From Chlamydiota bacterium (GTDB lineage Bacteria > Chlamydiota > Chlamydiia > Chlamydiales > JAAKFR01), in NCBI GenBank assembly GCA_021772455.1, contig JAJFLY010000006.1, positions 206,677-270,676 of the forward strand: 64,000 bases of DNA. The letters run 5' to 3'. A program made the translations under genes and the position numbers. The notes under the pieces were generated by a model. The model was not told the DNA's origin and searched no databases. It was given only the letters and a program-made list of their open reading frames with translations. Of this stretch, positions 1 through 64,000 are shown piece after piece; position 1 is the stretch's first letter, and every line of letters starts with the position of its first letter.

Positions 1-74
1 TTCGTTACGAAGACGCGGCTAAATACCGCGATCTTATGCGCAAATACAAGAACATGGAAATCCGTGTTGGTTAA
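1..74 (+). CDS. C-terminal end of a UVR-domain protein (partial)
   Basis: The frame from base 3 to the TAA at 72-74 encodes the last 23 residues of a protein whose 5' part lies outside the window. The segment YEDAAKYRDLMRKYK has the pattern of a UVR motif, the short helical hairpin found at the C-terminus of UvrB, in UvrC and at the end of McsA-like proteins. The fragment is too short to say which of these it is. Chlamydiae carry both uvrB and an mcsA-like gene. An inverted repeat starts 2 bases after the stop. Confidence 0.6.
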   Translation, partial: RYEDAAKYRDLMRKYKNMEIRVG

Positions 75-75
75 A

Positions 76-135
76 GTGGTGGATTTTCTCTCTTGAAGGT
101 AAAAATCCACCATGTTATGGTGGAAAATCCACCAC
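76..135. repeat. nested inverted repeats between the UVR gene and the ATPase
   Basis: A perfect 13-bp inverted repeat, GTGGTGGATTTTC at 76-88 and GAAAATCCACCAC at 123-135, encloses a second hairpin with arms CCACCAT (107-113) and ATGGTGG (117-123) around a GTT loop. The unit ATCCACCA therefore occurs several times in both orientations within 60 bp. It sits between a stop codon and the start of the ATPase at 155. It could be a terminator, although there is no clear T-run, or an operator for the downstream gene. The repeats are seen directly; the function is inferred. Confidence 0.6.
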
Positions 136-154
136 CAAATGGGGGATTTGATAT

Positions 155-1390
155 ATGTACACACCTAGATCTGTATTAAGCCGTCTAAAAAAATCTTTAA
201 AGACGAGTCCAGTAGTTCTGTTGACAGGAGCCAGACAAACAGGGAAAACGACTCTTGTAAGAGAGCTTGCGCAAGATGGCAAGTATACGTATGTAACCTT
301 TGATGATTTGCGTTTTCTTTCTGCAGCTAGAAGCGATCCAATTGGCTTTTTAGCCGGCTTATCTAAGCCAGTCATTCTGGATGAGATACAACGAGTTCCC
401 GATCTCTTTCTTGCGATTAAACATGATGTCGATCAAAACCGCCTTCCAGGACGTTATTTATTGACCGGTTCGGCAAATCCCCTTCTTATCCCTAAAGTTG
501 CAGATTCTCTTGCTGGAAGGATGGAAATATTACGTCTGTACCCTTTTTCTCAAGGGGAATTGATGCACATGCAAGAACACTTTATCGACTCTGTATTTAA
601 AAGCTCATTTAAGCCCCTTCCTGCTCCAGAAATCCCGATCGAAGTTCTTTGTGAGATGTTAGTGACAGGGGGATATCCCATCATGCAAACATTAAAAGAA
701 GAAGAAACTCTAGAGTCTTGGTGCAATTCATACATCACCAGTTTGTTGCAAAAAGATGTTCGGGATTTAGCTCGTATTGAAGGTCTTAGGCACTTACCAA
801 ATTTACTGAACCTTCTTTCTACTCGTGCAAGTTGTCTATTAAATGTTCATGAACTTTCGCGATCAAGTGGGATTGCTGCGACTACCTTGCAGCGTTATTT
901 ACAGCTTTTACAGACGCTTTTCTTAATAGATTTTATCCTTCCATGGTCAGTCAATGATGGAAAACGCTTTGTTAAATCTCCCAAGGTCTATCTCTCTGAT
1001 ACCGGCCTTCTGTGTTTTCTTCTCGGCGTGAATCAGAAGAAATTGCTATCTACACCAAGCTTAAGAGGAAATATCTTAGAAAATTTTGTTGTTTCAGAAC
1101 TTTTAAAACAAATGACTTGGAATCGAAATCGCACAAAGCTCTATTTTATGCGCTCAACAAAGGGTGAAGAGGTTGATGTTGTATTAGAGAATAAGGAGAG
1201 AAAAATAGTTGGGATTGAAATAAAAGGAAAACAGCAGATCGAGTATGAAGACTTTAAAGGATTGCGGGCATTAAAAACTGCAAGTAAGGACAACTTTATC
1301 CGTGGAATTATTGTCTATCCAGGTGAAGACTGCATTCCTTTCGGGAAAGATATGTTTGCCCTTCCCTTAAGCTCTATTTGGAAATTTTAA
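155..1390 (+). CDS. AAA_14/DUF4143 family ATPase
   Basis: This 411-residue protein belongs to the widespread family of ATPases with an N-terminal AAA_14 domain and a C-terminal DUF4143 domain resembling a restriction-endonuclease fold. Residues about 20-35 hold a Walker A motif (GARQTGKTT) and residues near 74-79 a Walker B-like LDEIQ. The sensor-type segment LLTGSANP follows near residue 105. The C-terminal part contains EEVDVVLE and GIEIKG, as in PD-(D/E)xK-like folds. The cellular role of the family is not well defined, and such genes are often patchily distributed and mobile. The ATG at 155 follows a GGGGGAT stretch and lies just behind nested inverted repeats. The gene converges on the methyltransferase with a 4-bp overlap. 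A remnant of a second family member lies at 37307-37459. Confidence 0.85.
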   Translation: MYTPRSVLSRLKKSLKTSPVVLLTGARQTGKTTLVRELAQDGKYTYVTFDDLRFLSAARSDPIGFLAGLSKPVILDEIQRVPDLFLAIKHDVDQNRLPGRYLLTGSANPLLIPKVADSLAGRMEILRLYPFSQGELMHMQEHFIDSVFKSSFKPLPAPEIPIEVLCEMLVTGGYPIMQTLKEEETLESWCNSYITSLLQKDVRDLARIEGLRHLPNLLNLLSTRASCLLNVHELSRSSGIAATTLQRYLQLLQTLFLIDFILPWSVNDGKRFVKSPKVYLSDTGLLCFLLGVNQKKLLSTPSLRGNILENFVVSELLKQMTWNRNRTKLYFMRSTKGEEVDVVLENKERKIVGIEIKGKQQIEYEDFKGLRALKTASKDNFIRGIIVYPGEDCIPFGKDMFALPLSSIWKF

Positions 1391-2145
1391 ACATCATGTT
1401 TGTTGAGCTCTTTGAGCCACTTTTTCTGAAAGGGACGCCAGATTAAGATTTTCGCTAAGCTACGAAAAGGCTGCGGATACCCTTGGCTCCTCTCATGCAT
1501 CACCTTCACAAACAAAGAAATCCTGTTTTTTAGACGATCGGAAAAAGTCGCCTGCTCGACCTTGGTCGCATATGTGATCCCATTAATGTAGCGCACATTC
1601 TTAAAGACCTGAGAGCGAAACACCTCCTCATGGACCAGCCGGCGCACGCCAGGAACGCCGTTGCCAAACGTATCGTGAAACGCAATCGTCCCCCCAATTT
1701 GAACCTTGGGAAGCCAAGCGTTAAACTCTTCTTTCACTGCGTCGTAATCGTGGGTCCCATCGATGAATATGAGTCCGACGCGCCCCGGCACATCGCTTAC
1801 ACTTTCCAATGGCGGCTTGACAACAGGAACGACATACTTTGCAACATCGGCATGCGAGATGTTTTCTTTAAACGTGTCAAACGTCCACACCATCTGCCCA
1901 TTTGCACGGTGCTCTTCTGTATCTGCATGAGGATCGATCGCATAAATTGACTGCCTACTTCCTGCTTCAGAGCCTTTGCCCAGCCAAATCGTCGATTTCC
2001 CTTTCCACGATCCAATCTCGACAATTTTGCCCTTAGATTTGAGGGCAAGGTGGTAAAGGACCTCCCCTTCGAATTGACTTCTGCCATTTTGGCTTAAGAA
2101 ACCCTCTATTGGCTGTGTAAGCTTTTGAATATCTAATGTGTTCAT
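1387..2145 (-). CDS. class I SAM-dependent methyltransferase (Methyltransf_24-like)
   Basis: The 252-residue product has the first glycine motif of class I methyltransferases (VEIGSWKGKST, about residues 42-52), an acidic residue after beta-2 (YAIDPHADT) and a later FIDGTHDYDAVKEEF segment followed by GGTIAFHD. This arrangement is typical of the Methyltransf_24 group, which includes sugar, macrocin and cephalosporin-type O-methyltransferases and hydroxylases. The substrate cannot be told from sequence; glycan modification is one possibility. It is a single gene, convergent with the ATPase and divergent from the helical-repeat gene at 2355, with about 210 bp of AT-rich sequence upstream that contains the promoter of the divergent gene. 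Confidence 0.8.
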   Translation of the reverse strand: MNTLDIQKLTQPIEGFLSQNGRSQFEGEVLYHLALKSKGKIVEIGSWKGKSTIWLGKGSEAGSRQSIYAIDPHADTEEHRANGQMVWTFDTFKENISHADVAKYVVPVVKPPLESVSDVPGRVGLIFIDGTHDYDAVKEEFNAWLPKVQIGGTIAFHDTFGNGVPGVRRLVHEEVFRSQVFKNVRYINGITYATKVEQATFSDRLKNRISLFVKVMHERSQGYPQPFRSLAKILIWRPFQKKWLKELNKHDV

Positions 2146-2282
2146 ATGCTAATCAATCCATCGATTGTCTATGAAAACTCGTTATATATACGGATGATTA
2201 ATTTTAAATTAAGATTTTACGCATCTAAAAAAATCTCTCTCGAGGGGGCTTCCTTCTTGCCGAATAGATTGTTAATTTTTTA

Positions 2283-2311
2283 TTGAATTTATAATAATTA
2301 GTATGTATAAT
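2283..2311 (+). promoter_or_regulatory. sigma-70-type promoter for the helical-repeat gene
   Basis: TTGAAT (2283-2288) and TATAAT (2306-2311) are separated by exactly 17 bp in very AT-rich sequence. Transcription would begin near 2318, leaving a leader of about 37 nt with a GGCGAG-like ribosome site before the ATG at 2355. A TTG at 2325 is in frame but lies only a few bases from the predicted start of transcription. Confidence 0.6.
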
Positions 2312-2354
2312 TACTTGATAATAATTGAATTTTTTTAATAAAAAGGCGAGTAAT

Positions 2355-4325
2355 ATGAATGTCTCAAGACCAGGCCTAAGAATAGTACAGGAAGATGCGC
2401 CTCAGCAAAACCCCTCCGTTGTGTCAAAGTCTTATAGATTTGCCATTTCTGTGGTCAGTGGTGTTGGTAGCCAGCTCAAATCAGTCTTGAAGACACCATT
2501 TGGCGGCGCTCAAAGAGCTACGTCTCTACATCAGCCCACTCCTGTAACAATCTCAACCGAATCTGATTATGAAATGACCGAGGATGGGAAGATTGAGTTT
2601 AGTGCCCAGGCTGAAGCAGACAGAGGTAATCTAGGAGGGGCTTTAGAGCTTTCTACTCAGATCTCAGATTTTAAATCACGCCAGTGGTTTCAAAGGGGTT
2701 TAATGAATGAAGCACTTGATGCCAGTGGGTCTGTTACACAAATTGACTCTATTATTTATTTATTGTGGGGGCTAGAAGATAAAGAACTTCAGGCTAGGTG
2801 TATGCAAAGCGTTCTAGTAAAATTAGACAGTATTCAGCAAGAAATGAATTTCAAGGAGTCTACGGATGAAGTGACACGTAATATTTTATTAGCATGTAGT
2901 GGTGAGTTAGAACAGTTTCAAACAAATCCTCAATATCAATCAGAGCTATCAAACGCTATGACAGGGCTATCGAGGGCTAAGATTACAGGGATATTGAATT
3001 CAATAATTCGTGATGTGGGCTCCTTTGATAAAGTTGTCGAGATTGCTCTTCAATTGACAGATGAAAATGCAAGAGATGTAGTTTGTTTAGAAATGATTGA
3101 TCTTGGGCTGAATCGGGAAGAATGCGGCCTGGATTATTTGAAAGATGTTGCCGGCAAGGCGTCAGATCCTACAAAAAGAGATATGGGCTTAGCGAGTATT
3201 GCAATAAATGAAGCAAAAAAAGGAAATTTTTTAATCGCTTCAACACTTGTTGAGCAAAAGATTCAATCCAAACAGGGAAAGGAGAAGGCTTTTTGTCGGA
3301 TTGGAATAGAAATGGGGGAAAAGTCAATGTTTGACGATGCTTTGACAATCGCTGATGAGAAACTATCTAATGGGGATATGGAAATCATTCTTCTCAACCA
3401 TATTGTTCACAACGCGTATGATAAGAGAAATTTTGATGTGATTTTGAAGGTAGCGGAAAAACGTAAGGGAGGGGATCGTCATCCACTGGATTATAAGATG
3501 CAGTTAATCTATGGTAGAGCGGAACAGAGAGCATTAGAGACGTATGATGTTGATAAGGTATTAGGTTTTTTGGGGCTATCGCCTGAATCTTATAGTCGTA
3601 GTTGTACTATTCGGGAGTTTGTTTCTAGTTTATCAAATCAAAACACCCATTTGACACATCTTCAGTTTCGAGGGATTTTTCAGCTACTGTCTGATTCAGA
3701 CAGATTGCAAAATATCGATGATCACCTCAAGAAACTAATCGTCCATCCTACTATGACATTAATAAGGGGAGAGGATAGTGAAACGGCATATCGTTTTGTT
3801 GAAGACTACTCAAGCCTTATCCCTCCTAAAATAAAAGTTTACGTTACCCAAAGGCTTGCTAAAGGGGGTGAGTTTGACAGAGCTTTAAAGATTGCTAGAA
3901 CTCTACCTTTTGGGCCTGTAAGCAGTCCAGCTTTCAGTTATGTCGTTCGGATGATGATAGCGCGTCGCGGGACTGAGCCGAGACAAAAAAAGAGCGCTCT
4001 AGATAAGGCTTTATTTATTACTGATCGTGAGATTTGGGGTAAAAAGATAAAAGATGAAATTAAAGCTCTGGCTGCTTTTAAGAGCGCACAGGATGGTGAG
4101 TTAGGAAGGGCTTTAAAAATTGTAACAGAAATTAAGAATCCGGAAATACGAGCCGAATTTCAAAAAAAGTTTGATTCAATAAGCCCTCATGATGTTGAGC
4201 TAAATAAGAACTTCAAAAATGCTCCAACAAGAAACGCACAGCTTGATGTTCTTGCAGATATTGCGGCAAATCCGGGAAAAAACCCTGCCAGAGCCTTTTG
4301 GGAAGCGAGTCTTATGCGATCGTAA
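2355..4325 (+). CDS. helical-repeat protein of unknown function
   Basis: I do not recognise a named family. The 656-residue protein has a disordered, Ser/Thr/Gln-rich N-terminus (about 85 residues). The rest is a long run of alpha-helical repeats of roughly 35-40 residues, with recurring ALxIAxxL, LARALKI and similar hairpin patterns, reminiscent of TPR or SEL1 solenoids. A segment near residue 535 (SYVVRMMIARRG, then KKSALDKALFI) is clearly similar to LSYIVRKVCIYP and KKATALDRAFEQV in the next gene, so the two are paralogues. The ATG at 2355 is preferred over the upstream TTG because it has a ribosome site and lies inside the predicted transcript. A solenoid with a disordered N-terminus beside an Inc-like paralogue suggests a secreted host-interacting protein, but that is inference. 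Confidence 0.7.
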   Translation: MNVSRPGLRIVQEDAPQQNPSVVSKSYRFAISVVSGVGSQLKSVLKTPFGGAQRATSLHQPTPVTISTESDYEMTEDGKIEFSAQAEADRGNLGGALELSTQISDFKSRQWFQRGLMNEALDASGSVTQIDSIIYLLWGLEDKELQARCMQSVLVKLDSIQQEMNFKESTDEVTRNILLACSGELEQFQTNPQYQSELSNAMTGLSRAKITGILNSIIRDVGSFDKVVEIALQLTDENARDVVCLEMIDLGLNREECGLDYLKDVAGKASDPTKRDMGLASIAINEAKKGNFLIASTLVEQKIQSKQGKEKAFCRIGIEMGEKSMFDDALTIADEKLSNGDMEIILLNHIVHNAYDKRNFDVILKVAEKRKGGDRHPLDYKMQLIYGRAEQRALETYDVDKVLGFLGLSPESYSRSCTIREFVSSLSNQNTHLTHLQFRGIFQLLSDSDRLQNIDDHLKKLIVHPTMTLIRGEDSETAYRFVEDYSSLIPPKIKVYVTQRLAKGGEFDRALKIARTLPFGPVSSPAFSYVVRMMIARRGTEPRQKKSALDKALFITDREIWGKKIKDEIKALAAFKSAQDGELGRALKIVTEIKNPEIRAEFQKKFDSISPHDVELNKNFKNAPTRNAQLDVLADIAANPGKNPARAFWEASLMRS

Positions 4326-4411
4326 TTGAGAGCGACCCCTCAAAATAGTTATTGCCTTTATAAGTTTTAATGTATTAAGATTTAAAATCTTGGAAAATAC
4401 CTTGGAGGTAA

Positions 4412-5500
4412 ATGGCTATTGCAGTGTCGAGATCACACCCGAGCCCAATGGATCGTTTTAGGGCGCGTTCGAGAAACCAATACATAGGAGTAAGCCATAC
4501 AAAAATCCATAGCGTTTTTTTTGGTATTCTAGGGGTGGCCTGCATTGTAGGTGGAGCAGGATCCTATTTTCAGCTAGGACTGTCGGGTCAAGATGCAATA
4601 ATTATGATGTTATATGGTCCTTTGAGTTTCGCCATATCCGCTTGGATCGGATTTGATGAAATTAAGCTGTCTCAAATTCGAAAATGTCTTGAGGTAAACG
4701 ATTTAAAAAATGCCTGTGAGATATTGCAACGCATTCGAGGGGACTCTTCAATTACGGATGGCAGTGAAATCATTAGTCAAAAGATAATCGAGCAAGGTGA
4801 AATAGATGCCTCTTTTCGAGTGATTGAGAACACACCTCATCTTTCTGAGCTTAAGAAAAGGAACGTTGTTTTTTTCGTTTATGAGATGGCGTTAGAGCAG
4901 GGAAAAATAGGTGTTGCTCTTCAAGTTCTTAGGAATACATCGCGCCTTGGGCTTAGGAATAGTCGGCCCGAGTGCAATAGAATTATTGATAAGGCGCTGG
5001 AAATGAATAAGGCTGATGCGATTTATCGCTATGTTTTAGAGCATCATGATCCTTTTTTAATGATCACGGATGACGGTAAATGGGAGGCAGCACGCTCCTA
5101 TTTTGCTAAAAAAGCTATTTCCGAGGGGAACCTCGAGGGGGCTTTGAGAATGTGCCCAAAATCTGGCGAGCATGCCAACTCAACTTTAAGCTATATCGTT
5201 CGGAAAGTATGCATCTATCCATGGGAAATTCAAGGAAAAAAGGCAACTGCCTTAGATCGTGCTTTTGAGCAGGTACCCACGATAACAGATGAGGAAGAGA
5301 GAAATAAGGTTCTTTTTTTCATAGCCTTTCGAGCTATGTTAGATCAGAATAGTCCTCATGCTGTTAGGGCAAGAAATATGATCACGTCCGGCTGGATTAA
5401 AAGTCATCCTAGGCTTAAGGAGATCCTTTTGAAAAAGATAGAGCAAAATAACTTTGCTTCTGCCTTCATACTTGCAAAAGATTTGAGGCTTAATATTTAA
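4412..5500 (+). CDS. Inc-like bilobed membrane protein with helical repeats
   Basis: The product has 362 residues. After about 32 polar residues come two closely spaced hydrophobic stretches, about residues 33-55 and 61-82, separated by a short GLSGQ turn. This bilobed hairpin is the hallmark of chlamydial inclusion-membrane (Inc) proteins. The remaining 280 residues are helical repeats like those of the preceding gene, with which it shares a conserved block near its C-terminus. A GGAGG site lies just before the ATG, so this start is secure. It probably forms a pair with the 2355-4325 gene 86 bp upstream. If it is a true Inc, it would be secreted by the type III system and inserted in the inclusion membrane with the repeats facing the host cytosol. 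No family name can be given. Confidence 0.7.
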   Translation: MAIAVSRSHPSPMDRFRARSRNQYIGVSHTKIHSVFFGILGVACIVGGAGSYFQLGLSGQDAIIMMLYGPLSFAISAWIGFDEIKLSQIRKCLEVNDLKNACEILQRIRGDSSITDGSEIISQKIIEQGEIDASFRVIENTPHLSELKKRNVVFFVYEMALEQGKIGVALQVLRNTSRLGLRNSRPECNRIIDKALEMNKADAIYRYVLEHHDPFLMITDDGKWEAARSYFAKKAISEGNLEGALRMCPKSGEHANSTLSYIVRKVCIYPWEIQGKKATALDRAFEQVPTITDEEERNKVLFFIAFRAMLDQNSPHAVRARNMITSGWIKSHPRLKEILLKKIEQNNFASAFILAKDLRLNI

Positions 5501-6315
5501 GCAACCGTAATCGCCCACGCCAAAATAGCAATCAAGATTCCCACTCCGAGTGATAGCACCGAAAGGAGCAACATCAACCACTTTTGGCGCGCCGTCACAG
5601 GGACGGTCGCTTGATGTTGATGGACCATATGCGCATGCTCCATCGGCATCGGAGCTTCTCCGCTTTTTCGCACGGTCATCATTCCATGTTTCAGGCCTGA
5701 TCTGACAAGCCAGCGGTTCATCGGGAATGCAATAATCCCCGCAATAATTGTCGCTAAGCTCATCTTCCCCCAAAAATGGATCGAGAGAGGTGAGGCTGCA
5801 GAGGGCTCAACCATATTCCAGATCACCATCGTCGGAATCATCCCGGTCATGATCATATTCATCGAGGTAAACTCGGGGTAGAATGAGGTGCTAAGCGCCT
5901 TGAAATACGTTCCGCCCATCATCTTTCTCATGAATAGGGATTGGAAAATCAGCAGGCCAAAAAAGAAACCGGCGAAATACTCGATCGCAAGCTCTAGGGG
6001 GAGGCTGATCTGAAAGAAGGCGATCACAAGGGCAGCAATTATAATCCCTGTCACATCGCCAGCTAAGCAGTGAACCATAGATCCAAGCGATTGCTTCCAA
6101 AGGGGCTCGATAAACTTTTCGTGGGTGCCGGGCATCGGCTCTTTGCAGGCAAGAAGGTAGAAGAAGAGGCCGATTGGGCCGGCGTAGAGAGTGACGAGCC
6201 ACCACCCTGCTTTCATAACCGATGCCTCTGGCGTGACGACAATGAGGTCGTAGGTAAGATAGATTAGGGATAGTCCTGTCAGCACAAACCAAAAGATTAA
6301 AATTCCATCGATCAT
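5497..6315 (-). CDS. DUF4396-like multi-pass membrane protein
   Basis: From the ATG at 6315 (GAGGCAAAG just upstream) the protein has 272 residues and about seven predicted membrane segments. Motifs such as WWLVTLYAGPIGLFFY, GSMVHCLAGDVTGI, MRKMMGG and a final pair of helices match my memory of DUF4396 proteins. A cytoplasmic or periplasmic loop is rich in Met and His (PMPMEHAHMVHQHQ), which could bind copper or another soft metal. The function of the family is unknown. The gene diverges from the respiratory operon with only 18 bp between the two start codons. A role in metal supply to the cbb3 oxidase is conceivable but is inference. A longer reading frame upstream of 6315 has no support. 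Confidence 0.65.
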   Translation of the reverse strand: MIDGILIFWFVLTGLSLIYLTYDLIVVTPEASVMKAGWWLVTLYAGPIGLFFYLLACKEPMPGTHEKFIEPLWKQSLGSMVHCLAGDVTGIIIAALVIAFFQISLPLELAIEYFAGFFFGLLIFQSLFMRKMMGGTYFKALSTSFYPEFTSMNMIMTGMIPTMVIWNMVEPSAASPLSIHFWGKMSLATIIAGIIAFPMNRWLVRSGLKHGMMTVRKSGEAPMPMEHAHMVHQHQATVPVTARQKWLMLLLSVLSLGVGILIAILAWAITVA

Positions 6316-6333
6316 CTTTCTTTGCCTCGCAAA

Positions 6334-8187
6334 ATGAATTTTGATATTGTCGTCAGCATGAATGATGCCAAACGCGTTTATCGTGAACTTTACGATGTGG
6401 TGATTCCCGATCTGGACTATTTTATCCGCCAGATCGACTGTCGTGATGGCTGCCCGGTTAACACCGACGGGCGGGGCTATATGATGGCAATCCACTCAGG
6501 GAATTTGCTGGAAGGATACAAGATTGCGCGGGGACCGAATCCCTTTGCATCGATCTGTGGAGTTATTTGTGGCGCGCCGTGCGAGATCGCGTGTAGGCGC
6601 GATCGTGTCGATAAGACGCTGACAATCCGGGCGCAGAAGCGGTATCTCGACGAGTGGTTTGGATTGGACAAGGAAGCTCATATTAAATCGCTTGAGTATA
6701 GTTATTCACGTGGAACAACGCAGCCAACTTTTAATGGAAAGCGTGTGGCGTGTGTGGGAGCTGGCGTTGCCTCGCTGACGTGCGCTCACGATTTGCTTCG
6801 TTTGGGGTATCAGGTCGATGTTTATGAGCAGATGCCGATGCCAGGTGGGATGCTGGTCTATGGCGTTCCGAATTATCGGCTGAAGAACAACATTGCGGTG
6901 AACGAGTGTGCAGCGATTGAGTTTCTAGGGGCTAAGGTGTTCTACAACACGAAGGTAGGGCGCGATATCACGATGACCGAGCTTCAAGAGCGCTATGACT
7001 CGGTCTTTATTGGGAATGGGCTTTGGAAATCGCGTGGTCTTCCTCTACCGGGCTTTGATGCGCCTGATATTATCCGCGGTGTTGAGTATTTACGAGTGAT
7101 GTGCGCGGAAGATCGGTGGAAAATTGGAAAACATGTGGTGGTTGTTGGTGGTGGAAATGTCGCTTTTGATGTGAGCCGTACGTCGGTGCGTAATGGGGCC
7201 GATACGGTGACGATGGTTTGCTTAGAGGCGCGCGATGAGCAAACAGCCGATGAATTTGAGATCGAGGATGGTGAGGAAGAGGGAATCAAGATTATCAATC
7301 GGGTCGGTCCGATTGGTGTGGAAAGGAATTCCAAAGGGAAAATCGTGGGCTTGAGAGTGCAGCGTATTCGCTCCCTTTTTGATTCTGATGGGAGATTCGA
7401 CGCCGATTTTATTCCAGATACCGAATTTATCATTCCGTGCGACACGATTGCCCTTGCGATTGGTCAGGCGATGGATATGAGCGTCTTCGATGGGTGGGAT
7501 AAACGCGAGGAACTTGTGTTTGACCGCGGCATTATAAAAACGGAGCGTGATTCGGGGCGTACATCTGTTGAGGGTGTATATGCAGGTGGGGATGGCGCTT
7601 TTGGAGCATCATTGTTTATTACGGCGATTCGCCATGGGCAGTTTGCGGCACGTTCGATCGACACCGATTTGCGGGCCACCAAGCCGTATCAGGAATTTGT
7701 CGGGATGTTTACGACGATTCCACCTATGCGCGATAAAACCTATTTGCGCACCGAATGGTCTTTGCCGACGATGCAGCCTGCAAGCGTTCGAAAGGGCAAT
7801 TTCAACATGGTTGAGAACAATTATACCCCTGAGGAAGTACACCAGCAGTCTAACCGCTGTTTACAGTGCCATGTTTCGCCGGTTTTTGATGGCGCGCTTT
7901 GTATTAAATGCAATGGATGCGTCGATGTGTGCCCCACAAACTGTTTGAAGCAGGTTCCTCTTTCAATGATGAATCTCGACTTGGCAGAAGGGAATATGCG
8001 GCGCGCTGTCGACAATAATTTTGGGATCAATTCGAGAGAGCTGGGAGAGGAAGATTTAGACTTAATTGGGACCGCAATGTTAAAAGATGAGGACCTTTGT
8101 ATCCGTTGTGGCCTTTGTGCTGAAAAGTGTCCGACGCAAGCGGTGACGATGGATGTGATGAATTACTCTTACCGCTGGATCGGGTAG
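6334..8187 (+). CDS. GltD-like FAD/Fe-S oxidoreductase with C-terminal ferredoxin domain
   Basis: This 617-residue soluble protein is built like the small subunit of glutamate synthase with an added ferredoxin. An N-terminal Fer4_20-type region carries CRDGCP and the series CGVICGAPCEIAC. An FAD fold follows (VACVGAGVAS, about residue 140), then an NAD(P)H fold (VVVGGGNVAFD, about 270) and AGGDGAFGAS for flavin binding. The C-terminus has CLQC, CIKCNGCVDVCP and CIRCGLCAEKCP, enough for two [4Fe-4S] clusters. No glutamate synthase large subunit is nearby. As first gene of the Rieske/cytochrome b/cbb3 operon it probably passes electrons from NAD(P)H or a ferredoxin-like donor to the quinone pool or complex. 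An ATG at 6334 is chosen; a TTG at 6322 and an ATG at 6358 are alternatives. Confidence 0.85.
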   Translation: MNFDIVVSMNDAKRVYRELYDVVIPDLDYFIRQIDCRDGCPVNTDGRGYMMAIHSGNLLEGYKIARGPNPFASICGVICGAPCEIACRRDRVDKTLTIRAQKRYLDEWFGLDKEAHIKSLEYSYSRGTTQPTFNGKRVACVGAGVASLTCAHDLLRLGYQVDVYEQMPMPGGMLVYGVPNYRLKNNIAVNECAAIEFLGAKVFYNTKVGRDITMTELQERYDSVFIGNGLWKSRGLPLPGFDAPDIIRGVEYLRVMCAEDRWKIGKHVVVVGGGNVAFDVSRTSVRNGADTVTMVCLEARDEQTADEFEIEDGEEEGIKIINRVGPIGVERNSKGKIVGLRVQRIRSLFDSDGRFDADFIPDTEFIIPCDTIALAIGQAMDMSVFDGWDKREELVFDRGIIKTERDSGRTSVEGVYAGGDGAFGASLFITAIRHGQFAARSIDTDLRATKPYQEFVGMFTTIPPMRDKTYLRTEWSLPTMQPASVRKGNFNMVENNYTPEEVHQQSNRCLQCHVSPVFDGALCIKCNGCVDVCPTNCLKQVPLSMMNLDLAEGNMRRAVDNNFGINSRELGEEDLDLIGTAMLKDEDLCIRCGLCAEKCPTQAVTMDVMNYSYRWIG

Positions 8188-8331
8188 ATGGAGATATTTA
8201 TCTTTCTTCTGATCGCACTCTTCGGTGGCTTAGCGGGTTTGGGTGTCTTCATCTATCACATGCGCAAAGGGCAGTTTGAGGATCCTGAAGATCCAAAATA
8301 CCAAATGTTTAGGGATGACGATAATGCCTAA
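8188..8331 (+). CDS. ccoS: CcoS-like cbb3 oxidase maturation protein
   Basis: A 47-residue protein starts directly after the stop of the preceding gene. It has one N-terminal membrane helix (FIFLLIALFGGLAGLGVFIY) and then the segment GQFEDPEDPKYQMFRDDD. The pattern GQFDDPEGPA..RIL.DD is the signature of CcoS, a small membrane protein needed to insert haem b and copper into the catalytic subunit of cbb3 oxidases. Its last 8 bases overlap the start of the Rieske gene. Lying in the bc part of the operon, away from ccoN, is unusual and suggests that the whole array is one transcription unit. Confidence 0.85.
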   Translation: MEIFIFLLIALFGGLAGLGVFIYHMRKGQFEDPEDPKYQMFRDDDNA

Positions 8332-8833
8332 GTATCGAAATAGTTTGAATGTGCTGAATAAGGACAAGGATCCGCAAATTTCGCGACGCCGTTTTTTGGC
8401 GTTGGCTGGATGGGGAGCTGTCGCGTGTGTGGGGGGCGCCCTAGGAGCTGCGATGCTTGGCTATCTCTATCCAAATGCCTTGAAAATCCCGCCTAGCCTC
8501 TTTTCTTTGGGTCGCCCGGTCGATGTACTCGCCTCTGAAGGGCGTGTCTTTTTGCCGAAGCAAAAGGTTTTTGTAGAAGTGGCACGTGGACGCGTTCGCT
8601 GCATGACGGCGATCTGCACCCATTTGGGGTGCACCGTAAACGCTGTCGAAACGGGCTACAAGTGTCCATGCCACGGTTCGACCTATGATCTTGATGGGGA
8701 TAATACAGGTGGGCCTGCCCCCTCGCCTCTTCTCTATTATCGGATTTATAAAGGGGCATCGGGCGAGCTTTTGGTCGACAAAAGTCGGCGAATTGATACT
8801 CCTTCTGAGGGGTGGTTCACACCAACGGTTTAA
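8324..8833 (+). CDS. Rieske [2Fe-2S] protein of a cytochrome bc complex
   Basis: The 169-residue product begins at the ATG at 8324, preceded by AGGGATG. It has a twin-arginine signal (SRRRFLALAGWG, residues about 23-34) running into a membrane anchor. The cluster-binding boxes CTHLGC and CPCHGS lie 10 residues apart near residues 92 and 108, followed by the GPAPSPL loop. These give the two Cys and two His ligands and the disulfide pair of a high-potential Rieske centre. It oxidises quinol at cytochrome b and hands electrons to a cytochrome c, presumably the multihaem protein encoded two genes downstream. Export of the folded protein would need Tat, and tatA and tatC are at 18.5-19.4 kb. Confidence 0.93.
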   Translation: MPKYRNSLNVLNKDKDPQISRRRFLALAGWGAVACVGGALGAAMLGYLYPNALKIPPSLFSLGRPVDVLASEGRVFLPKQKVFVEVARGRVRCMTAICTHLGCTVNAVETGYKCPCHGSTYDLDGDNTGGPAPSPLLYYRIYKGASGELLVDKSRRIDTPSEGWFTPTV

Positions 8834-8836
8834 GTT

Positions 8837-10165
8837 ATGGCAAGTTTTAAAGGAAAAAAGAAACCGAGTTTTTTAGAGATGATCGAGAGTTTTCCGGCAA
8901 ATTTTGTCCGGTCGATTTTCCGTCACAACTATCCCAACAACGATGTCGATCGCTCTGAGATCGTCTTTAAGAACTTTTTCCTCCACATTCACCCAGTAAA
9001 GTGCCACAAGACGGTCGTTGACCCTTTTCATACTTTAGGACTTGGAACAATCACCGCATCGCTCTTTTTCTTGCTTGTGATTACGGGCGTGGTCTTGATG
9101 TTCTTTTACATTCCAGCAGTCGATAGGGCCTACACGATTTTGGTCGATTGGCTTGATACGACCCCTTTTGCGATGATGTGGCGCAATATCCATAGGTGGG
9201 CAGCGCAGCTGATGGTCCTCTTTGTCTTTTTGCATATGAGCCGCGTCTTCTATATGGGGGCGTACAAAGGGGAGCGAAAATTCAACTGGGTGATCGGTGT
9301 CCTTTTGATGGTCGTCACCCTTTTCCTCTCGTTCACTGGCTACCTACTCCCTTGGGATCAGCTCGCCTTTTGGGCGATTACGGTCGGCTCAGAGATCGCC
9401 GGCTACGTGCCGGGAATTCCGGGGATGCAATATAACATCAATAAACTGATGTTATTGGGCTCGACCACGGTTGGGCAAGATGCGCTGATTCGCTTCTATG
9501 TGCTGCATGTGATGGTTTTGCCCCTTTTGGCGGGAATGTTACTCGGTGTCCACTTCTGGCGGATCCGAAAAGATGGTGGTCTCGCACGTCCTTCTGACAA
9601 ATGGCGCCCTGATCCTTATCGTGTTGTCCAGCGTTCCGATACTAAAGAGTCGTTTGCACCAGGGGTGCGCCGCACCTACGGGTTGATGGAGCTTGTGCGG
9701 GGGTCGTGCCCCTCTGTCGACCGTGGCCCTGAAAACTACATTTTCACCTGGCCCAACTTGCTGCGTGCCGAGTTGATGGTCTTTTTGGGAACAGCTGCGC
9801 TCACAATTCTTTTGGCTGTTTTCATCGATGCCCCTCTTGAGGAGATTGCCGACCCCTCCAAGCCGACAAATCCGGCAAAAGCTCCTTGGTATTTCCTTGG
9901 TTTGCAGGAAATGGTCGCCTACAATGCCTTTTGGGGTGGGGTTGCCGTCCCCACTTTGATCGTGATCGGCCTGGCGCTTATCCCCTATTTTGACCGCAAT
10001 CCGCACGGTGAGGGGGTGTGGTTTCATCGTAGCCGCTATCTGGCGATCTTCCTCTACACCTCTTTTATGACGTTTCAGGGGATCTTGGTGGTCATTGGTG
10101 TCTTCTTTAGAGGGCCGAATTGGGCGTGGATTTGGCCGTGGACTGAAAATTTTGCGAGGCACTAA
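8837..10165 (+). CDS. cytochrome b, fused b6/subunit IV type
   Basis: The 442-residue integral membrane protein has about eight helices. Haem b ligands are H119 and H133 in one helix and H224 and H239 in another, so the spacings are 13 and 14 residues; the longer second spacing is that of b6-type proteins. The quinol-site motif, normally PEWY, reads APWY here (APWYFLGLQE), so the usual glutamate is absent. The C-terminal part corresponds to subunit IV, fused as in mitochondrial-type cytochrome b. With the Rieske protein just upstream it forms the core of the quinol-oxidising complex. The stop codon abuts the start of the multihaem cytochrome gene, so the genes are translationally linked. Confidence 0.93.
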   Translation: MASFKGKKKPSFLEMIESFPANFVRSIFRHNYPNNDVDRSEIVFKNFFLHIHPVKCHKTVVDPFHTLGLGTITASLFFLLVITGVVLMFFYIPAVDRAYTILVDWLDTTPFAMMWRNIHRWAAQLMVLFVFLHMSRVFYMGAYKGERKFNWVIGVLLMVVTLFLSFTGYLLPWDQLAFWAITVGSEIAGYVPGIPGMQYNINKLMLLGSTTVGQDALIRFYVLHVMVLPLLAGMLLGVHFWRIRKDGGLARPSDKWRPDPYRVVQRSDTKESFAPGVRRTYGLMELVRGSCPSVDRGPENYIFTWPNLLRAELMVFLGTAALTILLAVFIDAPLEEIADPSKPTNPAKAPWYFLGLQEMVAYNAFWGGVAVPTLIVIGLALIPYFDRNPHGEGVWFHRSRYLAIFLYTSFMTFQGILVVIGVFFRGPNWAWIWPWTENFARH

Positions 10166-13100
10166 TTGAAGTATCAAAACTTTTATCAGTTTTTGCTCCT
10201 CTTTTTTGCCTTTTTAGTCGTTTTCGGTGTGGGCTATTTTGTCTACAAGGAGATCTTTCCCGAGTATAAAACCTATCAATACGCCTACGAAGAGCTCGAA
10301 CAGTTTCGCGCGAGCTACACGGCAGAAAAACCGGCTCCCTTTGCAACGGGAATTAAGCAAATTCTGATACCCGATAAAAAGGAAGGGCCCGAAATCATCG
10401 ATCGATGCATCTCGTGCCACGTTGCTGTTGATTTGCCCCACTTTTCTCCGGTTCGTGTCGCCCTCGATGTGAACGATAACGTGATCTATAATGAGGAAGG
10501 GAAGCCCGAGCTTGAAACGAACCCAGATTACGTTTGGGAGCGCCTTGAGACGCGGATTGCAGAGCTGAGACATCCAGCATTTACAACCGATCAGAAAGAA
10601 GCCCTTACTGAGGCTGAATATCTCGAAAGTCTTTTGCCCTTTAAAAAAGCGCTTCAGATGCACCCGCTTATAGGCTCAGAAACGCGTCCGTTTCAATACC
10701 ATCCGATGGAGGAGTACGGCTGCACGTCGTGTCACAGCGGAAATGGGCGTTCTCTTGTCGCTAAGCGGGCTCACGGCCCGATTTATGATGAAGATTATGA
10801 ACCTTCTCACACCTTAAAAGCGCCGCAGTTTACCGAAAAGGATGAGGAGAACGATCCACCTTTTGCACGCATGTATAACCATAAACCAGGTCACGATCTT
10901 GTTTTTCAAACAACTCCCCTTCTTGTGGGAGATTTGATCGTTGCAAAGTGTGTTCAGTGCCATCAACCCTCCTCGACTCAGGTCCACGAATCGGTCGAAA
11001 AGCTCAACAATTTTGCCGATCAAAAAGAAGACCAGATCAAACGGATCGAAAAGGGGCTTGAGAACGACCAAGAAGCCGTTCAGAGCCTACTTACCCTCCA
11101 AAGCACTTTGGCAATGAGTGGACGTGAAGGGACGCTTGAGTGGGTGAAGGAGGAGCTTGGAAATTACCGCCTCTCTTCTACAGAAATCGACGCATTTGAA
11201 GGACAACGAGCCTATATTGAAAGGCATGAAGACCTTGGAAAAGCAATCGACGGTGATCTGAGCCGATTAGAAGGTGCCATTGCTGCAAAGCAAAAGGCTC
11301 TTGCCTCCGAACAGCAAGTACTTGAACGTTTTCGGGATGGAACACGAGTTGAACAGGATACGGCAGTTATCGATCGGATGGGCACCCAAGTTGACCAGCT
11401 CATTCTTAACTATACCCGAGGCAAAGAGCTTTTCGTTTCTCAAGCGTGTTACGCCTGTCATCGGATCGCTGGATTTTCGCGCGCAAGTGTTGGCCCTGAG
11501 CTAACTTTCGCGGGCTTAAGTTATCCTTGGTACATCAAAGAATCGATCGTGTGGCCACAGGCCGATCTCCCCTCATCTACAATGCCAAACTTCCGTCTCG
11601 ACCATGATGAGCTTCAAGATTTGATGACTTTTTTAATGGCCCAAACAGGGGATACGAAAGCAGTTTCGGAGGTCGATTACCAAATTTCTTTAGCTGAGTG
11701 GGAAGCTGGGGCTGAGCTCCCTTGGGAAAAACCGGTTCCTCCAACGGCGATTGAAAATGTGCGCAAAGGGATGGATGTCTTTGTCTCGGAAGGGTGCGCC
11801 GCGTGCCACAAGCTCGAAGGTTTTGAATCAAATGTCGGCTTTGCCAATGGGAATACGATCGAGGAGCGCGAGTGGTTTTACCGCTTAATCCCCGAACAAG
11901 CCCCAGGCTCGCGCATCGCACAGATTGTCGAGACAAAAGGAGAAGAGATCGACGCTCGGATTGTCGATGGTGTGGGTGAAAATGGGATCATCGAGGAGAT
12001 TCAAGCGAAATATCCAGGTCTTGTCGAAGGGTTTTATTCCAATTTCAAATTTGCAGAGCGATTGATCGATCCAGCTAACAAAGATCTGCTGGCGCGCGTA
12101 TTAATGATGTACATCCAACTTTATGGGATGGGAAGAGATATCGCGCCGCACCTAAACTGGTCGGGTGTCTACCGAGACGATGCGTGGCTTCTTGGACATT
12201 TCCACAATCCAAACGCCTATACCGCCAGATCAATCATGCCGGTTATGCCGTTTGATGATACGAAGTTCTACATGCTCAATAATATGTTGCGCGTGTTGGG
12301 AGCAAAAAACCGCGATCAGCTCCGCGCGATTTGGCAGGAGCAAGGATTTAGCCCGCCCCTTGCCTACGAATTACTTTGTAGTTCATGCCATGGGACGCAG
12401 CGTCAAGGAAATGGAATAATTTCCGAGTGGATCTACCCAATTCCTAAGAACTTGCGCAATCCCGTTTTCTTGCGCAACTTGACCAAAGAACGAGCGATCG
12501 ATTCGATCACCCATGGAATAACCGGAACGCCGATGCCTCCTTGGGGGGAAGCGGCTTCTGTGACCGATCCCGTGCCTGTTTTGACCCGTATGGAGATTAC
12601 ACAATTGGTCGATTGGCTCTACCAAGGACTACCAGAGCAAACGCGTAAAGAGAGACAAGAAGATTTCGAAAAGTGGCAATACTCTCCTGAAGATGTCGTT
12701 AAAGAGATGGAAAAAGAGAGGGATTTGCTGCAGCCCGTTCCACCAAAGGTCGATGTTGCCGATTACTTTGAAGCGCGCCCAAATCCAATTCCTGGCCCTG
12801 ACAAGGAGCTCTATTACATCCGCGAAAAGTACTACACCGATCAAAACTTCGATGAAGCTGAAAAGTTCTATCTTGTGAATTGCGCCACATGCCATGGCAA
12901 AGAGGGTGGAGGGACAGGTTTGCGTGCCACCTCGATGGTAGAGGCCAAGCCACGAATGTTAACCAACCTTCCGTGGCTCCGCACACGCGATGATTTGCGT
13001 CTTATGCGTTCGATCAAATATGGGGTTCCGGGAACATCGATGATTCCGTGGGGTGATATGACAACGGCAGCTCAACGTATGCAGCTGGTGATCTTCATCC

Positions 13101-13720
13101 GCGAATTGACGAAGAATCAGATCTTAAATGACGAATTTGAAGAGGTGCTCTACGACGTCTTTGATAGCCGAATTTTGGAGATTGAGCAGGCGCGCATTAC
13201 CGAATATAAACAACTCGAAAATATGGAAAAAACGCTTCAGGAAGAGCAGGAGAAGCTTTATGCGCTCGATCCTGTAGAGGGTGGAAAACTGTACACGAAG
13301 ATCGCCCAGCTTAAGGTAGAACTTGCACACCAAAAAGCGCTCGATGGTCAATATCAAGATTTGATTGGTGTGATCAAAGAGGAAAAAAGAGCGCTTCAGG
13401 GTGTCGGTGGGCAATTAATCGGAGCGCAGATCCCCGAGCGGCTTGTGCGATATTTCTTCGAGATTGTCCGTGATGAAGAGACCCCCTCTTTGGAGTATTT
13501 ACTGAATGAACTCGATCAAAAAATTGACGATTTCGAGGAGAAAATTAAACTAGAAGAGGCAAAAATTCGCGACCCCGAACGGGGGCGGGTGATTCAGGGC
13601 TTGATGGAAGAGCAAGGAACCTATATCAATTTAAGAACAAAACTCGTGGTTCAGCTCGCTGATGTAAAAAAGCTACGCAAACAAGAGCGTGAAATTTATG
13701 ACAAACTCAGTAATCCATAG
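10166..13720 (+). CDS. membrane-anchored seven-haem cytochrome c
   Basis: This 1184-residue protein starts with TTG at 10166, immediately after the cytochrome b stop. Residues about 8-28 form an N-terminal membrane anchor. Seven CxxCH motifs lie near residues 81, 186, 262, 428, 544, 738 and 906. The last four sit in mono-haem class I cytochrome c domains, two of them with clear distal Met candidates (TMPNF, GTPMPPW). Residues about 275-390 and about 1010-1180 are long coiled coils. It replaces a separate cytochrome c1 and, lying between the bc genes and ccoN, is the obvious electron conduit from the Rieske centre to the cbb3 oxidase. The coiled coils may brace a supercomplex. I know no close named family for the full-length architecture. 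Confidence 0.85.
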   Translation: MKYQNFYQFLLLFFAFLVVFGVGYFVYKEIFPEYKTYQYAYEELEQFRASYTAEKPAPFATGIKQILIPDKKEGPEIIDRCISCHVAVDLPHFSPVRVALDVNDNVIYNEEGKPELETNPDYVWERLETRIAELRHPAFTTDQKEALTEAEYLESLLPFKKALQMHPLIGSETRPFQYHPMEEYGCTSCHSGNGRSLVAKRAHGPIYDEDYEPSHTLKAPQFTEKDEENDPPFARMYNHKPGHDLVFQTTPLLVGDLIVAKCVQCHQPSSTQVHESVEKLNNFADQKEDQIKRIEKGLENDQEAVQSLLTLQSTLAMSGREGTLEWVKEELGNYRLSSTEIDAFEGQRAYIERHEDLGKAIDGDLSRLEGAIAAKQKALASEQQVLERFRDGTRVEQDTAVIDRMGTQVDQLILNYTRGKELFVSQACYACHRIAGFSRASVGPELTFAGLSYPWYIKESIVWPQADLPSSTMPNFRLDHDELQDLMTFLMAQTGDTKAVSEVDYQISLAEWEAGAELPWEKPVPPTAIENVRKGMDVFVSEGCAACHKLEGFESNVGFANGNTIEEREWFYRLIPEQAPGSRIAQIVETKGEEIDARIVDGVGENGIIEEIQAKYPGLVEGFYSNFKFAERLIDPANKDLLARVLMMYIQLYGMGRDIAPHLNWSGVYRDDAWLLGHFHNPNAYTARSIMPVMPFDDTKFYMLNNMLRVLGAKNRDQLRAIWQEQGFSPPLAYELLCSSCHGTQRQGNGIISEWIYPIPKNLRNPVFLRNLTKERAIDSITHGITGTPMPPWGEAASVTDPVPVLTRMEITQLVDWLYQGLPEQTRKERQEDFEKWQYSPEDVVKEMEKERDLLQPVPPKVDVADYFEARPNPIPGPDKELYYIREKYYTDQNFDEAEKFYLVNCATCHGKEGGGTGLRATSMVEAKPRMLTNLPWLRTRDDLRLMRSIKYGVPGTSMIPWGDMTTAAQRMQLVIFIRELTKNQILNDEFEEVLYDVFDSRILEIEQARITEYKQLENMEKTLQEEQEKLYALDPVEGGKLYTKIAQLKVELAHQKALDGQYQDLIGVIKEEKRALQGVGGQLIGAQIPERLVRYFFEIVRDEETPSLEYLLNELDQKIDDFEEKIKLEEAKIRDPERGRVIQGLMEEQGTYINLRTKLVVQLADVKKLRKQEREIYDKLSNP

Positions 13721-15119
13721 AGACAAGCCGGTAAAGCAAATGCTATATCCTGCGCTCATCTTTTTGGTTATCGGCCTTTTTATTGGTGTATTCATCTCGA
13801 TCAACGGCTTCTTGTTCCCCGACTACTTCAAAGGGCAATATATCCATTTTGGAAGAGTGCGTCCCGTTCATGTGACAGTGGTTACATTGCTTTGGCTGCT
13901 CTCAGCGAATATAGGATTGATGTACTTTTTTGTCCCACGCCTTTGCGGCACGCCCCTGTGGAGTGTCAGGCTTGCTTCGATTACAAACTATACGTGGTGG
14001 ATCGCGCTCATTCTAGGCGCCTTCTCCTTCCCTCTTGGGACGAATTTTGGGTGGGAATATGCGGAACTTCCTATGACGATCGGGGGAGGCTGGATTCCGA
14101 TTAAGTTGATCGTGACACTTGCATGGGTCTTATTTGTAGTAAATATCTTCATGACCATTGTAAAGCGGCATTACAAGAAGATGTATGTCTCTCTGTGGTA
14201 TGTGATGGGAACCCTCATTTGGACCTCATTTACCTTTATCGTTGGCAATTTTGCCATCGAATGGGTTCCTCAAGGGATCTCTCGGGTCAATACCAGTTTT
14301 TTTTACGTTCACAACCTCGTGGGATTGATTTTTACTCCTATGGGTCTTGCGATTGCCTACTACTTCATTCCCAAAATTTCAGGGACCCCCATTTTTAGTC
14401 ATCGACTCTCAATGATCGGTTTTTGGTCGATCGCTTTTGTCTACGCTTGGATTGGCGCCCACCACATGCTCCACGGTCCCGAATCGCAGTGGCTGCAAAC
14501 AACGAGCATCGTCTTCTCTTTGTGGCTCATTATTCCAGTGTGGACCGTTGTCACAAACCTTTTAGGAACCGTGAAAGGTCAGTGGCAGATGTATAGCAAA
14601 AGCGCCCCCTTGCGCTTTTTGACAATGGGCGTTGTCTTCTATCTCATCGTCTGTTTCCAAGGTTCGTTACAGTCGCTTCGCAATGTAAACGAAATGATCT
14701 CTAAAACCGATTGGATCATCGGCCACGCTCACATGTCTTTGCTCGGAACCTTCACTTTTTTTGCCATCGGAGGGATTTACTACGCTGTTCCTAAGATCAC
14801 AGGCAAGCCCCTCTGGTCCCATAGACTTGCTGATTGGCACTTTTCTCTCGCACTTTTCGGCTCTGTGTTGATGTTTGTCGCACTTTGGCTTGGTGGCTTC
14901 AAACAAGGGCTACAGTGGGCAAGCTGGGGAACAGGCGATTCGTACGCCCAGTTCCACGAAAATTTGAGTCGTTTGCCCTTTTTAACGACCCTAGAGTTGA
15001 TGTGGTGGTGGTGGTTTGCCCGGACAATCTCTGGAGTGATCATCCTTGTCGGATGCTCTATTTTTCTCCTGAATATGATGAATACGATTATCTTAAAGCC
15101 TGAGAGGGTTGAAACATGA
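13698..15119 (+). CDS. ccoN: cbb3-type cytochrome c oxidase subunit I
   Basis: The product is the catalytic haem-copper subunit, 473 residues from the ATG at 13698, which overlaps the end of the previous gene. About twelve membrane helices are predicted. RPVHVTVVTLLW carries a haem b ligand, FFYVHNLVG and WIGAHHMLHGP supply the active-site Cu ligands, and GHAHMSLLG carries the high-spin and low-spin haem ligands. These identify a C-family (FixN/CcoN) oxidase with high oxygen affinity, which reduces O2 to water and pumps protons. A GTG at 13689 would add three residues. Pathogenic Chlamydia use a bd-type oxidase, so this marks a broader respiratory chain. Confidence 0.93.
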   Translation: MTNSVIHRDKPVKQMLYPALIFLVIGLFIGVFISINGFLFPDYFKGQYIHFGRVRPVHVTVVTLLWLLSANIGLMYFFVPRLCGTPLWSVRLASITNYTWWIALILGAFSFPLGTNFGWEYAELPMTIGGGWIPIKLIVTLAWVLFVVNIFMTIVKRHYKKMYVSLWYVMGTLIWTSFTFIVGNFAIEWVPQGISRVNTSFFYVHNLVGLIFTPMGLAIAYYFIPKISGTPIFSHRLSMIGFWSIAFVYAWIGAHHMLHGPESQWLQTTSIVFSLWLIIPVWTVVTNLLGTVKGQWQMYSKSAPLRFLTMGVVFYLIVCFQGSLQSLRNVNEMISKTDWIIGHAHMSLLGTFTFFAIGGIYYAVPKITGKPLWSHRLADWHFSLALFGSVLMFVALWLGGFKQGLQWASWGTGDSYAQFHENLSRLPFLTTLELMWWWWFARTISGVIILVGCSIFLLNMMNTIILKPERVET

Positions 15120-16312
15120 AAGGCTTACATCGTTTAGAATGGTCGGCCGTTTGGACTCTTCTTGGAGTTATCGTCCTTTTTTCATCCGCCATAGGAGTGA
15201 CCCTCTTTGCTCCCCAGTTCATTGATCCAAGTTGGAGGCAGGCTTCGAGCACCTATCAAGTGCAAATGTACGAAGTTTCCGATCCAAACGTTTACGTGAG
15301 CACCTCCAACCCAGGAGGATGGGGGCTGCAATATGTCTACCATCTCCAAGAAGGCTTTACCCTTCACTCGTATCAGGAGAGTCCTCTCGTACGTATTTTA
15401 GCCTCCAAAGAACTTGAGAAATACGTCACGCGCCACGGCCAAAAAGAGCGGATCTTGACCAGCCGCGTGCTGCTGCTGCGCCCTGCCGAGAAAGCGCACG
15501 CTTATCAAAAAGAGCTTCAAGCTGAGTGGGAAGGTGAAACGCCTCCCCATTTTGAAATCTTGGAGCTCTACGATCCGCTGAAAAGCGAAGCATTTGCCAT
15601 TACAGAAACCGACGGCGTTGTTGAAAACTGGGTCGATGAAAACTTTTCCATACTCGATACACCTCCTCCCTACACAACGGAAAAAGGAGTGATCTTTGTC
15701 AATAACCCCAAAGAGTACCGCATCTCCTCCAGAAACTACCTCGGAACCCACTCTTGGATTTACGATGAAAATGGCGAGCCCATTAACGATTTAAATGAGC
15801 TCAAAGAGGGCAAACTCCGCTTTTTATCCCGCCAATCTCTAATTAAGATTGGGGAGGACATCTATCGAGTTGAAGGGTGTTGGTATTGCCACACCGATCA
15901 AACGCGCACACTTGTACAAGATACCGTTGTCAACGGTTCTGCTGATTTTCCTGCGCCCCCCTCCTCTGCAAACGAATATATCTATCAAAGGGTAACCTTT
16001 CCCGGCACCCGCCGCATTGGCCCCGACCTTTCACGCGTTGGCATTAAACGGCCACACCGCGATTGGCATATGTCTCACTTCCAATCTCCCTCCTCAGAGA
16101 GTAAAGGAAGCATCATGCCCTCGTTTGGCCATTTCTTTGACGACGACCCCGCCGGAACCTTTGCCAGCCCCTATAGCGTGCCGAATTACAAGTTTGAGGC
16201 GATTTTCCAATACCTCATGACAAAAGGGACCCGCATCACCCCACCCAACCAAGCGTGGTGGCTTGGTCTCGACCCGATTCAAACGATTGACATCATTGAG
16301 GGGAGACGATGA
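15116..16312 (+). CDS. ccoO: cbb3 oxidase mono-haem subunit II with a large insertion
   Basis: The 398-residue protein overlaps ccoN by 4 bp. Residues about 14-36 are a membrane anchor. The haem c motif CWYCH is at residues 255-259, and RRIGPDLSRVG with a downstream SIMPSFG for the Met ligand completes a CcoO-type cytochrome domain. In ordinary CcoO proteins the CxxCH lies roughly 60-70 residues from the N-terminus. Here about 190 extra residues lie between the anchor and the haem domain. The insertion contains no CxxCH and no motif that I recognise. Identity as CcoO is firm; the role of the insertion is unknown and may be a docking surface for the multihaem cytochrome. Confidence 0.9.
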   Translation: MKGLHRLEWSAVWTLLGVIVLFSSAIGVTLFAPQFIDPSWRQASSTYQVQMYEVSDPNVYVSTSNPGGWGLQYVYHLQEGFTLHSYQESPLVRILASKELEKYVTRHGQKERILTSRVLLLRPAEKAHAYQKELQAEWEGETPPHFEILELYDPLKSEAFAITETDGVVENWVDENFSILDTPPPYTTEKGVIFVNNPKEYRISSRNYLGTHSWIYDENGEPINDLNELKEGKLRFLSRQSLIKIGEDIYRVEGCWYCHTDQTRTLVQDTVVNGSADFPAPPSSANEYIYQRVTFPGTRRIGPDLSRVGIKRPHRDWHMSHFQSPSSESKGSIMPSFGHFFDDDPAGTFASPYSVPNYKFEAIFQYLMTKGTRITPPNQAWWLGLDPIQTIDIIEGRR

Positions 16313-16470
16313 TTGATGGTGTCGGTGTTTATGGATTTGTACTGCACTACGCGCTTCTATTTGCGTTTTTTGGAAGCGCCGTGCTTGTTTTTCTCTACTT
16401 ATGGAGAAAGAAGCGCTTAGATATGGATGAAGAGGCAAAATACTCCATGTTCTTGGAAGAGGAGGAATGA
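16309..16470 (+). CDS. ccoQ: CcoQ-like small subunit
   Basis: A 53-residue protein overlaps the end of ccoO by 4 bp and the start of the next gene by 4 bp. It has one membrane helix (residues about 10-31) followed by a charged tail, WRKKRLDMDEEAKYSMFLEEEE. Size, position and topology fit CcoQ, a single-helix protein that stabilises cbb3 oxidase. The sequence itself is too short for a strong family match, so the call rests largely on operon position. Confidence 0.65.
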   Translation: MIDGVGVYGFVLHYALLFAFFGSAVLVFLYLWRKKRLDMDEEAKYSMFLEEEE

Positions 16471-16700
16471 TGGAAGAAGAGATCCCAGTAACAGAAGATC
16501 GTAAAGTTCCGAAATTTCTATATGTCACGTACGTGTTTATGTTTGTGTGGGGCCTTTGGGCGTTGATCGCCTATTGGAATGGCTCACACGGGTGGCTTGA
16601 TAGGGGCTACTGGCAACAGCTCCAAGAGGCGGCTAACACGACCTTTCCGTTCGAAGAGAAGGAGCCGTACCTCCAAGAGGATTCGGTCCTAAGAAGTTAG
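16467..16700 (+). CDS. CcoP-like anchor lacking haem domains
   Basis: The 77-residue product has one membrane helix (residues about 18-38, FLYVTYVFMFVWGLWALIAY) after a short acidic N-terminus, then SHGWLDRGYWQQLQE. This resembles the N-terminal anchor of the di-haem subunit CcoP, including the position after ccoQ, but the protein stops before any CxxCH. A normal CcoP is around 300 residues with two haems. There is no sign of a frameshifted remainder, since the minus-strand OTU gene follows at once. The haem functions were probably taken over by the seven-haem protein of the same operon. Confidence 0.65.
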   Translation: MMEEEIPVTEDRKVPKFLYVTYVFMFVWGLWALIAYWNGSHGWLDRGYWQQLQEAANTTFPFEEKEPYLQEDSVLRS

Positions 16701-17815
16701 TTCTGTGTATTATAAGGATTGTAGTGGTTGCGCGAGTGGGTGAAATGACGTGCTGGTCGCTCACCACTCTCTAGCTCAGGATTCATCGTGATGTGCGCAT
16801 CCTGTGTGATATCTTCTCCTCGCTTAGCATGGATTTTCACGCAGACTTGATGGCGACAGCTTAGGGCATAAAGCTCAGCAGCTCCACCATGAATCCCTTG
16901 TTTTGACATTTCCTGGAAATATTCTTCCAGAAATGGGGTGGTAGTTTCCGACAAAATCGGGAAGATGTACTGTGTTTCGATATTTTGAATTTCTTCTCCG
17001 ATTTGCTGTCTTCGCTCCTCTGTTCCTGCGATTTCGGCAAGCCCCTGTCTATCGGCCTCTAGGTGTTCAATCTTTGCAAAGTAATGCTCTGCTAGGGAAG
17101 TGGCAAGATGGCCTCTTAGAACGACGTTTTCATTGTTGTCTCGCATCCATTGGACAGTCAATTGGCGCTCCTCCTGTAGATTATTTTGACGGGAACCATT
17201 CATCTCTGAGTGGTAAAGCGAGGCTTCAAAAAGGCAGTCCCCATTATCGGGAACAGCGACCTCACCTTCCCGAATCGCACATTTAAAGTAATCGTAATGA
17301 TGTTGAATTGATTCGATCCAGAGCGAAAGAAACAGATATTCTTTAGCGGCAGGTATGAGAGGATTGTTACTTTTGTCTGCAGAAGGCATGGGAACAACTT
17401 TGAGTTGTTCAGGAATACTTTCTAATCTTTCTCTGATTTCTGCAAGGGCGTTCGGATTAATGTTTATGCGATCGATACGTTCAAGCCCCTGCCGTACCTC
17501 AGCGAAGATAGGACGAGCATGTTCTACTAGAAGATTGGTGTCAGGAGCAGGACCGGCCACATCGTTGGCTGGTTCGGGCTTTTGAGTGGATCTGCGGCTA
17601 AGAAGGGCCAATAGCACAACGGAGCCAAGAGTACTGACGCCAGCGGTGCTATACATAGCAGTGGCGGGAAGCCACCCGGTGGCTCCAGCTGTAGCCGCAC
17701 CAATTGCTGCAATAATTAGAAGGGCGCAAAGAATTTTTTTAGCTCCAATGCCTCCGCGGTTCTCATTTTGAGCTTGCCCAGGAGAAGGGAGGCGATCTGA
17801 TTGGACTATAGGCAT
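16697..17815 (-). CDS. OTU-family cysteine protease with N-terminal membrane hairpin
   Basis: The 372-residue protein has two adjacent hydrophobic segments (about residues 25-46 and 53-73) with a short turn between them, as in Inc proteins. The C-terminal half is an OTU domain. DNGDCLFEA gives the catalytic Cys194 with its Asp, GGAAELYALSCRHQVCVKI corresponds to the conserved GG..EL.AL region, and RNHYNPY supplies His364. OTU proteases cleave ubiquitin chains. Such enzymes are known effectors of intracellular bacteria including Chlamydiae, so this is probably delivered to the host and anchored in the inclusion membrane, with the protease facing the cytosol. An AAGGAA site precedes the ATG. 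The gene converges on the CcoP-like gene (4-bp overlap) and diverges from an Inc-like gene. Confidence 0.82.
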   Translation of the reverse strand: MPIVQSDRLPSPGQAQNENRGGIGAKKILCALLIIAAIGAATAGATGWLPATAMYSTAGVSTLGSVVLLALLSRRSTQKPEPANDVAGPAPDTNLLVEHARPIFAEVRQGLERIDRININPNALAEIRERLESIPEQLKVVPMPSADKSNNPLIPAAKEYLFLSLWIESIQHHYDYFKCAIREGEVAVPDNGDCLFEASLYHSEMNGSRQNNLQEERQLTVQWMRDNNENVVLRGHLATSLAEHYFAKIEHLEADRQGLAEIAGTEERRQQIGEEIQNIETQYIFPILSETTTPFLEEYFQEMSKQGIHGGAAELYALSCRHQVCVKIHAKRGEDITQDAHITMNPELESGERPARHFTHSRNHYNPYNTQN

Positions 17816-17930
17816 AAGATTAGTTCCTTCAGTTGTTTAATATATTTATTATAACGTATTTAGATTAAGATTGAATTAAAAAATAGGAGTTTAGGTAGCT
17901 GTATTGATGAATATTTGATAAACTCGCCGG

Positions 17931-18527
17931 ATGTCAGAAAAAATTTCTACTCAGTATTTAGGGTTTTTTCCAAAGTGCTTTCCAGTATGTGATCGGCATT
18001 TCGGAAAGATCACTCTACTTGCCCTCTCAATTCTCGCGTTTGTAGGGGGAATAGGTGTTCTTTATGGAGGATTCAATGCGAGCGTCGCAGGAGCTATCGT
18101 ATCGGGCGTCCTTGCAGTCGGGTTCCTTGTCTTGGTGATAAAGAGCGCTTCTAGAGGTTCCCGGGCTGATGTTGATCCATTTGCAAACCGGCCTGTCGAT
18201 GAGATTACATCGGGTGAGCTTGAAAAAATGTTCCCCACTCACATGTATGAAAAGTTGCCTGAGCTCGAAAGAAAAATGGCTGCTATCCCTGTTGAAATGG
18301 TCCATCGGTTGATTGGTCGCGGTCTAGTTGGATCTTGGCTCGCGCTTATTTCCCAAGAACAGATTAAAACTCTTAATTTTTCGAGATTATCTGCGCGCCA
18401 GGTCACAAATATGTTTCCTATTCATCAGGAAGAGTTGACTATTCTTGGTTACAAGCGGTTGAGATGGCTTACCAACCAACAACTATTCGATCGTAATGAG
18501 AAGTTCAGAGAAGCTGGCCGTTTGTGA
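17931..18527 (+). CDS. Inc-like inclusion membrane protein candidate
   Basis: The 198-residue product has about 26 polar N-terminal residues, then a bilobed hydrophobic region, about residues 27-47 (ITLLALSILAFVGGIGVLYGG) and 50-71, separated by only a few residues. The remainder is a hydrophilic, probably helical domain with repeated EEL/LxxLS..Q patterns (LISQEQIKTLNFSRLSARQV). This topology is the classic Inc signature; Inc proteins share little sequence, so no orthologue can be named. It diverges from the OTU gene over about 115 bp and converges on tatC with a 23-bp overlap. Predicted role: type III-secreted inclusion membrane protein. Confidence 0.7.
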   Translation: MSEKISTQYLGFFPKCFPVCDRHFGKITLLALSILAFVGGIGVLYGGFNASVAGAIVSGVLAVGFLVLVIKSASRGSRADVDPFANRPVDEITSGELEKMFPTHMYEKLPELERKMAAIPVEMVHRLIGRGLVGSWLALISQEQIKTLNFSRLSARQVTNMFPIHQEELTILGYKRLRWLTNQQLFDRNEKFREAGRL

Positions 18528-19212
18528 TTTTAGTTGAGCGAAATCTTGCATAAAGCACCGATGTCTCGTAAAGAAGGAGCATGGGTCCTGCAAGCAGGAG
18601 CTGAGAGAGGATGTCTGGAGGGGTCAAGATTGCTGCTAGGAACAGGATGACGACAATCACAGCCCGCCTGCTACGCCTTAGCTGCTCGCTTGTTAAAAAG
18701 CCAAAATGAATCAAGAAAAGTAATCCGACGTAAAGTTCAAAGACAAGGCCGTGCCCAAGGACGAGCATGAGTGCGAAGTTGAGCGTTTGCCCAAGCCCCC
18801 ACAAATTTTCCCCGATTCCCTGATTAAACTTTTGGAAGAACTGTGTCACAAGTGGCAGGGTGATCGTATAGGCAAAGAGAATGCCGCAGGAGATGAAAAG
18901 AAGCGATAGCCCAAGGAATGGGAGGATAAGCTTTTTTTCGCGCCCAAGGAGCGCTGGAAGGGTAAACTGTAGCAAGAGATAGGTCCAGATGGGTGAGGAG
19001 GCAAGGAGGCCTGTCCAAAAGGATGTTTTGAGGACGGTCACAAACCCTTCGATGGGGCTAAAGAGATAGAGGTGATCGATGCCTAGTGGTGCGAGGAGGA
19101 GCTTGAAGAGGGGTTTATGAAAGCAAAAGGCGGCAAGCGTTGCGAGGACAACGACAAGCCCCATCCGTAAAAGAGCTTTGCGCAGCTCTTCAAGATGTTC
19201 CCAAAAATTCAC
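18505..19212 (-). CDS. tatC: Sec-independent protein translocase subunit TatC
   Basis: The 235-residue protein starts with GTG at 19212 and has about six membrane helices. The N-terminal FWEHLEELRKALLR segment is the conserved TatC signature that recognises twin-arginine signals; FSPIEGFV and a later AILTPPD (PPD motif before the last helices) are also typical. It overlaps tatA by 4 bp. Together they form a minimal Tat system for export of folded proteins such as the Rieske protein at 8324. Confidence 0.95.
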   Translation of the reverse strand: MNFWEHLEELRKALLRMGLVVVLATLAAFCFHKPLFKLLLAPLGIDHLYLFSPIEGFVTVLKTSFWTGLLASSPIWTYLLLQFTLPALLGREKKLILPFLGLSLLFISCGILFAYTITLPLVTQFFQKFNQGIGENLWGLGQTLNFALMLVLGHGLVFELYVGLLFLIHFGFLTSEQLRRSRRAVIVVILFLAAILTPPDILSQLLLAGPMLLLYETSVLYARFRSTKITNGQLL

Positions 19213-19367
19213 TCTTTATCTTCCTCTTCCTCGTCGATCCCTTGGGTGGCTTTTTTAAAGGCGCGCATCCCTTTGCCCAAGCTACGGGCAAATTCGGGGA
19301 GGCGCTTCCCACCAAAGAGGATCAGCACGACAAAGAGGATTAAGATTAATTCCCAGCCGCCGATCAT
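19209..19367 (-). CDS. tatA: Sec-independent protein translocase subunit TatA
   Basis: A 52-residue protein begins at the ATG at 19367. MIGGWELILILFVVLILFGG forms the membrane helix and ends in the FGGKRLPE motif diagnostic of TatA/TatE, followed by an amphipathic helix (FARSLGKGMRAFKKA) and an acidic tail. It overlaps tatC by 4 bp and the CT584-like gene by 4 bp, so the three are translationally coupled. There is no separate TatB in the window. Confidence 0.93.
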   Translation of the reverse strand: MIGGWELILILFVVLILFGGKRLPEFARSLGKGMRAFKKATQGIDEEEEDKE

Positions 19368-19915
19368 AAACTTAACTGCTTTAAGCGCTCACCAACGATG
19401 CTAAGCTCTTTTTTGTATTTTGCGATCTCTTCTTTGCCAGTGGGGTTAGTGCTAAGTTCCTGCAAACGTCCAGCAAAGTGTTGCACGAGGTGCAGGGTGT
19501 TTTGGGCATCGGACATGAAGGTAAACTCTTCACCGTCGATTCTGCGCACGCGGTTTAAAAAAGCGCATTGATCTTGCTGGGTGACAAGGTCGGAGGTGAT
19601 GATGTTTACAAAATCACCACGCTCAAAAACTTCTTTGGCAAGACGGGCCGGGATGGTAAAGAACTTGATCACATCTTCGATGATTTCACGATGCTTCTCG
19701 TTTGGAATCTCAAATTTGATCTGCCCTGTGAGCAGTGTTTCGAAGAAGAAATTGGCAAGCTCTTGGTTTTGGTCGGTGCAATTGAGGATGACGTTTTGTA
19801 TTTCACGAAAGGTGGAGCGTGTGATTTTCATAGCGAAAATCCGGCGCATGTTCCCTTCAAAAAGCATGACCATTTTGTCGTCTAATGCGACCTTAGCGCG
19901 CGTTTGTTCTGGCAT
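19364..19915 (-). CDS. CT584-like chlamydial type III secretion-associated protein
   Basis: The 183-residue protein matches my memory of C. trachomatis CT584 (also 183 residues) along its length: LFEGNMRRIFA, TFREIQNVILNC, QELANFFFE, ERGDFVNIITSD, CAFLNRVRRIDGEEF, DAQNTLHLVQHF. CT584 is a conserved chlamydial protein with a known fold and a proposed link to type III secretion, discussed as a needle-tip candidate; its function is not settled. Placement next to the pGP6-D paralogue, parA and thrS reproduces the order CT584 to CT581, except that tatA-tatC has been added downstream. Confidence 0.85.
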   Translation of the reverse strand: MPEQTRAKVALDDKMVMLFEGNMRRIFAMKITRSTFREIQNVILNCTDQNQELANFFFETLLTGQIKFEIPNEKHREIIEDVIKFFTIPARLAKEVFERGDFVNIITSDLVTQQDQCAFLNRVRRIDGEEFTFMSDAQNTLHLVQHFAGRLQELSTNPTGKEEIAKYKKELSIVGERLKQLSL

Positions 19916-19927
19916 AATTAAAATTCC

Positions 19928-20677
19928 TTATTTTGTTTCACATATATCGACAAGTGAGCCAAGTAGGTCGAGAAGCTCGTGCATCGAACGTTTTTGTTTT
20001 TGAGTCATTTGAATTTGAGATCCCTCGAATGTCGTAGCTAGGCGCTGCAGCGTTTTCAAGGTTGATTCTCCCACATCTTCTCTTCGTCGATCTTTCTCAT
20101 CGAGAGGAAAAAGGGTGCGGATGAGTGAGATCATTTGTTGTTTTGTTTCACCTTTATAATTGCGTACGACCTCCTCTTTTTTGGAGAAGGAGCCATCCCT
20201 ACTAGCAAGGGTATAAACGGCCTGGCGAGGCATCGACTCAACTTGTGTATGGAGCGTTTTGGGGATTTTCGAGTGAAACTCGAAGTACTGTAAAAAATTG
20301 TAAGGGGTTTGACGGTTTCCATAGGTTGCCATTAACCACGCGCTAAAGGCGCCATCTTGGTAGTTCTTGAGGATGGTTTGGGCTTGCTTAATCCGCTCGC
20401 CGTGCAAGATTGCCGCTTGGTTGTTGATCGCCTTGACCTCAGAGGTAATGGCGATAAGCGCATTTAAATCTTTTGAGAGATCCAAACTTTCCTCGGGAGA
20501 GAATTTCTGGAGCAATGTGGAGAGCTCTTCTCTTTCTTTTTCTCCCAGTTTTCCGGTTCCAAAGATACCCGAAAAAACTGTCAGCTCCCCTTGAGAGGTT
20601 TTCTCTGCCAGCTCGGTCATTTTTGGAGCTTCTTTTTTACGAAAACGTTGTTGTAAGATCGATGTAAGTTTTGCCAT
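19928..20677 (-). CDS. pGP6-D-like protein (CT583 homologue)
   Basis: From the ATG at 20677 the protein has 249 residues. Segments such as FSAWLMATYGNRQTPYNFLQYFEF, LPRQAVYTLA-like (MPRQAVYTLASRDG) and a C-terminal helical region resemble the chlamydial plasmid protein pGP6-D and its chromosomal paralogue CT583. Molecular function is unknown. On the chlamydial plasmid the pgp5 (ParA-like) and pgp6 genes are adjacent, and here too the ParA gene lies 17 bp upstream, so the pair probably moved as a unit from plasmid to chromosome or the reverse. An in-frame longer start near 20770 would run into parA and is rejected. Confidence 0.82.
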   Translation of the reverse strand: MAKLTSILQQRFRKKEAPKMTELAEKTSQGELTVFSGIFGTGKLGEKEREELSTLLQKFSPEESLDLSKDLNALIAITSEVKAINNQAAILHGERIKQAQTILKNYQDGAFSAWLMATYGNRQTPYNFLQYFEFHSKIPKTLHTQVESMPRQAVYTLASRDGSFSKKEEVVRNYKGETKQQMISLIRTLFPLDEKDRRREDVGESTLKTLQRLATTFEGSQIQMTQKQKRSMHELLDLLGSLVDICETK

Positions 20678-20694
20678 AGAGTTGTAAACCTGCT

Positions 20695-21465
20695 TTACAC
20701 GAGTGCGGGGACACCTAGTTTTGTTAAAATCTCTTCGGTAAGCGCGAGATAATCTTCTGCGGCCCGACATGTTGGATTGGTTTCAAAGACCGGTTTCCCA
20801 TAAATTCCAGCTTCGGAAACGGCGATATCGCGACGAATTTTTGTTTCAAAGAGTTTTCCGGGAAAGGTCCGCTCGATCAAATCGATAAACGCTGGGTTGT
20901 TTTTCCCTCGGGGATTCCAAAAAGAGAGGGCAACGCCGAGGACATCAAGGGGGTGGCGCTCCGAGATCGAATCGATAAATTGTGAGAGGCGCTCCAAGCC
21001 TTTGATGCTGTAAAATTCGGGGGTTGCCGAGATGAGGGTGTGGTCGGCTGCAATGAGAGCCGATTCGGTGAGCCAGCAAAGGGAGGGGGGCGTGTCGATT
21101 AGGATATAGTCGTAGGTAAGGTTTTGCAAAATGCGTTTAAGGCGTTCGTGGGAGTAGCGGTCACCTGCGAGCGGGCCTGATACTTCAATGCGCTCGAGCC
21201 ACGTATCTGCGGGAATCAAATCGAGGCCAGGCTCGCCTGTTGTTTGGATCACCTCTTCGATCGATTTTGTCCCCTGGAGGACGGGTGAAAGACTGTCGAA
21301 TTCGTCGGGATCAAAGCCGAGCCCGGCGGTGAGGTTGGCCTGCGCGTCAAAATCAATGAGCAAGACGCGCGCATCGTGATAGCGGGTAAGAGCGGCTCCG
21401 AGGTGGAGGGTGGTTGAAGTTTTGGCGGTTCCGCCTTTAAAGCTGCTGACAGCAATTGTTTTCAT
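20695..21465 (-). CDS. parA: ParA/Soj family ATPase (pGP5-D/CT582 homologue)
   Basis: The 256-residue product has the deviant Walker A of ParA/MinD proteins at its N-terminus (KGGTAKTST, residues about 10-18), LLIDFDAQANLT for A', and YILIDTPPS for Walker B. These ATPases segregate plasmids or chromosomes, or position protein complexes. Chlamydial chromosomes carry this gene (annotated minD or parA, CT582) between thrS and the pGP6-D paralogue, exactly as here. No ParB partner or parS site is visible nearby. The start follows the thrS stop by 2 bp. Confidence 0.92.
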   Translation of the reverse strand: MKTIAVSSFKGGTAKTSTTLHLGAALTRYHDARVLLIDFDAQANLTAGLGFDPDEFDSLSPVLQGTKSIEEVIQTTGEPGLDLIPADTWLERIEVSGPLAGDRYSHERLKRILQNLTYDYILIDTPPSLCWLTESALIAADHTLISATPEFYSIKGLERLSQFIDSISERHPLDVLGVALSFWNPRGKNNPAFIDLIERTFPGKLFETKIRRDIAVSEAGIYGKPVFETNPTCRAAEDYLALTEEILTKLGVPALV

Positions 21466-21467
21466 TC

Positions 21468-23387
21468 CTAACTCCAGGGTGAGGTGAGGGCTCGTGTATC
21501 TTTTTCTTTGCGAATCTTATCTAAAAAGGCATCAAATTGCATCTCCCCATGTACCACGTTGTCGCGTGTGCGAAGAGCGATGGTTTGATGCTCGACCTCC
21601 TTGTCTCCAATAGTGAGCATATAGTTCACTTGCTGGATTTGGGCAAGTCGTATTTTTTTGCTTACAGATTCGTTTGAATCGTCGACTTCACAGTGAAAAC
21701 CAGCAGCTTGCAGTCTCTCCTTCAAAGCATTGCCATACTCTAAGTGGCGGTCTGCCACAGGAATAATGCGCACTTGTCTAGGGCTCATCCAGAAAGGAAA
21801 TTTTCCAGCAAAATGTTCGATCAAGATGCCAAAGAACCGCTCGATCGAGCCGTAGAGGGCGCGGTGGATCATAACAGGGCGCTGCCTCTTTCCTTCCGAG
21901 TCGACATATTCCAAATCAAACCGTTCAGGGAGGGCCATGTCGAGCTGAATCGTCCCACACTGCCAGGTACGGCCTAGGGCATCGCGAATATGGAGGTCGA
22001 TCTTGGGGCCGTAAAAGGCTCCATCGCCGGGATTAATGCGGAACTCTTTTCCACTCCGTTCAAGGGCGCGTTGCAAAGAGACGGTCGCGTGTTCCCACTG
22101 CTCATCGGAGCCGATTGTATCCTCTTCGGGACGGGTAGAGAGCTCGAGGTGGTATTCGAGACCAAATGTTGTGTAGATCTCATGGGTCAGATGGAGGACT
22201 TTGAGAATCTCATCCTCGATCTGAGAGGGCTCCATGAAGATGTGGGCGTCGTCTTGGTGGAAACTACGCACGCGCATCAATCCAGAGATCGCTCCCGAGG
22301 CTTCATGTCTATGAACAAGGCCGATTTCAGCGATCCGCAAAGGAAATTCGCGGTAGCTGTGCATATCGGATTTATAATAGAGCATACAACCGGGGCAATT
22401 CATCGGCTTGATGGCAAAAATGCGCTCATCGATTTCCGAGGTGTACATATTTTGGCGGTAGTTTTGCCAATGGCCTGAGCGTTCCCATAATTCCTGAGCC
22501 ATCATTACAGGGGTTTTGATCTCAGAGTAGCCGGCTCTCTCGTGGCATGCGCGCCAGTATTCAAGAAGGGCGGTCCACATGAGCATTCCCTTTGGGTGGA
22601 TAAAGGCCATTCCAGGAGCTTCTTCTCTGTGTGAAAAGAGGCCGAGTTTGGGGCCGATCACCTTGTGGTCCCGTTTTTTTGCCTCCTCAAGCTGGTGGAG
22701 GTATTCGCGGAGCATTTTTTTGTCGGGGAAGGTGATTGCATAGATGCGCGTCAACATCTCGCGTGAAGAGTCGCCACGCCAGTAAGCTCCAGAGGTTTTA
22801 AGCACTTTAACCGCTTTTACTTTGCCAACATAGGGAATGTGCGGCCCGCGGCAAAGGTCGTAGAACTCCCCTTGCTTGTAGGCGGTTAGTTGAGCATCTT
22901 CAAACCCTTCGATTAGCTCTACTTTGTATTTGTTGCTTCGAAAAGTTTTTAAGGCGGCCTCTTTGCTTGGAAGGACCTCGCGCTCAGACTTGAAATTCTC
23001 TTTGATGATTTTTCCCATCTCTTTTTCGATTTTATCGAAGTCCTCATCGGAGATTTGGAGATCGGCAAAGTCGTAGTAAAAACCATTTTCGATTGGAGGG
23101 CCGATGGTTGGCTTGGCATCAGGGAAGAGGCGCAGGACAGCTTGTGCAAGGATGTGAGCTGAGCTATGCCAGTAAATTTCTTTCCCTTCAGGGTCAGCAA
23201 ACGTCCAAAGGATCACCTCATCCCCCCCTTTGAGGGGGTGGAAAAGATCGACGGTGGTCCCATTAATGGAGGCAGCGAGCGCCTGATCGGGAGCTGTTTG
23301 ATGGACCTGTTTGGCGAGATCCTCTGCAGTGGCATTTTCCGGAAGCTCGATGTTTTTATCTTTGTATTTAACTGTGATTGTGGCCAT
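21468..23387 (-). CDS. thrS: threonyl-tRNA synthetase
   Basis: The 639-residue class II aminoacyl-tRNA synthetase charges tRNA-Thr. It has an N-terminal TGS domain (about residues 1-60), a second editing domain with [11 protein letters not shown] and the YCRGPH-like LCRGPH segment, then the catalytic core with MNCPGCM (zinc Cys), [12 protein letters not shown] motif 2 and a motif 3 around [16 protein letters not shown]. The C-terminal anticodon-binding domain ends in [12 protein letters not shown]. Length and domains are complete. It heads the minus-strand run thrS-parA-pGP6-like-CT584-like-tatA-tatC and diverges from gmd with 47 bp between. Confidence 0.96.
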
Positions 23388-23434
23388 AGTTTTCCTCTGA
23401 TTAACCGACGATTCTACACGAGAGAAGGAATAGG

Positions 23435-24505
23435 ATGAAGAAAAAAGCGTTTATAACTGGTGTTACGGGACAGGATGGTGCGCATCTTACTGAGTTATTA
23501 TTAGACAAGGGGTACGAGGTTCACGGCCTTGTTCGCCACACCTCTAGTGACAATACCTCTCGGTTAAAGGGGTTAGGTGCTCTGAATGTCCATATGGGTG
23601 ATTTAACAGATTTCTGTAGTCTTAGCCGCATTTTGAAAGAGGTTGCCCCCGATGAGATTTACAACCTAGGCGCCCAAAGCGATGTTGCCGTCTCTTTTGA
23701 AGAGCCCGAATTTTCGGCTAATGTCAATGGTCTGGGGACGCTGCGTATTCTTGAGGCGATCCGCTTGCATGGCTTGAAATCCCGTTTTTACCAAGCCTCT
23801 ACCTCTGAGCTTTTCGGTAAAGTCAAGGAAGTGCCGCAAAAAGAGACGACTCCTTTCTACCCTAGATCCCCTTACGCTGTCTCTAAACTCTACGCCTATT
23901 GGATCGCCATCAATTATCGCGAGTCTTACGGGATATTCGCTTGCAACGGGATTCTCTTTAACCACGAATCTCCCTTGAGAGGAGAAACGTTTGTCACGCG
24001 CAAAATTACGCGCGCCCTTGGACGCATTATGACGGGGGTTCAAAAGGATTTGTATTTGGGTAATCTCAATTCCAAGCGCGACTGGGGACATGCGCGCGAC
24101 TTTGTTGAAATGCAGTGGCGTATGTTGCAACAAGATGAGCCCGATGATTACGTGATTGCGACGGGCGAGCAACATTCGGTGCGCGAATTTGTCCACCTTG
24201 CCGCAAAAGAGCTGGGGATTACCTTGCGCTTTGAAGGGACAGGATTGGAGGAGCGGGGGATCGTTGTATCGGTTGATTCCTCAGAGCCTCATGCTTTGCA
24301 GCCTGGCATGACCATTGTGAAAGTCGATCCACGATTTTTCCGCCCGGCTGAGGTGGAGACTCTCCTTGGAGATCCGTCCAAGGCGTATGAAAAGCTCGGG
24401 TGGAAGCCAAAAATCTCTTTTGAAGAGCTCGTGCAAGAGATGGCCCGCGCTGATTACGTACTCGCAAAACAAGAGGTTCCTGTGCATGCTGCACCTTTGT
24501 GTTGA
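23435..24505 (+). CDS. gmd: GDP-mannose 4,6-dehydratase
   Basis: The 356-residue short-chain dehydrogenase converts GDP-D-mannose to GDP-4-keto-6-deoxymannose. Residues about 8-16 hold the NADP-binding [10 protein letters not shown], and STSELFGKV, the catalytic [10 protein letters not shown] (Tyr-xxx-Lys), [21 protein letters not shown] and the late [23 protein letters not shown] are all signature Gmd segments. A GAAGGAATAGG ribosome site precedes the ATG. It is the first gene of a four-gene glycan operon ending in manC. No GDP-fucose synthase or 4-reductase is present here to process its product. Confidence 0.95.
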
Positions 24506-25493
24506 TGCGCGTCTTTACAAAGAGTCGGGGATCGGCACCTATTTAAAAATCATTCTGCCCTTTTTGAGCCCATTTCAGCTCACGCTGCTTGTTAAGGAAC
24601 CTCTTGACATTGATGCGGAGCAGATTCGAATGAAAAGCCCGATTTATTCGGTTGCCGAACAGTTAGAACTGCCACGAAAAATTCCTAGGTGCGATCTTTT
24701 TTGGTCGCCCCATTTCAACATTCCCCTTTTACCGATTCGTGCCAAAAAGCGCCTTGTAACCATTCACGATCTGTTCCATTTAGCCCACTTTTCCACACTC
24801 TGTTTTTCGCAAAAGTGTTACGCCAAGGTGGTGATCCCCGCAGCTTTACGGTATGCCGATTATGTGGTAACCGATTCACAGTTTTCAGCTGACGAGATCG
24901 AGCGGTATTGCTTTAAACCGAAGAATCTCGCAATCGTTCCGTGCTGCTCCTTAATCTGTCCAGCTGGAGAGAAGGTGGAGGGGCTCCCGCAGCGGTACAT
25001 CCTCTATGTCGGTAATCTTAAAAGGCACAAAAACGTAGAAAGGTTGATCGAAGCGCATGGGCAAATAAAGAATGCTCCCCCACTTGTGATCGTGGGGAGG
25101 TCGTTTGGTGAAATTGAATTGCCAGATCACGTCCACTACGTTGGGTATGTTCCAGATGGTGCGCTTTCAAGACTCTATACGGGCGCTGATCTTTTTGTTT
25201 TCCCCTCGACATATGAGGGATTTGGGATCCCCCCTCTTGAAGCAATGACGTGCGGTTGCCCTGTTGTAGCAGGGCGGGCTGGTTCTGTACCTGAAGTGTG
25301 TGGTGAGGCGGCCGAGTATGTCGATCCTTTCTCGGTCTCTTCGATAAAAAAAGGGATTGAACGTTTGTTAAATGATTCCAAGAGGCGGGAAGAGTTGGTC
25401 AAAAAGGGGCGCGAGAGGGTAAAAGAGTACACAGCCGAAAAAACGGGTGAGAAATTTTTAAGAGTAATTGATGCGTGTTGCGGTCGTTCATGA
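24486..25493 (+). CDS. GT4-family glycosyltransferase
   Basis: The 335-residue protein starts at the ATG at 24486, inside the 3' end of gmd (20-bp overlap). [20 protein letters not shown] is the usual beginning of GT-B glycosyltransferases of the group 1/GT4 family. The C-terminal half has [11 protein letters not shown], then [21 protein letters not shown], the EX7E nucleotide-sugar site. Given its neighbours, the donor is probably GDP-mannose or a GDP-6-deoxyhexose; the acceptor is unknown. Earlier in-frame starts overlap gmd heavily and are unlikely. Confidence 0.88.
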
Positions 25494-26547
25494 TTGGTTA
25501 AGTGTGTATGGAGGAGCTGAGAGGGCTCTTGAACAAATCCTTACTCTCTATCCACATGCCGATTTGTTTTCCGTTATTGATCATTTTCCAGAGAATTTGC
25601 GTCCCCATCTTCAGGGCAAGCGGGCAAAAACGACTTTTATTCAAAAACTCCCCTTTTCACGAAAATTGTACCGCTACTACCTCCCTTTAATGCCCCTGGC
25701 AATCGAACAGCTTGACGTGACGGGCTACGACCTTGTCATCTCATCGAGCCATGCGGTAGCAAAAGGGGTTTTGACAGGACCCGACCAGCTCCATATTTGC
25801 TACTGCTACTCCCCAATGCGCTACGCTTGGGATCTTCAGCATCAATATCTCAAAGGGAAAAGTGGGCGGCTCACGCGCTATCTTTTACACAGAATCCGCC
25901 TTTGGGACACGCGAAGTGCCAATGGTGTCGATTGCTTTGCTTGCATCTCTGGCTTCATCGCACGGCGCATCGAGAAGTGCTATAGAAGAGAAGCTAAGGT
26001 AATTTATCCTCCCGTTTCTATAGATGCATTCCCCTTGCAGGAGGAAAAAGAGGATTTTTATGTGACGGCTTCTAGGCTTGTTCCGTATAAAAAAGTCGAT
26101 GCGATTGTCGAGGCGTTTCGCCTCATGCCTGAGCGGAAGCTTTTTGTCATTGGGGATGGGCCTCAAAAGCGCCGCCTTGAAAGAAATGCCCCAAAGAATG
26201 TGACCATTTTAGGACACGTTCCCCATGAAACACTGCGAGATTACGTTGGGCGTGCCCGCGCATTTATCTATGCAGCGGTTGAAGATTTTGGAATCTCGCC
26301 GATCGAAGCGCAAGCAAGTGGTACGCCTGTCATTGCCTATGGAAAAGGGGCGGTTTGCGAAACATTACAAGATACAGGTGTATTTTTTCAGGAGCAAACT
26401 CCCGCCGCAATCGCCGAGGCGGTCACAGCCTATGAAAAAAATAAGCCCATTTGTCCAAAAGCCTGTCGTGAAAATGCTAAGCGGTTTACGATCGAGCGTT
26501 TTCGGCAAGAGTTTTCAGAATTAGTTGAGAGGATGCAAAAGAGATGA
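25471..26547 (+). CDS. GT4-family glycosyltransferase (mannosyltransferase-like)
   Basis: The 358-residue product begins at the ATG at 25471 and overlaps the previous gene by 23 bp. [37 protein letters not shown] and the C-terminal DFGISPIEAQASGTPVIAYGKG are typical of WbaZ/WbdB-like group 1 transferases acting with GDP-mannose in O-antigen or exopolysaccharide synthesis. The donor and linkage are inferred from context (manC and gmd in the same operon). Confidence 0.88.
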   Translation: MRVAVVHDWLSVYGGAERALEQILTLYPHADLFSVIDHFPENLRPHLQGKRAKTTFIQKLPFSRKLYRYYLPLMPLAIEQLDVTGYDLVISSSHAVAKGVLTGPDQLHICYCYSPMRYAWDLQHQYLKGKSGRLTRYLLHRIRLWDTRSANGVDCFACISGFIARRIEKCYRREAKVIYPPVSIDAFPLQEEKEDFYVTASRLVPYKKVDAIVEAFRLMPERKLFVIGDGPQKRRLERNAPKNVTILGHVPHETLRDYVGRARAFIYAAVEDFGISPIEAQASGTPVIAYGKGAVCETLQDTGVFFQEQTPAAIAEAVTAYEKNKPICPKACRENAKRFTIERFRQEFSELVERMQKR

Positions 26548-27902
26548 AAGGATTGATTTTAGCTGGTGGAAGCGGAACTAGGCTCTGGCCCCTATCGCGC
26601 AGTAATTTCCCCAAACAATTCTTACGCTTGGACGGGGAGGAATCGTTTTTGCAAAAAACCATCCGCCGCAACCTTGAAATCACAGATAGCCTTTATATCA
26701 TCACAAACGCCACCTATTTTCATGAAGTTGCGCGCCAAGCCAAAGAGATCTCTCCCGAATTGGAAGCCAATATCTTACTTGAGCCTGAGAAAAAAAATAC
26801 AGCCCCAGCGATCGCTCTTGCCTTGCAACAGATTGAAGGGGATGATGTCTTTTTAGTTATGCCAGCTGATCACATGATTGCGCCTGTAGACAAGTACTTG
26901 GAAGCTATTTGCAGGGCCGAGGTGCTCGCATTGAAAGGGGATCTTGTCACATTTGGCGTGCGCCCCTCGCGTCCCGAAACAGGCTATGGCTACCTAAAAG
27001 CTAAAGATGGCCGTGTTGAAGAGTTTGTCGAGAAGCCCAATTTACAAACAGCGCGTAGCTATCTTGAGGATGGGAACTACTTTTGGAATGCGGGAATTTT
27101 TGCCTTTACCAAGGAGACCTTTGAAAGAGAAGCCTCCTTGCACGCTCCTGAGCTTGTCGATCTCCCTTTTTCTGCGATGCCCGATATCTCTATTGACTAT
27201 GCCATCATGGAGAAGAGCAACTGTGTGGCAATGGTCCCTCTCGATCTCACCTGGTCTGATATCGGTTCCTGGGAAAATGTTTATGAATTTCTTGAAAAAG
27301 ATGGCGATCAAAATGTCATACACGGTGATGTCCTCGCTCATGAGACCACAAATTCCCTCATTTATGCTGAAAAGCGGCTGGTTTCAACAATTGGCCTCGA
27401 TCAGATGATGGTCATTGAAACAGACGATGTCGTCTTGGTCGCTCCAAGAGAGGCCTCCCAAAACGTCAAAGAAATTGTGGACAAGCTTACGAAAATGGGA
27501 AAGAAGGAGGTCTCAGATCACCTTACTACCAACCGTCCTTGGGGATCGTATACGGTGCTCATGGAGGGTGAGCGGTATAAGATCAAGCGCATCGAAGTAA
27601 AACCAAAACAAAAATTAAGTTTACAGATGCACTACCACCGTAGCGAACACTGGGTCGTTGTCTGTGGCACCGCAACGGTGACCGTAGGAGATAAGGAGCA
27701 TGTCATTCACGAGGGGGAGAGTATTTTTGTCCCCAAGTCAGCTATGCACCGGGTCGAGAACCCTGGGAAGGTCCCTCTTGAGATTATCGAGGTCCAGGTT
27801 GGTGAATACCTCGGTGAGGACGATATTGTCCGCTTCGAGGACGTCTACGGGAGGCTTAAAGAGGATGAAGCCTTCAATGTGTTAAAAAATAATTTTTCGT
27901 AA
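26544..27902 (+). CDS. manC: mannose-1-phosphate guanylyltransferase / mannose-6-phosphate isomerase
   Basis: The bifunctional 452-residue enzyme makes GDP-mannose. The N-terminal nucleotidyltransferase has LAGGSGTRLWPLSR at residues 5-18 and FVEKPN near residue 155. A C-terminal cupin domain (about residues 335-440) carries MHYHRSEHW and VPKSAMHRVEN, the type II phosphomannose isomerase metal site. Length and order are those of AlgA/ManC proteins. The start overlaps the preceding stop (ATGA), so the four glycan genes form one operon. Confidence 0.94.
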   Translation: MKGLILAGGSGTRLWPLSRSNFPKQFLRLDGEESFLQKTIRRNLEITDSLYIITNATYFHEVARQAKEISPELEANILLEPEKKNTAPAIALALQQIEGDDVFLVMPADHMIAPVDKYLEAICRAEVLALKGDLVTFGVRPSRPETGYGYLKAKDGRVEEFVEKPNLQTARSYLEDGNYFWNAGIFAFTKETFEREASLHAPELVDLPFSAMPDISIDYAIMEKSNCVAMVPLDLTWSDIGSWENVYEFLEKDGDQNVIHGDVLAHETTNSLIYAEKRLVSTIGLDQMMVIETDDVVLVAPREASQNVKEIVDKLTKMGKKEVSDHLTTNRPWGSYTVLMEGERYKIKRIEVKPKQKLSLQMHYHRSEHWVVVCGTATVTVGDKEHVIHEGESIFVPKSAMHRVENPGKVPLEIIEVQVGEYLGEDDIVRFEDVYGRLKEDEAFNVLKNNFS

Positions 27903-27953
27903 TGAGTTAAATCTCTTTTTCCTTTATCCTTATAGGCTAAACAAGGTTGAAAT

Positions 27954-28901
27954 ATGCCCCTATTTTTAGTTTTTTTAACTTTTTTTGTCTGGTCAACTTC
28001 CTTCACCCTTGCGAAGACAACGCTTGAGTGTGGCCCTCCGATTTTTTTGACAGGGGTTCGGATGTTCCTCGGTGGGATCCTTATTCTGGCCCTCTTAGCC
28101 ATTTTTAAGCGCTCCGATTTCAAAATCAAAAAACATCAATTTTTTCCTTTAATTCTGCTTGCAGTCTCAGCTGTCTACCTCACCAATGTGTTCGAATTTT
28201 GGGGGCTTCAGTACCTCACAGCTGCTAAAGCGTGCTTTATTTACAGCCTCTCCCCCTTCCTATCGGCTCTGTTTTCCTATATCGAGTTCAAGGAGAAGAT
28301 GACCTCCAGAAAGTTAATGGGCTTATTGGTTGGATTTGTTGGATTTTTTCCTGTTTTACTCAGCCAGTCGGGGGCCGAAGAGCTTGTCGGGGGCTTTAGT
28401 TTTCTCTCCTGGGCGGAAGTTGCTTTGATTGTTGCAACCATAACCTCTGTTTACGGCTGGATCTTGCTACGTAAGCTTGGCAAGGACAAGGATGGCATGT
28501 CTCCTGTGATGGCCAATGGTACCTCGATGTGTTTGGGGGGTGTCTTTGCCCTTACCCATTCCCTATTTGCTGATTCATGGTCACCGACTCCGATCACAAA
28601 CTACTCTGGCTTTTTCCAGGGTGTTATCTTGATGATCGTGATTTCCAACCTCATCTGCTACAACCTTTATGGCTGGCTGCTAAAGCGCTTTACAGCGACA
28701 TTCCTCTCTTTTGCCGGCTTGATGACCCCCCTCTTCGCTGCTTTCTTTGGGTGGCTTGTCCTTGGTGAGACCGTTTCTTGGACATTCTTTGTATCCGTCG
28801 GGATTATTTCGATTGGACTATGGCTTGTCTACTCTGAGGAGCTACGTCTTGGCTATATCGTCAAGCGTGCAGCCAAGGCCCAAAAAGAACCCGCTGTTTA
28901 A
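27954..28901 (+). CDS. EamA/DMT-family transporter, CT580-like (S-adenosylmethionine transporter candidate)
   Basis: The 315-residue protein has ten predicted membrane helices in two EamA halves. The drug/metabolite transporter fold is clear from FFVWSTSFTLAKTTL at the start and VLGETVSWTFFVSVGIISIGLWLV at the end. In C. trachomatis the gene between copD and thrS (CT580/CTL0843) encodes a transporter that, as I recall, exchanges host S-adenosylmethionine. Position beside the copD block and overall similarity support orthology. Substrate assignment by synteny is inference. Confidence 0.75.
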   Translation: MPLFLVFLTFFVWSTSFTLAKTTLECGPPIFLTGVRMFLGGILILALLAIFKRSDFKIKKHQFFPLILLAVSAVYLTNVFEFWGLQYLTAAKACFIYSLSPFLSALFSYIEFKEKMTSRKLMGLLVGFVGFFPVLLSQSGAEELVGGFSFLSWAEVALIVATITSVYGWILLRKLGKDKDGMSPVMANGTSMCLGGVFALTHSLFADSWSPTPITNYSGFFQGVILMIVISNLICYNLYGWLLKRFTATFLSFAGLMTPLFAAFFGWLVLGETVSWTFFVSVGIISIGLWLVYSEELRLGYIVKRAAKAQKEPAV

Positions 28902-28975
28902 GCAGTGTATTCCTCACCATGAACGTGCCTGAGCCCGAGTGCGTGCCCATGCCCGATTTTCTGATTTTTTCTCTT

Positions 28976-29719
28976 TCAGTTAAGAGCTGCTAAGGTGCCA
29001 TGCCGACCGCTCTCCTGCACACGTCTATAAGAAAAACACTCTTCAGGGTTTGAATACGTACAAAGCTCAGCTATCTCTATGTGGTGGGGAAGAACCCCAG
29101 CTTCTGTGAGTTGCTGTCGAGAGATTTCCCAAAAGTCGAAATAGGTTGGCTTTACTTGATACGGCCAAAAGGATTTGGGTAGCTCGGTGCGGTAGTTGCG
29201 AAATTCAGCCGCCATTGGCCCCAAGCTTGGTGAAATACCGACAAGGAGCTCTTCAGGCCGGCTCCCATAACGCACTTTCATCCTCTCGACTGTCTTTTTG
29301 TAGATATTTGCCACGCTCCCACGCCATCCGGCATGTACATTTGCGAGGGCATGATGAATAGGGTCGTAGAAAATAGCGGCTTGGCAGTCGGCATGCAGAA
29401 CTAGTAAACCCAGATCGAATCGATCTGTGATTAGTCCATCTCCTTCACCCTTAGAGTTTGGATTAGCCTCGACTACATGGCTTGAGTGTTTTTGGTAGAG
29501 ATTAGTGTAGTCGTTGATTCCAAGTGCATCTAGGGCTCGCTGCCTGTTGGTCGTCACATGCTCGGGTAAATCCCCTTGAGTAAGGGCGAGGTTGAGCGAA
29601 TCAAACGCCCCTTCACTCACACCGCCGTGACGTAAAAAAAAACCATGCGCAAGGCGGGGGCAGTTGGAAAGCAGATCTAGTGTGAGCCACTCGACTCCAT
29701 TATGAGAATGTCGCTGCAT
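28976..29719 (-). CDS. pgeF: YfiH/PgeF-type purine nucleoside phosphorylase (laccase-domain protein)
   Basis: From the ATG at 29719 the protein has 247 residues. LAHGFFLRHGGVSEG, QKHSSHVV, LLVLHADCQAAIFYDP and NVHAGWRGSVANI are hallmarks of the multicopper-polyphenol-oxidase-like family now known to act on purine nucleosides and on misincorporated peptidoglycan residues. The zinc ligands are the His of QKHSSH, the Cys of HADC and the His of NVHAGW. A longer frame running through the upstream terminator is rejected. The gene follows copD on the same strand but is separated by a strong terminator, so it needs its own promoter, which I do not see clearly. Confidence 0.85.
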   Translation of the reverse strand: MQRHSHNGVEWLTLDLLSNCPRLAHGFFLRHGGVSEGAFDSLNLALTQGDLPEHVTTNRQRALDALGINDYTNLYQKHSSHVVEANPNSKGEGDGLITDRFDLGLLVLHADCQAAIFYDPIHHALANVHAGWRGSVANIYKKTVERMKVRYGSRPEELLVGISPSLGPMAAEFRNYRTELPKSFWPYQVKPTYFDFWEISRQQLTEAGVLPHHIEIAELCTYSNPEECFSYRRVQESGRHGTLAALN

Positions 29720-29737
29720 ATAGAAGAATGATACCAC

Positions 29738-29767
29738 AAAAAAACCCCTCCGAAAAGGAGGGGTTTT
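29738..29767 (-). terminator. rho-independent terminator of the lcrH-copB-copD operon
   Basis: On the minus strand, CCCCTCC (29763-29757) and GGAGGGG (29751-29745) form a 7-bp GC-rich stem extended by four A-T pairs, with a 5-nt loop, followed by a run of seven T residues. It lies 12 bp after the copD stop codon. Confidence 0.85.
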
Positions 29768-29779
29768 AGTTAGGGACAC

Positions 29780-30799
29780 TTAACCTCTAAACATTCCGTT
29801 AACCGTCTGAGTCAAGGAATCAGCTGTAGATTTCAAGATATTCATCGCATAATCCAAGTTCTGCTGTGTACCACTTGCCATTTGGTCAGAACGGTTAAAA
29901 GCTTGACCGAAGAACTGTGCATACTGCTCAGCCTGTTTATCAATAGCTTGTGCTTGACCCTGTTCCGCTTGATGATGAGCCATAATGGCTTTAAAATGAG
30001 AATCCACAAAGAGTCCTTGGAGACTATTCCCAAGCTGGCCTGCAATTTGCGATGTTGTATATGTAGTATTGAATCCCTTACTAAATTTTGCTATCACCTT
30101 TTCCCTTTGTGCGTTGAACCACCCAGTCGTTCTCATCCCACGATCCTTCCATGAAGGGTCCTGATTGCTGAGGGCAGCATCTGCTTCATCCCGATCCATT
30201 CCACCATCCATAAATGGCTTGACTGCCTCATCTCTTGCAACGACATCAGGATCAGCTTCAACATCTGCACCGTATGCGGTAACTCCTCCTGCCACTACAG
30301 ACGTACCAAACATACCCAAGGCAATCCATCCTTGATCGCTTGACATGTGGGCGTCAGCCAAAGTCGCTTTCGACTGAGCTTGGTAGGAGTCATTCACAGC
30401 TTGTCCGATAATGGGCGCGAACTTCACTTCCATTTGCATCGATTGGGAAGCTTGCTTCCAAAGGGTGCTCCAGAAATTTGAATTACTCTTCGCTTGCAAG
30501 GTCATCACTTCGCCAATAATCGAGATGAGATTACGCGACTCATAGGCGCCTTGATCCCCATCCTTACCCTTGAGTCCTTTAAAACTTCCTTTTGGGATTT
30601 GAAGGGTGGGTTTTGAATCTTTCCCTTTTGCAGGGCTTTTAGTTTGAACATCGCCAGCAGATGGGACTACCGTGTCTTTGGCAACGTTATGCCTAGCTTT
30701 GGCATGGTTTGCTGTCGCAATCTGTGCCTCTACACGTTTTGGCACAGTCTTGCTGTTTTGCTGTTCAGCATTGATGGTTTGATTGATTCCACTACTCAT
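29780..30799 (-). CDS. copD: type III secretion translocator, CopD-like
   Basis: The 339-residue product has a disordered, Lys/Gln/Ser-rich N-terminus of about 75 residues. A helical region follows with a hydrophobic stretch (about residues 157-176, WIALGMFGTSVVAGGVTAYG), and then a long amphipathic C-terminal region rich in Gln and Ala. This matches the minor translocator (YopD-type) that forms the host-membrane pore with CopB. It is last in the operon lcrH-copB-copD, as in Chlamydia CT576 to CT579. Identity rests on architecture, order and resemblance to the family rather than on a single motif. Confidence 0.8.
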   Translation of the reverse strand: MSSGINQTINAEQQNSKTVPKRVEAQIATANHAKARHNVAKDTVVPSAGDVQTKSPAKGKDSKPTLQIPKGSFKGLKGKDGDQGAYESRNLISIIGEVMTLQAKSNSNFWSTLWKQASQSMQMEVKFAPIIGQAVNDSYQAQSKATLADAHMSSDQGWIALGMFGTSVVAGGVTAYGADVEADPDVVARDEAVKPFMDGGMDRDEADAALSNQDPSWKDRGMRTTGWFNAQREKVIAKFSKGFNTTYTTSQIAGQLGNSLQGLFVDSHFKAIMAHHQAEQGQAQAIDKQAEQYAQFFGQAFNRSDQMASGTQQNLDYAMNILKSTADSLTQTVNGMFRG

Positions 30800-30831
30800 A
30801 TTTATTCCTCTTATTATTAATTTGTCTTTTA

Positions 30832-31809
30832 TTAAACAGCGTTAGAAAGACCGTAACTAATGTGCTGGTAACCATTTGTAATATCACTAAATGTCTCAAC
30901 AATTTGCGAGGCGCCGTTGTTTTCCTCTTGTATGACACTGCTTACTCGCTTTAACATCTTTTGAAAAAATTGGAAGTAGGCGTTGTTCACTTGCAGTTTA
31001 GATATAGCAGATCCACTTTCTTGTTCAAGGGTACTAGCCTGTTTTTGCAGGGAATATGTCACACGGCTTTCTTGGAACTTCATTAAATCTGGTGCACCGA
31101 AACCAGCTCCAACCCCTGCGCCGAAAGTTCTTTTACCGGCTTGTTTTGCGAGGTATTTCGTCCAACTCTCTTCAGCTGTTTCTTGTGCGTTAGTAGCTAA
31201 ACTTGCTTCTCCTTCCTCTGCTACAGTTTCTGCAGCTCCCTCTGCTACAGTTTCTCCCCCCGCGGTAGCCATCCCCAAAAAACTGGCTTCTCCAGCCGCA
31301 GCGAACAAGGAGGCTCCTCCATCGAAGAGTGCACTTGCAAGAGTGATGCCGATAACGACAATACCAACTACCCTCACAACATCGCTGACAGTGTTAATCT
31401 CTCCTGCCATTTTTTTTTGATAGGCAAATATCTTGGCTTTAATTTGTTGTATCGATTCTTCCATGTTATACACAATCGTTTGCGATTTAAGTACATATGA
31501 GGACATTATCTGGTTCAATTGCTGATCCTGAGCGAAGTTTTTAGTTTGCGTGATCAATCCTTTAGACTGAGCCTTAAAAGCATCTGCAAACGCTTCGGCA
31601 AGCGTCGCTAAGACTCCCTGATTTGTTGATTTTTGAGCTTTTGGGAGCTTTGGGCTCTTTCCAATCTGTACTTGCGGTGTTTTGCTCTGCTTATGCCCAG
31701 TAACAAGGGTATCTTGAGTTGGTGCAATATCCTTTTTCTTTACATCCACATTTTGAGTGTGTCGCGCATACTCTATTGGGAGGTTAGTAAATTTTACTGA
31801 ATTATCCAT
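30832..31809 (-). CDS. copB: type III secretion translocator, CopB-like
   Basis: The 325-residue protein has a disordered N-terminus with many Lys and Gln, then helices with coiled-coil character. A hydrophobic region at about residues 145-185 follows (VVRVVGIVVIGITLASALF, then an Ala/Gly-rich segment), then another amphipathic helical region. This is the layout of YopB/CopB major translocators. It lies 11 bp after lcrH, its presumed chaperone gene, and 32 bp before copD. The chlamydial gene CT577 that normally lies between lcrH and copB is absent. Confidence 0.8.
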   Translation of the reverse strand: MDNSVKFTNLPIEYARHTQNVDVKKKDIAPTQDTLVTGHKQSKTPQVQIGKSPKLPKAQKSTNQGVLATLAEAFADAFKAQSKGLITQTKNFAQDQQLNQIMSSYVLKSQTIVYNMEESIQQIKAKIFAYQKKMAGEINTVSDVVRVVGIVVIGITLASALFDGGASLFAAAGEASFLGMATAGGETVAEGAAETVAEEGEASLATNAQETAEESWTKYLAKQAGKRTFGAGVGAGFGAPDLMKFQESRVTYSLQKQASTLEQESGSAISKLQVNNAYFQFFQKMLKRVSSVIQEENNGASQIVETFSDITNGYQHISYGLSNAV

Positions 31810-31820
31810 AAATAACCTTA

Positions 31821-32327
31821 TTATTTTTTATTAACTTTTAGCGATTTTATAATGAGCTCGCATCGGTTTTTTAGGTCCTGAAATTCTGGACGCTTGTCAC
31901 ACACCAAAATTGTCACGTTCGCAAATTCTTTAGCCTCTTCTAAAAGGTTCTGTTTTAAGAAGCAGTCCATTACATAGTAGGCTGGTTCTGGATTGCTTGG
32001 TTCGATATTGAAGGCGATATAGAAACCTGCAGCCGCCTCCGCATAGATTTTTAGCTGGTGATAAGATGCGGCAAAGCCCATCACATATTTATAGGTCTTT
32101 GGACATACACCAGTAAGAAATTGGAATAAGCAGGCAGATTCCTTGTATTTACCCTGGTCATAATAGCTGTAGGCAAGGCTATAGATTTCTTCGAGAGTTT
32201 CGTCGCTGACTCCGGTCGCATCTTGGAGGGTCATTCCTGTCTTTAAGTTTTTAAGAATCTCATCTGCAATCGCTTGCGTGTCGTTTTTTTCGAGAAGACC
32301 CAATCTGACATCTTGTTTACTATTCAT
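31821..32327 (-). CDS. lcrH: LcrH/SycD-type type III secretion chaperone
   Basis: The 168-residue protein is the class II chaperone of the translocators. LEEIYSLAYSYYDQGKYKESACLFQFL is a tetratricopeptide repeat, followed by two more (YVMGFAASYHQLKIYAEAAAGFYIAF and PAYYVMDCFLKQNLLEEAKEF). Family members use the concave TPR face to bind a segment near the N-terminus of YopB/YopD homologues and keep them soluble until secretion. It is the promoter-proximal gene, 36 bases downstream of a near-consensus -10 box. Confidence 0.93.
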   Translation of the reverse strand: MNSKQDVRLGLLEKNDTQAIADEILKNLKTGMTLQDATGVSDETLEEIYSLAYSYYDQGKYKESACLFQFLTGVCPKTYKYVMGFAASYHQLKIYAEAAAGFYIAFNIEPSNPEPAYYVMDCFLKQNLLEEAKEFANVTILVCDKRPEFQDLKNRCELIIKSLKVNKK

Positions 32328-32362
32328 CGTGTATTATCCATTAGAAATTTAATTATAAAAGT

Positions 32363-32391
32363 ATTATATCAAATAAATAATTGTATATCAA
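32363..32391 (-). promoter_or_regulatory. promoter of lcrH-copB-copD
   Basis: On the minus strand TTGATA (32391-32386) and TATAAT (32368-32363) are spaced by 17 bp, close to the sigma-70/sigma-66 consensus. Transcription would start near 32356, giving a leader of about 29 nt. Confidence 0.7.
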
Positions 32392-32436
32392 TAGTTTTTT
32401 AAAGATTGTGTTAGAATATTTAATAAATCTTAATAA

Positions 32437-32465
32437 TTGTTAGTATTTATTATAGTAACTATAAT
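32437..32465 (+). promoter_or_regulatory. promoter of the PI-kinase-like gene
   Basis: TTGTTA (32437-32442), a 17-bp spacer and a perfect TATAAT (32460-32465) lie directly before the gene. Only 7 bases separate the -10 box from the ATG at 32473, so the mRNA would be leaderless or nearly so. No ribosome-binding site is visible. Confidence 0.6.
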
Positions 32466-32472
32466 AAAAAAT

Positions 32473-33900
32473 ATGAAAAACTGGCACTATTTCAGGAGTT
32501 GTTTACAGAAAGTTAATAAGAAGCTTTATCTCTATGAAGTGGGCTTTTATTTCTCCTATTTGATCCATCGCTACAGGGCAAGTCAAATAGATCTCAAAAA
32601 TTTCTCTGAAAATGTAAAGGTCCTCCAGAGAGTTTCCAGGCATCAGGGTATCGATTCCAACCGACACGGAAAGTTGAAGATCCTCGCAACAAAATGGGAG
32701 AAATGCTTCTTTTCCATAAGGAACATTCTTCTTCTAGGAGCCCCTTCTAGTCGCGTCGAGAGGGTTGTTTACTTAACATTTGTGACGCTCACACTTGAGT
32801 TGAATAATCCCTTTGATAAGAATGTGTTAGAGATTTTTCTCGAAAAAAAAATCGCCTTGTTAAAGCGCATGCTAAAACGGCATCCTGGAAATCATACGAT
32901 GATCAAGGCGCATATTGAGGCTTTCCATAGGAGCTCATTGCTCCAGTATCATGTGATTGAGAATATGCAGCGCGCTACTGCACATCAAAAAACACCACCC
33001 ATCATTGAAGATGCCAAGGAAGCACTAAAAAAAGGACTCTATCCGATTTTAATCACCGTGGGGTGCTCTGGCGCCTATTGGATGCGTAGTTCGGATCGCC
33101 AGGTAGCTGGCCTTTTCAAGCCTTTTGATGAGGAAATTCACGCTCCTAACAACCCAAGTGGGCCTACTTTGCAAGGGGCTTTAGGGCTGCGGATGACGCG
33201 CCATGGATGTCGGGTCGGGGAGGCGGCCCATCATGAGGTTGGGGCCTATTTAGTCGATGCCTTCTTCGGTTTTGGGATTGTTCCTCGCACCTACTACGCT
33301 GAGTTTACCCACCGCACCTTCTTTTTGGCCCGTGAAGACCGCTACGCTTCCTACCGTCCAGAAAAGAGGAAATATGGTTCATTTCAAGAGTATCTAGAAG
33401 GTTTTGTCTCTTTCTCTGACATCTATCATGAGGAGAAGGATGCACTTCCTGTGGTCGAGTTCCAATTATTAATCGTGCTTGATGTAATTATAGGAAATAC
33501 CGATCGCAATGTGGGCAATATTTTGGTCGGAGAGGAAAAAATTGCGGCGATAGACCACGGCCTTTGCTTTCCCGACGTGCATGAAGATTTGAACTACTGG
33601 TACTGGACGCTTGAAATGGGAAATGAACCGCTCATTGCCTCACTTGTGGATCTGCTCAAGAATTTTCCATTCGAAGCTCTTGAATGGAAGTTGAAGAAGA
33701 ACTGTTTTATCACCACGAGCAGCCTCAATCGCCTTCGGGAGCGGGTGGTCTTGTTTAGGGAGGCAATCTTAGCTGGACTTGTTCCTAAGGAGCTAAACGA
33801 ACTGATGAAGCCTGAGTATCTCTATCCCCTCATGTACCACAAGGATCTCCTGACAGAAAAGGCGTGTGAGCAGGTCGAAAGGTATAAAGAGGGTCTTTAG
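32473..33900 (+). CDS. PI3/PI4-kinase-like protein, probable effector
   Basis: The 475-residue protein has a basic helical N-terminal region (about 190 residues) and a C-terminal domain like that of phosphatidylinositol 3-/4-kinases. AGLFKPFDEE carries the ATP-binding lysine (K216), VGAYLVDAFFGFGIVPRT follows, the catalytic loop is GNTDRNVGN (D344, N349) and the metal-binding motif is IDHG (D361). This pattern is closest to type II or gamma PI4-kinases. Bacterial members are known as effectors acting on host phosphoinositides or as protein kinases/AMPylases, so lipid kinase activity is not proven. It diverges from the T3SS translocator operon with about 145 bp between. The ATG at 32473 is chosen because the promoter leaves no room for the TTG at 32437. 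The stop codon touches the inverted-repeat element. Confidence 0.75.
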   Translation: MKNWHYFRSCLQKVNKKLYLYEVGFYFSYLIHRYRASQIDLKNFSENVKVLQRVSRHQGIDSNRHGKLKILATKWEKCFFSIRNILLLGAPSSRVERVVYLTFVTLTLELNNPFDKNVLEIFLEKKIALLKRMLKRHPGNHTMIKAHIEAFHRSSLLQYHVIENMQRATAHQKTPPIIEDAKEALKKGLYPILITVGCSGAYWMRSSDRQVAGLFKPFDEEIHAPNNPSGPTLQGALGLRMTRHGCRVGEAAHHEVGAYLVDAFFGFGIVPRTYYAEFTHRTFFLAREDRYASYRPEKRKYGSFQEYLEGFVSFSDIYHEEKDALPVVEFQLLIVLDVIIGNTDRNVGNILVGEEKIAAIDHGLCFPDVHEDLNYWYWTLEMGNEPLIASLVDLLKNFPFEALEWKLKKNCFITTSSLNRLRERVVLFREAILAGLVPKELNELMKPEYLYPLMYHKDLLTEKACEQVERYKEGL

Positions 33901-34145
33901 ACCCTGATTGCTACCTAAACGCGGCGTGTCTGGGAAAAAACGCCTGCGTTCTAGACAAGCAGAGCGTGAAATCAGCAGTAGAAGGACAGAGCGCGGATTT
34001 TTACTTAAAGTAATCTGCACAATTTTGGCCTACAGTTTCTCGTGTATTTGCAACCCTTCGCTCGTCTAGAAACCGTTTGAGCACGCCATCTACTGCCTGC
34101 AGAGCCAAACGGTTTCTAGGCGAGGTTTAGGTAGCAATCAGGGTC
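33900..34145. repeat. 246-bp element with 21-bp terminal inverted repeats
   Basis: GACCCTGATTGCTACCTAAAC at 33900-33920 recurs as its perfect reverse complement at 34125-34145. Inside, CTCGTCTAGAAACCGTTTG (34061-34079) pairs with 34106-34124 at 18 of 19 positions. The second arms of the two inverted repeats are contiguous, so the strand could fold into a large branched hairpin. No open reading frame of note is present. The element fills the gap between the PI-kinase-like gene and xerC. It could be a MITE or REP-like element; a target duplication is not evident. Confidence 0.75.
33982..34087 (+). repeat. 106-bp direct repeat, copy 1
   Basis: This block is repeated at 37202-37307 in the same orientation with one mismatch (G at 34060, A at 37280). 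Copy 1 lies inside the inverted-repeat element and includes the first arm of its inner hairpin. The two copies bracket xerC and the autotransporter-like gene over 3.2 kb. Confidence 0.95.
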
Positions 34146-34155
34146 CTAGGAATAA

Positions 34156-34184
34156 TTGACATTTTAAGCCACTTTTCATAGCGT
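34156..34184 (+). promoter_or_regulatory. promoter of xerC
   Basis: A perfect TTGACA (34156-34161) is followed after 17 bp by TAGCGT (34179-34184). The -10 box ends 7 bases before the ATG at 34192, so the transcript would start at or next to the start codon. No ribosome site is seen. Confidence 0.55.
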
Positions 34185-34191
34185 TACAGCC

Positions 34192-35127
34192 ATGATCAAA
34201 GCGGCTTATCAATTTCTAGAATACTTGCGCACCATGAAAAATGCGTCGGAGCATACGATTCGCAACTATGCAATCGATCTCAACTCTCTGAAAAACTTCC
34301 TCGAAGATGACTCTCCAACAGACAAGATTCGCTTCGACCGCCCCTACAGCGCACACGAAAACCCCTCACCCCTTTCACTTGCACAAATCGACCGCAAAAC
34401 ACTTCGTAGATTCCTCGCCGAGCTTACTGAAAACAACATCCAAAAACGGACCATTGTCAGGCGCATCTCTTCACTACGCACCTTCTTCAAATATTGCGTC
34501 CGCCAAAAACTGCTCGAGGCGAGTCCCGCCGAAGAGCTTGAAAGCCCTAAGCTCGACAAACGGATTCCTGTTTCCCTCTCCTACGACAACGTTCAACGAC
34601 TCTTCGAACAACCCGATACAACCAACTACCTTGGGTTTCGCGACAGATGTATTATGGAACTTTTCTACAGCTCAGGACTCCGCGTCAGTGAACTTGTTGC
34701 CCTTAACCGCTCCGATCTCGACCCCCAAGCCCTCCTTGTCCACCTGAAAGGAAAAGGAAAAAAAGAGCGCGTTATCCCCATCACCAAAAATGCTGCCGAC
34801 TGGATCACCTCGTACCTCGAGCATGCCGAGCGGCCTAAAAATTGCGACCCTAAAGCGATTTTTCTCAATAGACTCGCGACTCGCCTTACGACCCGTTCGG
34901 TCGACCGAAAATTTGATAAATATTTAAAACAAAGTGGACTTGCTGATAACATTACCCCACACACCATTCGCCACACCATCGCCACCCACTGGCTCGAGAA
35001 TGGGATGGATTTGAAAACTATTCAACTACTCCTTGGCCATACCTCATTGGCTACGACCACAATCTACACCCACGTCTCGCCTAAGCTCAAAAAGGAGGTC
35101 TACGACAAAGCGCATCCCCGCGCTTGA
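34192..35127 (+). CDS. xerC: tyrosine recombinase XerC
   Basis: The 311-residue protein has an N-terminal SAM-like core-binding domain (FLEYLRTMKNASEHTIRNY) and a C-terminal catalytic domain. The catalytic residues are Arg in SGLRVSELVAL, Lys in GKGKKERVIP, HxxR in HTIRHTIATHWL, His in LLGHTSL and Tyr in TTTIYTHVS. This agrees closely with the chromosomal XerC of Chlamydia, including the tail KLKKEVYDKAHP, so it most likely resolves chromosome dimers with XerD at dif. It is probably not a mobile integrase despite the adjacent repeats. I did not identify a dif site in the window. Confidence 0.9.
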   Translation: MIKAAYQFLEYLRTMKNASEHTIRNYAIDLNSLKNFLEDDSPTDKIRFDRPYSAHENPSPLSLAQIDRKTLRRFLAELTENNIQKRTIVRRISSLRTFFKYCVRQKLLEASPAEELESPKLDKRIPVSLSYDNVQRLFEQPDTTNYLGFRDRCIMELFYSSGLRVSELVALNRSDLDPQALLVHLKGKGKKERVIPITKNAADWITSYLEHAERPKNCDPKAIFLNRLATRLTTRSVDRKFDKYLKQSGLADNITPHTIRHTIATHWLENGMDLKTIQLLLGHTSLATTTIYTHVSPKLKKEVYDKAHPRA

Positions 35128-35152
35128 AATATTTTCTTGCTTCCTTTATTAA
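35124..35152 (+). promoter_or_regulatory. promoter of the autotransporter-like gene
   Basis: TTGAAA (35124-35129), starting in the xerC stop codon, and TATTAA (35147-35152) are 17 bp apart. The -10 box ends 6 bases before the ATG at 35159. This is a weaker example of the leaderless layout seen upstream of xerC. Confidence 0.45.
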
Positions 35153-35158
35153 TCAGTA

Positions 35159-36997
35159 ATGCGACTAGCTTCCCTAATCACAGCCCTTACCCTTTCGATT
35201 GCATCCTATGGATATTGGATTACGATCCCCGATGGTGTAACCTCTACCACCCCTATTGCAGTGAGTGGTGTTGGCAACAATGCACTCATTGAAGAGGGAG
35301 GAGTACTGGCCATTCCAGCTATCGGCGTTGTTTCAGGAATCACCTTGAATGCCGCGAATCAAACGGCCGTTAATCGTGGGCTGCTTTCAACTGTAGATTT
35401 TGCTTCCCGTGGACTTTTCAACATGTCTAATGTGAATTCCACTCTTTTGAACTTTGGTACCATCTTGACTACAGGACAATCTGGTATTGGGATGTTCAAT
35501 ACCAATGGGAATAATGGCTTTATAATGAACAGCGGTCAAATCAGGACTACTGGAAATTCTGGTTGGGGAATGACTAATATTAACGGCGATGATACTGTCA
35601 TGTTGAATGCCGGCACCATTACAACTACTGGGAGCGATGGAGTAGGTATGGTCAACCTGATTGCCGATGATCTCTCCATCATAAATAGGGGTTATATCTC
35701 GACAACAGGACCAGACTCCTACGGAATTCTTAGCAACACAGCAATAGATGTTGTGATTACCAACAGCGGTCTTGTCTCAACTACAGGAAGTGGTTCTCAT
35801 GGAATTTTTTACATGCTGGGTGCAGATGTCCAGATTATCAACTCGGGAACAATTCGATCAACGCAATCTAATGTCCTTAACCTACTAGGTGCCACTCCCA
35901 CACTCACTCTTCTTCGAGGCTCCAACTTAGAAGGGACCATTCAGCTCATACTTGACCCCCTCGATCTCAATGTTGAAAGAGGATTGAATCTTGCTCTCAC
36001 TCAGACCGTTGGAAGTATGGGCTATAACAACCTAAACATCGATGCCCCCTTTGCAGTTGTGGGTAACACCGTGAACGTCATTGACCCGACCGGTCTCACC
36101 CTTCAACCCGATGTCATTGCCGACCTGTCAGACACGATCCTAAATAACATCTACCATCGTCGCCTCGCGTGCAGCACACCGTGTAACCGCGGTTTTTGGG
36201 TCGAAGGGATTGGGAGTTACCGCAAACGGAGCTGCGCCCACAACCACATTGGCTACGACAACTGGCATGGCGGCGCTCTAGTTGGTTACAACATGCCCCT
36301 TTGTCAAGGAACAGCTGGCATCTTCGTTGGCACAACTTACGGCGAGGCAGAAGTTGACCAGCACACCCAAAAAGCATTTATCAATAGCTATATAGGTGGT
36401 TTAACCTACGAAACCTGTTTCTGCAACACCTACATTGGCCTTGCCTTTGCAGGCGGCTACATCGACTGGGATAACGACCGCTTTGTGATGAATAACTTAG
36501 CTAATGGAGGTGTCGAAATTGCCCGCTCCAACATCGATGGCCTCTTCCTCTCACCTGAAATCACCTTAGCCCGTCAATTTTCTCTCTGCATCCAGCCTGT
36601 TATGAGCTTTTCGCTCCGCTATGCTGGATTTTTCCCAGGAAGTTATCATGAAGACAATTTCTCAGTAAAAGACCGCCAGATCGATCTACTCACCACCCGT
36701 TTAGAAGCAGCTCTCCCCTACTCCAATACATGCGGCACATGCTGCTGGAGTATCGAGCCTTACATTGGGGTCTTTGGAAGATTCCAATTGGGGGGGAATC
36801 ACATAGATAGTACGCTCTTAGATCAACCGATCGACTTTGACCAGCCCGGCCCTCGAAATGTCGCAGCTTTCCTTTCCGGCGTACGTGGGACACAAAACTT
36901 TGGCCGCCTCAATCTCTTTCTTAACTTAGAAGCGAGTTTTGACAGCGCAAGTAGCGCCCGCCTCCTCGGTGAGGGTGGAGTTGGTCTCAGCTTCTAG
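35159..36997 (+). CDS. autotransporter-like outer membrane protein with cysteine-rich barrel
   Basis: The 612-residue protein has an N-terminal signal peptide (about residues 1-17). It then carries a passenger region in which a unit of about 24 residues with N(S/A)GxIxTTG and GxGM recurs at least six times (about residues 95-240), as expected for a beta-helix. From about residue 340 the sequence looks like an autotransporter beta-barrel, with alternating aromatic/polar strands and a C-terminal LSF for BAM recognition. All ten cysteines are in the barrel half, in pairs such as CSTPC, CFC and CGTCC; the passenger has none. Chlamydial outer membranes are stabilised by disulfides, so cross-linking is plausible. 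It is related in style to Pmp-like autotransporters but lacks GGAI/FxxN repeats. Confidence 0.75.
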   Translation: MRLASLITALTLSIASYGYWITIPDGVTSTTPIAVSGVGNNALIEEGGVLAIPAIGVVSGITLNAANQTAVNRGLLSTVDFASRGLFNMSNVNSTLLNFGTILTTGQSGIGMFNTNGNNGFIMNSGQIRTTGNSGWGMTNINGDDTVMLNAGTITTTGSDGVGMVNLIADDLSIINRGYISTTGPDSYGILSNTAIDVVITNSGLVSTTGSGSHGIFYMLGADVQIINSGTIRSTQSNVLNLLGATPTLTLLRGSNLEGTIQLILDPLDLNVERGLNLALTQTVGSMGYNNLNIDAPFAVVGNTVNVIDPTGLTLQPDVIADLSDTILNNIYHRRLACSTPCNRGFWVEGIGSYRKRSCAHNHIGYDNWHGGALVGYNMPLCQGTAGIFVGTTYGEAEVDQHTQKAFINSYIGGLTYETCFCNTYIGLAFAGGYIDWDNDRFVMNNLANGGVEIARSNIDGLFLSPEITLARQFSLCIQPVMSFSLRYAGFFPGSYHEDNFSVKDRQIDLLTTRLEAALPYSNTCGTCCWSIEPYIGVFGRFQLGGNHIDSTLLDQPIDFDQPGPRNVAAFLSGVRGTQNFGRLNLFLNLEASFDSASSARLLGEGGVGLSF

Positions 36998-37201
36998 TCT
37001 TCCTTTTTTCAGTTAGAATTGTAAAAAATCCATCTCTCTTAGCAATTTTATGTTCTTAATGGGGAGCAGTATAGCCTCGGATTGTTTCCAGCGATCTTAA
37101 GCAACAGTCGACTCAACCGTCATCTTCACAAAATCCCCTGGACATGCTGGCATCCCCTCTTTCGATTTCTAGCTCTTTTGTTTAAACGAGATTTTGAAAG
37201 T

Positions 37202-37307
37202 AAGGACAGAGCGCGGATTTTTACTTAAAGTAATCTGCACAATTTTGGCCTACAGTTTCTCGTGTATTTGCAACCCTTCACTCGTCTAGAAACCGTTTGA
37301 GCACGCC
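37202..37307 (+). repeat. 106-bp direct repeat, copy 2
   Basis: This copy has 105 of 106 bases identical to 33982-34087. It lacks the outer and inner second arms of the inverted-repeat element and runs directly into a truncated ATPase reading frame. The 36998-37201 interval before it shows no gene that I can support. Confidence 0.95.
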
Positions 37308-37459
37308 CTGGAGGACTAAAACATTTTGTTGAAAATTATCCAGAATGTAAACCGCTTCTTCTCTATCGCGGCACGACCAAATTGGTTGAGGGAAATATTG
37401 CATACATACCATGCGAAGATTTTCTAAAACTCATCATCCCCAACGCGCCTTTACACTAA
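37307..37459 (+). pseudogene. C-terminal remnant of a DUF4143-type ATPase
   Basis: The frame ending at TAA 37457-37459 encodes about 50 residues containing LKHFVENYP, KPLLLYRG and IAYIPCEDFL. This looks like the last part of AAA_14/DUF4143 ATPases, where a similar hydrophobic strand-turn leads into a final IPxxxFL helix. It lacks any start or upstream domain and is truncated exactly at the end of the 106-bp repeat; upstream in this frame the repeat has stops. The intact relative at 155-1390 is divergent, so this is a remnant of another copy. Confidence 0.6.
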
Positions 37460-37514
37460 CTTTAAAATAGTCTTTTCGTTATCATGATCTTCCTTTTTTT
37501 ATCAGGGAAAAAAC

Positions 37515-40500
37515 ATGTCCAGCTCTTCTAGCTCTTCTAGCTCCTCGACCTCCAGTTCGATTGATGCTCCCGCACCACAAGCTGTACAAAAACTCAGCAT
37601 TCAGTGGCTTAGCATTGGTCGTACACGGAAATTTGTCGATCTAACCAACAAAAAAAGCGAAAAGATTCGACTCGAAAAACTTGTTGAAAAAGTCATTGAA
37701 ATTTACAACCAACAAGCGAAGATCCCATTTAACAGGATCGAATATCCACTAGATCAAACGCGATACTCTGTTTCAGCCTACTGTCAGGCTCATGAGACCG
37801 AGACAGCAATTGCGCATGTTCTAGGAGGAATAACCGGGCTCCCCAAAAAATCGCATGCAGATTATATCCTCTTTTTTCACCGTAATAAACCAAGAGAATG
37901 TATTGCTCTCACCTCAGGCCAAGCCTTTAATGTCGTACGCCCATGCATCAACTACAGCTTTCCTGTCACTGTTGCTGAGCGCATTTTGCATCCGAGTAGA
38001 GTTCTGCAGATTGTCCGCCGTTGCATCCTCCAAACAACCGCAAAAGAAACCCTTGTTAACCCTACTGGGATCGAGCTCTACAAAACGGCTACCTTATACT
38101 ATTTGGTCGAAAATTTTCACTGTGAGTCTAAACCCGGTTCCTCACTTTCCAGACTAGAGTGCTTTCAACCCACACCACCTTCGATAAAAGTTAGCACAGG
38201 CTTACTAAGAATCGAACAACGGCTACCTCTTGAAGCCTATCCATATATTCTCACGCTTTTTTCAAAATATATGCACGATGAGGATACCTATTCAGAAAAT
38301 AATGAGCTCGAAACTCCCGACCCCGGATTCGAATTCCTACACTTTATGCAACTTTTTCGGGGAGAAACAGCTTCTCTGGATTATAAGCTGCTTACAAGCA
38401 TTTTCCACGCCTATGAAACAGACTCCCTTCAAACAGTGCGCCTTCTATACAAAAATTTAGATGAATACTTATTTGCTGAAAGCTTCTCTCTACAACTAGG
38501 GAAAGGAAAGAACTTCTGCGAGCTGCCTCCTAAACCCCCAACCCTTGAAGAGGTCCTCCATCTTCTTGAAGCACACCACAAAGAGAGCTTTGACAAGGAA
38601 GAAGACTTTGCTGAGGTGTTGAAGGGGTGCAAACTAAGATTCAAACCCCAAGGAGGACCAAAAATAGAATTTCCTCTTATCAACTTTTTGGAAGGTGAAG
38701 TTCGTGTTGAAGAAGAGGGCTGTTACTGCAAAATCAGAGGGAATTGGTACCAGCTAAACGTCGATTACCTAGCTCTTGTCCAGGAAGATTTCAAAAGAAT
38801 GCTAAGAAAAACTCTTATTGGCAAAGACGATAAAACCTATCTCCCTCTTCCATGGGCGGGAAATAAAAATACGGGAAGGTTTACGATTAATGTGCTTAAA
38901 AAGAGGCTCGGAATTAAGAAAGGGCAGCGAGGACTCAATACCCGTTTGATCAATGCAGAAGTTTTTTTTATATTGGCATCAGGGAAGGTTCATCAACCCA
39001 AGTTGGCCGGCGAAATCCTCAAAGAAAAATGTATCCAATCTCATAAAGATGCGATTAACGAGCTTCTTAAAAAAGGGACATGCACAAAGACTACACTTGG
39101 AAAAGTTGTCGGAAAAGCAGATCGCGATACCATCTGGAAAGCTCTAACAAAAAAGCGGCCCATCTTTATCAAAAAATCCAGCGAGCGCTTTGTAATCAAT
39201 CCCATGCTACCTCATAATTTTGAGAGACACGATGGCCTAATCAATCTACTTGAAGAATACGAGTCCCTATATCGCAATACTGTCACCGAGACCGAAGAGG
39301 TATATAGTCGTAAATATTTAGAAATGAAAAATCACCTTGTTTTTGACCAGATCTGCCCTGATAATATCGAACCATTTGATGTCGTCCATTTCCATGATGG
39401 AAAGGCCTACCTACACCACATTAAGGAAAAGTTTGGGCAACCTACCCGAGAAGCGTGCTCACAAATTCGCAATGCCGCCAAGGAATTTAGAAGCGCTCTT
39501 CTAATGAAACAAGCAAAAAACTTTATTGAGAACATGTTCGAAAAAGGAGTGGAAACAGATAGTAAAGAGACGTGGCGCTTGAAAGTACAGGAACAACTCA
39601 AAGAGATGGGAAAGGAGAGCTTTTGTAAGCTTTTTTACGACCAAGAACTCGTCTTTGTCTACTCCTATTTGGAAAATGAGAAGCAATCGCTCTACTATGA
39701 ATCCCAAGCCCCCTCCAGCCTCTCTCCCGAGCACCTCAAGCTTGGCTCTAAGAAAGAAAATGAAAAAGCTTTCCAAGCCCTTTTAAAAGCCAAATTTTTA
39801 GATAACAGAGGGCGTTTAACGGGCAAATTTTTAGCCTCAAGCAAAAAGAAGTTTACCTTAAAGGGTCTTGATAGTGAAAAAATCTACGACACCTTAGCGA
39901 AATTCAAGTCGGTATCGGAAAGCACTTTGGCAAAACTCGAGCTCATCCAACTGGAACAAGAACTCCATAATCTAGGGTTTCAGTTAAAGATCTGCCCTAT
40001 TTCACGCTCTGGTTCCACGCTCGCTTCTGCTGAAAAATCTCCAGAAGCAAATGGAACTGAATCTTCTGATGACACCGAAAAGCCACCTGAGATTCAAAAT
40101 GGCCCTCCCTCTCTCAAGAATATAGGCAATAGCTGTTACATCAATGCCATCTTGCAACTGCTTTTTAATATGCCCGAAATGCGTACCTCATTTGAAACAT
40201 CAAGTCAGGATCGTGTAATTGCCCGTTTAGAGGATGTTTTCAAAGAACCTAGTGAAGAGAATCTCAAACTACTGCGCCGTAAAATTTTCAAGCATCGAAA
40301 AAAGAGTCAGCTCGAAGGAGGGCTCAACGCACAACACGATGTGCATGAACTACTCCTTATGCTATTCGACCGTCTAGACTGGAATCCACTAAGTGTCAAT
40401 ACACAGATCACCCAAAATGACACCAAGACAGACAATCCTGAACAAACAAACCATCTCACCCTTCCATTAGAGCAAAAAAAGCTTCAAGGGGTTGTGAATG

Positions 40501-40913
40501 AATATTTCAAGCTTGTAGATATGGAGGATGACGACAAAGAGTGGCAGGAAAAGAGATCTCTTCAGTCGCAACCAGATTATCTCTTCTTACATCTAAAAAG
40601 ATTCGATAATGCAGGCCAAAAAAACCAAACCCAAGTCGTTTTTCCACAGACCCAGGAAATCACATTTCCACTGGAAGATGGGAGCACTGTAAACTATGAA
40701 ATAGTTGGGCACATCCATCACATTAATGGAAATAGTCTAGAATCTGGGCACTACATCACCTATCTAAAAAATAGCCGCCAAGGTGATAGCTTGGGCGAAT
40801 GGTTTTTGTGCAACGACGAGGATATTACCTCGTGCGGACCCGAAGCAGTTAAGAGCAATAACGCTTACATCGTACAGCTTAAACGCGTTGACAATGAATC
40901 AGACACACAGTAA
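37515..40913 (+). CDS. USP-family deubiquitinase (peptidase C19), probable secreted effector
   Basis: The 1132-residue protein begins with a poly-Ser tract (residues 2-16), a composition common in type III-secreted proteins. The first 860 residues match no family I recognise. The C-terminal 270 residues form a ubiquitin-specific protease domain: a Cys box with LKNIGNSCYINAILQLL (catalytic C874), QHDVHELL, PDYLFLHLKRFD, and a His box with SGHYITYL (H1079), ending in NNAYIVQL. USP domains are typical of eukaryotes and rare in bacteria; they occur in some environmental Chlamydiae. The likely role is removing ubiquitin from host proteins or from the inclusion. An AGGGA site precedes the ATG. Fusion to a very long N-terminal region that could direct substrate binding is noteworthy. 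Confidence 0.85.
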   Translation: MSSSSSSSSSSTSSSIDAPAPQAVQKLSIQWLSIGRTRKFVDLTNKKSEKIRLEKLVEKVIEIYNQQAKIPFNRIEYPLDQTRYSVSAYCQAHETETAIAHVLGGITGLPKKSHADYILFFHRNKPRECIALTSGQAFNVVRPCINYSFPVTVAERILHPSRVLQIVRRCILQTTAKETLVNPTGIELYKTATLYYLVENFHCESKPGSSLSRLECFQPTPPSIKVSTGLLRIEQRLPLEAYPYILTLFSKYMHDEDTYSENNELETPDPGFEFLHFMQLFRGETASLDYKLLTSIFHAYETDSLQTVRLLYKNLDEYLFAESFSLQLGKGKNFCELPPKPPTLEEVLHLLEAHHKESFDKEEDFAEVLKGCKLRFKPQGGPKIEFPLINFLEGEVRVEEEGCYCKIRGNWYQLNVDYLALVQEDFKRMLRKTLIGKDDKTYLPLPWAGNKNTGRFTINVLKKRLGIKKGQRGLNTRLINAEVFFILASGKVHQPKLAGEILKEKCIQSHKDAINELLKKGTCTKTTLGKVVGKADRDTIWKALTKKRPIFIKKSSERFVINPMLPHNFERHDGLINLLEEYESLYRNTVTETEEVYSRKYLEMKNHLVFDQICPDNIEPFDVVHFHDGKAYLHHIKEKFGQPTREACSQIRNAAKEFRSALLMKQAKNFIENMFEKGVETDSKETWRLKVQEQLKEMGKESFCKLFYDQELVFVYSYLENEKQSLYYESQAPSSLSPEHLKLGSKKENEKAFQALLKAKFLDNRGRLTGKFLASSKKKFTLKGLDSEKIYDTLAKFKSVSESTLAKLELIQLEQELHNLGFQLKICPISRSGSTLASAEKSPEANGTESSDDTEKPPEIQNGPPSLKNIGNSCYINAILQLLFNMPEMRTSFETSSQDRVIARLEDVFKEPSEENLKLLRRKIFKHRKKSQLEGGLNAQHDVHELLLMLFDRLDWNPLSVNTQITQNDTKTDNPEQTNHLTLPLEQKKLQGVVNEYFKLVDMEDDDKEWQEKRSLQSQPDYLFLHLKRFDNAGQKNQTQVVFPQTQEITFPLEDGSTVNYEIVGHIHHINGNSLESGHYITYLKNSRQGDSLGEWFLCNDEDITSCGPEAVKSNNAYIVQLKRVDNESDTQ

Positions 40914-40952
40914 CTTGACACCTTTTTTATCCGAGAAAGAGGAATATCGATC

Positions 40953-41246
40953 ATGTCTGTAACTGTTGAACCTAATTTATCCTACTCATATTCCCTCCAT
41001 AATAATGGGATAATCGATCGCACATTGACGCTCTCGATTCGCGATGATATAGATCATTTCTTTTTCCGTTTTTTTGATGACCATGGGAAATTATTGTGTT
41101 TTGGCTGGCGTTCACTAACAAACAACCCCGATATCCTGCCCGCACTCAGAGAGAATAGGATTCCTGATCTTTTTCGCAGGGTTGTCCTCATCATGGACGA
41201 TGAGAACACGATTAGAGAAATCTTAGCTCAACCTGAACCTTCCTAA
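40953..41246 (+). CDS. small protein of unknown function, paralogue 1
   Basis: The 97-residue product is not recognised. It starts 39 bp after the deubiquitinase gene behind an AGAGGAA ribosome site. LHNNGIIDRTLTL and FFFRFFDDHGKLL correspond to LNDGVNDRTITL and ISIRFFDIQGTQL in the next gene, and both continue with a helical RENRI/EENRI segment. The fold is probably a small beta-sheet followed by helices. Proximity suggests co-expression with the deubiquitinase and a related secretion or effector role, which is inference. Confidence 0.6.
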   Translation: MSVTVEPNLSYSYSLHNNGIIDRTLTLSIRDDIDHFFFRFFDDHGKLLCFGWRSLTNNPDILPALRENRIPDLFRRVVLIMDDENTIREILAQPEPS

Positions 41247-41346
41247 TCGGGGGGATAGCTATAAAAAAAACAAATACTTTTTTGACTAATACCGGTCGCT
41301 TCAAGTAACCTTTTTAAAAAATAAAATACAAAAAACAGGAGAATGC

Positions 41347-41766
41347 ATGGCGCCCGTAGCAAGTACCCCTTTATCGCGAGACTATTCCCGGCTCAACGAT
41401 GGGGTTAATGATAGGACAATCACCCTTGTGTCTGAAAATATGGATCAAATATCCATCCGTTTTTTTGACATTCAAGGAACTCAACTACACCAAGTTAACC
41501 GTCCTCTTCTCGAGATGTTCGAAACCATAAAAGCAGTGGAAGAGAACAGGATTTTGGATGTCGTTAAAAGTCTCTTCTTTCTTGTAAAGAATGATGATGC
41601 GCTTCGTAGGGATATGCTCTCTCATTCCGGAATGGAACAATACCGCGAGGGACCTCCCCTGCCTCCTGATCATGGACTTATGGCCGAATCGGAATCCTCC
41701 AGTACGGAAAATAGTAATGCTTGGACCTCGCAACGTGAGTTGGAATGGGAAGGAGGGGGCGATTAA
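41347..41766 (+). CDS. small protein of unknown function, paralogue 2
   Basis: The 139-residue protein is a diverged tandem duplicate of the preceding gene, sharing the NDxxxDRTxTL and RFFD blocks and the ENRI helix. It adds a C-terminal tail of about 45 residues rich in Pro, Ser and Glu that looks disordered. An AGGAG site lies just before the ATG. A possible weak promoter (TTGACT at 41282-41287) lies in the 100-bp gap. No function can be assigned. Confidence 0.6.
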   Translation: MAPVASTPLSRDYSRLNDGVNDRTITLVSENMDQISIRFFDIQGTQLHQVNRPLLEMFETIKAVEENRILDVVKSLFFLVKNDDALRRDMLSHSGMEQYREGPPLPPDHGLMAESESSSTENSNAWTSQRELEWEGGGD

Positions 41767-41805
41767 TTTTGCAAGGAAGCACTAAGATTATGTGCCATAA
41801 CATGC

Positions 41806-41834
41806 TTGAAAGTACACACATTCTTTGTTATAGT
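41806..41834 (+). promoter_or_regulatory. promoter of the ABC-F gene
   Basis: TTGAAA (41806-41811), 17 bp, TATAGT (41829-41834). The -10 box ends 7 bases before the ATG at 41842, again predicting a leaderless mRNA; no ribosome site is visible. Confidence 0.6.
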
Positions 41835-41841
41835 ATTCAGC

Positions 41842-43425
41842 ATGAGTATTACGCTAGACAATATTTCAAAAAGCTTTGGAAGCCAAGCCCTCTTTAGCGA
41901 GGTTTCGGTCACCTTTAACCCTGGAAACCGCTACGGCCTAACAGGCCCCAATGGCGCCGGAAAATCGACACTGCTGCGCATCATTATGGGAATGATCGAG
42001 CCTAATAGCGGTGCCATCTCCCTCCCTGAGCGGGTGGGGATGTTGAAGCAAAATATCGAAGCGTTCCGCGACATGATCGTCCTTGACGTTGTGATCATGG
42101 GTAATAGCCGCCTTTGGGATGCACTGAAGGAGCGCGATCGCCTCTACGAATTGGAAATTACCGATGAGATCGGTATGCAACTGGGCGATCTTGAAGAGAT
42201 CATCGCTCATGAAGATGGTTACATGGCGGATGCCAATGCTGAAGAGCTGCTTGTTGGGGCAGGAATTCCAGCAGAGCTTCATGGCCAGAAAATGAGTACA
42301 CTGCCGACAGATATGCAGTTCCGCGCTCTTCTTTGTCAGGCTCTTTTTGGAAATCCTCAAGCTCTGCTACTCGATGAGCCGACAAACCACCTCGATCTCG
42401 ATTCGATCGGATGGTTGGAAGAATTCTTTCACAACTACACAGGCACATTGATTGTTGTTAGCCACGACCGCCACTTCCTCAACTCGGTCACAACACACAT
42501 CGCGGATATCGACTATGATACGGTTATTGTCTATCCTGGCAACTACGACCAGATGCTCGTTACAAAAACCTCTGTGCATGAAAAGGGTGAATCAGAAGCG
42601 CGCTCTAAAGAGAAAAAGATCTCCCAGTTGAAGGAATTCGTTGCGAAATTTAGCGCGGGAACACGAGCATCGCAGGTGCAGTCACGCTTGCGAGAAATCG
42701 AGCGCCTGCAGCCTCAAGAGTTGAAAAAATCGAATATTCAACGCCCCTACATTCGCTTTATTCCGACAGAAAAGCCTTCTGGAAAAATCGTATGTAAGCT
42801 TGACAAGGTCTCTAAAAGCTATGACGATCTTCAGATCATCAAAGACCTCTCCTTTGAGATTCACCGGGGAGACAAAATCGGAGTGATCGGAAACAATGGG
42901 CGTGGTAAGACGACGCTGTTAAAGATGGTCGTTGGAGCTCTCGCCCCTGATTCAGGAGCAATCGAGGGTGGCCATCAAGTGATCACAAGTTATTTTCCTC
43001 AAGACCACTCTGAGATTATTTCCAAAGAAGACAAAGACAACTGCTTCGATTGGTTGCGCGCGAGAAAAGCGGGGCTCTACGATCAAGACCTGCGTAGCGC
43101 TCTTGGAAAGATGCTCTTTGGAGGTGATGATGCCTTTAAAAACGTGGCAACACTCTCAGGAGGAGAAACCGCTCGCTTAATTTTAGCCGGGATGATGCTT
43201 GAGGACCACAACTTCATCGTTCTCGATGAGCCCAATGGACACCTCGATCTAGAAGCTGTTTCAGCCTTGGGCTGGGGGCTTGAGGAGTATAAAGGTACCG
43301 CGCTTGTCGTCAGCCACGACCGAGGGTTGATCAACCACTTTGCGACAAAGATCATCGCTTTTGAATCCGATGGAATCCATTTCTTTGATGGAAACTTGGA
43401 CAACTATTTAATGAGCCGGGCATGA
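41842..43425 (+). CDS. ABC-F family ATPase (YbiT/EttA-like)
   Basis: The 527-residue protein has two ATP-binding cassettes and no membrane segments. The first has Walker A GPNGAGKST and LLLDEPTNHLD, the second GNNGRGKTT, LSGGE and IVLDEPNGHLD. The signature of the first cassette reads LPTDMQ instead of LSGG, so it is degenerate. A basic interdomain linker (about residues 245-310, RSKEKKISQLKEF to RLREIERLQP) is the P-site tRNA interaction motif of this family. These proteins act on the ribosome in translation control. The ATG at 41842 is supported by the conserved SITLDNISKSFG start. It overlaps folE by 4 bp. Confidence 0.92.
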   Translation: MSITLDNISKSFGSQALFSEVSVTFNPGNRYGLTGPNGAGKSTLLRIIMGMIEPNSGAISLPERVGMLKQNIEAFRDMIVLDVVIMGNSRLWDALKERDRLYELEITDEIGMQLGDLEEIIAHEDGYMADANAEELLVGAGIPAELHGQKMSTLPTDMQFRALLCQALFGNPQALLLDEPTNHLDLDSIGWLEEFFHNYTGTLIVVSHDRHFLNSVTTHIADIDYDTVIVYPGNYDQMLVTKTSVHEKGESEARSKEKKISQLKEFVAKFSAGTRASQVQSRLREIERLQPQELKKSNIQRPYIRFIPTEKPSGKIVCKLDKVSKSYDDLQIIKDLSFEIHRGDKIGVIGNNGRGKTTLLKMVVGALAPDSGAIEGGHQVITSYFPQDHSEIISKEDKDNCFDWLRARKAGLYDQDLRSALGKMLFGGDDAFKNVATLSGGETARLILAGMMLEDHNFIVLDEPNGHLDLEAVSALGWGLEEYKGTALVVSHDRGLINHFATKIIAFESDGIHFFDGNLDNYLMSRA

Positions 43426-44012
43426 CCACCGACAAGAAGGAGCAGATCGCCTTTCATGTCGGAAAAATTCTTGAAATCTTAGAGCTCGATCTTGAAAAAA
43501 CCCCTGAGCGGGTTGCGGAAATGTATGTTGATGAGGTCTTTAGCGGACTTAATCCCGATACCTACCCAGCAATCTCCCTTCTCGAAGAGAACGTGAACAA
43601 TGAAGTTGTTCTCGTCAAAAATATCTCGCTTGTAAGTTTTTGTGAGCACCACTTGGTTCCGATGATCGGGGTAGCACATATCGCCTACCTCCCTTCGAAA
43701 GGGGTGCTTGGTCTTTCTAAAATCCATCAGCTTGCCCGTTTCTATGCAAAACAGCCTCAGCTCCAGGAAAGAATGACCCAGCAAATAGCCGAAAGCTTAA
43801 GTCAAGAGCTGCAAACCGAAGATGTGGCTGTTGCGATTTGCATGAAACACCTTTGCGTGCTTGCGCGCGGCGTGGAAGACCAGACGAGTGAGATGGAAAC
43901 ACATGTGCTAAAGGGGCGTTTTGATTCTGATCCAGAAACGCGCTCTGAGTTTTTCTTAAGAATCTCTGAAAAAAAAGTGGGAGAGAGGATAAGCCGGATT
44001 CTGTCTTCATAG
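43422..44012 (+). CDS. folE: GTP cyclohydrolase I
   Basis: The 196-residue enzyme converts GTP to 7,8-dihydroneopterin triphosphate, the first step of folate synthesis. FCEHHLVPMIGVAHIAYLP gives the zinc-binding Cys and His and the active-site His, GLSKIHQLARFYAKQPQLQERMTQQIA is the most conserved family block, and CMKHLCVLARGV supplies the second zinc Cys. The start overlaps the ABC-F stop (ATGA), so the two form an operon. Its last 34 bp overlap the 3' end of the RNase P RNA gene on the other strand. Confidence 0.95.
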   Translation: MTTDKKEQIAFHVGKILEILELDLEKTPERVAEMYVDEVFSGLNPDTYPAISLLEENVNNEVVLVKNISLVSFCEHHLVPMIGVAHIAYLPSKGVLGLSKIHQLARFYAKQPQLQERMTQQIAESLSQELQTEDVAVAICMKHLCVLARGVEDQTSEMETHVLKGRFDSDPETRSEFFLRISEKKVGERISRILSS

Positions 44013-44323
44013 AAATGAAGGGCAATCATTCCTCTAGGAACTTTGTCACCAAAGCTCTCAAGCGACTCATTGAAAAGGGTGGCGGAGCACGTATCCCTCT
44101 TTCGTCTTGCTTCGGATAGGGTTTACAACGCCTTGAGTCTCCTCAAGTGCGCTCGACTCTCAAAGCCGAGATTTTCAGCCTGTCTGGATAAATCCAGCGG
44201 AATATTTTCTGTTGCACTTTCCGTAGCCTTACGGCCCCCAGCGTTTCGCTGGTATCCTCTCCTGCAAAGTCCAGACTTTCCTCCCCTCTCACAAAGTGAG
44301 AGCAGCGATTGCCTCTCTCTCCC
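43979..44323 (-). ncRNA. rnpB: RNase P RNA
   Basis: On the minus strand the sequence shows the conserved 5' core GAGGAAAGTCTGGAC, GGGCCGTAAGGC-like CTGGGGGCCGTAAGG, and GTGCAACAGAAA. It also has ACAAACC-like GTAAACCC and the 3' core ACAGAATCCGGCTTA. The 5' GGGAGAGAGAGG and 3' CCTCTCTCCC pair to form helix P1, which fixes the ends at about 44323 and 43979 (345 nt). It is the catalytic RNA that trims the 5' ends of pre-tRNAs. The 3' end overlaps folE in antisense, and the CdsZ-like gene ends 7 bp upstream of its 5' end on the same strand, so the RNA may be cut from a longer transcript. Confidence 0.93.
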
Positions 44324-44329
44324 AAAAAC

Positions 44330-45106
44330 TTAAGTGTTAGCAGTTGTCGCACGACGACGGCGACGACGTGGAGCTTCTTCACCCTCTACTTCTGCAGCCT
44401 CAGCTTCCTGCCAGAAGAGGACGCGCGAACAATGTTCGCAGAAAACCAATCGATCTCCTTTACGAACCAAATTCTCATGCTGAGGGGTAAGAAGAATATG
44501 ACAGCCACTGCATGTGCGGTTTTCAATCGGAACAACAACGCGATCACGCTTGTTTTTCAGTAGACGCTCATAGATCTGAAAAAGCTCTTCTGGAACTCCA
44601 CCCTTCATACCCTCGCGTTTCTCTAAAATCGAACGTCCCTCTTCATTGATCTTTGCAATGCTCTCGTGGATCTCTTTTTCGATGAGTTCGCTATTTTCCT
44701 CAGTGGACTGGAGGTTTTCTTTAAGAGTCACAAGAAAATCTTCTTCAGCTGCAAGCTTATCCATAAGATCGCTAAGACGGTGCTCAACAGCGCTACGTTC
44801 ACGGCCGGCCGCAGTCATTTCTTGAGTCAACGCATTGAACTCATCCATCTTTTTCACTGCTACCTGCTGAGCTTCAAACTTCGCAACTTTCTCTTGAATC
44901 TCTTTGATCTGCGTTTCACCCATGCGAATTTCTTTTTTCACATTAGTGATTTCAGACTCTTTATCAGTTACTTGAGTCTGAATGTCCTCTTTCAGCTGAT
45001 GAATCTTAGTGAGTTCCTTTTGCCGCTCTTTTTTAACGCGCATCAGGCGAATCATATTAATATCAAGCTCTTGAATGCTAAGAATTGTCTGAAAAGACTC
45101 GTCCAT
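44330..45106 (-). CDS. cdsZ: CdsZ-like coiled-coil zinc-ribbon protein (CT398 family)
   Basis: The 258-residue protein has a long antiparallel coiled coil (about residues 15-185) and a C-terminal zinc ribbon with CSGCH and CEHC 21 residues apart, then an acidic and Arg-rich tail. This is the structure of C. trachomatis CT398 (CdsZ), reported to bind the sigma-54 factor and type III secretion components. Similar DUF proteins occur widely in bacteria. The ATG at 45106 follows a GGGATCACAT leader; an in-frame TTG at 45118 is less likely. It is transcribed from a divergent promoter region shared with the 45223 gene and precedes rnpB. Confidence 0.85.
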   Translation of the reverse strand: MDESFQTILSIQELDINMIRLMRVKKERQKELTKIHQLKEDIQTQVTDKESEITNVKKEIRMGETQIKEIQEKVAKFEAQQVAVKKMDEFNALTQEMTAAGRERSAVEHRLSDLMDKLAAEEDFLVTLKENLQSTEENSELIEKEIHESIAKINEEGRSILEKREGMKGGVPEELFQIYERLLKNKRDRVVVPIENRTCSGCHILLTPQHENLVRKGDRLVFCEHCSRVLFWQEAEAAEVEGEEAPRRRRRRATTANT

Positions 45107-45138
45107 ATGTGATCCCAAAAATTAAGAATTGATCCAAG

Positions 45139-45167
45139 ATCTTAACTTTTACCCCCATAATTATCAA
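45139..45167 (-). promoter_or_regulatory. promoter of the CdsZ-like gene
   Basis: On the minus strand TTGATA (45167-45162), 17 bp, TAAGAT (45144-45139). The leader would be about 25 nt, so this transcript is not leaderless. Confidence 0.5.
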
Positions 45168-45186
45168 CAAAAAAGGAATGTTATCG

Positions 45187-45215
45187 TTGTCAAATTTCAA
45201 TTTAAAATTTATATT
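45187..45215 (+). promoter_or_regulatory. promoter of the 45223 gene
   Basis: TTGTCA (45187-45192), 17 bp, TATATT (45210-45215). The -10 box ends 7 bases before the ATG at 45223, with no ribosome site between. Confidence 0.55.
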
Positions 45216-45222
45216 TTGTGAT

Positions 45223-45510
45223 ATGGCAAAAAGAAAACAGAAGAAAACGCGTGTCGTCATCCAGGTTGACTCCGATTTTCCAAGCGAGCTCTACTTAAGA
45301 GGAGAGGGTCTCCCCGACTTGAGTTGGGAGAAGGGTGTTGAACTGAAGCACGAGCAACCAAGCGAGTGGGTTTTTGAAACCGATGAGCCCTTTTCAACTG
45401 GTTCTTTCAAGGTTTTGATCAACGATCAAACTTTTGAGCTTGGCGAAAGCCACCCTCTCTACCCGGGAGCCTCAATCAGAGTTAACCCCAAATTCCCGAA
45501 ACAAGATTGA
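45223..45510 (+). CDS. small protein resembling a carbohydrate-binding beta-sandwich
   Basis: The 95-residue product starts with a basic stretch (AKRKQKKTR) and continues as a single small beta-rich domain: LYLRGEGLPDLSWEKG, WVFETDEPF, FKVLINDQTFELGE and a final GASIRVNPKF. The order LYLRG, W-rich turn, VLIND resembles starch-binding or glycogen-binding modules (CBM20/48), but the resemblance is only by eye. It is conserved in position before glyA here. The start at 45223 is preferred because of its promoter; a longer in-frame start at 45178 would lie within that promoter. Confidence 0.6.
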   Translation: MAKRKQKKTRVVIQVDSDFPSELYLRGEGLPDLSWEKGVELKHEQPSEWVFETDEPFSTGSFKVLINDQTFELGESHPLYPGASIRVNPKFPKQD

Positions 45511-45535
45511 CTTTTTGCCTTAAGGCAACAATAAT
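45507..45535 (+). promoter_or_regulatory. promoter of glyA
   Basis: TTGACT (45507-45512), overlapping the stop codon of the upstream gene, 17 bp, AATAAT (45530-45535). The -10 box ends 8 bases before the ATG at 45544. Confidence 0.5.
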
Positions 45536-45543
45536 CCCCAGCT

Positions 45544-47019
45544 ATGCAAAATCTACTTGATTCCTACCTCAGCAAAAGCAAAGAGAAGCGCTCTGATGTG
45601 ATCGCCTACCTGGCAGCTCTTGACCATCTCCAGACCGTTTCGCCTTCAATCGCAGATCTCATCCTTAAAGAACTTGTGGATCAGCGCACCTACCTGAAGC
45701 TGATCGCCTCAGAAAATTACTCCTCCCTTTCTGTTCAACTGGCGATGGGAAATCTCCTAACAGATAAATACAGTGAAGGTTACCCATACCATAGGTTTTA
45801 TGCTGGATGCGAAAACGTTGATGCCGTTGAAGCAGAAGCTGCTACCCTAGCGCAGGATTTATTTGAGGTCGACCACGCCTACGTCCAACCTCATTCAGGA
45901 GCAGACGCAAATTTGGTCGCTTTTTGGGCCATCTTGACAGAGCGGATCCAAAACCCTTTCATGGAAAAGCTCAGAAAGAAAAATCCCGATGAGCTTTCAC
46001 CTGAAGAGTTCGAAGAGTTGCGCCAGCTCTTATGTAACCAGTCTTTTATGGGCCTTTCCTTAAGCTCTGGCGGCCACTTAACCCATGGATTTCGGCAAAA
46101 CGTCTCTGCTAAAATGATGCGCGCCCACACCTATGACATCGACCCCAAGACAGGGCTCCTCAATTACGACACCATTGCCAAACAAGCGCGAAAGATCAAA
46201 CCTCTGATCTTGCTGGCTGGATACTCTGCCTACCCTCGCCACATCAATTTCGCTAAAATGCGTGAAATTGCAGATGAGGTTGGCGCTGTCTTTATGGTCG
46301 ATATGGCCCATTTTGCCGGTCTTGTCGCGGGAAAAGTTTTCCAAGGAGAGACCAATCCAACAAAATTTGCCCATATTTTGACAACAACTACTCATAAAAC
46401 CTTACGTGGACCACGCGGAGGACTGGTTTTATGTGAAGAGTCTCTCTCTCAAAGTGTCAATAAAGGGTGCCCCCATGTTTTAGGAGGGCCTCTTCCACAC
46501 GTTATGGCTGCAAAGGCGATCGCTTTTCGCGAAGCGCACACTACCGACTTCAGAAATTACGCCCATCAAATCGTCGAGAATTCCCACGCCCTTGCCGAAG
46601 AATTCATCCATCAAGGACTTAAATTGGTGACCGGAGGGACAGACAACCATCTTGTTTTGATCGACCTCACAATGTTTGGAATCACAGGGCGAATTGCAGA
46701 GACCGCCCTTCGCCAAGCCGGACTCACTGTTAACCGCAATATGATTCCTTTTGACCAGAACGGCGCGTGGTACACATCGGGTCTCCGCCTAGGAACCCCT
46801 GCACTCACAACCTTGGGCATGGGCAAAAAAGAGATGAAAGAGATCGCTTTGATTCTCACCAAAGTTTTGAAGCACACCAAACCTGAAACGGTGAAAAGTA
46901 CAGGACAGCTCAGCAAGGCACGAGGAATCACCGACCCAAAAATTATCGAAGAGGCACGCACGCGTGTACAATCATTACTTGACCAATATCCGCTCTATCC
47001 GGAGATTATAATAAGCTAG
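45544..47019 (+). CDS. glyA: serine hydroxymethyltransferase
   Basis: The 491-residue PLP enzyme interconverts serine and glycine with transfer of a one-carbon unit to tetrahydrofolate. YLKLIASENYSS, TDKYSEGYPYHRFYAGC, VQPHSGADANL, MVDMAHFAGLVAG and TTTTHKTLRGPRGGLV (catalytic Lys) are diagnostic. Two insertions relative to the usual 415-420 residues, near residues 140-180 and 220, are typical of the longer chlamydial GlyA. It starts the run glyA-clpP-dapF-UPF0158, the same order as CT432 to CT429. Confidence 0.95.
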   Translation: MQNLLDSYLSKSKEKRSDVIAYLAALDHLQTVSPSIADLILKELVDQRTYLKLIASENYSSLSVQLAMGNLLTDKYSEGYPYHRFYAGCENVDAVEAEAATLAQDLFEVDHAYVQPHSGADANLVAFWAILTERIQNPFMEKLRKKNPDELSPEEFEELRQLLCNQSFMGLSLSSGGHLTHGFRQNVSAKMMRAHTYDIDPKTGLLNYDTIAKQARKIKPLILLAGYSAYPRHINFAKMREIADEVGAVFMVDMAHFAGLVAGKVFQGETNPTKFAHILTTTTHKTLRGPRGGLVLCEESLSQSVNKGCPHVLGGPLPHVMAAKAIAFREAHTTDFRNYAHQIVENSHALAEEFIHQGLKLVTGGTDNHLVLIDLTMFGITGRIAETALRQAGLTVNRNMIPFDQNGAWYTSGLRLGTPALTTLGMGKKEMKEIALILTKVLKHTKPETVKSTGQLSKARGITDPKIIEEARTRVQSLLDQYPLYPEIIIS

Positions 47020-47036
47020 GTACTAGGAGGTAATCA

Positions 47037-47621
47037 GTGACTAACGAAAAAAACGATTTCAAATCCCTTAATGATAAAATTGATAGCACTATTTTAGAGT
47101 CGCGCCGCATTTTCTTTGCGGACCAAGTAGACAATAATAGCGCGCACGACGCTATTCGGAAAATTTGGTATCTGGAACTCACAGATCCAGGAAAGCCGAT
47201 TACTTTCATCATTAACAGCCCCGGTGGCTCAGTCGATTCTGGATTTGCGGTTTGGGATCAAGTGAAAATGATCACCTCTCCTGTGACAACTCTTGTAACA
47301 GGACTTGCAGCATCGATGGGTTCTGTATTAAGTCTGTGTGCAAGCCCGAAGAAACGCTTTGCCACAGAACATGCGCGCATCATGATTCACCAACCTTCGA
47401 TTTCCGGCCCAGTTCAAGGGCAAGCAACTGATTTGAATATCCATGCAGAGGAAATCATCAAAACCAAAAACCAACTTATCGATCTCTACACAAAGCACAC
47501 TGGTAAAAAAAGAGAAGAGATTGCAAAAGCTTTAGATCGCGATACGTGGTTAACGGCTCAAGAAGCGTTGGAATTCGGGCTCCTCGACAAAATTGTTACC
47601 TCATTTGACGATCTAAAATGA
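47037..47621 (+). CDS. clpP: ATP-dependent Clp protease proteolytic subunit
   Basis: The 194-residue serine protease starts with GTG at 47037, six bases after a perfect [46 protein letters not shown] (nucleophile Ser) and ARIMIHQPS (His) are the ClpP signatures, and [20 protein letters not shown] closes the domain with the catalytic Asp. This is the chlamydial ClpP paralogue located between glyA and dapF; Chlamydiae carry a second clpP elsewhere. The stop overlaps the dapF start. Confidence 0.95.
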
Positions 47622-48367
47622 GATACTCCCTTTACTCGGGAGCCGGAAATACATTTGCCATAACCGATGAACCTATCTCCCCTGAGAATGTCGCGATCCT
47701 TTGTGAAGAGCATGCAATCGATGGGGTTATTTTTGGGGAAGATGTCTTTCGGATGCGTATCTTCAACCGCGATGGAAGCGAAGCTGAAATGTGTGGAAAT
47801 GGGCTACGCTGTTTTGTCAAAAATTTAATAGAACAAAATATCCATCAAGAACGGTACGAAATCGAAACACTTGCAGGCACACATATCGCATGGGCAAACG
47901 GGGATCAAATTTGCGTCAAGCTCCCCCCTCCTCAAGATTTCCGTTGGAATCTCAGTATCCCTCCCTATCACTTGCACCACCTAAACACCGGCGTCCCACA
48001 CGCTGTTTTATTTGTTGAATCTGTCGATGAAATCGATTTGACACAGCTTGGCCCATCCATTCGTTATCATTCCCTTTTTCCGGAAGGGGTAAATGTTAAT
48101 GTTGTAGATCCGATATCGTTACAGATGCGCACCTACGAACGAGGAGTGGAAGCTGAAACACTCGCTTGTGGAACGGGAGCTGTCGCCTCAGCACTTGCGT
48201 TGGCCAAGCAGTTCGGGCTCCCCTCCCCAATTAGTATGGAAGTGAAATCGGGTGAAAAGCTCAATATTTCCTTTACTTCAGATTGGCAAACCATAATCAT
48301 GGAGGGGCCTGCAAATCGAGTTGAGGTTAAAAAAACAATCTCCTATACTAGTCCCCCATATGAGTAA
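47618..48367 (+). CDS. dapF: diaminopimelate epimerase
   Basis: The 249-residue enzyme converts LL- to meso-diaminopimelate for peptidoglycan and lysine. [10 protein letters not shown] opens the protein, [10 protein letters not shown] contains one catalytic Cys and [10 protein letters not shown] the other, with [11 protein letters not shown] and PEGVNVNVV between them. It is somewhat shorter than usual (about 275). It overlaps clpP by 4 bp and the UPF0158 gene by 8 bp. Confidence 0.94.
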
Positions 48368-49340
48368 AATACCCACACCCCAAAATCCCCTAATCCTCCG
48401 CGCCCTTCGTTTAATGGACGCTTTTTCAAAATCCAACGATGAGAGAGACTTCTTACTCGATCGTGTAGAAGGATTTATCATCTTTGTCGATCTAGACAAG
48501 GAAGAGGGCGATCTAATAGCACTCCAAAAAGAACTCGATACGAACCCCGAGCGCTATTGTACTATTCCAAAGCTCACCTTCTATGAAACAAAAAAAATTA
48601 TGGAAGGCTTTGTAAACGAAAAGGTTTACGACATCGACACGAAGGAGAAGCTTCTTGATATCATTGGAGGAAAAGAAGCTCGGGAGCAGTTTTTAGAGTT
48701 TATTTATGACCATGAGACAGAGCTTGAAAAGTGGCAACAGTTTTACCAAGAGCGTTCACGCGTTAGAATCATTGAATGGCTCCGCAACAACAACTTTACC
48801 TTTGTTTTTGAAGAAGATTTAGAGCTTCCTGTCCATATCATCGAGCAATTGAAAATGAAGCTTTTTGATGCCAAAGTCCCCAAAGAGGTTCAGCAAGGGC
48901 GTACTCAACTCATTAAAAAGGCTGAGACCTACTATTCCAACGAAGCGCTTAATCCCCGCCCCAAGCGTGGACGGCCACCAAAACAAGTTGTGAAAATCGA
49001 AGTAGAGACTCAGATTACCAACGATATCTTCACTCAGGTGCCCACATCTGTACGCCGTTTTCTCCACCAACCCGATATCCAAACGGCAAATGCGATCACA
49101 TTTTCCGAAAATTTCGATTCAGAAGAAGAATTTCTAGCCCACTTGCGTGGAGCAGGACGCTCGGATGCTGAAAATCAACTCGAAGCCTTATCGGAAAAGT
49201 TTGCTTCGCTACGTAAACTCTCTTCTCAACTCGGCTTAGAAGGAGAACTCACGATCCCTTCCTTTGGAGATGATGATGATGATGACGAAGAGGAAGAAGC
49301 TGCAGCTCCACATAAAAGCAAACGTAAACCCAAAAAATAG
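48360..49340 (+). CDS. UPF0158 family protein (CT429 homologue)
   Basis: The 326-residue protein begins at the ATG at 48360, overlapping the dapF stop. The N-terminal 150 residues fit UPF0158 (LILRALRLMDAFSKSNDERDF, GFIIFVDLDKEE, FLEFIYDHETELEKWQQFYQERSRVRIIEWL). Residues about 205-215 (RPKRGRPPKQ) form an AT-hook-like basic motif, and the C-terminus has an acidic run of six Asp and four Glu followed by a basic tail. The family function is unknown. The AT-hook-like motif and charged tail hint at nucleic-acid or histone-like protein contact, which is inference. Confidence 0.8.
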   Translation: MSKIPTPQNPLILRALRLMDAFSKSNDERDFLLDRVEGFIIFVDLDKEEGDLIALQKELDTNPERYCTIPKLTFYETKKIMEGFVNEKVYDIDTKEKLLDIIGGKEAREQFLEFIYDHETELEKWQQFYQERSRVRIIEWLRNNNFTFVFEEDLELPVHIIEQLKMKLFDAKVPKEVQQGRTQLIKKAETYYSNEALNPRPKRGRPPKQVVKIEVETQITNDIFTQVPTSVRRFLHQPDIQTANAITFSENFDSEEEFLAHLRGAGRSDAENQLEALSEKFASLRKLSSQLGLEGELTIPSFGDDDDDDEEEEAAAPHKSKRKPKK

Positions 49341-49375
49341 CCTGACTGTAGCGCGTTCAAACACAGTACGATTAT

Positions 49376-49651
49376 ATGGAAGATTTCACCAAAATAGTAA
49401 TTGAAGAATTTAAATTCAAAGCGGACTTCTTGCTTGAACTTCACTTTCGAGATGGAAAAATCCAAACAATTGATTTCAGCAAAATTAATTACAGGGGCTG
49501 GATGAAAGAGTTAGAAGAACTAGAGTATTTCAATAAAGTAGCCCTCAACGAATGCGGTAATCTCGCATGGCCAAATGGTCAAGATTTTATGCCTGAATAT
49601 TTATACGACTGGGACAAATTCAAACATCTTTTTATAGATAACTCAGTCTAA
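49376..49651 (+). CDS. DUF2442 domain protein
   Basis: The 91-residue product consists of one DUF2442 unit: LLELHFRDGKIQTIDF, a helix-forming ELEELEYFNKVAL and NLAWPNGQDFMPEYLYD, the last being the most conserved part of the family. DUF2442 proteins often sit beside toxin-antitoxin-type partners (DUF4160), but no such partner is seen here. Function unknown. It converges on the kinase-like gene with a 9-bp overlap. Confidence 0.75.
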   Translation: MEDFTKIVIEEFKFKADFLLELHFRDGKIQTIDFSKINYRGWMKELEELEYFNKVALNECGNLAWPNGQDFMPEYLYDWDKFKHLFIDNSV

Positions 49652-50506
49652 ATAATTTTCAACGACTGGAACAAATTCGGGGAAATTGCATTCAGTCCAA
49701 TGGCGCAGGCCTCCCAAACGCTTTTTCAGTTCGCCCTCTGTACACATCTCGGTTTCTTTGTAAAATTGCCCCGTGTCAATAAAAAGAGCGCGAGGCTCAG
49801 AGATACAAAATGCGACGTTTTGCACAAACGCACGGTCGCGGTCGGCGATCCCCTTCTCACAACGCTTGCTTACAACATCTATTAACTGTTCGATCAACTC
49901 GTGCACTTGCTCATTCGAAGTAACAGCTGCAAAAGCTTCTTTTACAGAAATCGCGCGCATTTGAACCATAAATTCATGCTGATCAAGGTCAATACGGTGT
50001 TTGCGTCCAATTTTATCGATCAATACAACCTTTGACTCTAAAGAGGGGGTGCGATTGAGATGAATATAGAGAAGACCTGTCTCTTCGCAAATCTCCTCAT
50101 AAGCGAGCTTGCAGCTCGCAAAGAGGTTTTCCACACGTTTTTTTCGACGCTCGATTTTTGCATCACATATTTCCCTAAGCTTGCGAGGTAAGGGGACTGA
50201 ATTAAGCCGCGTGAAAGGCCTTAAATGTTTGTGTTTGAGGAATTTTAATACGTATTTCCCATCTGCACTCTCAAAAGCATAAAACTGCGCCCCTTTTCCT
50301 AAATAACGAAATGGCTGTGAAAGAAAATTTTGCATCTCTCTTTTTTGATCTTCTTCCAGTGGCACTTCAAATTGAGGATAGGGGGGAAGAGAAGAGCTAA
50401 TCTGGTGGAGGCTAAATCCATCGGTGATTTGGTTGTAATAATAAAACCCACCCCACCCCAGCAAAAGTAGAGCGACTAAAAGAAAAAGTTTTCGTATTAA
50501 TCTCAT
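49643..50506 (-). CDS. membrane-anchored protein with kinase-like motifs
   Basis: From the ATG at 50506 the 287-residue protein has an N-terminal anchor or signal (KLFLLVALLLLGWGGFYYY). The soluble domain shows FRYLGKGAQFYAFES, like a glycine-rich loop, then YVLKFLKHKH, like a beta-3 lysine strand. Later GIADRDRAFVQNVAF and LFIDTGQF could stand for the catalytic loop (D, N) and the metal-binding Asp of a protein-kinase-like fold. I do not recognise a named family, and the assignment is inference from motif order. The anchor would place it in the periplasm or at the membrane, odd for a kinase. A longer start at 50569 overlaps the divergent gene and is rejected. Confidence 0.6.
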   Translation of the reverse strand: MRLIRKLFLLVALLLLGWGGFYYYNQITDGFSLHQISSSLPPYPQFEVPLEEDQKREMQNFLSQPFRYLGKGAQFYAFESADGKYVLKFLKHKHLRPFTRLNSVPLPRKLREICDAKIERRKKRVENLFASCKLAYEEICEETGLLYIHLNRTPSLESKVVLIDKIGRKHRIDLDQHEFMVQMRAISVKEAFAAVTSNEQVHELIEQLIDVVSKRCEKGIADRDRAFVQNVAFCISEPRALFIDTGQFYKETEMCTEGELKKRLGGLRHWTECNFPEFVPVVENYLD

Positions 50507-50537
50507 AGGGGCTAGAGTATAGCCCAAAGTTGCTATC

Positions 50538-51305
50538 ATGTCTCGAAAGAAAAAAGTCCTTATTATCATCCACTTGATCTTCGCCTTCTCCTTCCTTTCT
50601 TGGTTGTTGATGAAGCCATATGTGATGGAAGTTGTCTCGAGTAAATCGCAAAAGGCTCTCTACGAGATGGTGATGGAGCGTGAAGCACTTTTTCAAAAAT
50701 TGCCTCAAGCAGAGCAAGAGGCTCTTACGAAAGGCTCCCCGAAGAAAACGGGCACCTCCTGGACACACGAATTTGGAAAAACACCTTCTTTTGCCCTTGC
50801 CTGGATCTTTTTCTCGCTTGTAATCAGTCTACTTCTCCTCTTTCATATCGAGGGGGCTAAAGCAGCTGTTTGGATTTTGCCTCTTCTGGTTGTTGGGTAC
50901 GGCTATTTTCTGTACGCAAGCCCTCAGACAGCTCCCCCTGGCCTCTTTCCAAGTGAGCAATATGTACGCGAGACCTATCTTCTTGAAGAGGAAAATACAA
51001 GCCAACGGGAGCAGCTTTTACAAGGGTGGCATCACTATGTGATCCATGAATGGGCACATCAGACACCAAGTGCAGATCCTGCCCTTTATGATCAACAGCT
51101 TGACGAGGGACTATTTGCCTTTAATATCGCCCGCCTTCAATGGATTTGGGCAGGCAAAGGGGATGAAGTTGTCGTCGCCGGTTTCACAACACCCCCGTCA
51201 GCTTTTCGAGTCCTCACATATTTACTATGGAACCTAATTTTTGCATGGATGATCAATCGACGCGAGAAAAACTCACCATCCGTAGCGCTATCAAGCCCAG
51301 CCTGA
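50538..51305 (+). CDS. multi-pass membrane protein of unknown function
   Basis: The 255-residue protein has a membrane helix at residues about 7-25, two more at about 85-125, and a last one near 225-243 (VLTYLLWNLIFAWMI). A hydrophilic domain between the third and fourth contains GWHHYVIHEWAHQ. I recognise no family. It diverges from the kinase-like gene with 31 bp between starts and overlaps the next membrane protein gene by about 60 bp, so the two are probably co-transcribed. Confidence 0.6.
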   Translation: MSRKKKVLIIIHLIFAFSFLSWLLMKPYVMEVVSSKSQKALYEMVMEREALFQKLPQAEQEALTKGSPKKTGTSWTHEFGKTPSFALAWIFFSLVISLLLLFHIEGAKAAVWILPLLVVGYGYFLYASPQTAPPGLFPSEQYVRETYLLEEENTSQREQLLQGWHHYVIHEWAHQTPSADPALYDQQLDEGLFAFNIARLQWIWAGKGDEVVVAGFTTPPSAFRVLTYLLWNLIFAWMINRREKNSPSVALSSPA

Positions 51306-51775
51306 AAGAGGGCACACTTAAAAAAGGTGGATGGATTGCAGCGGCAGGCGCGATCGCAATTCTTTTAGGGGGAACGCTGCTCCCCTTAACTTACTTAAAA
51401 TTTTGGGGTCTTCCGATCTTCTTATCCGGACTCATTCTCATCGCAATCGGATGGCTCCCCTTCCGTCGTCTACAGAGGCTAGAAATAAAACCGCATTCGC
51501 TTGAATATGATGGTGAATATTTTCTCTTTGTAAAGGATGGGAAACCATTATTTCGGATCCCCAAAAAAAGTATTTCGATGCTCAAGTATGTCGAAGAAAA
51601 GGATATGTATGGAGTCGGAATTTGGTTAAAAAAACCGATCGAAGAGAAGGTCGCTGTGCTACAGAAAAGATTTATGAATGAATCGGTATACCAGACTGGG
51701 GGATGCGATCTTTTCCTCCCCTATTTCACCGAAAACAGCGTCAAACTCCTGCTTGAATCAGATCATGCATCTTGA
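51245..51775 (+). CDS. small membrane protein of unknown function
   Basis: From the ATG at 51245 (176 residues; an ATG at 51227 would add six) the protein has two membrane helices (about residues 30-75) with a short turn between. A soluble domain of about 100 residues follows, with beta-strand patterns (LEIKPHSLEYDGEYFLFVKDG, PLFRIPKKSI), like a PH-domain-type bacterial membrane protein. It overlaps the preceding gene and converges on kdsD with a 35-bp overlap. Function unknown. Confidence 0.55.
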   Translation: MDDQSTREKLTIRSAIKPSLKEGTLKKGGWIAAAGAIAILLGGTLLPLTYLKFWGLPIFLSGLILIAIGWLPFRRLQRLEIKPHSLEYDGEYFLFVKDGKPLFRIPKKSISMLKYVEEKDMYGVGIWLKKPIEEKVAVLQKRFMNESVYQTGGCDLFLPYFTENSVKLLLESDHAS

Positions 51776-52697
51776 TGACACCCACAACCTGACTCCGATC
51801 GACAACAGGAAGCACCATAATCGGATGGTGCTCATCGGACTCCATGAGTTTCATGGCATCCCATGCGAGGGCCTCGACATCGATCGATTTGGGTGAAGGG
51901 GTCATCAAATCACCCACTTTCTCTTGAAGGACTTTTTCCCCTTTTTCTTGAAGGGCACGGCGCAAATCACCATCGGTAAAAATCCCTTTGAGCTGTTTTT
52001 GCTCATCGACCACAACTAAACACCCACACCGTTTGTTCGTAAAATCGACCAAAACTTCTTCTAGCCGTTCTTCGACGGTGCACGTAGGCATCCTTTCTTG
52101 ATCGAGCATCATTTCGCGCACCTTTACAGAGACGCGACGGCCGATCCGTCCACCAGGATGATTGGCTGCATATTGATCGAGGGTAAATCCCTTTGATTGC
52201 ATCACAGCAACTGCGAGCACATCGCCAAAAAGAAGTTGAACCTCAGTTGAAATCGTGGGAGCCAGATCGAAAGGACATAGTTCGGTTGCACAAGGGAGAA
52301 CAGCTGAAAGATCGCTCTGTTTTGCAAGGCGGCTATTTCGATTTGAGGTCACGCCGATTAGCAGAGCGCCGCGATTACGAATAAAAGAGAGAAGCTGCAG
52401 TAGCTCATCGGTCTCGCCGCTTTTACTGAGAATGATAACCAGGTCGCGGTTCGAAACCATACCCAGATCGCCGTGCAATGCATCGATTGGAGGGAGAAAT
52501 GCGGTTTGCGTCCCCGTCGACAACATTGTTGCCGCGATTTTTTGTGCGATAAACCCGCTTTTCCCAATGCCCGTAAAAAAGACGACACCAGCGCACGCCA
52601 ATACGGCTTCTACAACCTGCTCACATGGCTGCAGTTCCAGCTCAGAATAAAACGTCTCAAGCGCTTGCTTTTGTTTGGCTAATAGTTCTTTTAACAT
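51741..52697 (-). CDS. kdsD: arabinose-5-phosphate isomerase (KdsD/KpsF/GutQ)
   Basis: The 318-residue enzyme interconverts ribulose-5-phosphate and arabinose-5-phosphate, the first step of Kdo synthesis for lipopolysaccharide. The N-terminal SIS domain has FFTGIGKSGFIAQKIAATM, HGDLGMV and ILSKSGETDELL. Two CBS domains follow from about residue 200 (MPTCTVEERLEEVL and GIFTDGDLRRAL; DLMTPSPKSI and VGVIKMHDLIQAG). The ATG at 52697 is chosen; a longer frame would overlap the promoter region shared with icd. The gene corresponds to CT399. Confidence 0.93.
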   Translation of the reverse strand: MLKELLAKQKQALETFYSELELQPCEQVVEAVLACAGVVFFTGIGKSGFIAQKIAATMLSTGTQTAFLPPIDALHGDLGMVSNRDLVIILSKSGETDELLQLLSFIRNRGALLIGVTSNRNSRLAKQSDLSAVLPCATELCPFDLAPTISTEVQLLFGDVLAVAVMQSKGFTLDQYAANHPGGRIGRRVSVKVREMMLDQERMPTCTVEERLEEVLVDFTNKRCGCLVVVDEQKQLKGIFTDGDLRRALQEKGEKVLQEKVGDLMTPSPKSIDVEALAWDAMKLMESDEHHPIMVLPVVDRSQVVGVIKMHDLIQAGV

Positions 52698-52726
52698 AAC
52701 AAACGCAATTGTAGCTCCAATGCCCC

Positions 52727-52755
52727 TTGAAGTCATTGAAAAAATCTTCTAGAAT
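52727..52755 (+). promoter_or_regulatory. promoter of icd
   Basis: TTGAAG (52727-52732), 17 bp, TAGAAT (52750-52755). The ATG is 9 bases after the -10 box, so the leader would be 0-3 nt. A weaker divergent promoter for kdsD (ATGACT, 17 bp, TACAAT on the minus strand, 52736-52708) overlaps it. Confidence 0.5.
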
Positions 52756-52764
52756 GAGCCCATT

Positions 52765-54186
52765 ATGACTAAAAAACATCCTATTACAGTTGCTGAAGGG
52801 GACGGAATTGGTCCCGAAATCATGGACGCTACCCTCCATATTCTAGAGGAAGCTGGCGCAGAGCTTGAAATCGAAAAAATCGAGATTGGGGAAAAGGTCT
52901 ATCTCGCAGGAAACCCTGCTGGAATGGAAGAAAATGCCTGGGATTCTCTCCTTAGAACCGGTGTCTTTTTAAAAGCGCCGATCACAACCCCTCAGGGGGG
53001 GGGGTATCGCAGCCTCAATGTCACCGTACGCACCAAGCTTGGCCTCTACGCCAACATTCGCCCTTGCGTCTCGTACTCCCCTTTTATCGAGACCAAGCAC
53101 CCGAATATGGATGTGGTAATCGTGCGAGAAAACGAAGAAGATCTCTACGTAGGGATTGAATATCGCCAAACACCTGACGTCAGCCAAGCACTGAAATTGA
53201 TCAGTCAGCCGGCAAGTGAACGGATCGTGCGCTACGCTTTCGAGTATGCAAGACGGTATGGCAGAAAAAAAGTGACCGCCTTCACAAAAGATAATATCCT
53301 TAAGATGAGCGATGGACTCTTTCACCGGGTCTTTGATGAGATCGCCGAAGAGTACCCCGATATTGAAAATGAACATTGGATTATCGACATCGGTGCGGCA
53401 AAACTCGCCGACACGCCGGAAAATTTTGATGTGATCGTCATGCCCAACCTCTATGGCGACATCGTCTCAGATGTGGCTGCGCAAATCACAGGTTCAGTGG
53501 GACTTGTCGGAACAGCTAATATTGGCGAGAAGGGAGCCATGTTTGAAGCGATTCACGGTTCTGCCCCCCGCCTCGCTGGACAAAATGGCGCCAACCCAAC
53601 CGGATTGATTCTTGCCTCTGTCCTCATGCTTGTCCATATTCATCAGCCCGAGGCGGCAAGCCGCATCCATAACGCGTGGCTCAAAACGATTGAAGAGGGA
53701 ATCCACACAAAAGATATTTGCAAAAAGGGCACCCCTGTCGGAACCAAAGAGTTTGCTCAGGCTGTCGCTGCTCGCCTTGGACAAAAACCCGATACGCTTA
53801 AGGCCGTTGAATATAGTGCCTCTAAAGCAGAAACATGGGCCCACCACGGCTCAAAAGTAACCTCCACAAAACGTGAGCTTGTTGGTGTCGATGTCTACCT
53901 CTACTCCCATGACGCTGTCGAAACCCTCGCGAAGAAGATCAAAGAGGCGAGTATCCCCTCCCTTAAACTCTCAGCTATCACTAACAGGGGCGGACGCGTA
54001 TGGCCTGGAGGAATTCCCGATACATTTTGCGTCGACCACTGGCGTTGCCGCTTTGAAACAGACGGAGCCTTAAAGCCCCAAGAGATCGCCTCGCTTTTGC
54101 AAAGCTTTGCCGATTCAGGGCTTGATGTCATTAAAACAGAAAATCTTTACTCTTTTGATGGAAAACCTGGGTATTCACATGTCTAA
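52765..54186 (+). CDS. icd: NADP-dependent isocitrate dehydrogenase
   Basis: The 473-residue enzyme oxidises isocitrate to 2-oxoglutarate. VAEGDGIGPEI begins the fold, RSLNVTVRTKLGLYANIRP binds substrate, VIVRENEEDLYVGIEY follows, and NLYGDIVSDVAAQITGSVGL with FEAIHGSAPRLAGQNGANPTGLILA binds metal and cofactor. The extra C-terminal domain of about 130 residues is typical of the Thermus/Rickettsia-type long IDH. Pathogenic Chlamydia lack this step, so its presence indicates a complete or nearly complete TCA cycle. Confidence 0.93.
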   Translation: MTKKHPITVAEGDGIGPEIMDATLHILEEAGAELEIEKIEIGEKVYLAGNPAGMEENAWDSLLRTGVFLKAPITTPQGGGYRSLNVTVRTKLGLYANIRPCVSYSPFIETKHPNMDVVIVRENEEDLYVGIEYRQTPDVSQALKLISQPASERIVRYAFEYARRYGRKKVTAFTKDNILKMSDGLFHRVFDEIAEEYPDIENEHWIIDIGAAKLADTPENFDVIVMPNLYGDIVSDVAAQITGSVGLVGTANIGEKGAMFEAIHGSAPRLAGQNGANPTGLILASVLMLVHIHQPEAASRIHNAWLKTIEEGIHTKDICKKGTPVGTKEFAQAVAARLGQKPDTLKAVEYSASKAETWAHHGSKVTSTKRELVGVDVYLYSHDAVETLAKKIKEASIPSLKLSAITNRGGRVWPGGIPDTFCVDHWRCRFETDGALKPQEIASLLQSFADSGLDVIKTENLYSFDGKPGYSHV

Positions 54187-54235
54187 TTATAAAACACACC
54201 AGGGCTGTTAAACTAGGCACTTTTTTCCCCTTTTG

Positions 54236-54574
54236 ATGACCTTTATCCTCACATTCACCTACTGCACCCTCTTTATGAATCCCGATCTCGATTTGGTTCA
54301 TAATATTAAGGTCCTCTCCATTCGGGGAATTTTGTCGCTCCCCTTTCGGTTCTACTCACGTATCTTCAAGCACCGCGGAATCTCTCACTCTCTGATATTT
54401 GGGTCGCTGACACGGATTTTGTGGCTCGGTGGAATCGCGCTCGTGATCTATCAGGCGCTCCCCTCATCGCGCAACATGAATTACTGCCACTCGTATAAGT
54501 ACTTTATCTGGTACGCTGCTGCAGGGGTCTGCCTAGCTGATTGGGGACATCTTCTACTCGACATTAAGCAGTAG
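54236..54574 (+). CDS. DUF2227-like membrane protein
   Basis: The 112-residue product contains NPDLDLVHN and KHRGISHSLIFG, the acidic and His-rich motifs of the DUF2227/YdjM-like group of putative membrane-bound metal-dependent hydrolases. The C-terminal ADWGHLLLD completes the set of metal-binding residues. It has two to three membrane segments. It is short at the N-terminus relative to relatives, where a conserved His often precedes the first helix, so the start or the gene itself may be truncated. The function of the family is unknown. Confidence 0.6.
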   Translation: MTFILTFTYCTLFMNPDLDLVHNIKVLSIRGILSLPFRFYSRIFKHRGISHSLIFGSLTRILWLGGIALVIYQALPSSRNMNYCHSYKYFIWYAAAGVCLADWGHLLLDIKQ

Positions 54575-54575
54575 C

Positions 54576-54971
54576 TCACAGACATTTTTTCCACCAATTA
54601 TTGATCTTATTGTACTGATCTCGAACTTCACAAAGCTCATCAAAAGGATACCGTCTAAGGATACGCTTTGCATTGCGTAGACATTGAGAAGCACGCCACC
54701 GCTCCCCATTTGAAAGTGATGCAGAAGCACACTTCAGATGGGCTTGAATTTGAGCTATATCATCAACCATTTTTGCGCTTAGCGGTGGAGGCGCTGGCAC
54801 TGGCAGACAACAAAAAGAGAGGCTATAGGCAAGCCCAACTCCAACTGGAATCACAACCGTGCAGTAGGAAGCCATTTTGAGAAGAGCTACACTATTAGTT
54901 CGACAATCATGATGAGGGCGAAGTTCATAAAATCCGGTAAAGTAGCGCCCACACGCTTGATTGACATACAT
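54576..54971 (-). CDS. protein of unknown function with one hydrophobic segment
   Basis: Up to 131 residues. The ATG at 54971 overlaps the stop of the E2 gene by one base; a second ATG 32 codons further would begin MASYCTVVIPVGVG, which looks like a signal or anchor sequence ending LSFCCLP, possibly a lipoprotein-type site. The C-terminal 80 residues are helical and rich in Arg and Cys (ASQCLRNAKRILRRYPFDEL). I recognise no family. Probably the last gene of the minus-strand operon that starts with gmhA. Confidence 0.5.
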   Translation of the reverse strand: MYVNQACGRYFTGFYELRPHHDCRTNSVALLKMASYCTVVIPVGVGLAYSLSFCCLPVPAPPPLSAKMVDDIAQIQAHLKCASASLSNGERWRASQCLRNAKRILRRYPFDELCEVRDQYNKINNWWKKCL

Positions 54972-56152
54972 TAGTGGAGCGAGATCGATTCTAGGTGATT
55001 CTTGAAGGCTGCTAAGAACTGGCAGCCGTAGATCCCATCGATAACCCTATGATCAAAAGTGAGAGTGAGATACATCATTTGACGCACCGCAAAAGAATCA
55101 TCCTCGCGTACAACGACCCGTTTCTGGATTGTTCCAGCACCGATAATAGCAACTTCTGGGTGGCGAATAATCGGAACACCGATAAGCGCCCCCGTCATGC
55201 CGAAGTTAGTCAGAGTAACGGTCCCTCCAGAAACTTCGTCGGGAGAGAGTTTACCGCTGCGTGCACGCCCTGAAAGATCAGCTACAGAGTGGGCCAAGCT
55301 GACAAGATTGCGCTCGTGGCAGTTTTTGACGACAGGAACCATAAGCCCCTTCTCAACATTCACTGCAATTCCCACATTCACAGAACGTTTCATGATGATC
55401 GTCTCATCTTGAAGCGAAGCGTTGAGCATGGGAAACTGCTTAAGAGCTTTTGTCATCGCCTGGATTAAAAAGCTTGTAATCGTAAGTTTGACACCATGTG
55501 TCTCCTTAAACCGCTTTTTCTCATGGGCAATTAAGTGCATGATATCGGTCACATCTGCCTCAGAAACAAGTGAGGCGTGGGGCGCTTCGTAAAACGAGCG
55601 GACCATATTATCTGCAATCATTTTGCGCATACCACTGAGACGGATATGCTCTTCCTCTTCTCCCGGCTCTGAGATAGGAACTTTAGGAGTGCTTTTGTTT
55701 GCTAAATGATTTTCCACATCTTTTTTTGTGATCCGTCCACCCTCACCGGTTCCATCGATGGAACGGAGTGTATCGAATGAAATCCCTTCAACTTGAGCTA
55801 AGCGTAATACGGCGGGGGTAAAAACCTCCTCTTTTCCTTTACTCTTGAAAGGACAAGGCTCGACTTGGGCACGCGCTGTAACAGGAGAGGGAGCAGAAGG
55901 AGCAACCTCACCCACTTCAATTTTCAAAAGAGGGGCACCCACTTCAATTTCATCATCGACGTCGACTAGAATCTCTTTAACTATGCCGGCAACGGGGGAG
56001 GGAATTTCTGAATTGACTTTGTCTGTCGAAACTTCAAGCAAAGCTTCATCAACACCAACTTCATCTCCAACTTTCTTGAGCCATTGAACGACGGTTGCCC
56101 CGACTATACTCTCGCCAAGTTTAGGGAGGACAATCTCAACTATTTCTGTCAT
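54971..56152 (-). CDS. dihydrolipoamide acyltransferase (E2), SucB_2/BkdB-like
   Basis: The 393-residue protein has an N-terminal lipoyl domain with the lipoylation motif STDKVNSEIPSP. A Pro/Ala linker and a small peripheral-subunit-binding domain follow (FTPAVLRLAQVEGISFDTLRSIDGTGEGGRITKKDVENHL). The C-terminal acyltransferase domain ends in LTFDHRVIDGIYG, which holds the catalytic His and Asp. This is the E2 core of a 2-oxoacid dehydrogenase complex; the second acyltransferase of Chlamydia (CT400) sits next to gltT and kdsD in the same way. No E1 or E3 gene is adjacent, so the substrate complex (pyruvate, branched-chain or 2-oxoglutarate) cannot be fixed. The first ATG overlaps the upstream symporter gene by 4 bp. 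Confidence 0.9.
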   Translation of the reverse strand: MTEIVEIVLPKLGESIVGATVVQWLKKVGDEVGVDEALLEVSTDKVNSEIPSPVAGIVKEILVDVDDEIEVGAPLLKIEVGEVAPSAPSPVTARAQVEPCPFKSKGKEEVFTPAVLRLAQVEGISFDTLRSIDGTGEGGRITKKDVENHLANKSTPKVPISEPGEEEEHIRLSGMRKMIADNMVRSFYEAPHASLVSEADVTDIMHLIAHEKKRFKETHGVKLTITSFLIQAMTKALKQFPMLNASLQDETIIMKRSVNVGIAVNVEKGLMVPVVKNCHERNLVSLAHSVADLSGRARSGKLSPDEVSGGTVTLTNFGMTGALIGVPIIRHPEVAIIGAGTIQKRVVVREDDSFAVRQMMYLTLTFDHRVIDGIYGCQFLAAFKNHLESISLH

Positions 56153-57405
56153 GACTGGCTCTCCTGAGGAACGGCTGGTTTGTGATCATAGCTGATATAG
56201 ACACCGCTATTATATTGCTCTTCATCGAACTCTCCTTCGGACTTTGCAACAAAAACCGCTACAACCCCATCTCCTAGTACATTAACCACCGTCCCGATAA
56301 TATCACGCAAGCGGTCAATTCCTGCCACAATGGCGATCCCTTCAAGGGGAAGACCGACCGAGCCAAGGACAATAGAGAGAGTCACAATCCCTCCACCAGG
56401 AATTCCTGCGCATCCTACTGCCGAAAGGGTAGCGGTCACCACAATCACAAGTAAGCTTTGCCATCCCAAGTCAATCCCATAAGCTTGAGAAATAAAGACA
56501 GCCGCAATCCCTTGAAATATAGCTGTTCCATTCATATTAATCGTCGAGCCAAGAGGCAAAATGAAGCTGGCAATATTTTTTGAAACGCCAAGGTTTTCCT
56601 CAACGCAGTGGAGCGTTGCAGGAAGCGAGGCTGAGCTGCTTGTTGTCGAAGCGGCCAAAGTAATCGCGTCGGTCATCCCTTTAAAGAAAGGGGTGATCCG
56701 CACTTTTGCGACAAAGAGTAAAATCCCACCGTATACAAGGATGAGATGGATCGTACACACAACATAGTGAGCTAAAACAAGTTTAAGAAGAGGAAAGAGA
56801 ATCCCCACACCAAACGTCCCAGCTACCCATGCCATGATGGCAAAAATGCCGTAAGGGGCAAGGTTCATCACCATTCCGGTCATGGAGAACATCACTTCAC
56901 TAAGCGATTCAAGAACTCTGGCAACGGGCTTCCCCTTTTCTCCTGCAAAATTGATTCCCAAACCGAGGAAGATCGAAAAAACGATCACCTGCAAAATATT
57001 CCCATTTGCAAGCGAACCGATTGGGTTCGAAGGGACGAGATTCATGAACATGCTGATAAGTTCGGGGGTCTCACCGATAGTTAAGTCGACAGCGCCGTGA
57101 TTAAGCCCAATGCCGAGGCCTGGATTGACCAACTTAGCAGCGATAAGGGCAAATACAATCGCAATCATTGTTGTGACCATATAAAGCAAAAGTGTCTTAA
57201 AGCCAACACGTCCAAGTTTTCTTATGTCATTTATGGAGGTGACACCGACGGTCATTGATGAAAAGACAAGCAAAACCACAAGCATATTGAGAAGGCCTAG
57301 AAACACCGTTCCAAAGGGCTTAAGGTAGGCAGCTTTGGGCCCAAGCAAGATCCCTATAAGGGTTCCAAACGTCAGGCCGATCAACATTTTTTTCCATAAC
57401 TTCAT
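56149..57405 (-). CDS. gltT: dicarboxylate/amino acid:cation symporter (GltT-like)
   Basis: The 418-residue membrane protein belongs to the DAACS/SLC1 family. AASTTSSSASLPATL is the serine-rich reentrant loop HP1, NMNGTAIFQGI is the conserved motif in helix 7, GIPGGGIVTLSIVL is HP2, and GIDRLRDIIGTVVNVLGDGVVA in helix 8 carries the substrate-binding Asp and Asn. It takes up glutamate, aspartate or C4-dicarboxylates with Na+ or H+, a plausible carbon source for the TCA cycle encoded in part here. It corresponds to CT401. Confidence 0.93.
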   Translation of the reverse strand: MKLWKKMLIGLTFGTLIGILLGPKAAYLKPFGTVFLGLLNMLVVLLVFSSMTVGVTSINDIRKLGRVGFKTLLLYMVTTMIAIVFALIAAKLVNPGLGIGLNHGAVDLTIGETPELISMFMNLVPSNPIGSLANGNILQVIVFSIFLGLGINFAGEKGKPVARVLESLSEVMFSMTGMVMNLAPYGIFAIMAWVAGTFGVGILFPLLKLVLAHYVVCTIHLILVYGGILLFVAKVRITPFFKGMTDAITLAASTTSSSASLPATLHCVEENLGVSKNIASFILPLGSTINMNGTAIFQGIAAVFISQAYGIDLGWQSLLVIVVTATLSAVGCAGIPGGGIVTLSIVLGSVGLPLEGIAIVAGIDRLRDIIGTVVNVLGDGVVAVFVAKSEGEFDEEQYNSGVYISYDHKPAVPQESQS

Positions 57406-58463
57406 CGTGTTATTCCTGCGAGTATTGTTATTTCTTTTGTTATCCTATCCCAAGCTTCTCGGTTTTTTACAATTTTCAACTCCACTTTAGCCCAACCAAT
57501 TGGCAATAGACTTGAAGCGGCAAAACTTGGGAGCTTCACCCGATCTTTCTCTGTACAGAGCACATACTCTGCTCCCCTCTCTTTACAGCGAGTAACAAAG
57601 CTTTTCAACTCCTTTTCCCCAACCGTCTTATGATCGGGAAGCGTGTGGGTAGCGACTACATCTATTCCAAGGGCTTGCATACTTTCAATAAAACGCCTCG
57701 GATTGCCAATCCCACAAAAAAGGCCAACCTTCTTCCCTTTTGATAAAGAGAGAGGTTCATCATTAATCAAGCGCAGCTCTGTTACACAAATTTGTGTTTC
57801 TACGCAAGGGGCTTGCGTTAACGCAGCCACCTTTTTCTCAACCCGCGCTGAGGGCTCACCGACAAAAACAACAAGATCAGCTCTTGCCAAGCGCTTGGGA
57901 TCGTCACGTAAAAACCCTCTGGGAAAAAACTGCTCTCCACCCAAAGGATCGCTTCCACCAAGTACAACGATCTCAATATTACGAAACAAGCGACGGTGTT
58001 GCATTCCATCGTCGAGCAGAACAACACGTGCTCCTAACTTCTCGGCTTCCAAAGCGCTTTTCAAGCGATCTCTATGCACAATCACGTGCGCCTTTGGAAG
58101 GCGAGAGGCAAGCAACCAAGGCTCATCCCCACACTCTTTAGCCGTATGGCTTTCAATCGACACAACAACAGGATCTTTGCCTTTTTCAGCCCCTCCTCGA
58201 TATCCTCTCGACAGAACCGCTACACCCTGCAATGCTTCTGCTAAAAGCAAAGTCACCTGTGTTTTCCCAACACCGCCCACAACTAAATTTCCGATGCTCA
58301 CAACAGGCAGCGGGGCGTGTTTTTGCGTAAGCCACTTGTGATCGTAAAGCCAATGGCGCAAGCGAATCGCACGGGTATAGAACCAGCTTAAAGGGCGGGT
58401 TACAAGCCCCCAATCCCCTCTTTGAATCCCATCAACGATCCGAATCTCTAACGCTTTTTTCAT
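57402..58463 (-). CDS. lpxK: tetraacyldisaccharide 4'-kinase
   Basis: The 353-residue inner-membrane-associated enzyme phosphorylates the 4' position of the lipid A precursor. PVVSIGNLVVGGVGKTQVTLLLAEAL contains the Walker A (GGVGKTQ), AVLSRGYRGG and VVLLDDGMQHRRL follow, and CGIGNPRRFIESMQALG is typical of LpxK. It overlaps gltT and gmhA by 4 bp each, so gmhA-lpxK-gltT-E2 are one operon mixing LPS and central metabolism genes. Confidence 0.93.
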   Translation of the reverse strand: MKKALEIRIVDGIQRGDWGLVTRPLSWFYTRAIRLRHWLYDHKWLTQKHAPLPVVSIGNLVVGGVGKTQVTLLLAEALQGVAVLSRGYRGGAEKGKDPVVVSIESHTAKECGDEPWLLASRLPKAHVIVHRDRLKSALEAEKLGARVVLLDDGMQHRRLFRNIEIVVLGGSDPLGGEQFFPRGFLRDDPKRLARADLVVFVGEPSARVEKKVAALTQAPCVETQICVTELRLINDEPLSLSKGKKVGLFCGIGNPRRFIESMQALGIDVVATHTLPDHKTVGEKELKSFVTRCKERGAEYVLCTEKDRVKLPSFAASSLLPIGWAKVELKIVKNREAWDRITKEITILAGITR

Positions 58464-59071
58464 AGGCTCAACATTTCTTCTAACATCTCCTTCTCGGCGC
58501 CATAAAAAAGGATCTCCTCCACCATCTCAATGATGATGTGAATAGCAGTCATATGCGCCTCCTGAATCCGATCAGAAGTCGTAAAACCTTCTATTAAAAG
58601 CTCTAAATCGGCAACACCTTTTAATGCGCCGCCCCCCTTCCCCAAAAAAGCAATTGTCCTTAGCCCCAGTGCCTTGGCCTGATTAAAAGCATTCACAAGA
58701 TTCGAAGAGTTCCCACTTGTTGTCAAACCGACAAAAATGTCTCCCTCTTCACCATAAGCTTCAATGCCGCGCGAGAATACATGGTCAAAGCCCAAGTCGT
58801 TCCCCACACACGTGATATGTCCAGGCTCGCTTAAAGCAATAGCCGCAAGCGCCCGCCTCTTTTTTCGAAAAAAACCTGTTAACTCCTCGGCAAAGTGGGA
58901 GGCATCGCACAAACTCCCCCCATTGCCCGCAATCAAAACTTTTTTCTTCTCGCCAAAGCAGGTCGCAAGCATTTGAGCGCTCTTTTCAATAAAAGATAGA
59001 GGCTTTTCAGTCGTTAATTGACGAATGGCATCAACTCCATCCTCGACAGCTTGTAAAATTTTCTCTTTCAC
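58460..59071 (-). CDS. gmhA: D-sedoheptulose-7-phosphate isomerase
   Basis: The SIS-domain enzyme of about 203 residues makes D-glycero-D-manno-heptose-7-phosphate for the LPS core. LIAGNGGSLCDASHFAEELTGFF, LTTSGNSSNLVNAF and the late AHMTAIHIIIEMVE are GmhA signatures with the zinc and phosphate residues. No ATG is available: GTG at 59071 or 59083 is the likely start, since a TTG at 59104 lies upstream of or at the predicted transcription start. Chlamydiaceae LPS lacks heptose, so this gene suggests a richer core or a GDP-heptose glycan. Confidence 0.88.
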   Translation of the reverse strand: MKEKILQAVEDGVDAIRQLTTEKPLSFIEKSAQMLATCFGEKKKVLIAGNGGSLCDASHFAEELTGFFRKKRRALAAIALSEPGHITCVGNDLGFDHVFSRGIEAYGEEGDIFVGLTTSGNSSNLVNAFNQAKALGLRTIAFLGKGGGALKGVADLELLIEGFTTSDRIQEAHMTAIHIIIEMVEEILFYGAEKEMLEEMLSL

Positions 59072-59106
59072 GATTCGGTACACACAATGAAAAATTATAA
59101 GCAAAA

Positions 59107-59135
59107 ATTATATGTGAAAATGGTTTAAAAAGCAA
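59107..59135 (-). promoter_or_regulatory. promoter of the gmhA operon
   Basis: On the minus strand TTGCTT (59135-59130), 17 bp, TATAAT (59112-59107). Transcription would start near 59100, consistent with a GTG start at 59083 or 59071. Confidence 0.6.
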
Positions 59136-59201
59136 CTTGCTCAAAAAATACTTTGATGAAAAGATGGTTGAATCTCACAACTTTATACCAAAGATTTTTT
59201 C

Positions 59202-59783
59202 ATGCACTTCACCCTCCCTCTCGACTCAAAAGCGCCCGATTTCTCGCTTCCCGCGACTGACAAAGGAAAATACACCCTAGCCAGTTTTGCAGGCGCAAAA
59301 GTGCTAGTTATATTTTTTACTTGTAATCACTGCCCCTACGTCATTAATTCCGACGAGGTCACACGCCAAACGGCTGAGAAATTCAAGTCTCGAGGGGTTC
59401 AATTTGTAGGAATCAACTCAAATAGCAAACACATATATGAGCAAGATGCATTCGAACATATGATCGAGCGAATGGAGACCCACAACTTTCCCTGGACCTA
59501 CCTTTATGATGAATCGCAAGATGTAGCTCGCGCGTATGGTGCCTTGCGCACGCCTCACTTCTACGTTTTCGATGAGCATAGAAAGCTCATCTATTGTGGG
59601 CGGGGCGTAGATAGCCCTCGAGACACATCCAAGATGACGGAAAACACCCTAGAAAACGCCCTAGAAGAACATCTATCTGGAAAACAGATCTCGACCCCCC
59701 TCACCAACCCGATCGGCTGTAACGTTAAGTGGGAGGGGAAAGACGCCCACTGGATGCCTCCCCAGGCGTGTGATCTTGTCTAA
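59202..59783 (+). CDS. redoxin-type thioredoxin-fold protein
   Basis: The 193-residue protein resembles AhpC/TSA-related redoxins: [21 protein letters not shown], then [12 protein letters not shown] with a CxxC pair (C41, C44), FVGINSNS and [19 protein letters not shown] with the cis-Pro (TPHF). This subgroup is usually annotated as thioredoxin family protein and may reduce peroxides or act as a disulfide reductase. No signal peptide, so cytoplasmic. Convergent with the next gene (4-bp overlap). Confidence 0.85.
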
Positions 59784-62700
59784 ACCAAAGAATCCGGCAG
59801 TTCGCTAGAAGCTCCTTCGGATGTGTTGCCTTGTGGGACTAATTCAATACTAGGCTCTTGCACACCAAACACAGGGTTAGGGCTTTCTTGATCAACAAAG
59901 CCCTCCGTCGGTCGCTCGAGAGCCCTTGCTGCGCCATGTGTGATGGTAAATTCACGAAAGATCGCTTTATTCGGGTCACCTGGGTAATAGACCTTCACTA
60001 TCACCTCATCGTAAGGGGTATCTTCAAGTATGCAGTCATTTTTCAAAACTGTCATCGTCTCATCAAGGTAATATCCATGACCAAAGGAGGACCCTGTCTT
60101 AGGAAGAAGATTGCCTTTATTATCAAAAATTTCAATTTCTCCAATTAGATGAGCTTCTTCCATTTCATCTACAATGGAATAGCCTTGAAAAGGTTGTCCT
60201 TTGGAAGCATCAATCGTCTGCTGCTGATAGCGGCTTGTACAAAAACAGTTGTAGAAGCAAGCTCTTACTTTTTCCACACGTTTTGGAGCTCTAATTCCAA
60301 AAATTATTCCACTCACAGCCAAACCACTTAATAACCCTCCAAAATAGAGAATTGGCCCCCATTTTCCAACACGTACATCTACTTCTACATTAATTTTTGT
60401 CTCCAGACTCCCGGAACGGACAACAAGACTCACTATAATGGGAGAAGGAAAAAACGGCAGAACATCAAGCCAAGCGCGTGGATTTGCAATAAGCTTACGT
60501 TGCTCAGCCTCTGTTAGCTTGAGCCAGCTCGGAACCTTATCAATATCATCTGCCAGTGAATAGGCATAACGCGCTTCTTGAGCTTTATCTCCATAAATAT
60601 CAAGAGCAAGATCGGAAGGTAATAGCTTTTCAGCTTCGTTATCAAGAACTGCTCGCATAGATATCGATGGATTTTTTGCAAATGGGGGCAAGTTGGTTAC
60701 GACATCGACTACTAGACCGATGGATCTCTGAATTCCTGTCACACCGTCAGCCACCGCAAATGTTAATCGCAAAGTTTCGGTATCACTTAGAGATGGGGTA
60801 CCACTTATACTGGTATTATCAAACTCTAGCCAATGAGAAATAGGAAGCCCACGCACTTCTAAATTTAATGGATTTCCATCCGAAGCATTATAAATACCTG
60901 AAAGATCTTGTACATATCGCTCACCTATTCGAGCAAAGGTTTTGGGCACTCCATCAGCTTCTATTTCAGGCCTAAGGGTCGGTCCATGGATAAAGACCAC
61001 CTGAAGTGTCGTTTCCCGCGTCGCCCCTAAGCTATCACTTGCCCTGACACGTAATGTCTCAGGCCCCAAATTACTTGGGGCGCTGTTCGTAATAACACCC
61101 GTATCAGGCTCCATAACAAACCCTGGCAGAGGTGGGACTAGCTCAAAGGTCAGCGTGCGTCCACCAAGGTGAGTAAACGCTCCACTTGTAGCTATTTCAA
61201 GAGGGGCACCTCGAACGCCATATCTGGAAGGGAGCGATGATACGGTAATGACAGGCTTGATATTGAAAACCATGGATATGACTGCTGTGCTAGCATTTGC
61301 CCCGCTTCCTAATGCGGTTATATTTACTCGATGCAACCCTGCGGTCCCTCCTCCAGGAGTGCCTACTAATTCATAGGTTGGACGAAGGTAACTTACTTGT
61401 AACGATCCATCAATCATAAAAATATGATCTTTTCCCAATACAGCTTGTTTGAACGAAGACGAAGTCGGTGCTAAAATCGTTGTCACTACCTTAGGAGTTG
61501 AAGGTACGGTATAGTCTAAAATCCAGTATTTACTCGAACTGAGAAAGCAAGCAAGAAGCTTACCATCAGGTTCTTCCTTGACAACCAATCCTTTCGGAAG
61601 AGAAATCGCATAGGAACTTAAGTGATTCGGCTCATTGGATATGTCGTAAAGACGCACCTCCGTTTCTGTACACACAAATAATAAATCCTTATGCAAGCGA
61701 AAGCTCTTCAAATTACTTAGATTATGTATTGTACCTCGTAAGACAGGAAGCGTGGAATTGCTGTGCAAACCGTAAATTTCAACAACTTCCGGAGTCATTA
61801 AAGGAGCACTTGAATTGGTTCCACCCCATGCCATATTATTTCCATCTACAACAAAGCAATCGGTGAGAGAACTTCTAATCACCGACATAGAACCAGCTAG
61901 AAATATGTTCTCTGGTTGAATTAAATTAATGCTATAAAGGACAGCATCGTACGTAATGAAGTGTTCCATTACAACATATGCCATGTGGCCTTGGACAACA
62001 TATGACGATATCCGATCAAGAGAGGAGGGGAGCAGGAGGAAAAACTCTCTAGAGATAAGTGGCTCAGAAACAAGGTCAGGATCCTGAGTTGTTACTCCTA
62101 TAATATCAATAACCGAAAAATTGTAACTGTTTGAGAGCATACCAGCGCCCATATTAGAAAATAGACGCGTGTTGTTATGATACGGATAATAACTGACAGC
62201 AGAAGGAAGTACAGCCTCCCTAATAACACTTAACTCAGGAATATTTGCTAAATCGATAAGGGCTATCCTAGAAGGGATTATTGAAAGAAGCCTCTTATCA
62301 TCTAGGAGAGCAGCCGAATCCGTTGGAATATTTGTAGCAGGAGTTTCAAATTGCAAGGGATGGCTAATGAAATTAATACCTCTTGGCACCCCTGTTGCAT
62401 TAAGCAGAAGAGGACCTTCTCCTGCGCTCTCTAAAGTAGGACCCACATTTTGAATAATACTTAATGGAAACTCTTCTGTAGCATTGACCGTGAAAGTCGT
62501 AGCTGCTGCTCCAGGAAGTAATTGAAAGTTTTCTATCTGCTCAAAACACCGACCCAAAAAACCAAAGAACGAGGATCCACAATACTTTATCACATCAACT
62601 GTCGGGGCTAATACATGCTCTCCAATCACATGTCCGATCGACCGAGGAGCAAGCTCTACTGAACCGTCTGCTGATTCATACAATCGATTTCCTTGAATGC

Positions 62701-62815
62701 TGTGATCGATCGCACCATCTTCTCTATATCCATTCTCATAAGTTCCGTAATACACAGCTCCAGGATCACCCTGACTTGTGCAACTGCCCTGCATTCTTCC
62801 TGATAGTGGACCCAT
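59780..62815 (-). CDS. large cadherin/dystroglycan-like membrane protein
   Basis: The 1011-residue protein has no obvious signal peptide. Residues about 110-480 contain repeated [15 protein letters not shown] / [11 protein letters not shown] / [13 protein letters not shown] units, like the LVIVD beta-propeller repeats. Residues about 510-790 form two or three Ig/cadherin-like domains of the CADG/He_PIG type ([73 protein letters not shown]). A membrane helix at about 819-841 is followed by a Cys-rich stretch and a 170-residue tail. The order propeller, CADG domains, membrane helix, cytoplasmic tail recalls eukaryotic dystroglycan-type adhesion proteins. Role in host interaction is inference. 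A weak promoter (TTGGAA, 17 bp, TAATTT) lies upstream. Confidence 0.65.
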
Positions 62816-62947
62816 TGTTTTTCCTTAAGCTGGTGTAAAGTATAGAGGGAACTATGAAGAAAAATTAATTTTAAATAAAGAATATTCCAAATCCTCGCTG
62901 ATGCCCCTAGACGTGTATTTTAGCGTAAAACACTAAACTTGTACCGA

Positions 62948-63169
62948 CTAGGATTTTTTCATTTCTCGCAAAATTCTAGGGACTTTACCCTCTCCTGTTT
63001 TAAGGAATTTCATGTATTCCTTCATGTCGAGATCGCGAAACTCATCCACATCCTCATCAGTGTAAATACCCACAGAATTATCTTTAACCTCTTTTATGAG
63101 CTCAAGAATGCCCTTCAAGAAATCTTGCTGCATTTTATCACACGCTTCTTTTAGATCCTCATCGCTCAT
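62948..63169 (-). CDS. small acidic protein of unknown function
   Basis: The 73-residue protein is entirely helical by composition, with an acidic N-terminal half (MSDEDLKEACDKMQQDF) and a basic C-terminus. An AAGGAGT ribosome site lies just upstream of the ATG at 63169. I recognise no family. A hairpin (GTGTTTTA and TAAAATACAC arms, about 62920-62936) lies after its stop and may be part of a terminator. Confidence 0.5.
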   Translation of the reverse strand: MSDEDLKEACDKMQQDFLKGILELIKEVKDNSVGIYTDEDVDEFRDLDMKEYMKFLKTGEGKVPRILREMKKS

Positions 63170-63211
63170 AGTGACTCCTTATGATAAAAATTAATCAGTA
63201 TCCTATCATGA

Positions 63212-63751
63212 TTAAGCATTTTTTTTGGAAATCTCACCTAATAATTCTTCGATTATCCAGCTCTCGTTGACTCTGTTGTGAGATTCCTTTTCAAAACAGA
63301 GGCATAACATTTTGCTCAAACAGATCGAAAATATGGCATTGCAAGTATTATATTTCTCCTGCTGATTGTCAATGTTTGCCTCCGTGCAACACTCAGCGCA
63401 AAACGCTCTCAAATGGTGTAATAAATTAACCTTAGCATCGTGAATTTTTGTAATCGTTTCTGAATGAATCTCTCCATAATCATTAATATAATCAGGATTA
63501 GCGCTATTGCTGTGAGCATCCTGCAAACCTTGACTTACCTTACGCCCCTCAAGTACCCTTTTAGTCGCTTCAATCCATTTGAAAAAGAGTGCCTTTTCAG
63601 CCCCTTGAAATTGCGCGGGGTGGTGGAATGTCTTTCTATCCTTTGGGTCGTCATTCTCATCAGGAACCAAAAGTTTATTTTCCAAGAGATCATCTTTTTC
63701 GAAATACCTGTTTACATAAAGGAAAAGGCCAATCAACGAGTAAAAGATCAT
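63212..63751 (-). CDS. protein of unknown function
   Basis: Up to 179 residues, starting with a short hydrophobic stretch (MIFYSLIGLFLYVNRYF) that may be an anchor. The rest is polar and helical with a Cys-rich area (FCAECCTEAN, then MLCLCFEKES). No family is recognised. It lies 42 bp upstream of the 62948 gene on the same strand, so they may be co-transcribed. The start codon is uncertain. Confidence 0.4.
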   Translation of the reverse strand: MIFYSLIGLFLYVNRYFEKDDLLENKLLVPDENDDPKDRKTFHHPAQFQGAEKALFFKWIEATKRVLEGRKVSQGLQDAHSNSANPDYINDYGEIHSETITKIHDAKVNLLHHLRAFCAECCTEANIDNQQEKYNTCNAIFSICLSKMLCLCFEKESHNRVNESWIIEELLGEISKKNA

Positions 63752-63912
63752 CGGTGGATACCGACACGATTCAGAAAGAAACCATATGGAAATAACTTTT
63801 CTTTTCGTGTTAACAGCATCAATTTTTATCTTCTCATCTTTCTTCTTGTGATAGGGTCTCCTTCTAAAGCTGGACAGGGTATAATAACCCGAAAACCAGG
63901 AGAAATGGATAG

Positions 63913-64000
63913 ATGGAACCTAAAATTAAAAGGTGGTCAGCAGCCAGAAAGACACAGATCATCATGGATCTACTGAGAGGATCAAAAGCTCTTGTCGACG
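63913..64000 (+). CDS. transposase N-terminus (partial, IS3-type OrfA-like)
   Basis: The frame from the ATG at 63913 runs off the window. Its first residues, MEPKIKRWSAARKTQIIMDL followed by LRGSKALVD, have the KRWSAxRKxxIVLxLLRGE pattern that begins helix-turn-helix transposase subunits of IS3-related elements. AGGAGA lies 9 bases upstream. The insertion sequence continues beyond 64000, so its ends and integrity cannot be judged. The 63752-63912 interval before it holds no gene that I can support. Confidence 0.6.
   Translation, partial: MEPKIKRWSAARKTQIIMDLLRGSKALVD

Follow-up and report, generated by a model that had tools for sequence, protein, structure and literature searches.

Results

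Gene content of the locus

The window analysed here is a 64,000-nt stretch of DNA from a Chlamydiota genome. Positions 6334–16700 on its + strand hold nine open reading frames, all confirmed by the ORF list, which form a compact operon in which neighbors overlap by 4–32 nt or are separated by gaps of 0–3 nt. They encode, in order, an FAD/Fe-S oxidoreductase, CcoS, a Rieske protein, cytochrome b, a protein of 1184 residues and seven CxxCH motifs (here called c7), CcoN, CcoO, and, last, two small proteins of one helix each. All nine genes were seen at 17 of 34 chlamydial loci, a set that includes loci cut by contig ends, and ccoN begins no more than 300 bp after c7 in 24 of 27 loci; at L043, L060, and L063, there is no ccoN within 4–10 kb after c7. 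The sequence-only reading of a single operon for quinol-to-oxygen electron transfer is supported. Trees of six of its proteins agree only partly, sharing 2–8 of 15 splits with 0–4 well-supported conflicts per pair.

The first gene (6334–8187, +; alternative TTG start at 6322) encodes a GltD-like FAD/[4Fe-4S] oxidoreductase with the Pfam domains Pyr_redox_2, Fer4_20, and Fer4 and no hydrophobic segment. Its nearest NCBIfam model is PRK12771 (390 bits against a cut-off of 516). A CLQCH sequence at residue 513 of the TTG-start frame was considered as a haem site and discounted, as this is an Fe-S protein lacking a hydrophobic segment. The cbb3 oxidase assembly factor CcoS follows (8188–8331, +; FixS, E = 4.2e-11; TIGR00847 just above cut-off), and then the Rieske [2Fe-2S] protein (8324–8833, +; PF00355, E = 6.7e-11) with a TAT signal (TIGR01409 above cut-off). 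Both Rieske cluster-binding boxes, C-T-H-L-G-C and C-P-C-H-G, are kept, with C98–C103 and C114–G118 present in at least 97% of 28 rows. Cytochrome b (8837–10165, +; 442 aa; cytochrome b/b6 family, E = 1.4e-36) combines a b6 part and a subunit-IV-like part in a single chain. When aligned to b6 chains, it keeps H119/H133 and H224/H239 in at least 97% of 29 rows; we take these pairs, 14 and 15 residues apart, to be the haem ligands. A search of the organism's own genome for cytochrome c1 (PF02167, E 1) gave no match, so we do not file the complex as bc1; a multihaem cytochrome c occupies the place of c1, which is also the case in other published variants.

Downstream of c7 lies CcoN, a haem-copper oxidase subunit I of the C family (13689–15119, +; start at GTG 13689 or ATG 13698). 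It matches COX1 (E = 1.2e-86) and scores 273 against TIGR00780, under the cut-off of 583. The residues that we take, from roles in P. stutzeri, to be the haem and CuB histidines and the cross-link tyrosine (H61, H208, Y252, H258, H259, H346, and H348) occur in at least 97% of 25 rows in an alignment with 3mk7_A. CcoO (15116–16312, +; FixO, E = 7.7e-22) is a mono-haem subunit with one CxxCH (CWYCH, residue 255) and M334 kept in at least 90% of 26 rows. It also carries an extra part of ~ 175 residues (about 60–235) between its helix and its haem domain.

The last two genes had been named CcoQ and CcoP. Neither product matched any Pfam model, and neither contains CxxCH. The protein at the CcoQ position (16309–16470, +) is placed there by position and hydropathy only. 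The 77-aa protein at the CcoP position (16467–16700, +) belongs to a conserved family (A6), and none of 33 ORFs taken to represent it, a count that takes in fragments and overlapping loci, has a CxxCH. One of 21 family members touched the FixP_N model (E = 0.033), and the family profile retrieved no CcoP chain from PDB sequences at E 10. What speaks for the name CcoP is thus the place of the gene in the operon and one hydrophobic segment, and the name is not established. The earlier description of a haem-less CcoP is too strong: the haem motif is missing, but homology to CcoP is not established. Because the 77-aa protein lacks CxxCH, we describe the oxidase as a CcoNO-type core and not as a full CcoNOP enzyme.

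Haem motifs and predicted structure of c7

c7 (10166–13720, +) has a TTG start, a single hydrophobic segment at its N-terminus (residues 9–27), and exactly seven CxxCH motifs, at residues 81, 186, 262, 428, 544, 738, and 906, with no further cysteine. The 1184-residue, seven-motif protein of the sequence-only reading is borne out: the family keeps all seven motifs, and its rows retain each site that they cover except for P0074 (named Waddlia chondrophila), which has CYACL at haem site 4 and has lost the histidine. Pfam matches are to Cytochrome_CBB3 (E = 1.4e-28), Cytochrom_C (E = 4.4e-28), and FixO (E = 2.5e-7); the score against TIGR00782 is 37 bits, far under the cut-off of 180.

The first three motifs lie in an N-terminal tri-haem part (residues 81–266; 10406–10963, +) and the other four in haem domains 4–7 (residues 408–990; 11387–13135, +). 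In the family alignment, H166, H179, and H203 are invariant in the former and M473, M691, M790, and M959 in the latter, and these are likely to be the distal haem ligands. The invariant residues suggest three bis-His haems followed by four His/Met haems, and each of the seven motifs would then carry haem. The loss at site 4 in P0074 raises the alternative that some of the motifs no longer bind haem and that the chain is not continuous; we regard this as highly improbable, given that the remaining rows keep every covered site.

A predicted single-chain model without haems shows long helices at about 269–396 and 968–1182. These two regions look like the coiled coils proposed earlier. Residues 165–216 have pLDDT values below 50 in this model, and fold matches to residues 839–989 include the E chains of solved Alternative complex III structures. 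Several relatives of c7 have almost nothing of the first long-helix stretch, which makes the long helices look more like bracing or spacing elements than like a part of the wire.

Distribution across Chlamydiota

c7 was found in 48 of 232 Chlamydiota genomes. An orthologous cytochrome b is present in all 48 and CcoN in 46, so that both halves and the c7 linker occur together in 46 of the 232 genomes, mostly in one operon where contigs permit a view. The two c7-bearing genomes with no CcoN match have c7 close to a contig end: in G003 (85% complete), 1.5 kb of contig remain beyond c7 and hold no ccoN, and the G064 contig ends inside c7. Seven further genomes carry CcoN and CcoO and have no cytochrome b orthologue, and c7 is absent from all seven, which assigns c7 to the bc half. 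Genomes missing this half serve as a natural-deletion series showing which genes form one unit. At L087 and L089, the FAD/Fe-S gene is reduced to scraps beside the lost bc genes.

We also searched for other electron carriers. In the organism's own genome (99.76% complete), all class-I cytochrome c matches (PF13442 and PF00034) fall within c7. Together with the PF02167 result, this agrees with the earlier claim that no c1 or soluble cytochrome c is encoded; a separate c1 or a haem-bearing CcoP, either of which would have spoken against the proposed unit, was not found in the genome by family searches. Elsewhere in the phylum, a TsdA/SoxA-like di-haem cytochrome is present in six of the seven genomes without the bc half and also in 28 of the 48 c7-positive genomes, so some of the phylum may possess a mobile donor. 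Of the 54 CcoN-positive genomes, 34 have TsdA-like cytochromes, versus 1 of the 178 CcoN-negative genomes. None was found in the organism's own genome or in the 10 genomes of its family (f1). Where the oxidase genes remain in the absence of c7, either CcoO can be served by a different donor or the oxidase is decaying.

Relatives of c7

The c7 protein search covered the best 120 of 674 matches. Among the matches listed, relatives are annotated, for example, as "mono/diheme cytochrome c family protein", "Cytochrome c6", or "hypothetical protein", and a definition of the c7 family improves annotation of proteins under such names. Scanning contigs for two peptide patterns gave 51 loci. Of these, 34 (L036–L069) carry c7; in the remaining 17 (L070–L086), similarity is confined to a short stretch, and their titles are proteobacterial. 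L036, titled Gammaproteobacteria, was a candidate for a non-chlamydial c7. Over 11.2 kb it shares 99.7% identity with L037, a chlamydial contig, and we therefore take its title to be a labelling or binning error. Against plasmids (tblastn), c7 found 27 Sinorhizobium records with one stretch of 21%, P0292 and P0293 gave no match, and cytochrome b of locus L095 gave four distant matches. No full-length seven-motif c7 from outside the Chlamydiae was seen among the matches listed, the contig loci, or the plasmids, which is not a claim of absence.

A further protein search returned 54 proteins, two of them named Parachlamydiaceae and one named "bacterium". Six shorter relatives of 382–472 aa carry four (P0294), five (P0290–P0292), or six (P0289 and P0293) CxxCH motifs; we take them as likely to come from other phyla for the sole reason that they are diverged. 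P0289–P0293 have a hydrophobic N-terminus and three CxxCH, accompanied by GC..CH and AH motifs and followed by class-I haem domains, and the c7 profile matches them piecewise in the same order. Unlike c7, all six are too short to hold the long helices, and P0293 is named partial. Given their similar domain order, c7 may have arisen by expansion of a multihaem subunit that existed before it, and the earlier suggestion of a new fusion is not sustained.

Discussion

We propose that the Rieske/cytochrome b complex has c7 as its c-type subunit and that c7 passes Rieske electrons directly to the c haem of CcoO (probability about 0.7). Electrons would run from quinol, probably menaquinol, through Rieske, c7, CcoO, and CcoN to O2. 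The c7 anchor would hold it at cytochrome b, from where it could reach the oxidase with no soluble carrier. The FAD/Fe-S protein, lost together with the bc half and presumably cytoplasmic, may connect the quinone pool, at cytochrome b, with NAD(P)H or ferredoxin by electron exchange. If the proposal is true, the usual small carrier cytochrome would be unnecessary, and the operon offers a concrete and testable route by which an oxidase could receive electrons without soluble cytochrome c.

That c7 also does the job of CcoP had been suggested earlier; a related reading makes it primarily an oxidase subunit replacing the two CcoP haems, with the bc half a mere genetic neighbor. The seven genomes that keep ccoN and ccoO with c7 and cytochrome b gone argue against both, as does the fact that c7 is never seen without cytochrome b. 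Together with the low TIGR00782 score, they make the second reading quite improbable. If c7 is instead a bc subunit whose main acceptor lies elsewhere (a diffusible cytochrome, a peroxidase, or something external), the oxidase would be fed separately, for example by a TsdA-like cytochrome. The occurrence of these cytochromes almost wholly in CcoN-positive genomes, including six of the seven without the bc half, fits such an arrangement. It seems rather unlikely nonetheless, as the organism's own genome and family lack them, no other class-I cytochrome c was matched in that genome, and ccoN so regularly follows c7.

Direct transfer from c7 to CcoO has a stronger form, whose odds overlap with it, in which c7 and its coiled coils join a permanent bc-cbb3 supercomplex. 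The tight operon, the co-presence in 46 of 48 genomes, the large membrane-anchored linker, and the extra part on CcoO are in its favor, and bc1-cbb3 supercomplexes have been solved elsewhere (8smr, 6xkw; PMC7876108). The near absence of the first long-helix stretch in several relatives counts against it, and the persistence of oxidase genes without the bc half disfavors the earlier notion of an obligate supercomplex for the oxidase. We hold the permanent assembly as possible but somewhat doubtful. Equally tentative is the fullest version, in which c7 would be a single-chain seven-haem cable that permanently joins a Rieske/cytochrome b complex oxidising menaquinol with a cbb3 oxidase lacking CcoP. 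Quinol-to-oxygen respiration in a fifth of the Chlamydiota species sampled would then take place within a single wired assembly that uses neither c1 nor cytochrome c nor haems of CcoP, the cytoplasmic FAD/Fe-S protein serving as a side entry.

Comparison with known systems

Among the open-access titles and abstract openings listed by our searches, we found none describing this operon or linker. In the available portion of Dharamshi et al, 2023 (PMC9816063), PetBD and CcoN/O are present in Chlamydiae, but the reconstruction treats them as separate complexes and assigns them to different ancestors, and that portion does not mention a multihaem subunit or a shared operon. A related operon at L095 (G231) has the same order of FAD protein, Rieske, and cytochrome b (48% identical) followed by a c7-like N-terminus, but with no ccoS match between them and a contig end cutting what follows; where named, relatives of its cytochrome b bear names from Acidobacteria, Verrucomicrobia, Binatia, and others.

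The actinobacterial bcc-aa3 supercomplex (7qhm, 7e1v) uses two haems and an aa3 oxidase, whereas the chlamydial unit has seven motifs and a cbb3 core. The proteobacterial bc1-cbb3 supercomplex, as the available portion of PMC7876108 describes it, likewise combines a bc complex, a cbb3 oxidase, and a membrane-confined carrier, but has c1, cytochrome cy, and a di-haem CcoP, none of which was found in the chlamydial genome. The title of 9g6b, a cbb3 "NOH" complex, suggests a solved cbb3 without CcoP. Similar in kind are the bc-type operons with octahaem cytochrome c of Nitrospina gracilis, Kuenenia stuttgartiensis, and Methylomirabilis oxyfera (PMC3578206). As far as the available portion of that paper goes, they likewise place a b6f-like Rieske/cytochrome b pair beside a multihaem cytochrome c, but their cytochrome b is split and their c subunit is octahaem, where the chlamydial operon has a one-chain b, a c subunit with seven motifs and long helices, and oxidase genes that follow. 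These operons and the shorter relatives with four to six CxxCH indicate that the kind is already known, and the chlamydial operon fits it as a variant, a multihaem Rieske/cytochrome b complex that is probably wired to a cbb3 core.

Operon structure and flanking genes

The interval 6334–16700 of the window is filled by nine co-linear ORFs. Pfam and NCBIfam named seven of them, as a GltD/PRK12771-like FAD/Fe-S oxidoreductase, CcoS, Rieske, cytochrome b, a cytochrome c with several domains, CcoN and CcoO, and gave no family match for the two small ORFs at the operon end. The sequence-only reading had the nine ORFs, the families and the seven CxxCH motifs right, whereas its CcoQ and CcoP are positional names. 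All 14 cysteines of the 1184-residue cytochrome (c7) lie within its seven CxxCH motifs, and its one hydrophobic segment is N-terminal. In a c7 relative named Waddlia chondrophila (P0074), haem site 4 reads CYACL, replacing CYACH.

CcoO, 398 aa long, has an extra part of ~ 175 residues between helix and haem domain in a 26-row alignment (A3; exceptions are L039 and L047, which are cut, and L044, which differs in its N-terminal part and whose gene reads as two ORFs). This part is predicted with a confidence of 70–95, mostly > 84, and offers c7 a candidate docking surface.

On the flanks, a divergent neighbour with DUF4396 (5497–6495, minus strand) also adjoins the operon in L036–L038, L048, L050 and L059, and a 372-aa protein (16697–17815, minus strand), whose match to OTU-like cysteine protease is below threshold, has relatives beside the operon in L037 and L038. 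TatC and TatA lie 1.8 kb downstream (18505–19367, minus strand), and in L037, L038 and L059 the operon is likewise followed by Tat genes; the Rieske protein bears a TAT signal.

Other cytochromes and oxidases in the source genome

The window lies within contig C36 of a 1.73-Mb genome that is 99.76% complete. Family searches, which unusual cytochromes can escape, gave matches inside c7 only for PF13442 (E up to 0.1) and for PF00034 (E up to 1), and none for PF02167. Among window ORFs of at least 70 aa, CxxCH is confined to c7, CcoO and the Fe-S protein of the operon and to two unrelated ORFs. A protein at 44333–45121 (minus strand) has a single CxxCH, likely a zinc site because it combines a C4 zinc ribbon with a CT398-like coiled coil. 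A cytochrome c assembly protein is encoded on contig C11. A second haem-copper oxidase subunit I (667-aa frame; C30:13420–14763; L001, L094) means that the operon is not the organism's only oxidase.

Distribution and loss in Chlamydiota

With weak or diverged matches dropped, c7 is present in 48, orthologous cytochrome b in 49 and CcoN in 54 of 232 Chlamydiota genomes. c7 and cytochrome b occur together in 48 genomes, and the 49th cytochrome b (G065), without c7, runs off a contig end; c7 and CcoN co-occur in 46. A contig scan placed c7 at 34 loci, 17 of which have all nine genes together, and many of the others are cut by contig ends. The bc and oxidase halves are not always linked, since ccoN is absent within 4–10 kb after c7 in L043, L060 and L063. 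One contig titled as a Gammaproteobacteria MAG (L036) shares 99.7% identity across 11.2 kb with the chlamydial contig L037; the title is likely a label or binning error.

Seven genomes encode CcoN without a cytochrome b orthologue (G004, G036, G078, G091, G099, G107 and G110; 61, 88, 90, 61, 96, 98 and 88% complete, respectively), and c7 is missing from all seven. Their ccoN loci keep ccoN, ccoO and the ccoP-position gene and are without cytochrome b, c7 or an intact Rieske gene; in six of them (not in L101), ccoS precedes ccoN by at most ~ 0.5 kb. Short Rieske and FAD scraps are left in the single-contig G107 and a 176-aa FAD scrap in G036; G078 has a degenerate cytochrome b match (26% identical) on another contig. 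As three families are affected (f1, f10 and f18) and genus g78 shows both states, the bc block was likely lost several times. This joint loss assigns c7 to the bc unit, and probably the FAD protein as well. Loss of the bc half with the oxidase kept fits a report on Neochlamydia S13, in which cytochrome c oxidase is present and cytochrome c reductase absent (PMC3991601).

A TsdA/SoxA-like di-haem cytochrome was found in 35 of the 232 genomes (a weak match in G194 dropped), 34 of them CcoN-positive: in 6/7 bc-less genomes, 28/48 c7 genomes and 0/10 f1 genomes. Its loci are L104–L110, with PF21342 and Cytochrom_C in the two scanned; the copies of G037 and G105 contain stops. It might donate electrons to CcoO in bc-less lineages, and thiosulfate oxidation is possible.

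Proposed mechanism, origin and comparison with known systems

What the data show directly is the gene content, the motifs, the co-occurrence and the joint loss. Quinol would be oxidized at cytochrome b/Rieske, and electrons would pass to c7, CcoO and the haem-copper site with no soluble carrier between c7 and CcoO; the FAD protein would provide a side entry from the cytoplasm. Haem loading and the order of electron transfer are inferred.

Five c7 relatives (P0289–P0293; 382–472 aa) have an anchor and three-motif start of the c7 kind and continue with two or three haem motifs of class I; the c7 profile matches them piecewise with order unchanged. P0294 has four motifs only and a weaker match. 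A second, diverged operon (L095, G231:C155), also in a chlamydial genome, carries FAD, Rieske, cytochrome b and a c7-like N-terminus. Its cytochrome b is 48% identical to that of the operon and has relatives whose names come from Acidobacteria, Verrucomicrobia, Binatia and other groups. A widespread FAD-Rieske-b-multihaem-c complex may therefore well be the ancestor of the chlamydial unit, which would have arisen by enlargement of c7 and attachment of cbb3 genes. G029 has, at L093 (G029:C42), a second and more ordinary cbb3 oxidase that pairs a CcoN (35% identical) with a three-CxxCH CcoO-CcoP-like fusion.

Complex III variants with multihaem c (PMC3578206) and bc1-cbb3 supercomplexes (PMC7876108) are already known. 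Our searches of the open-access literature turned up no description of the present combination, in which a single-chain linker with seven motifs shares one operon with a cbb3 core without haem-bearing CcoP.
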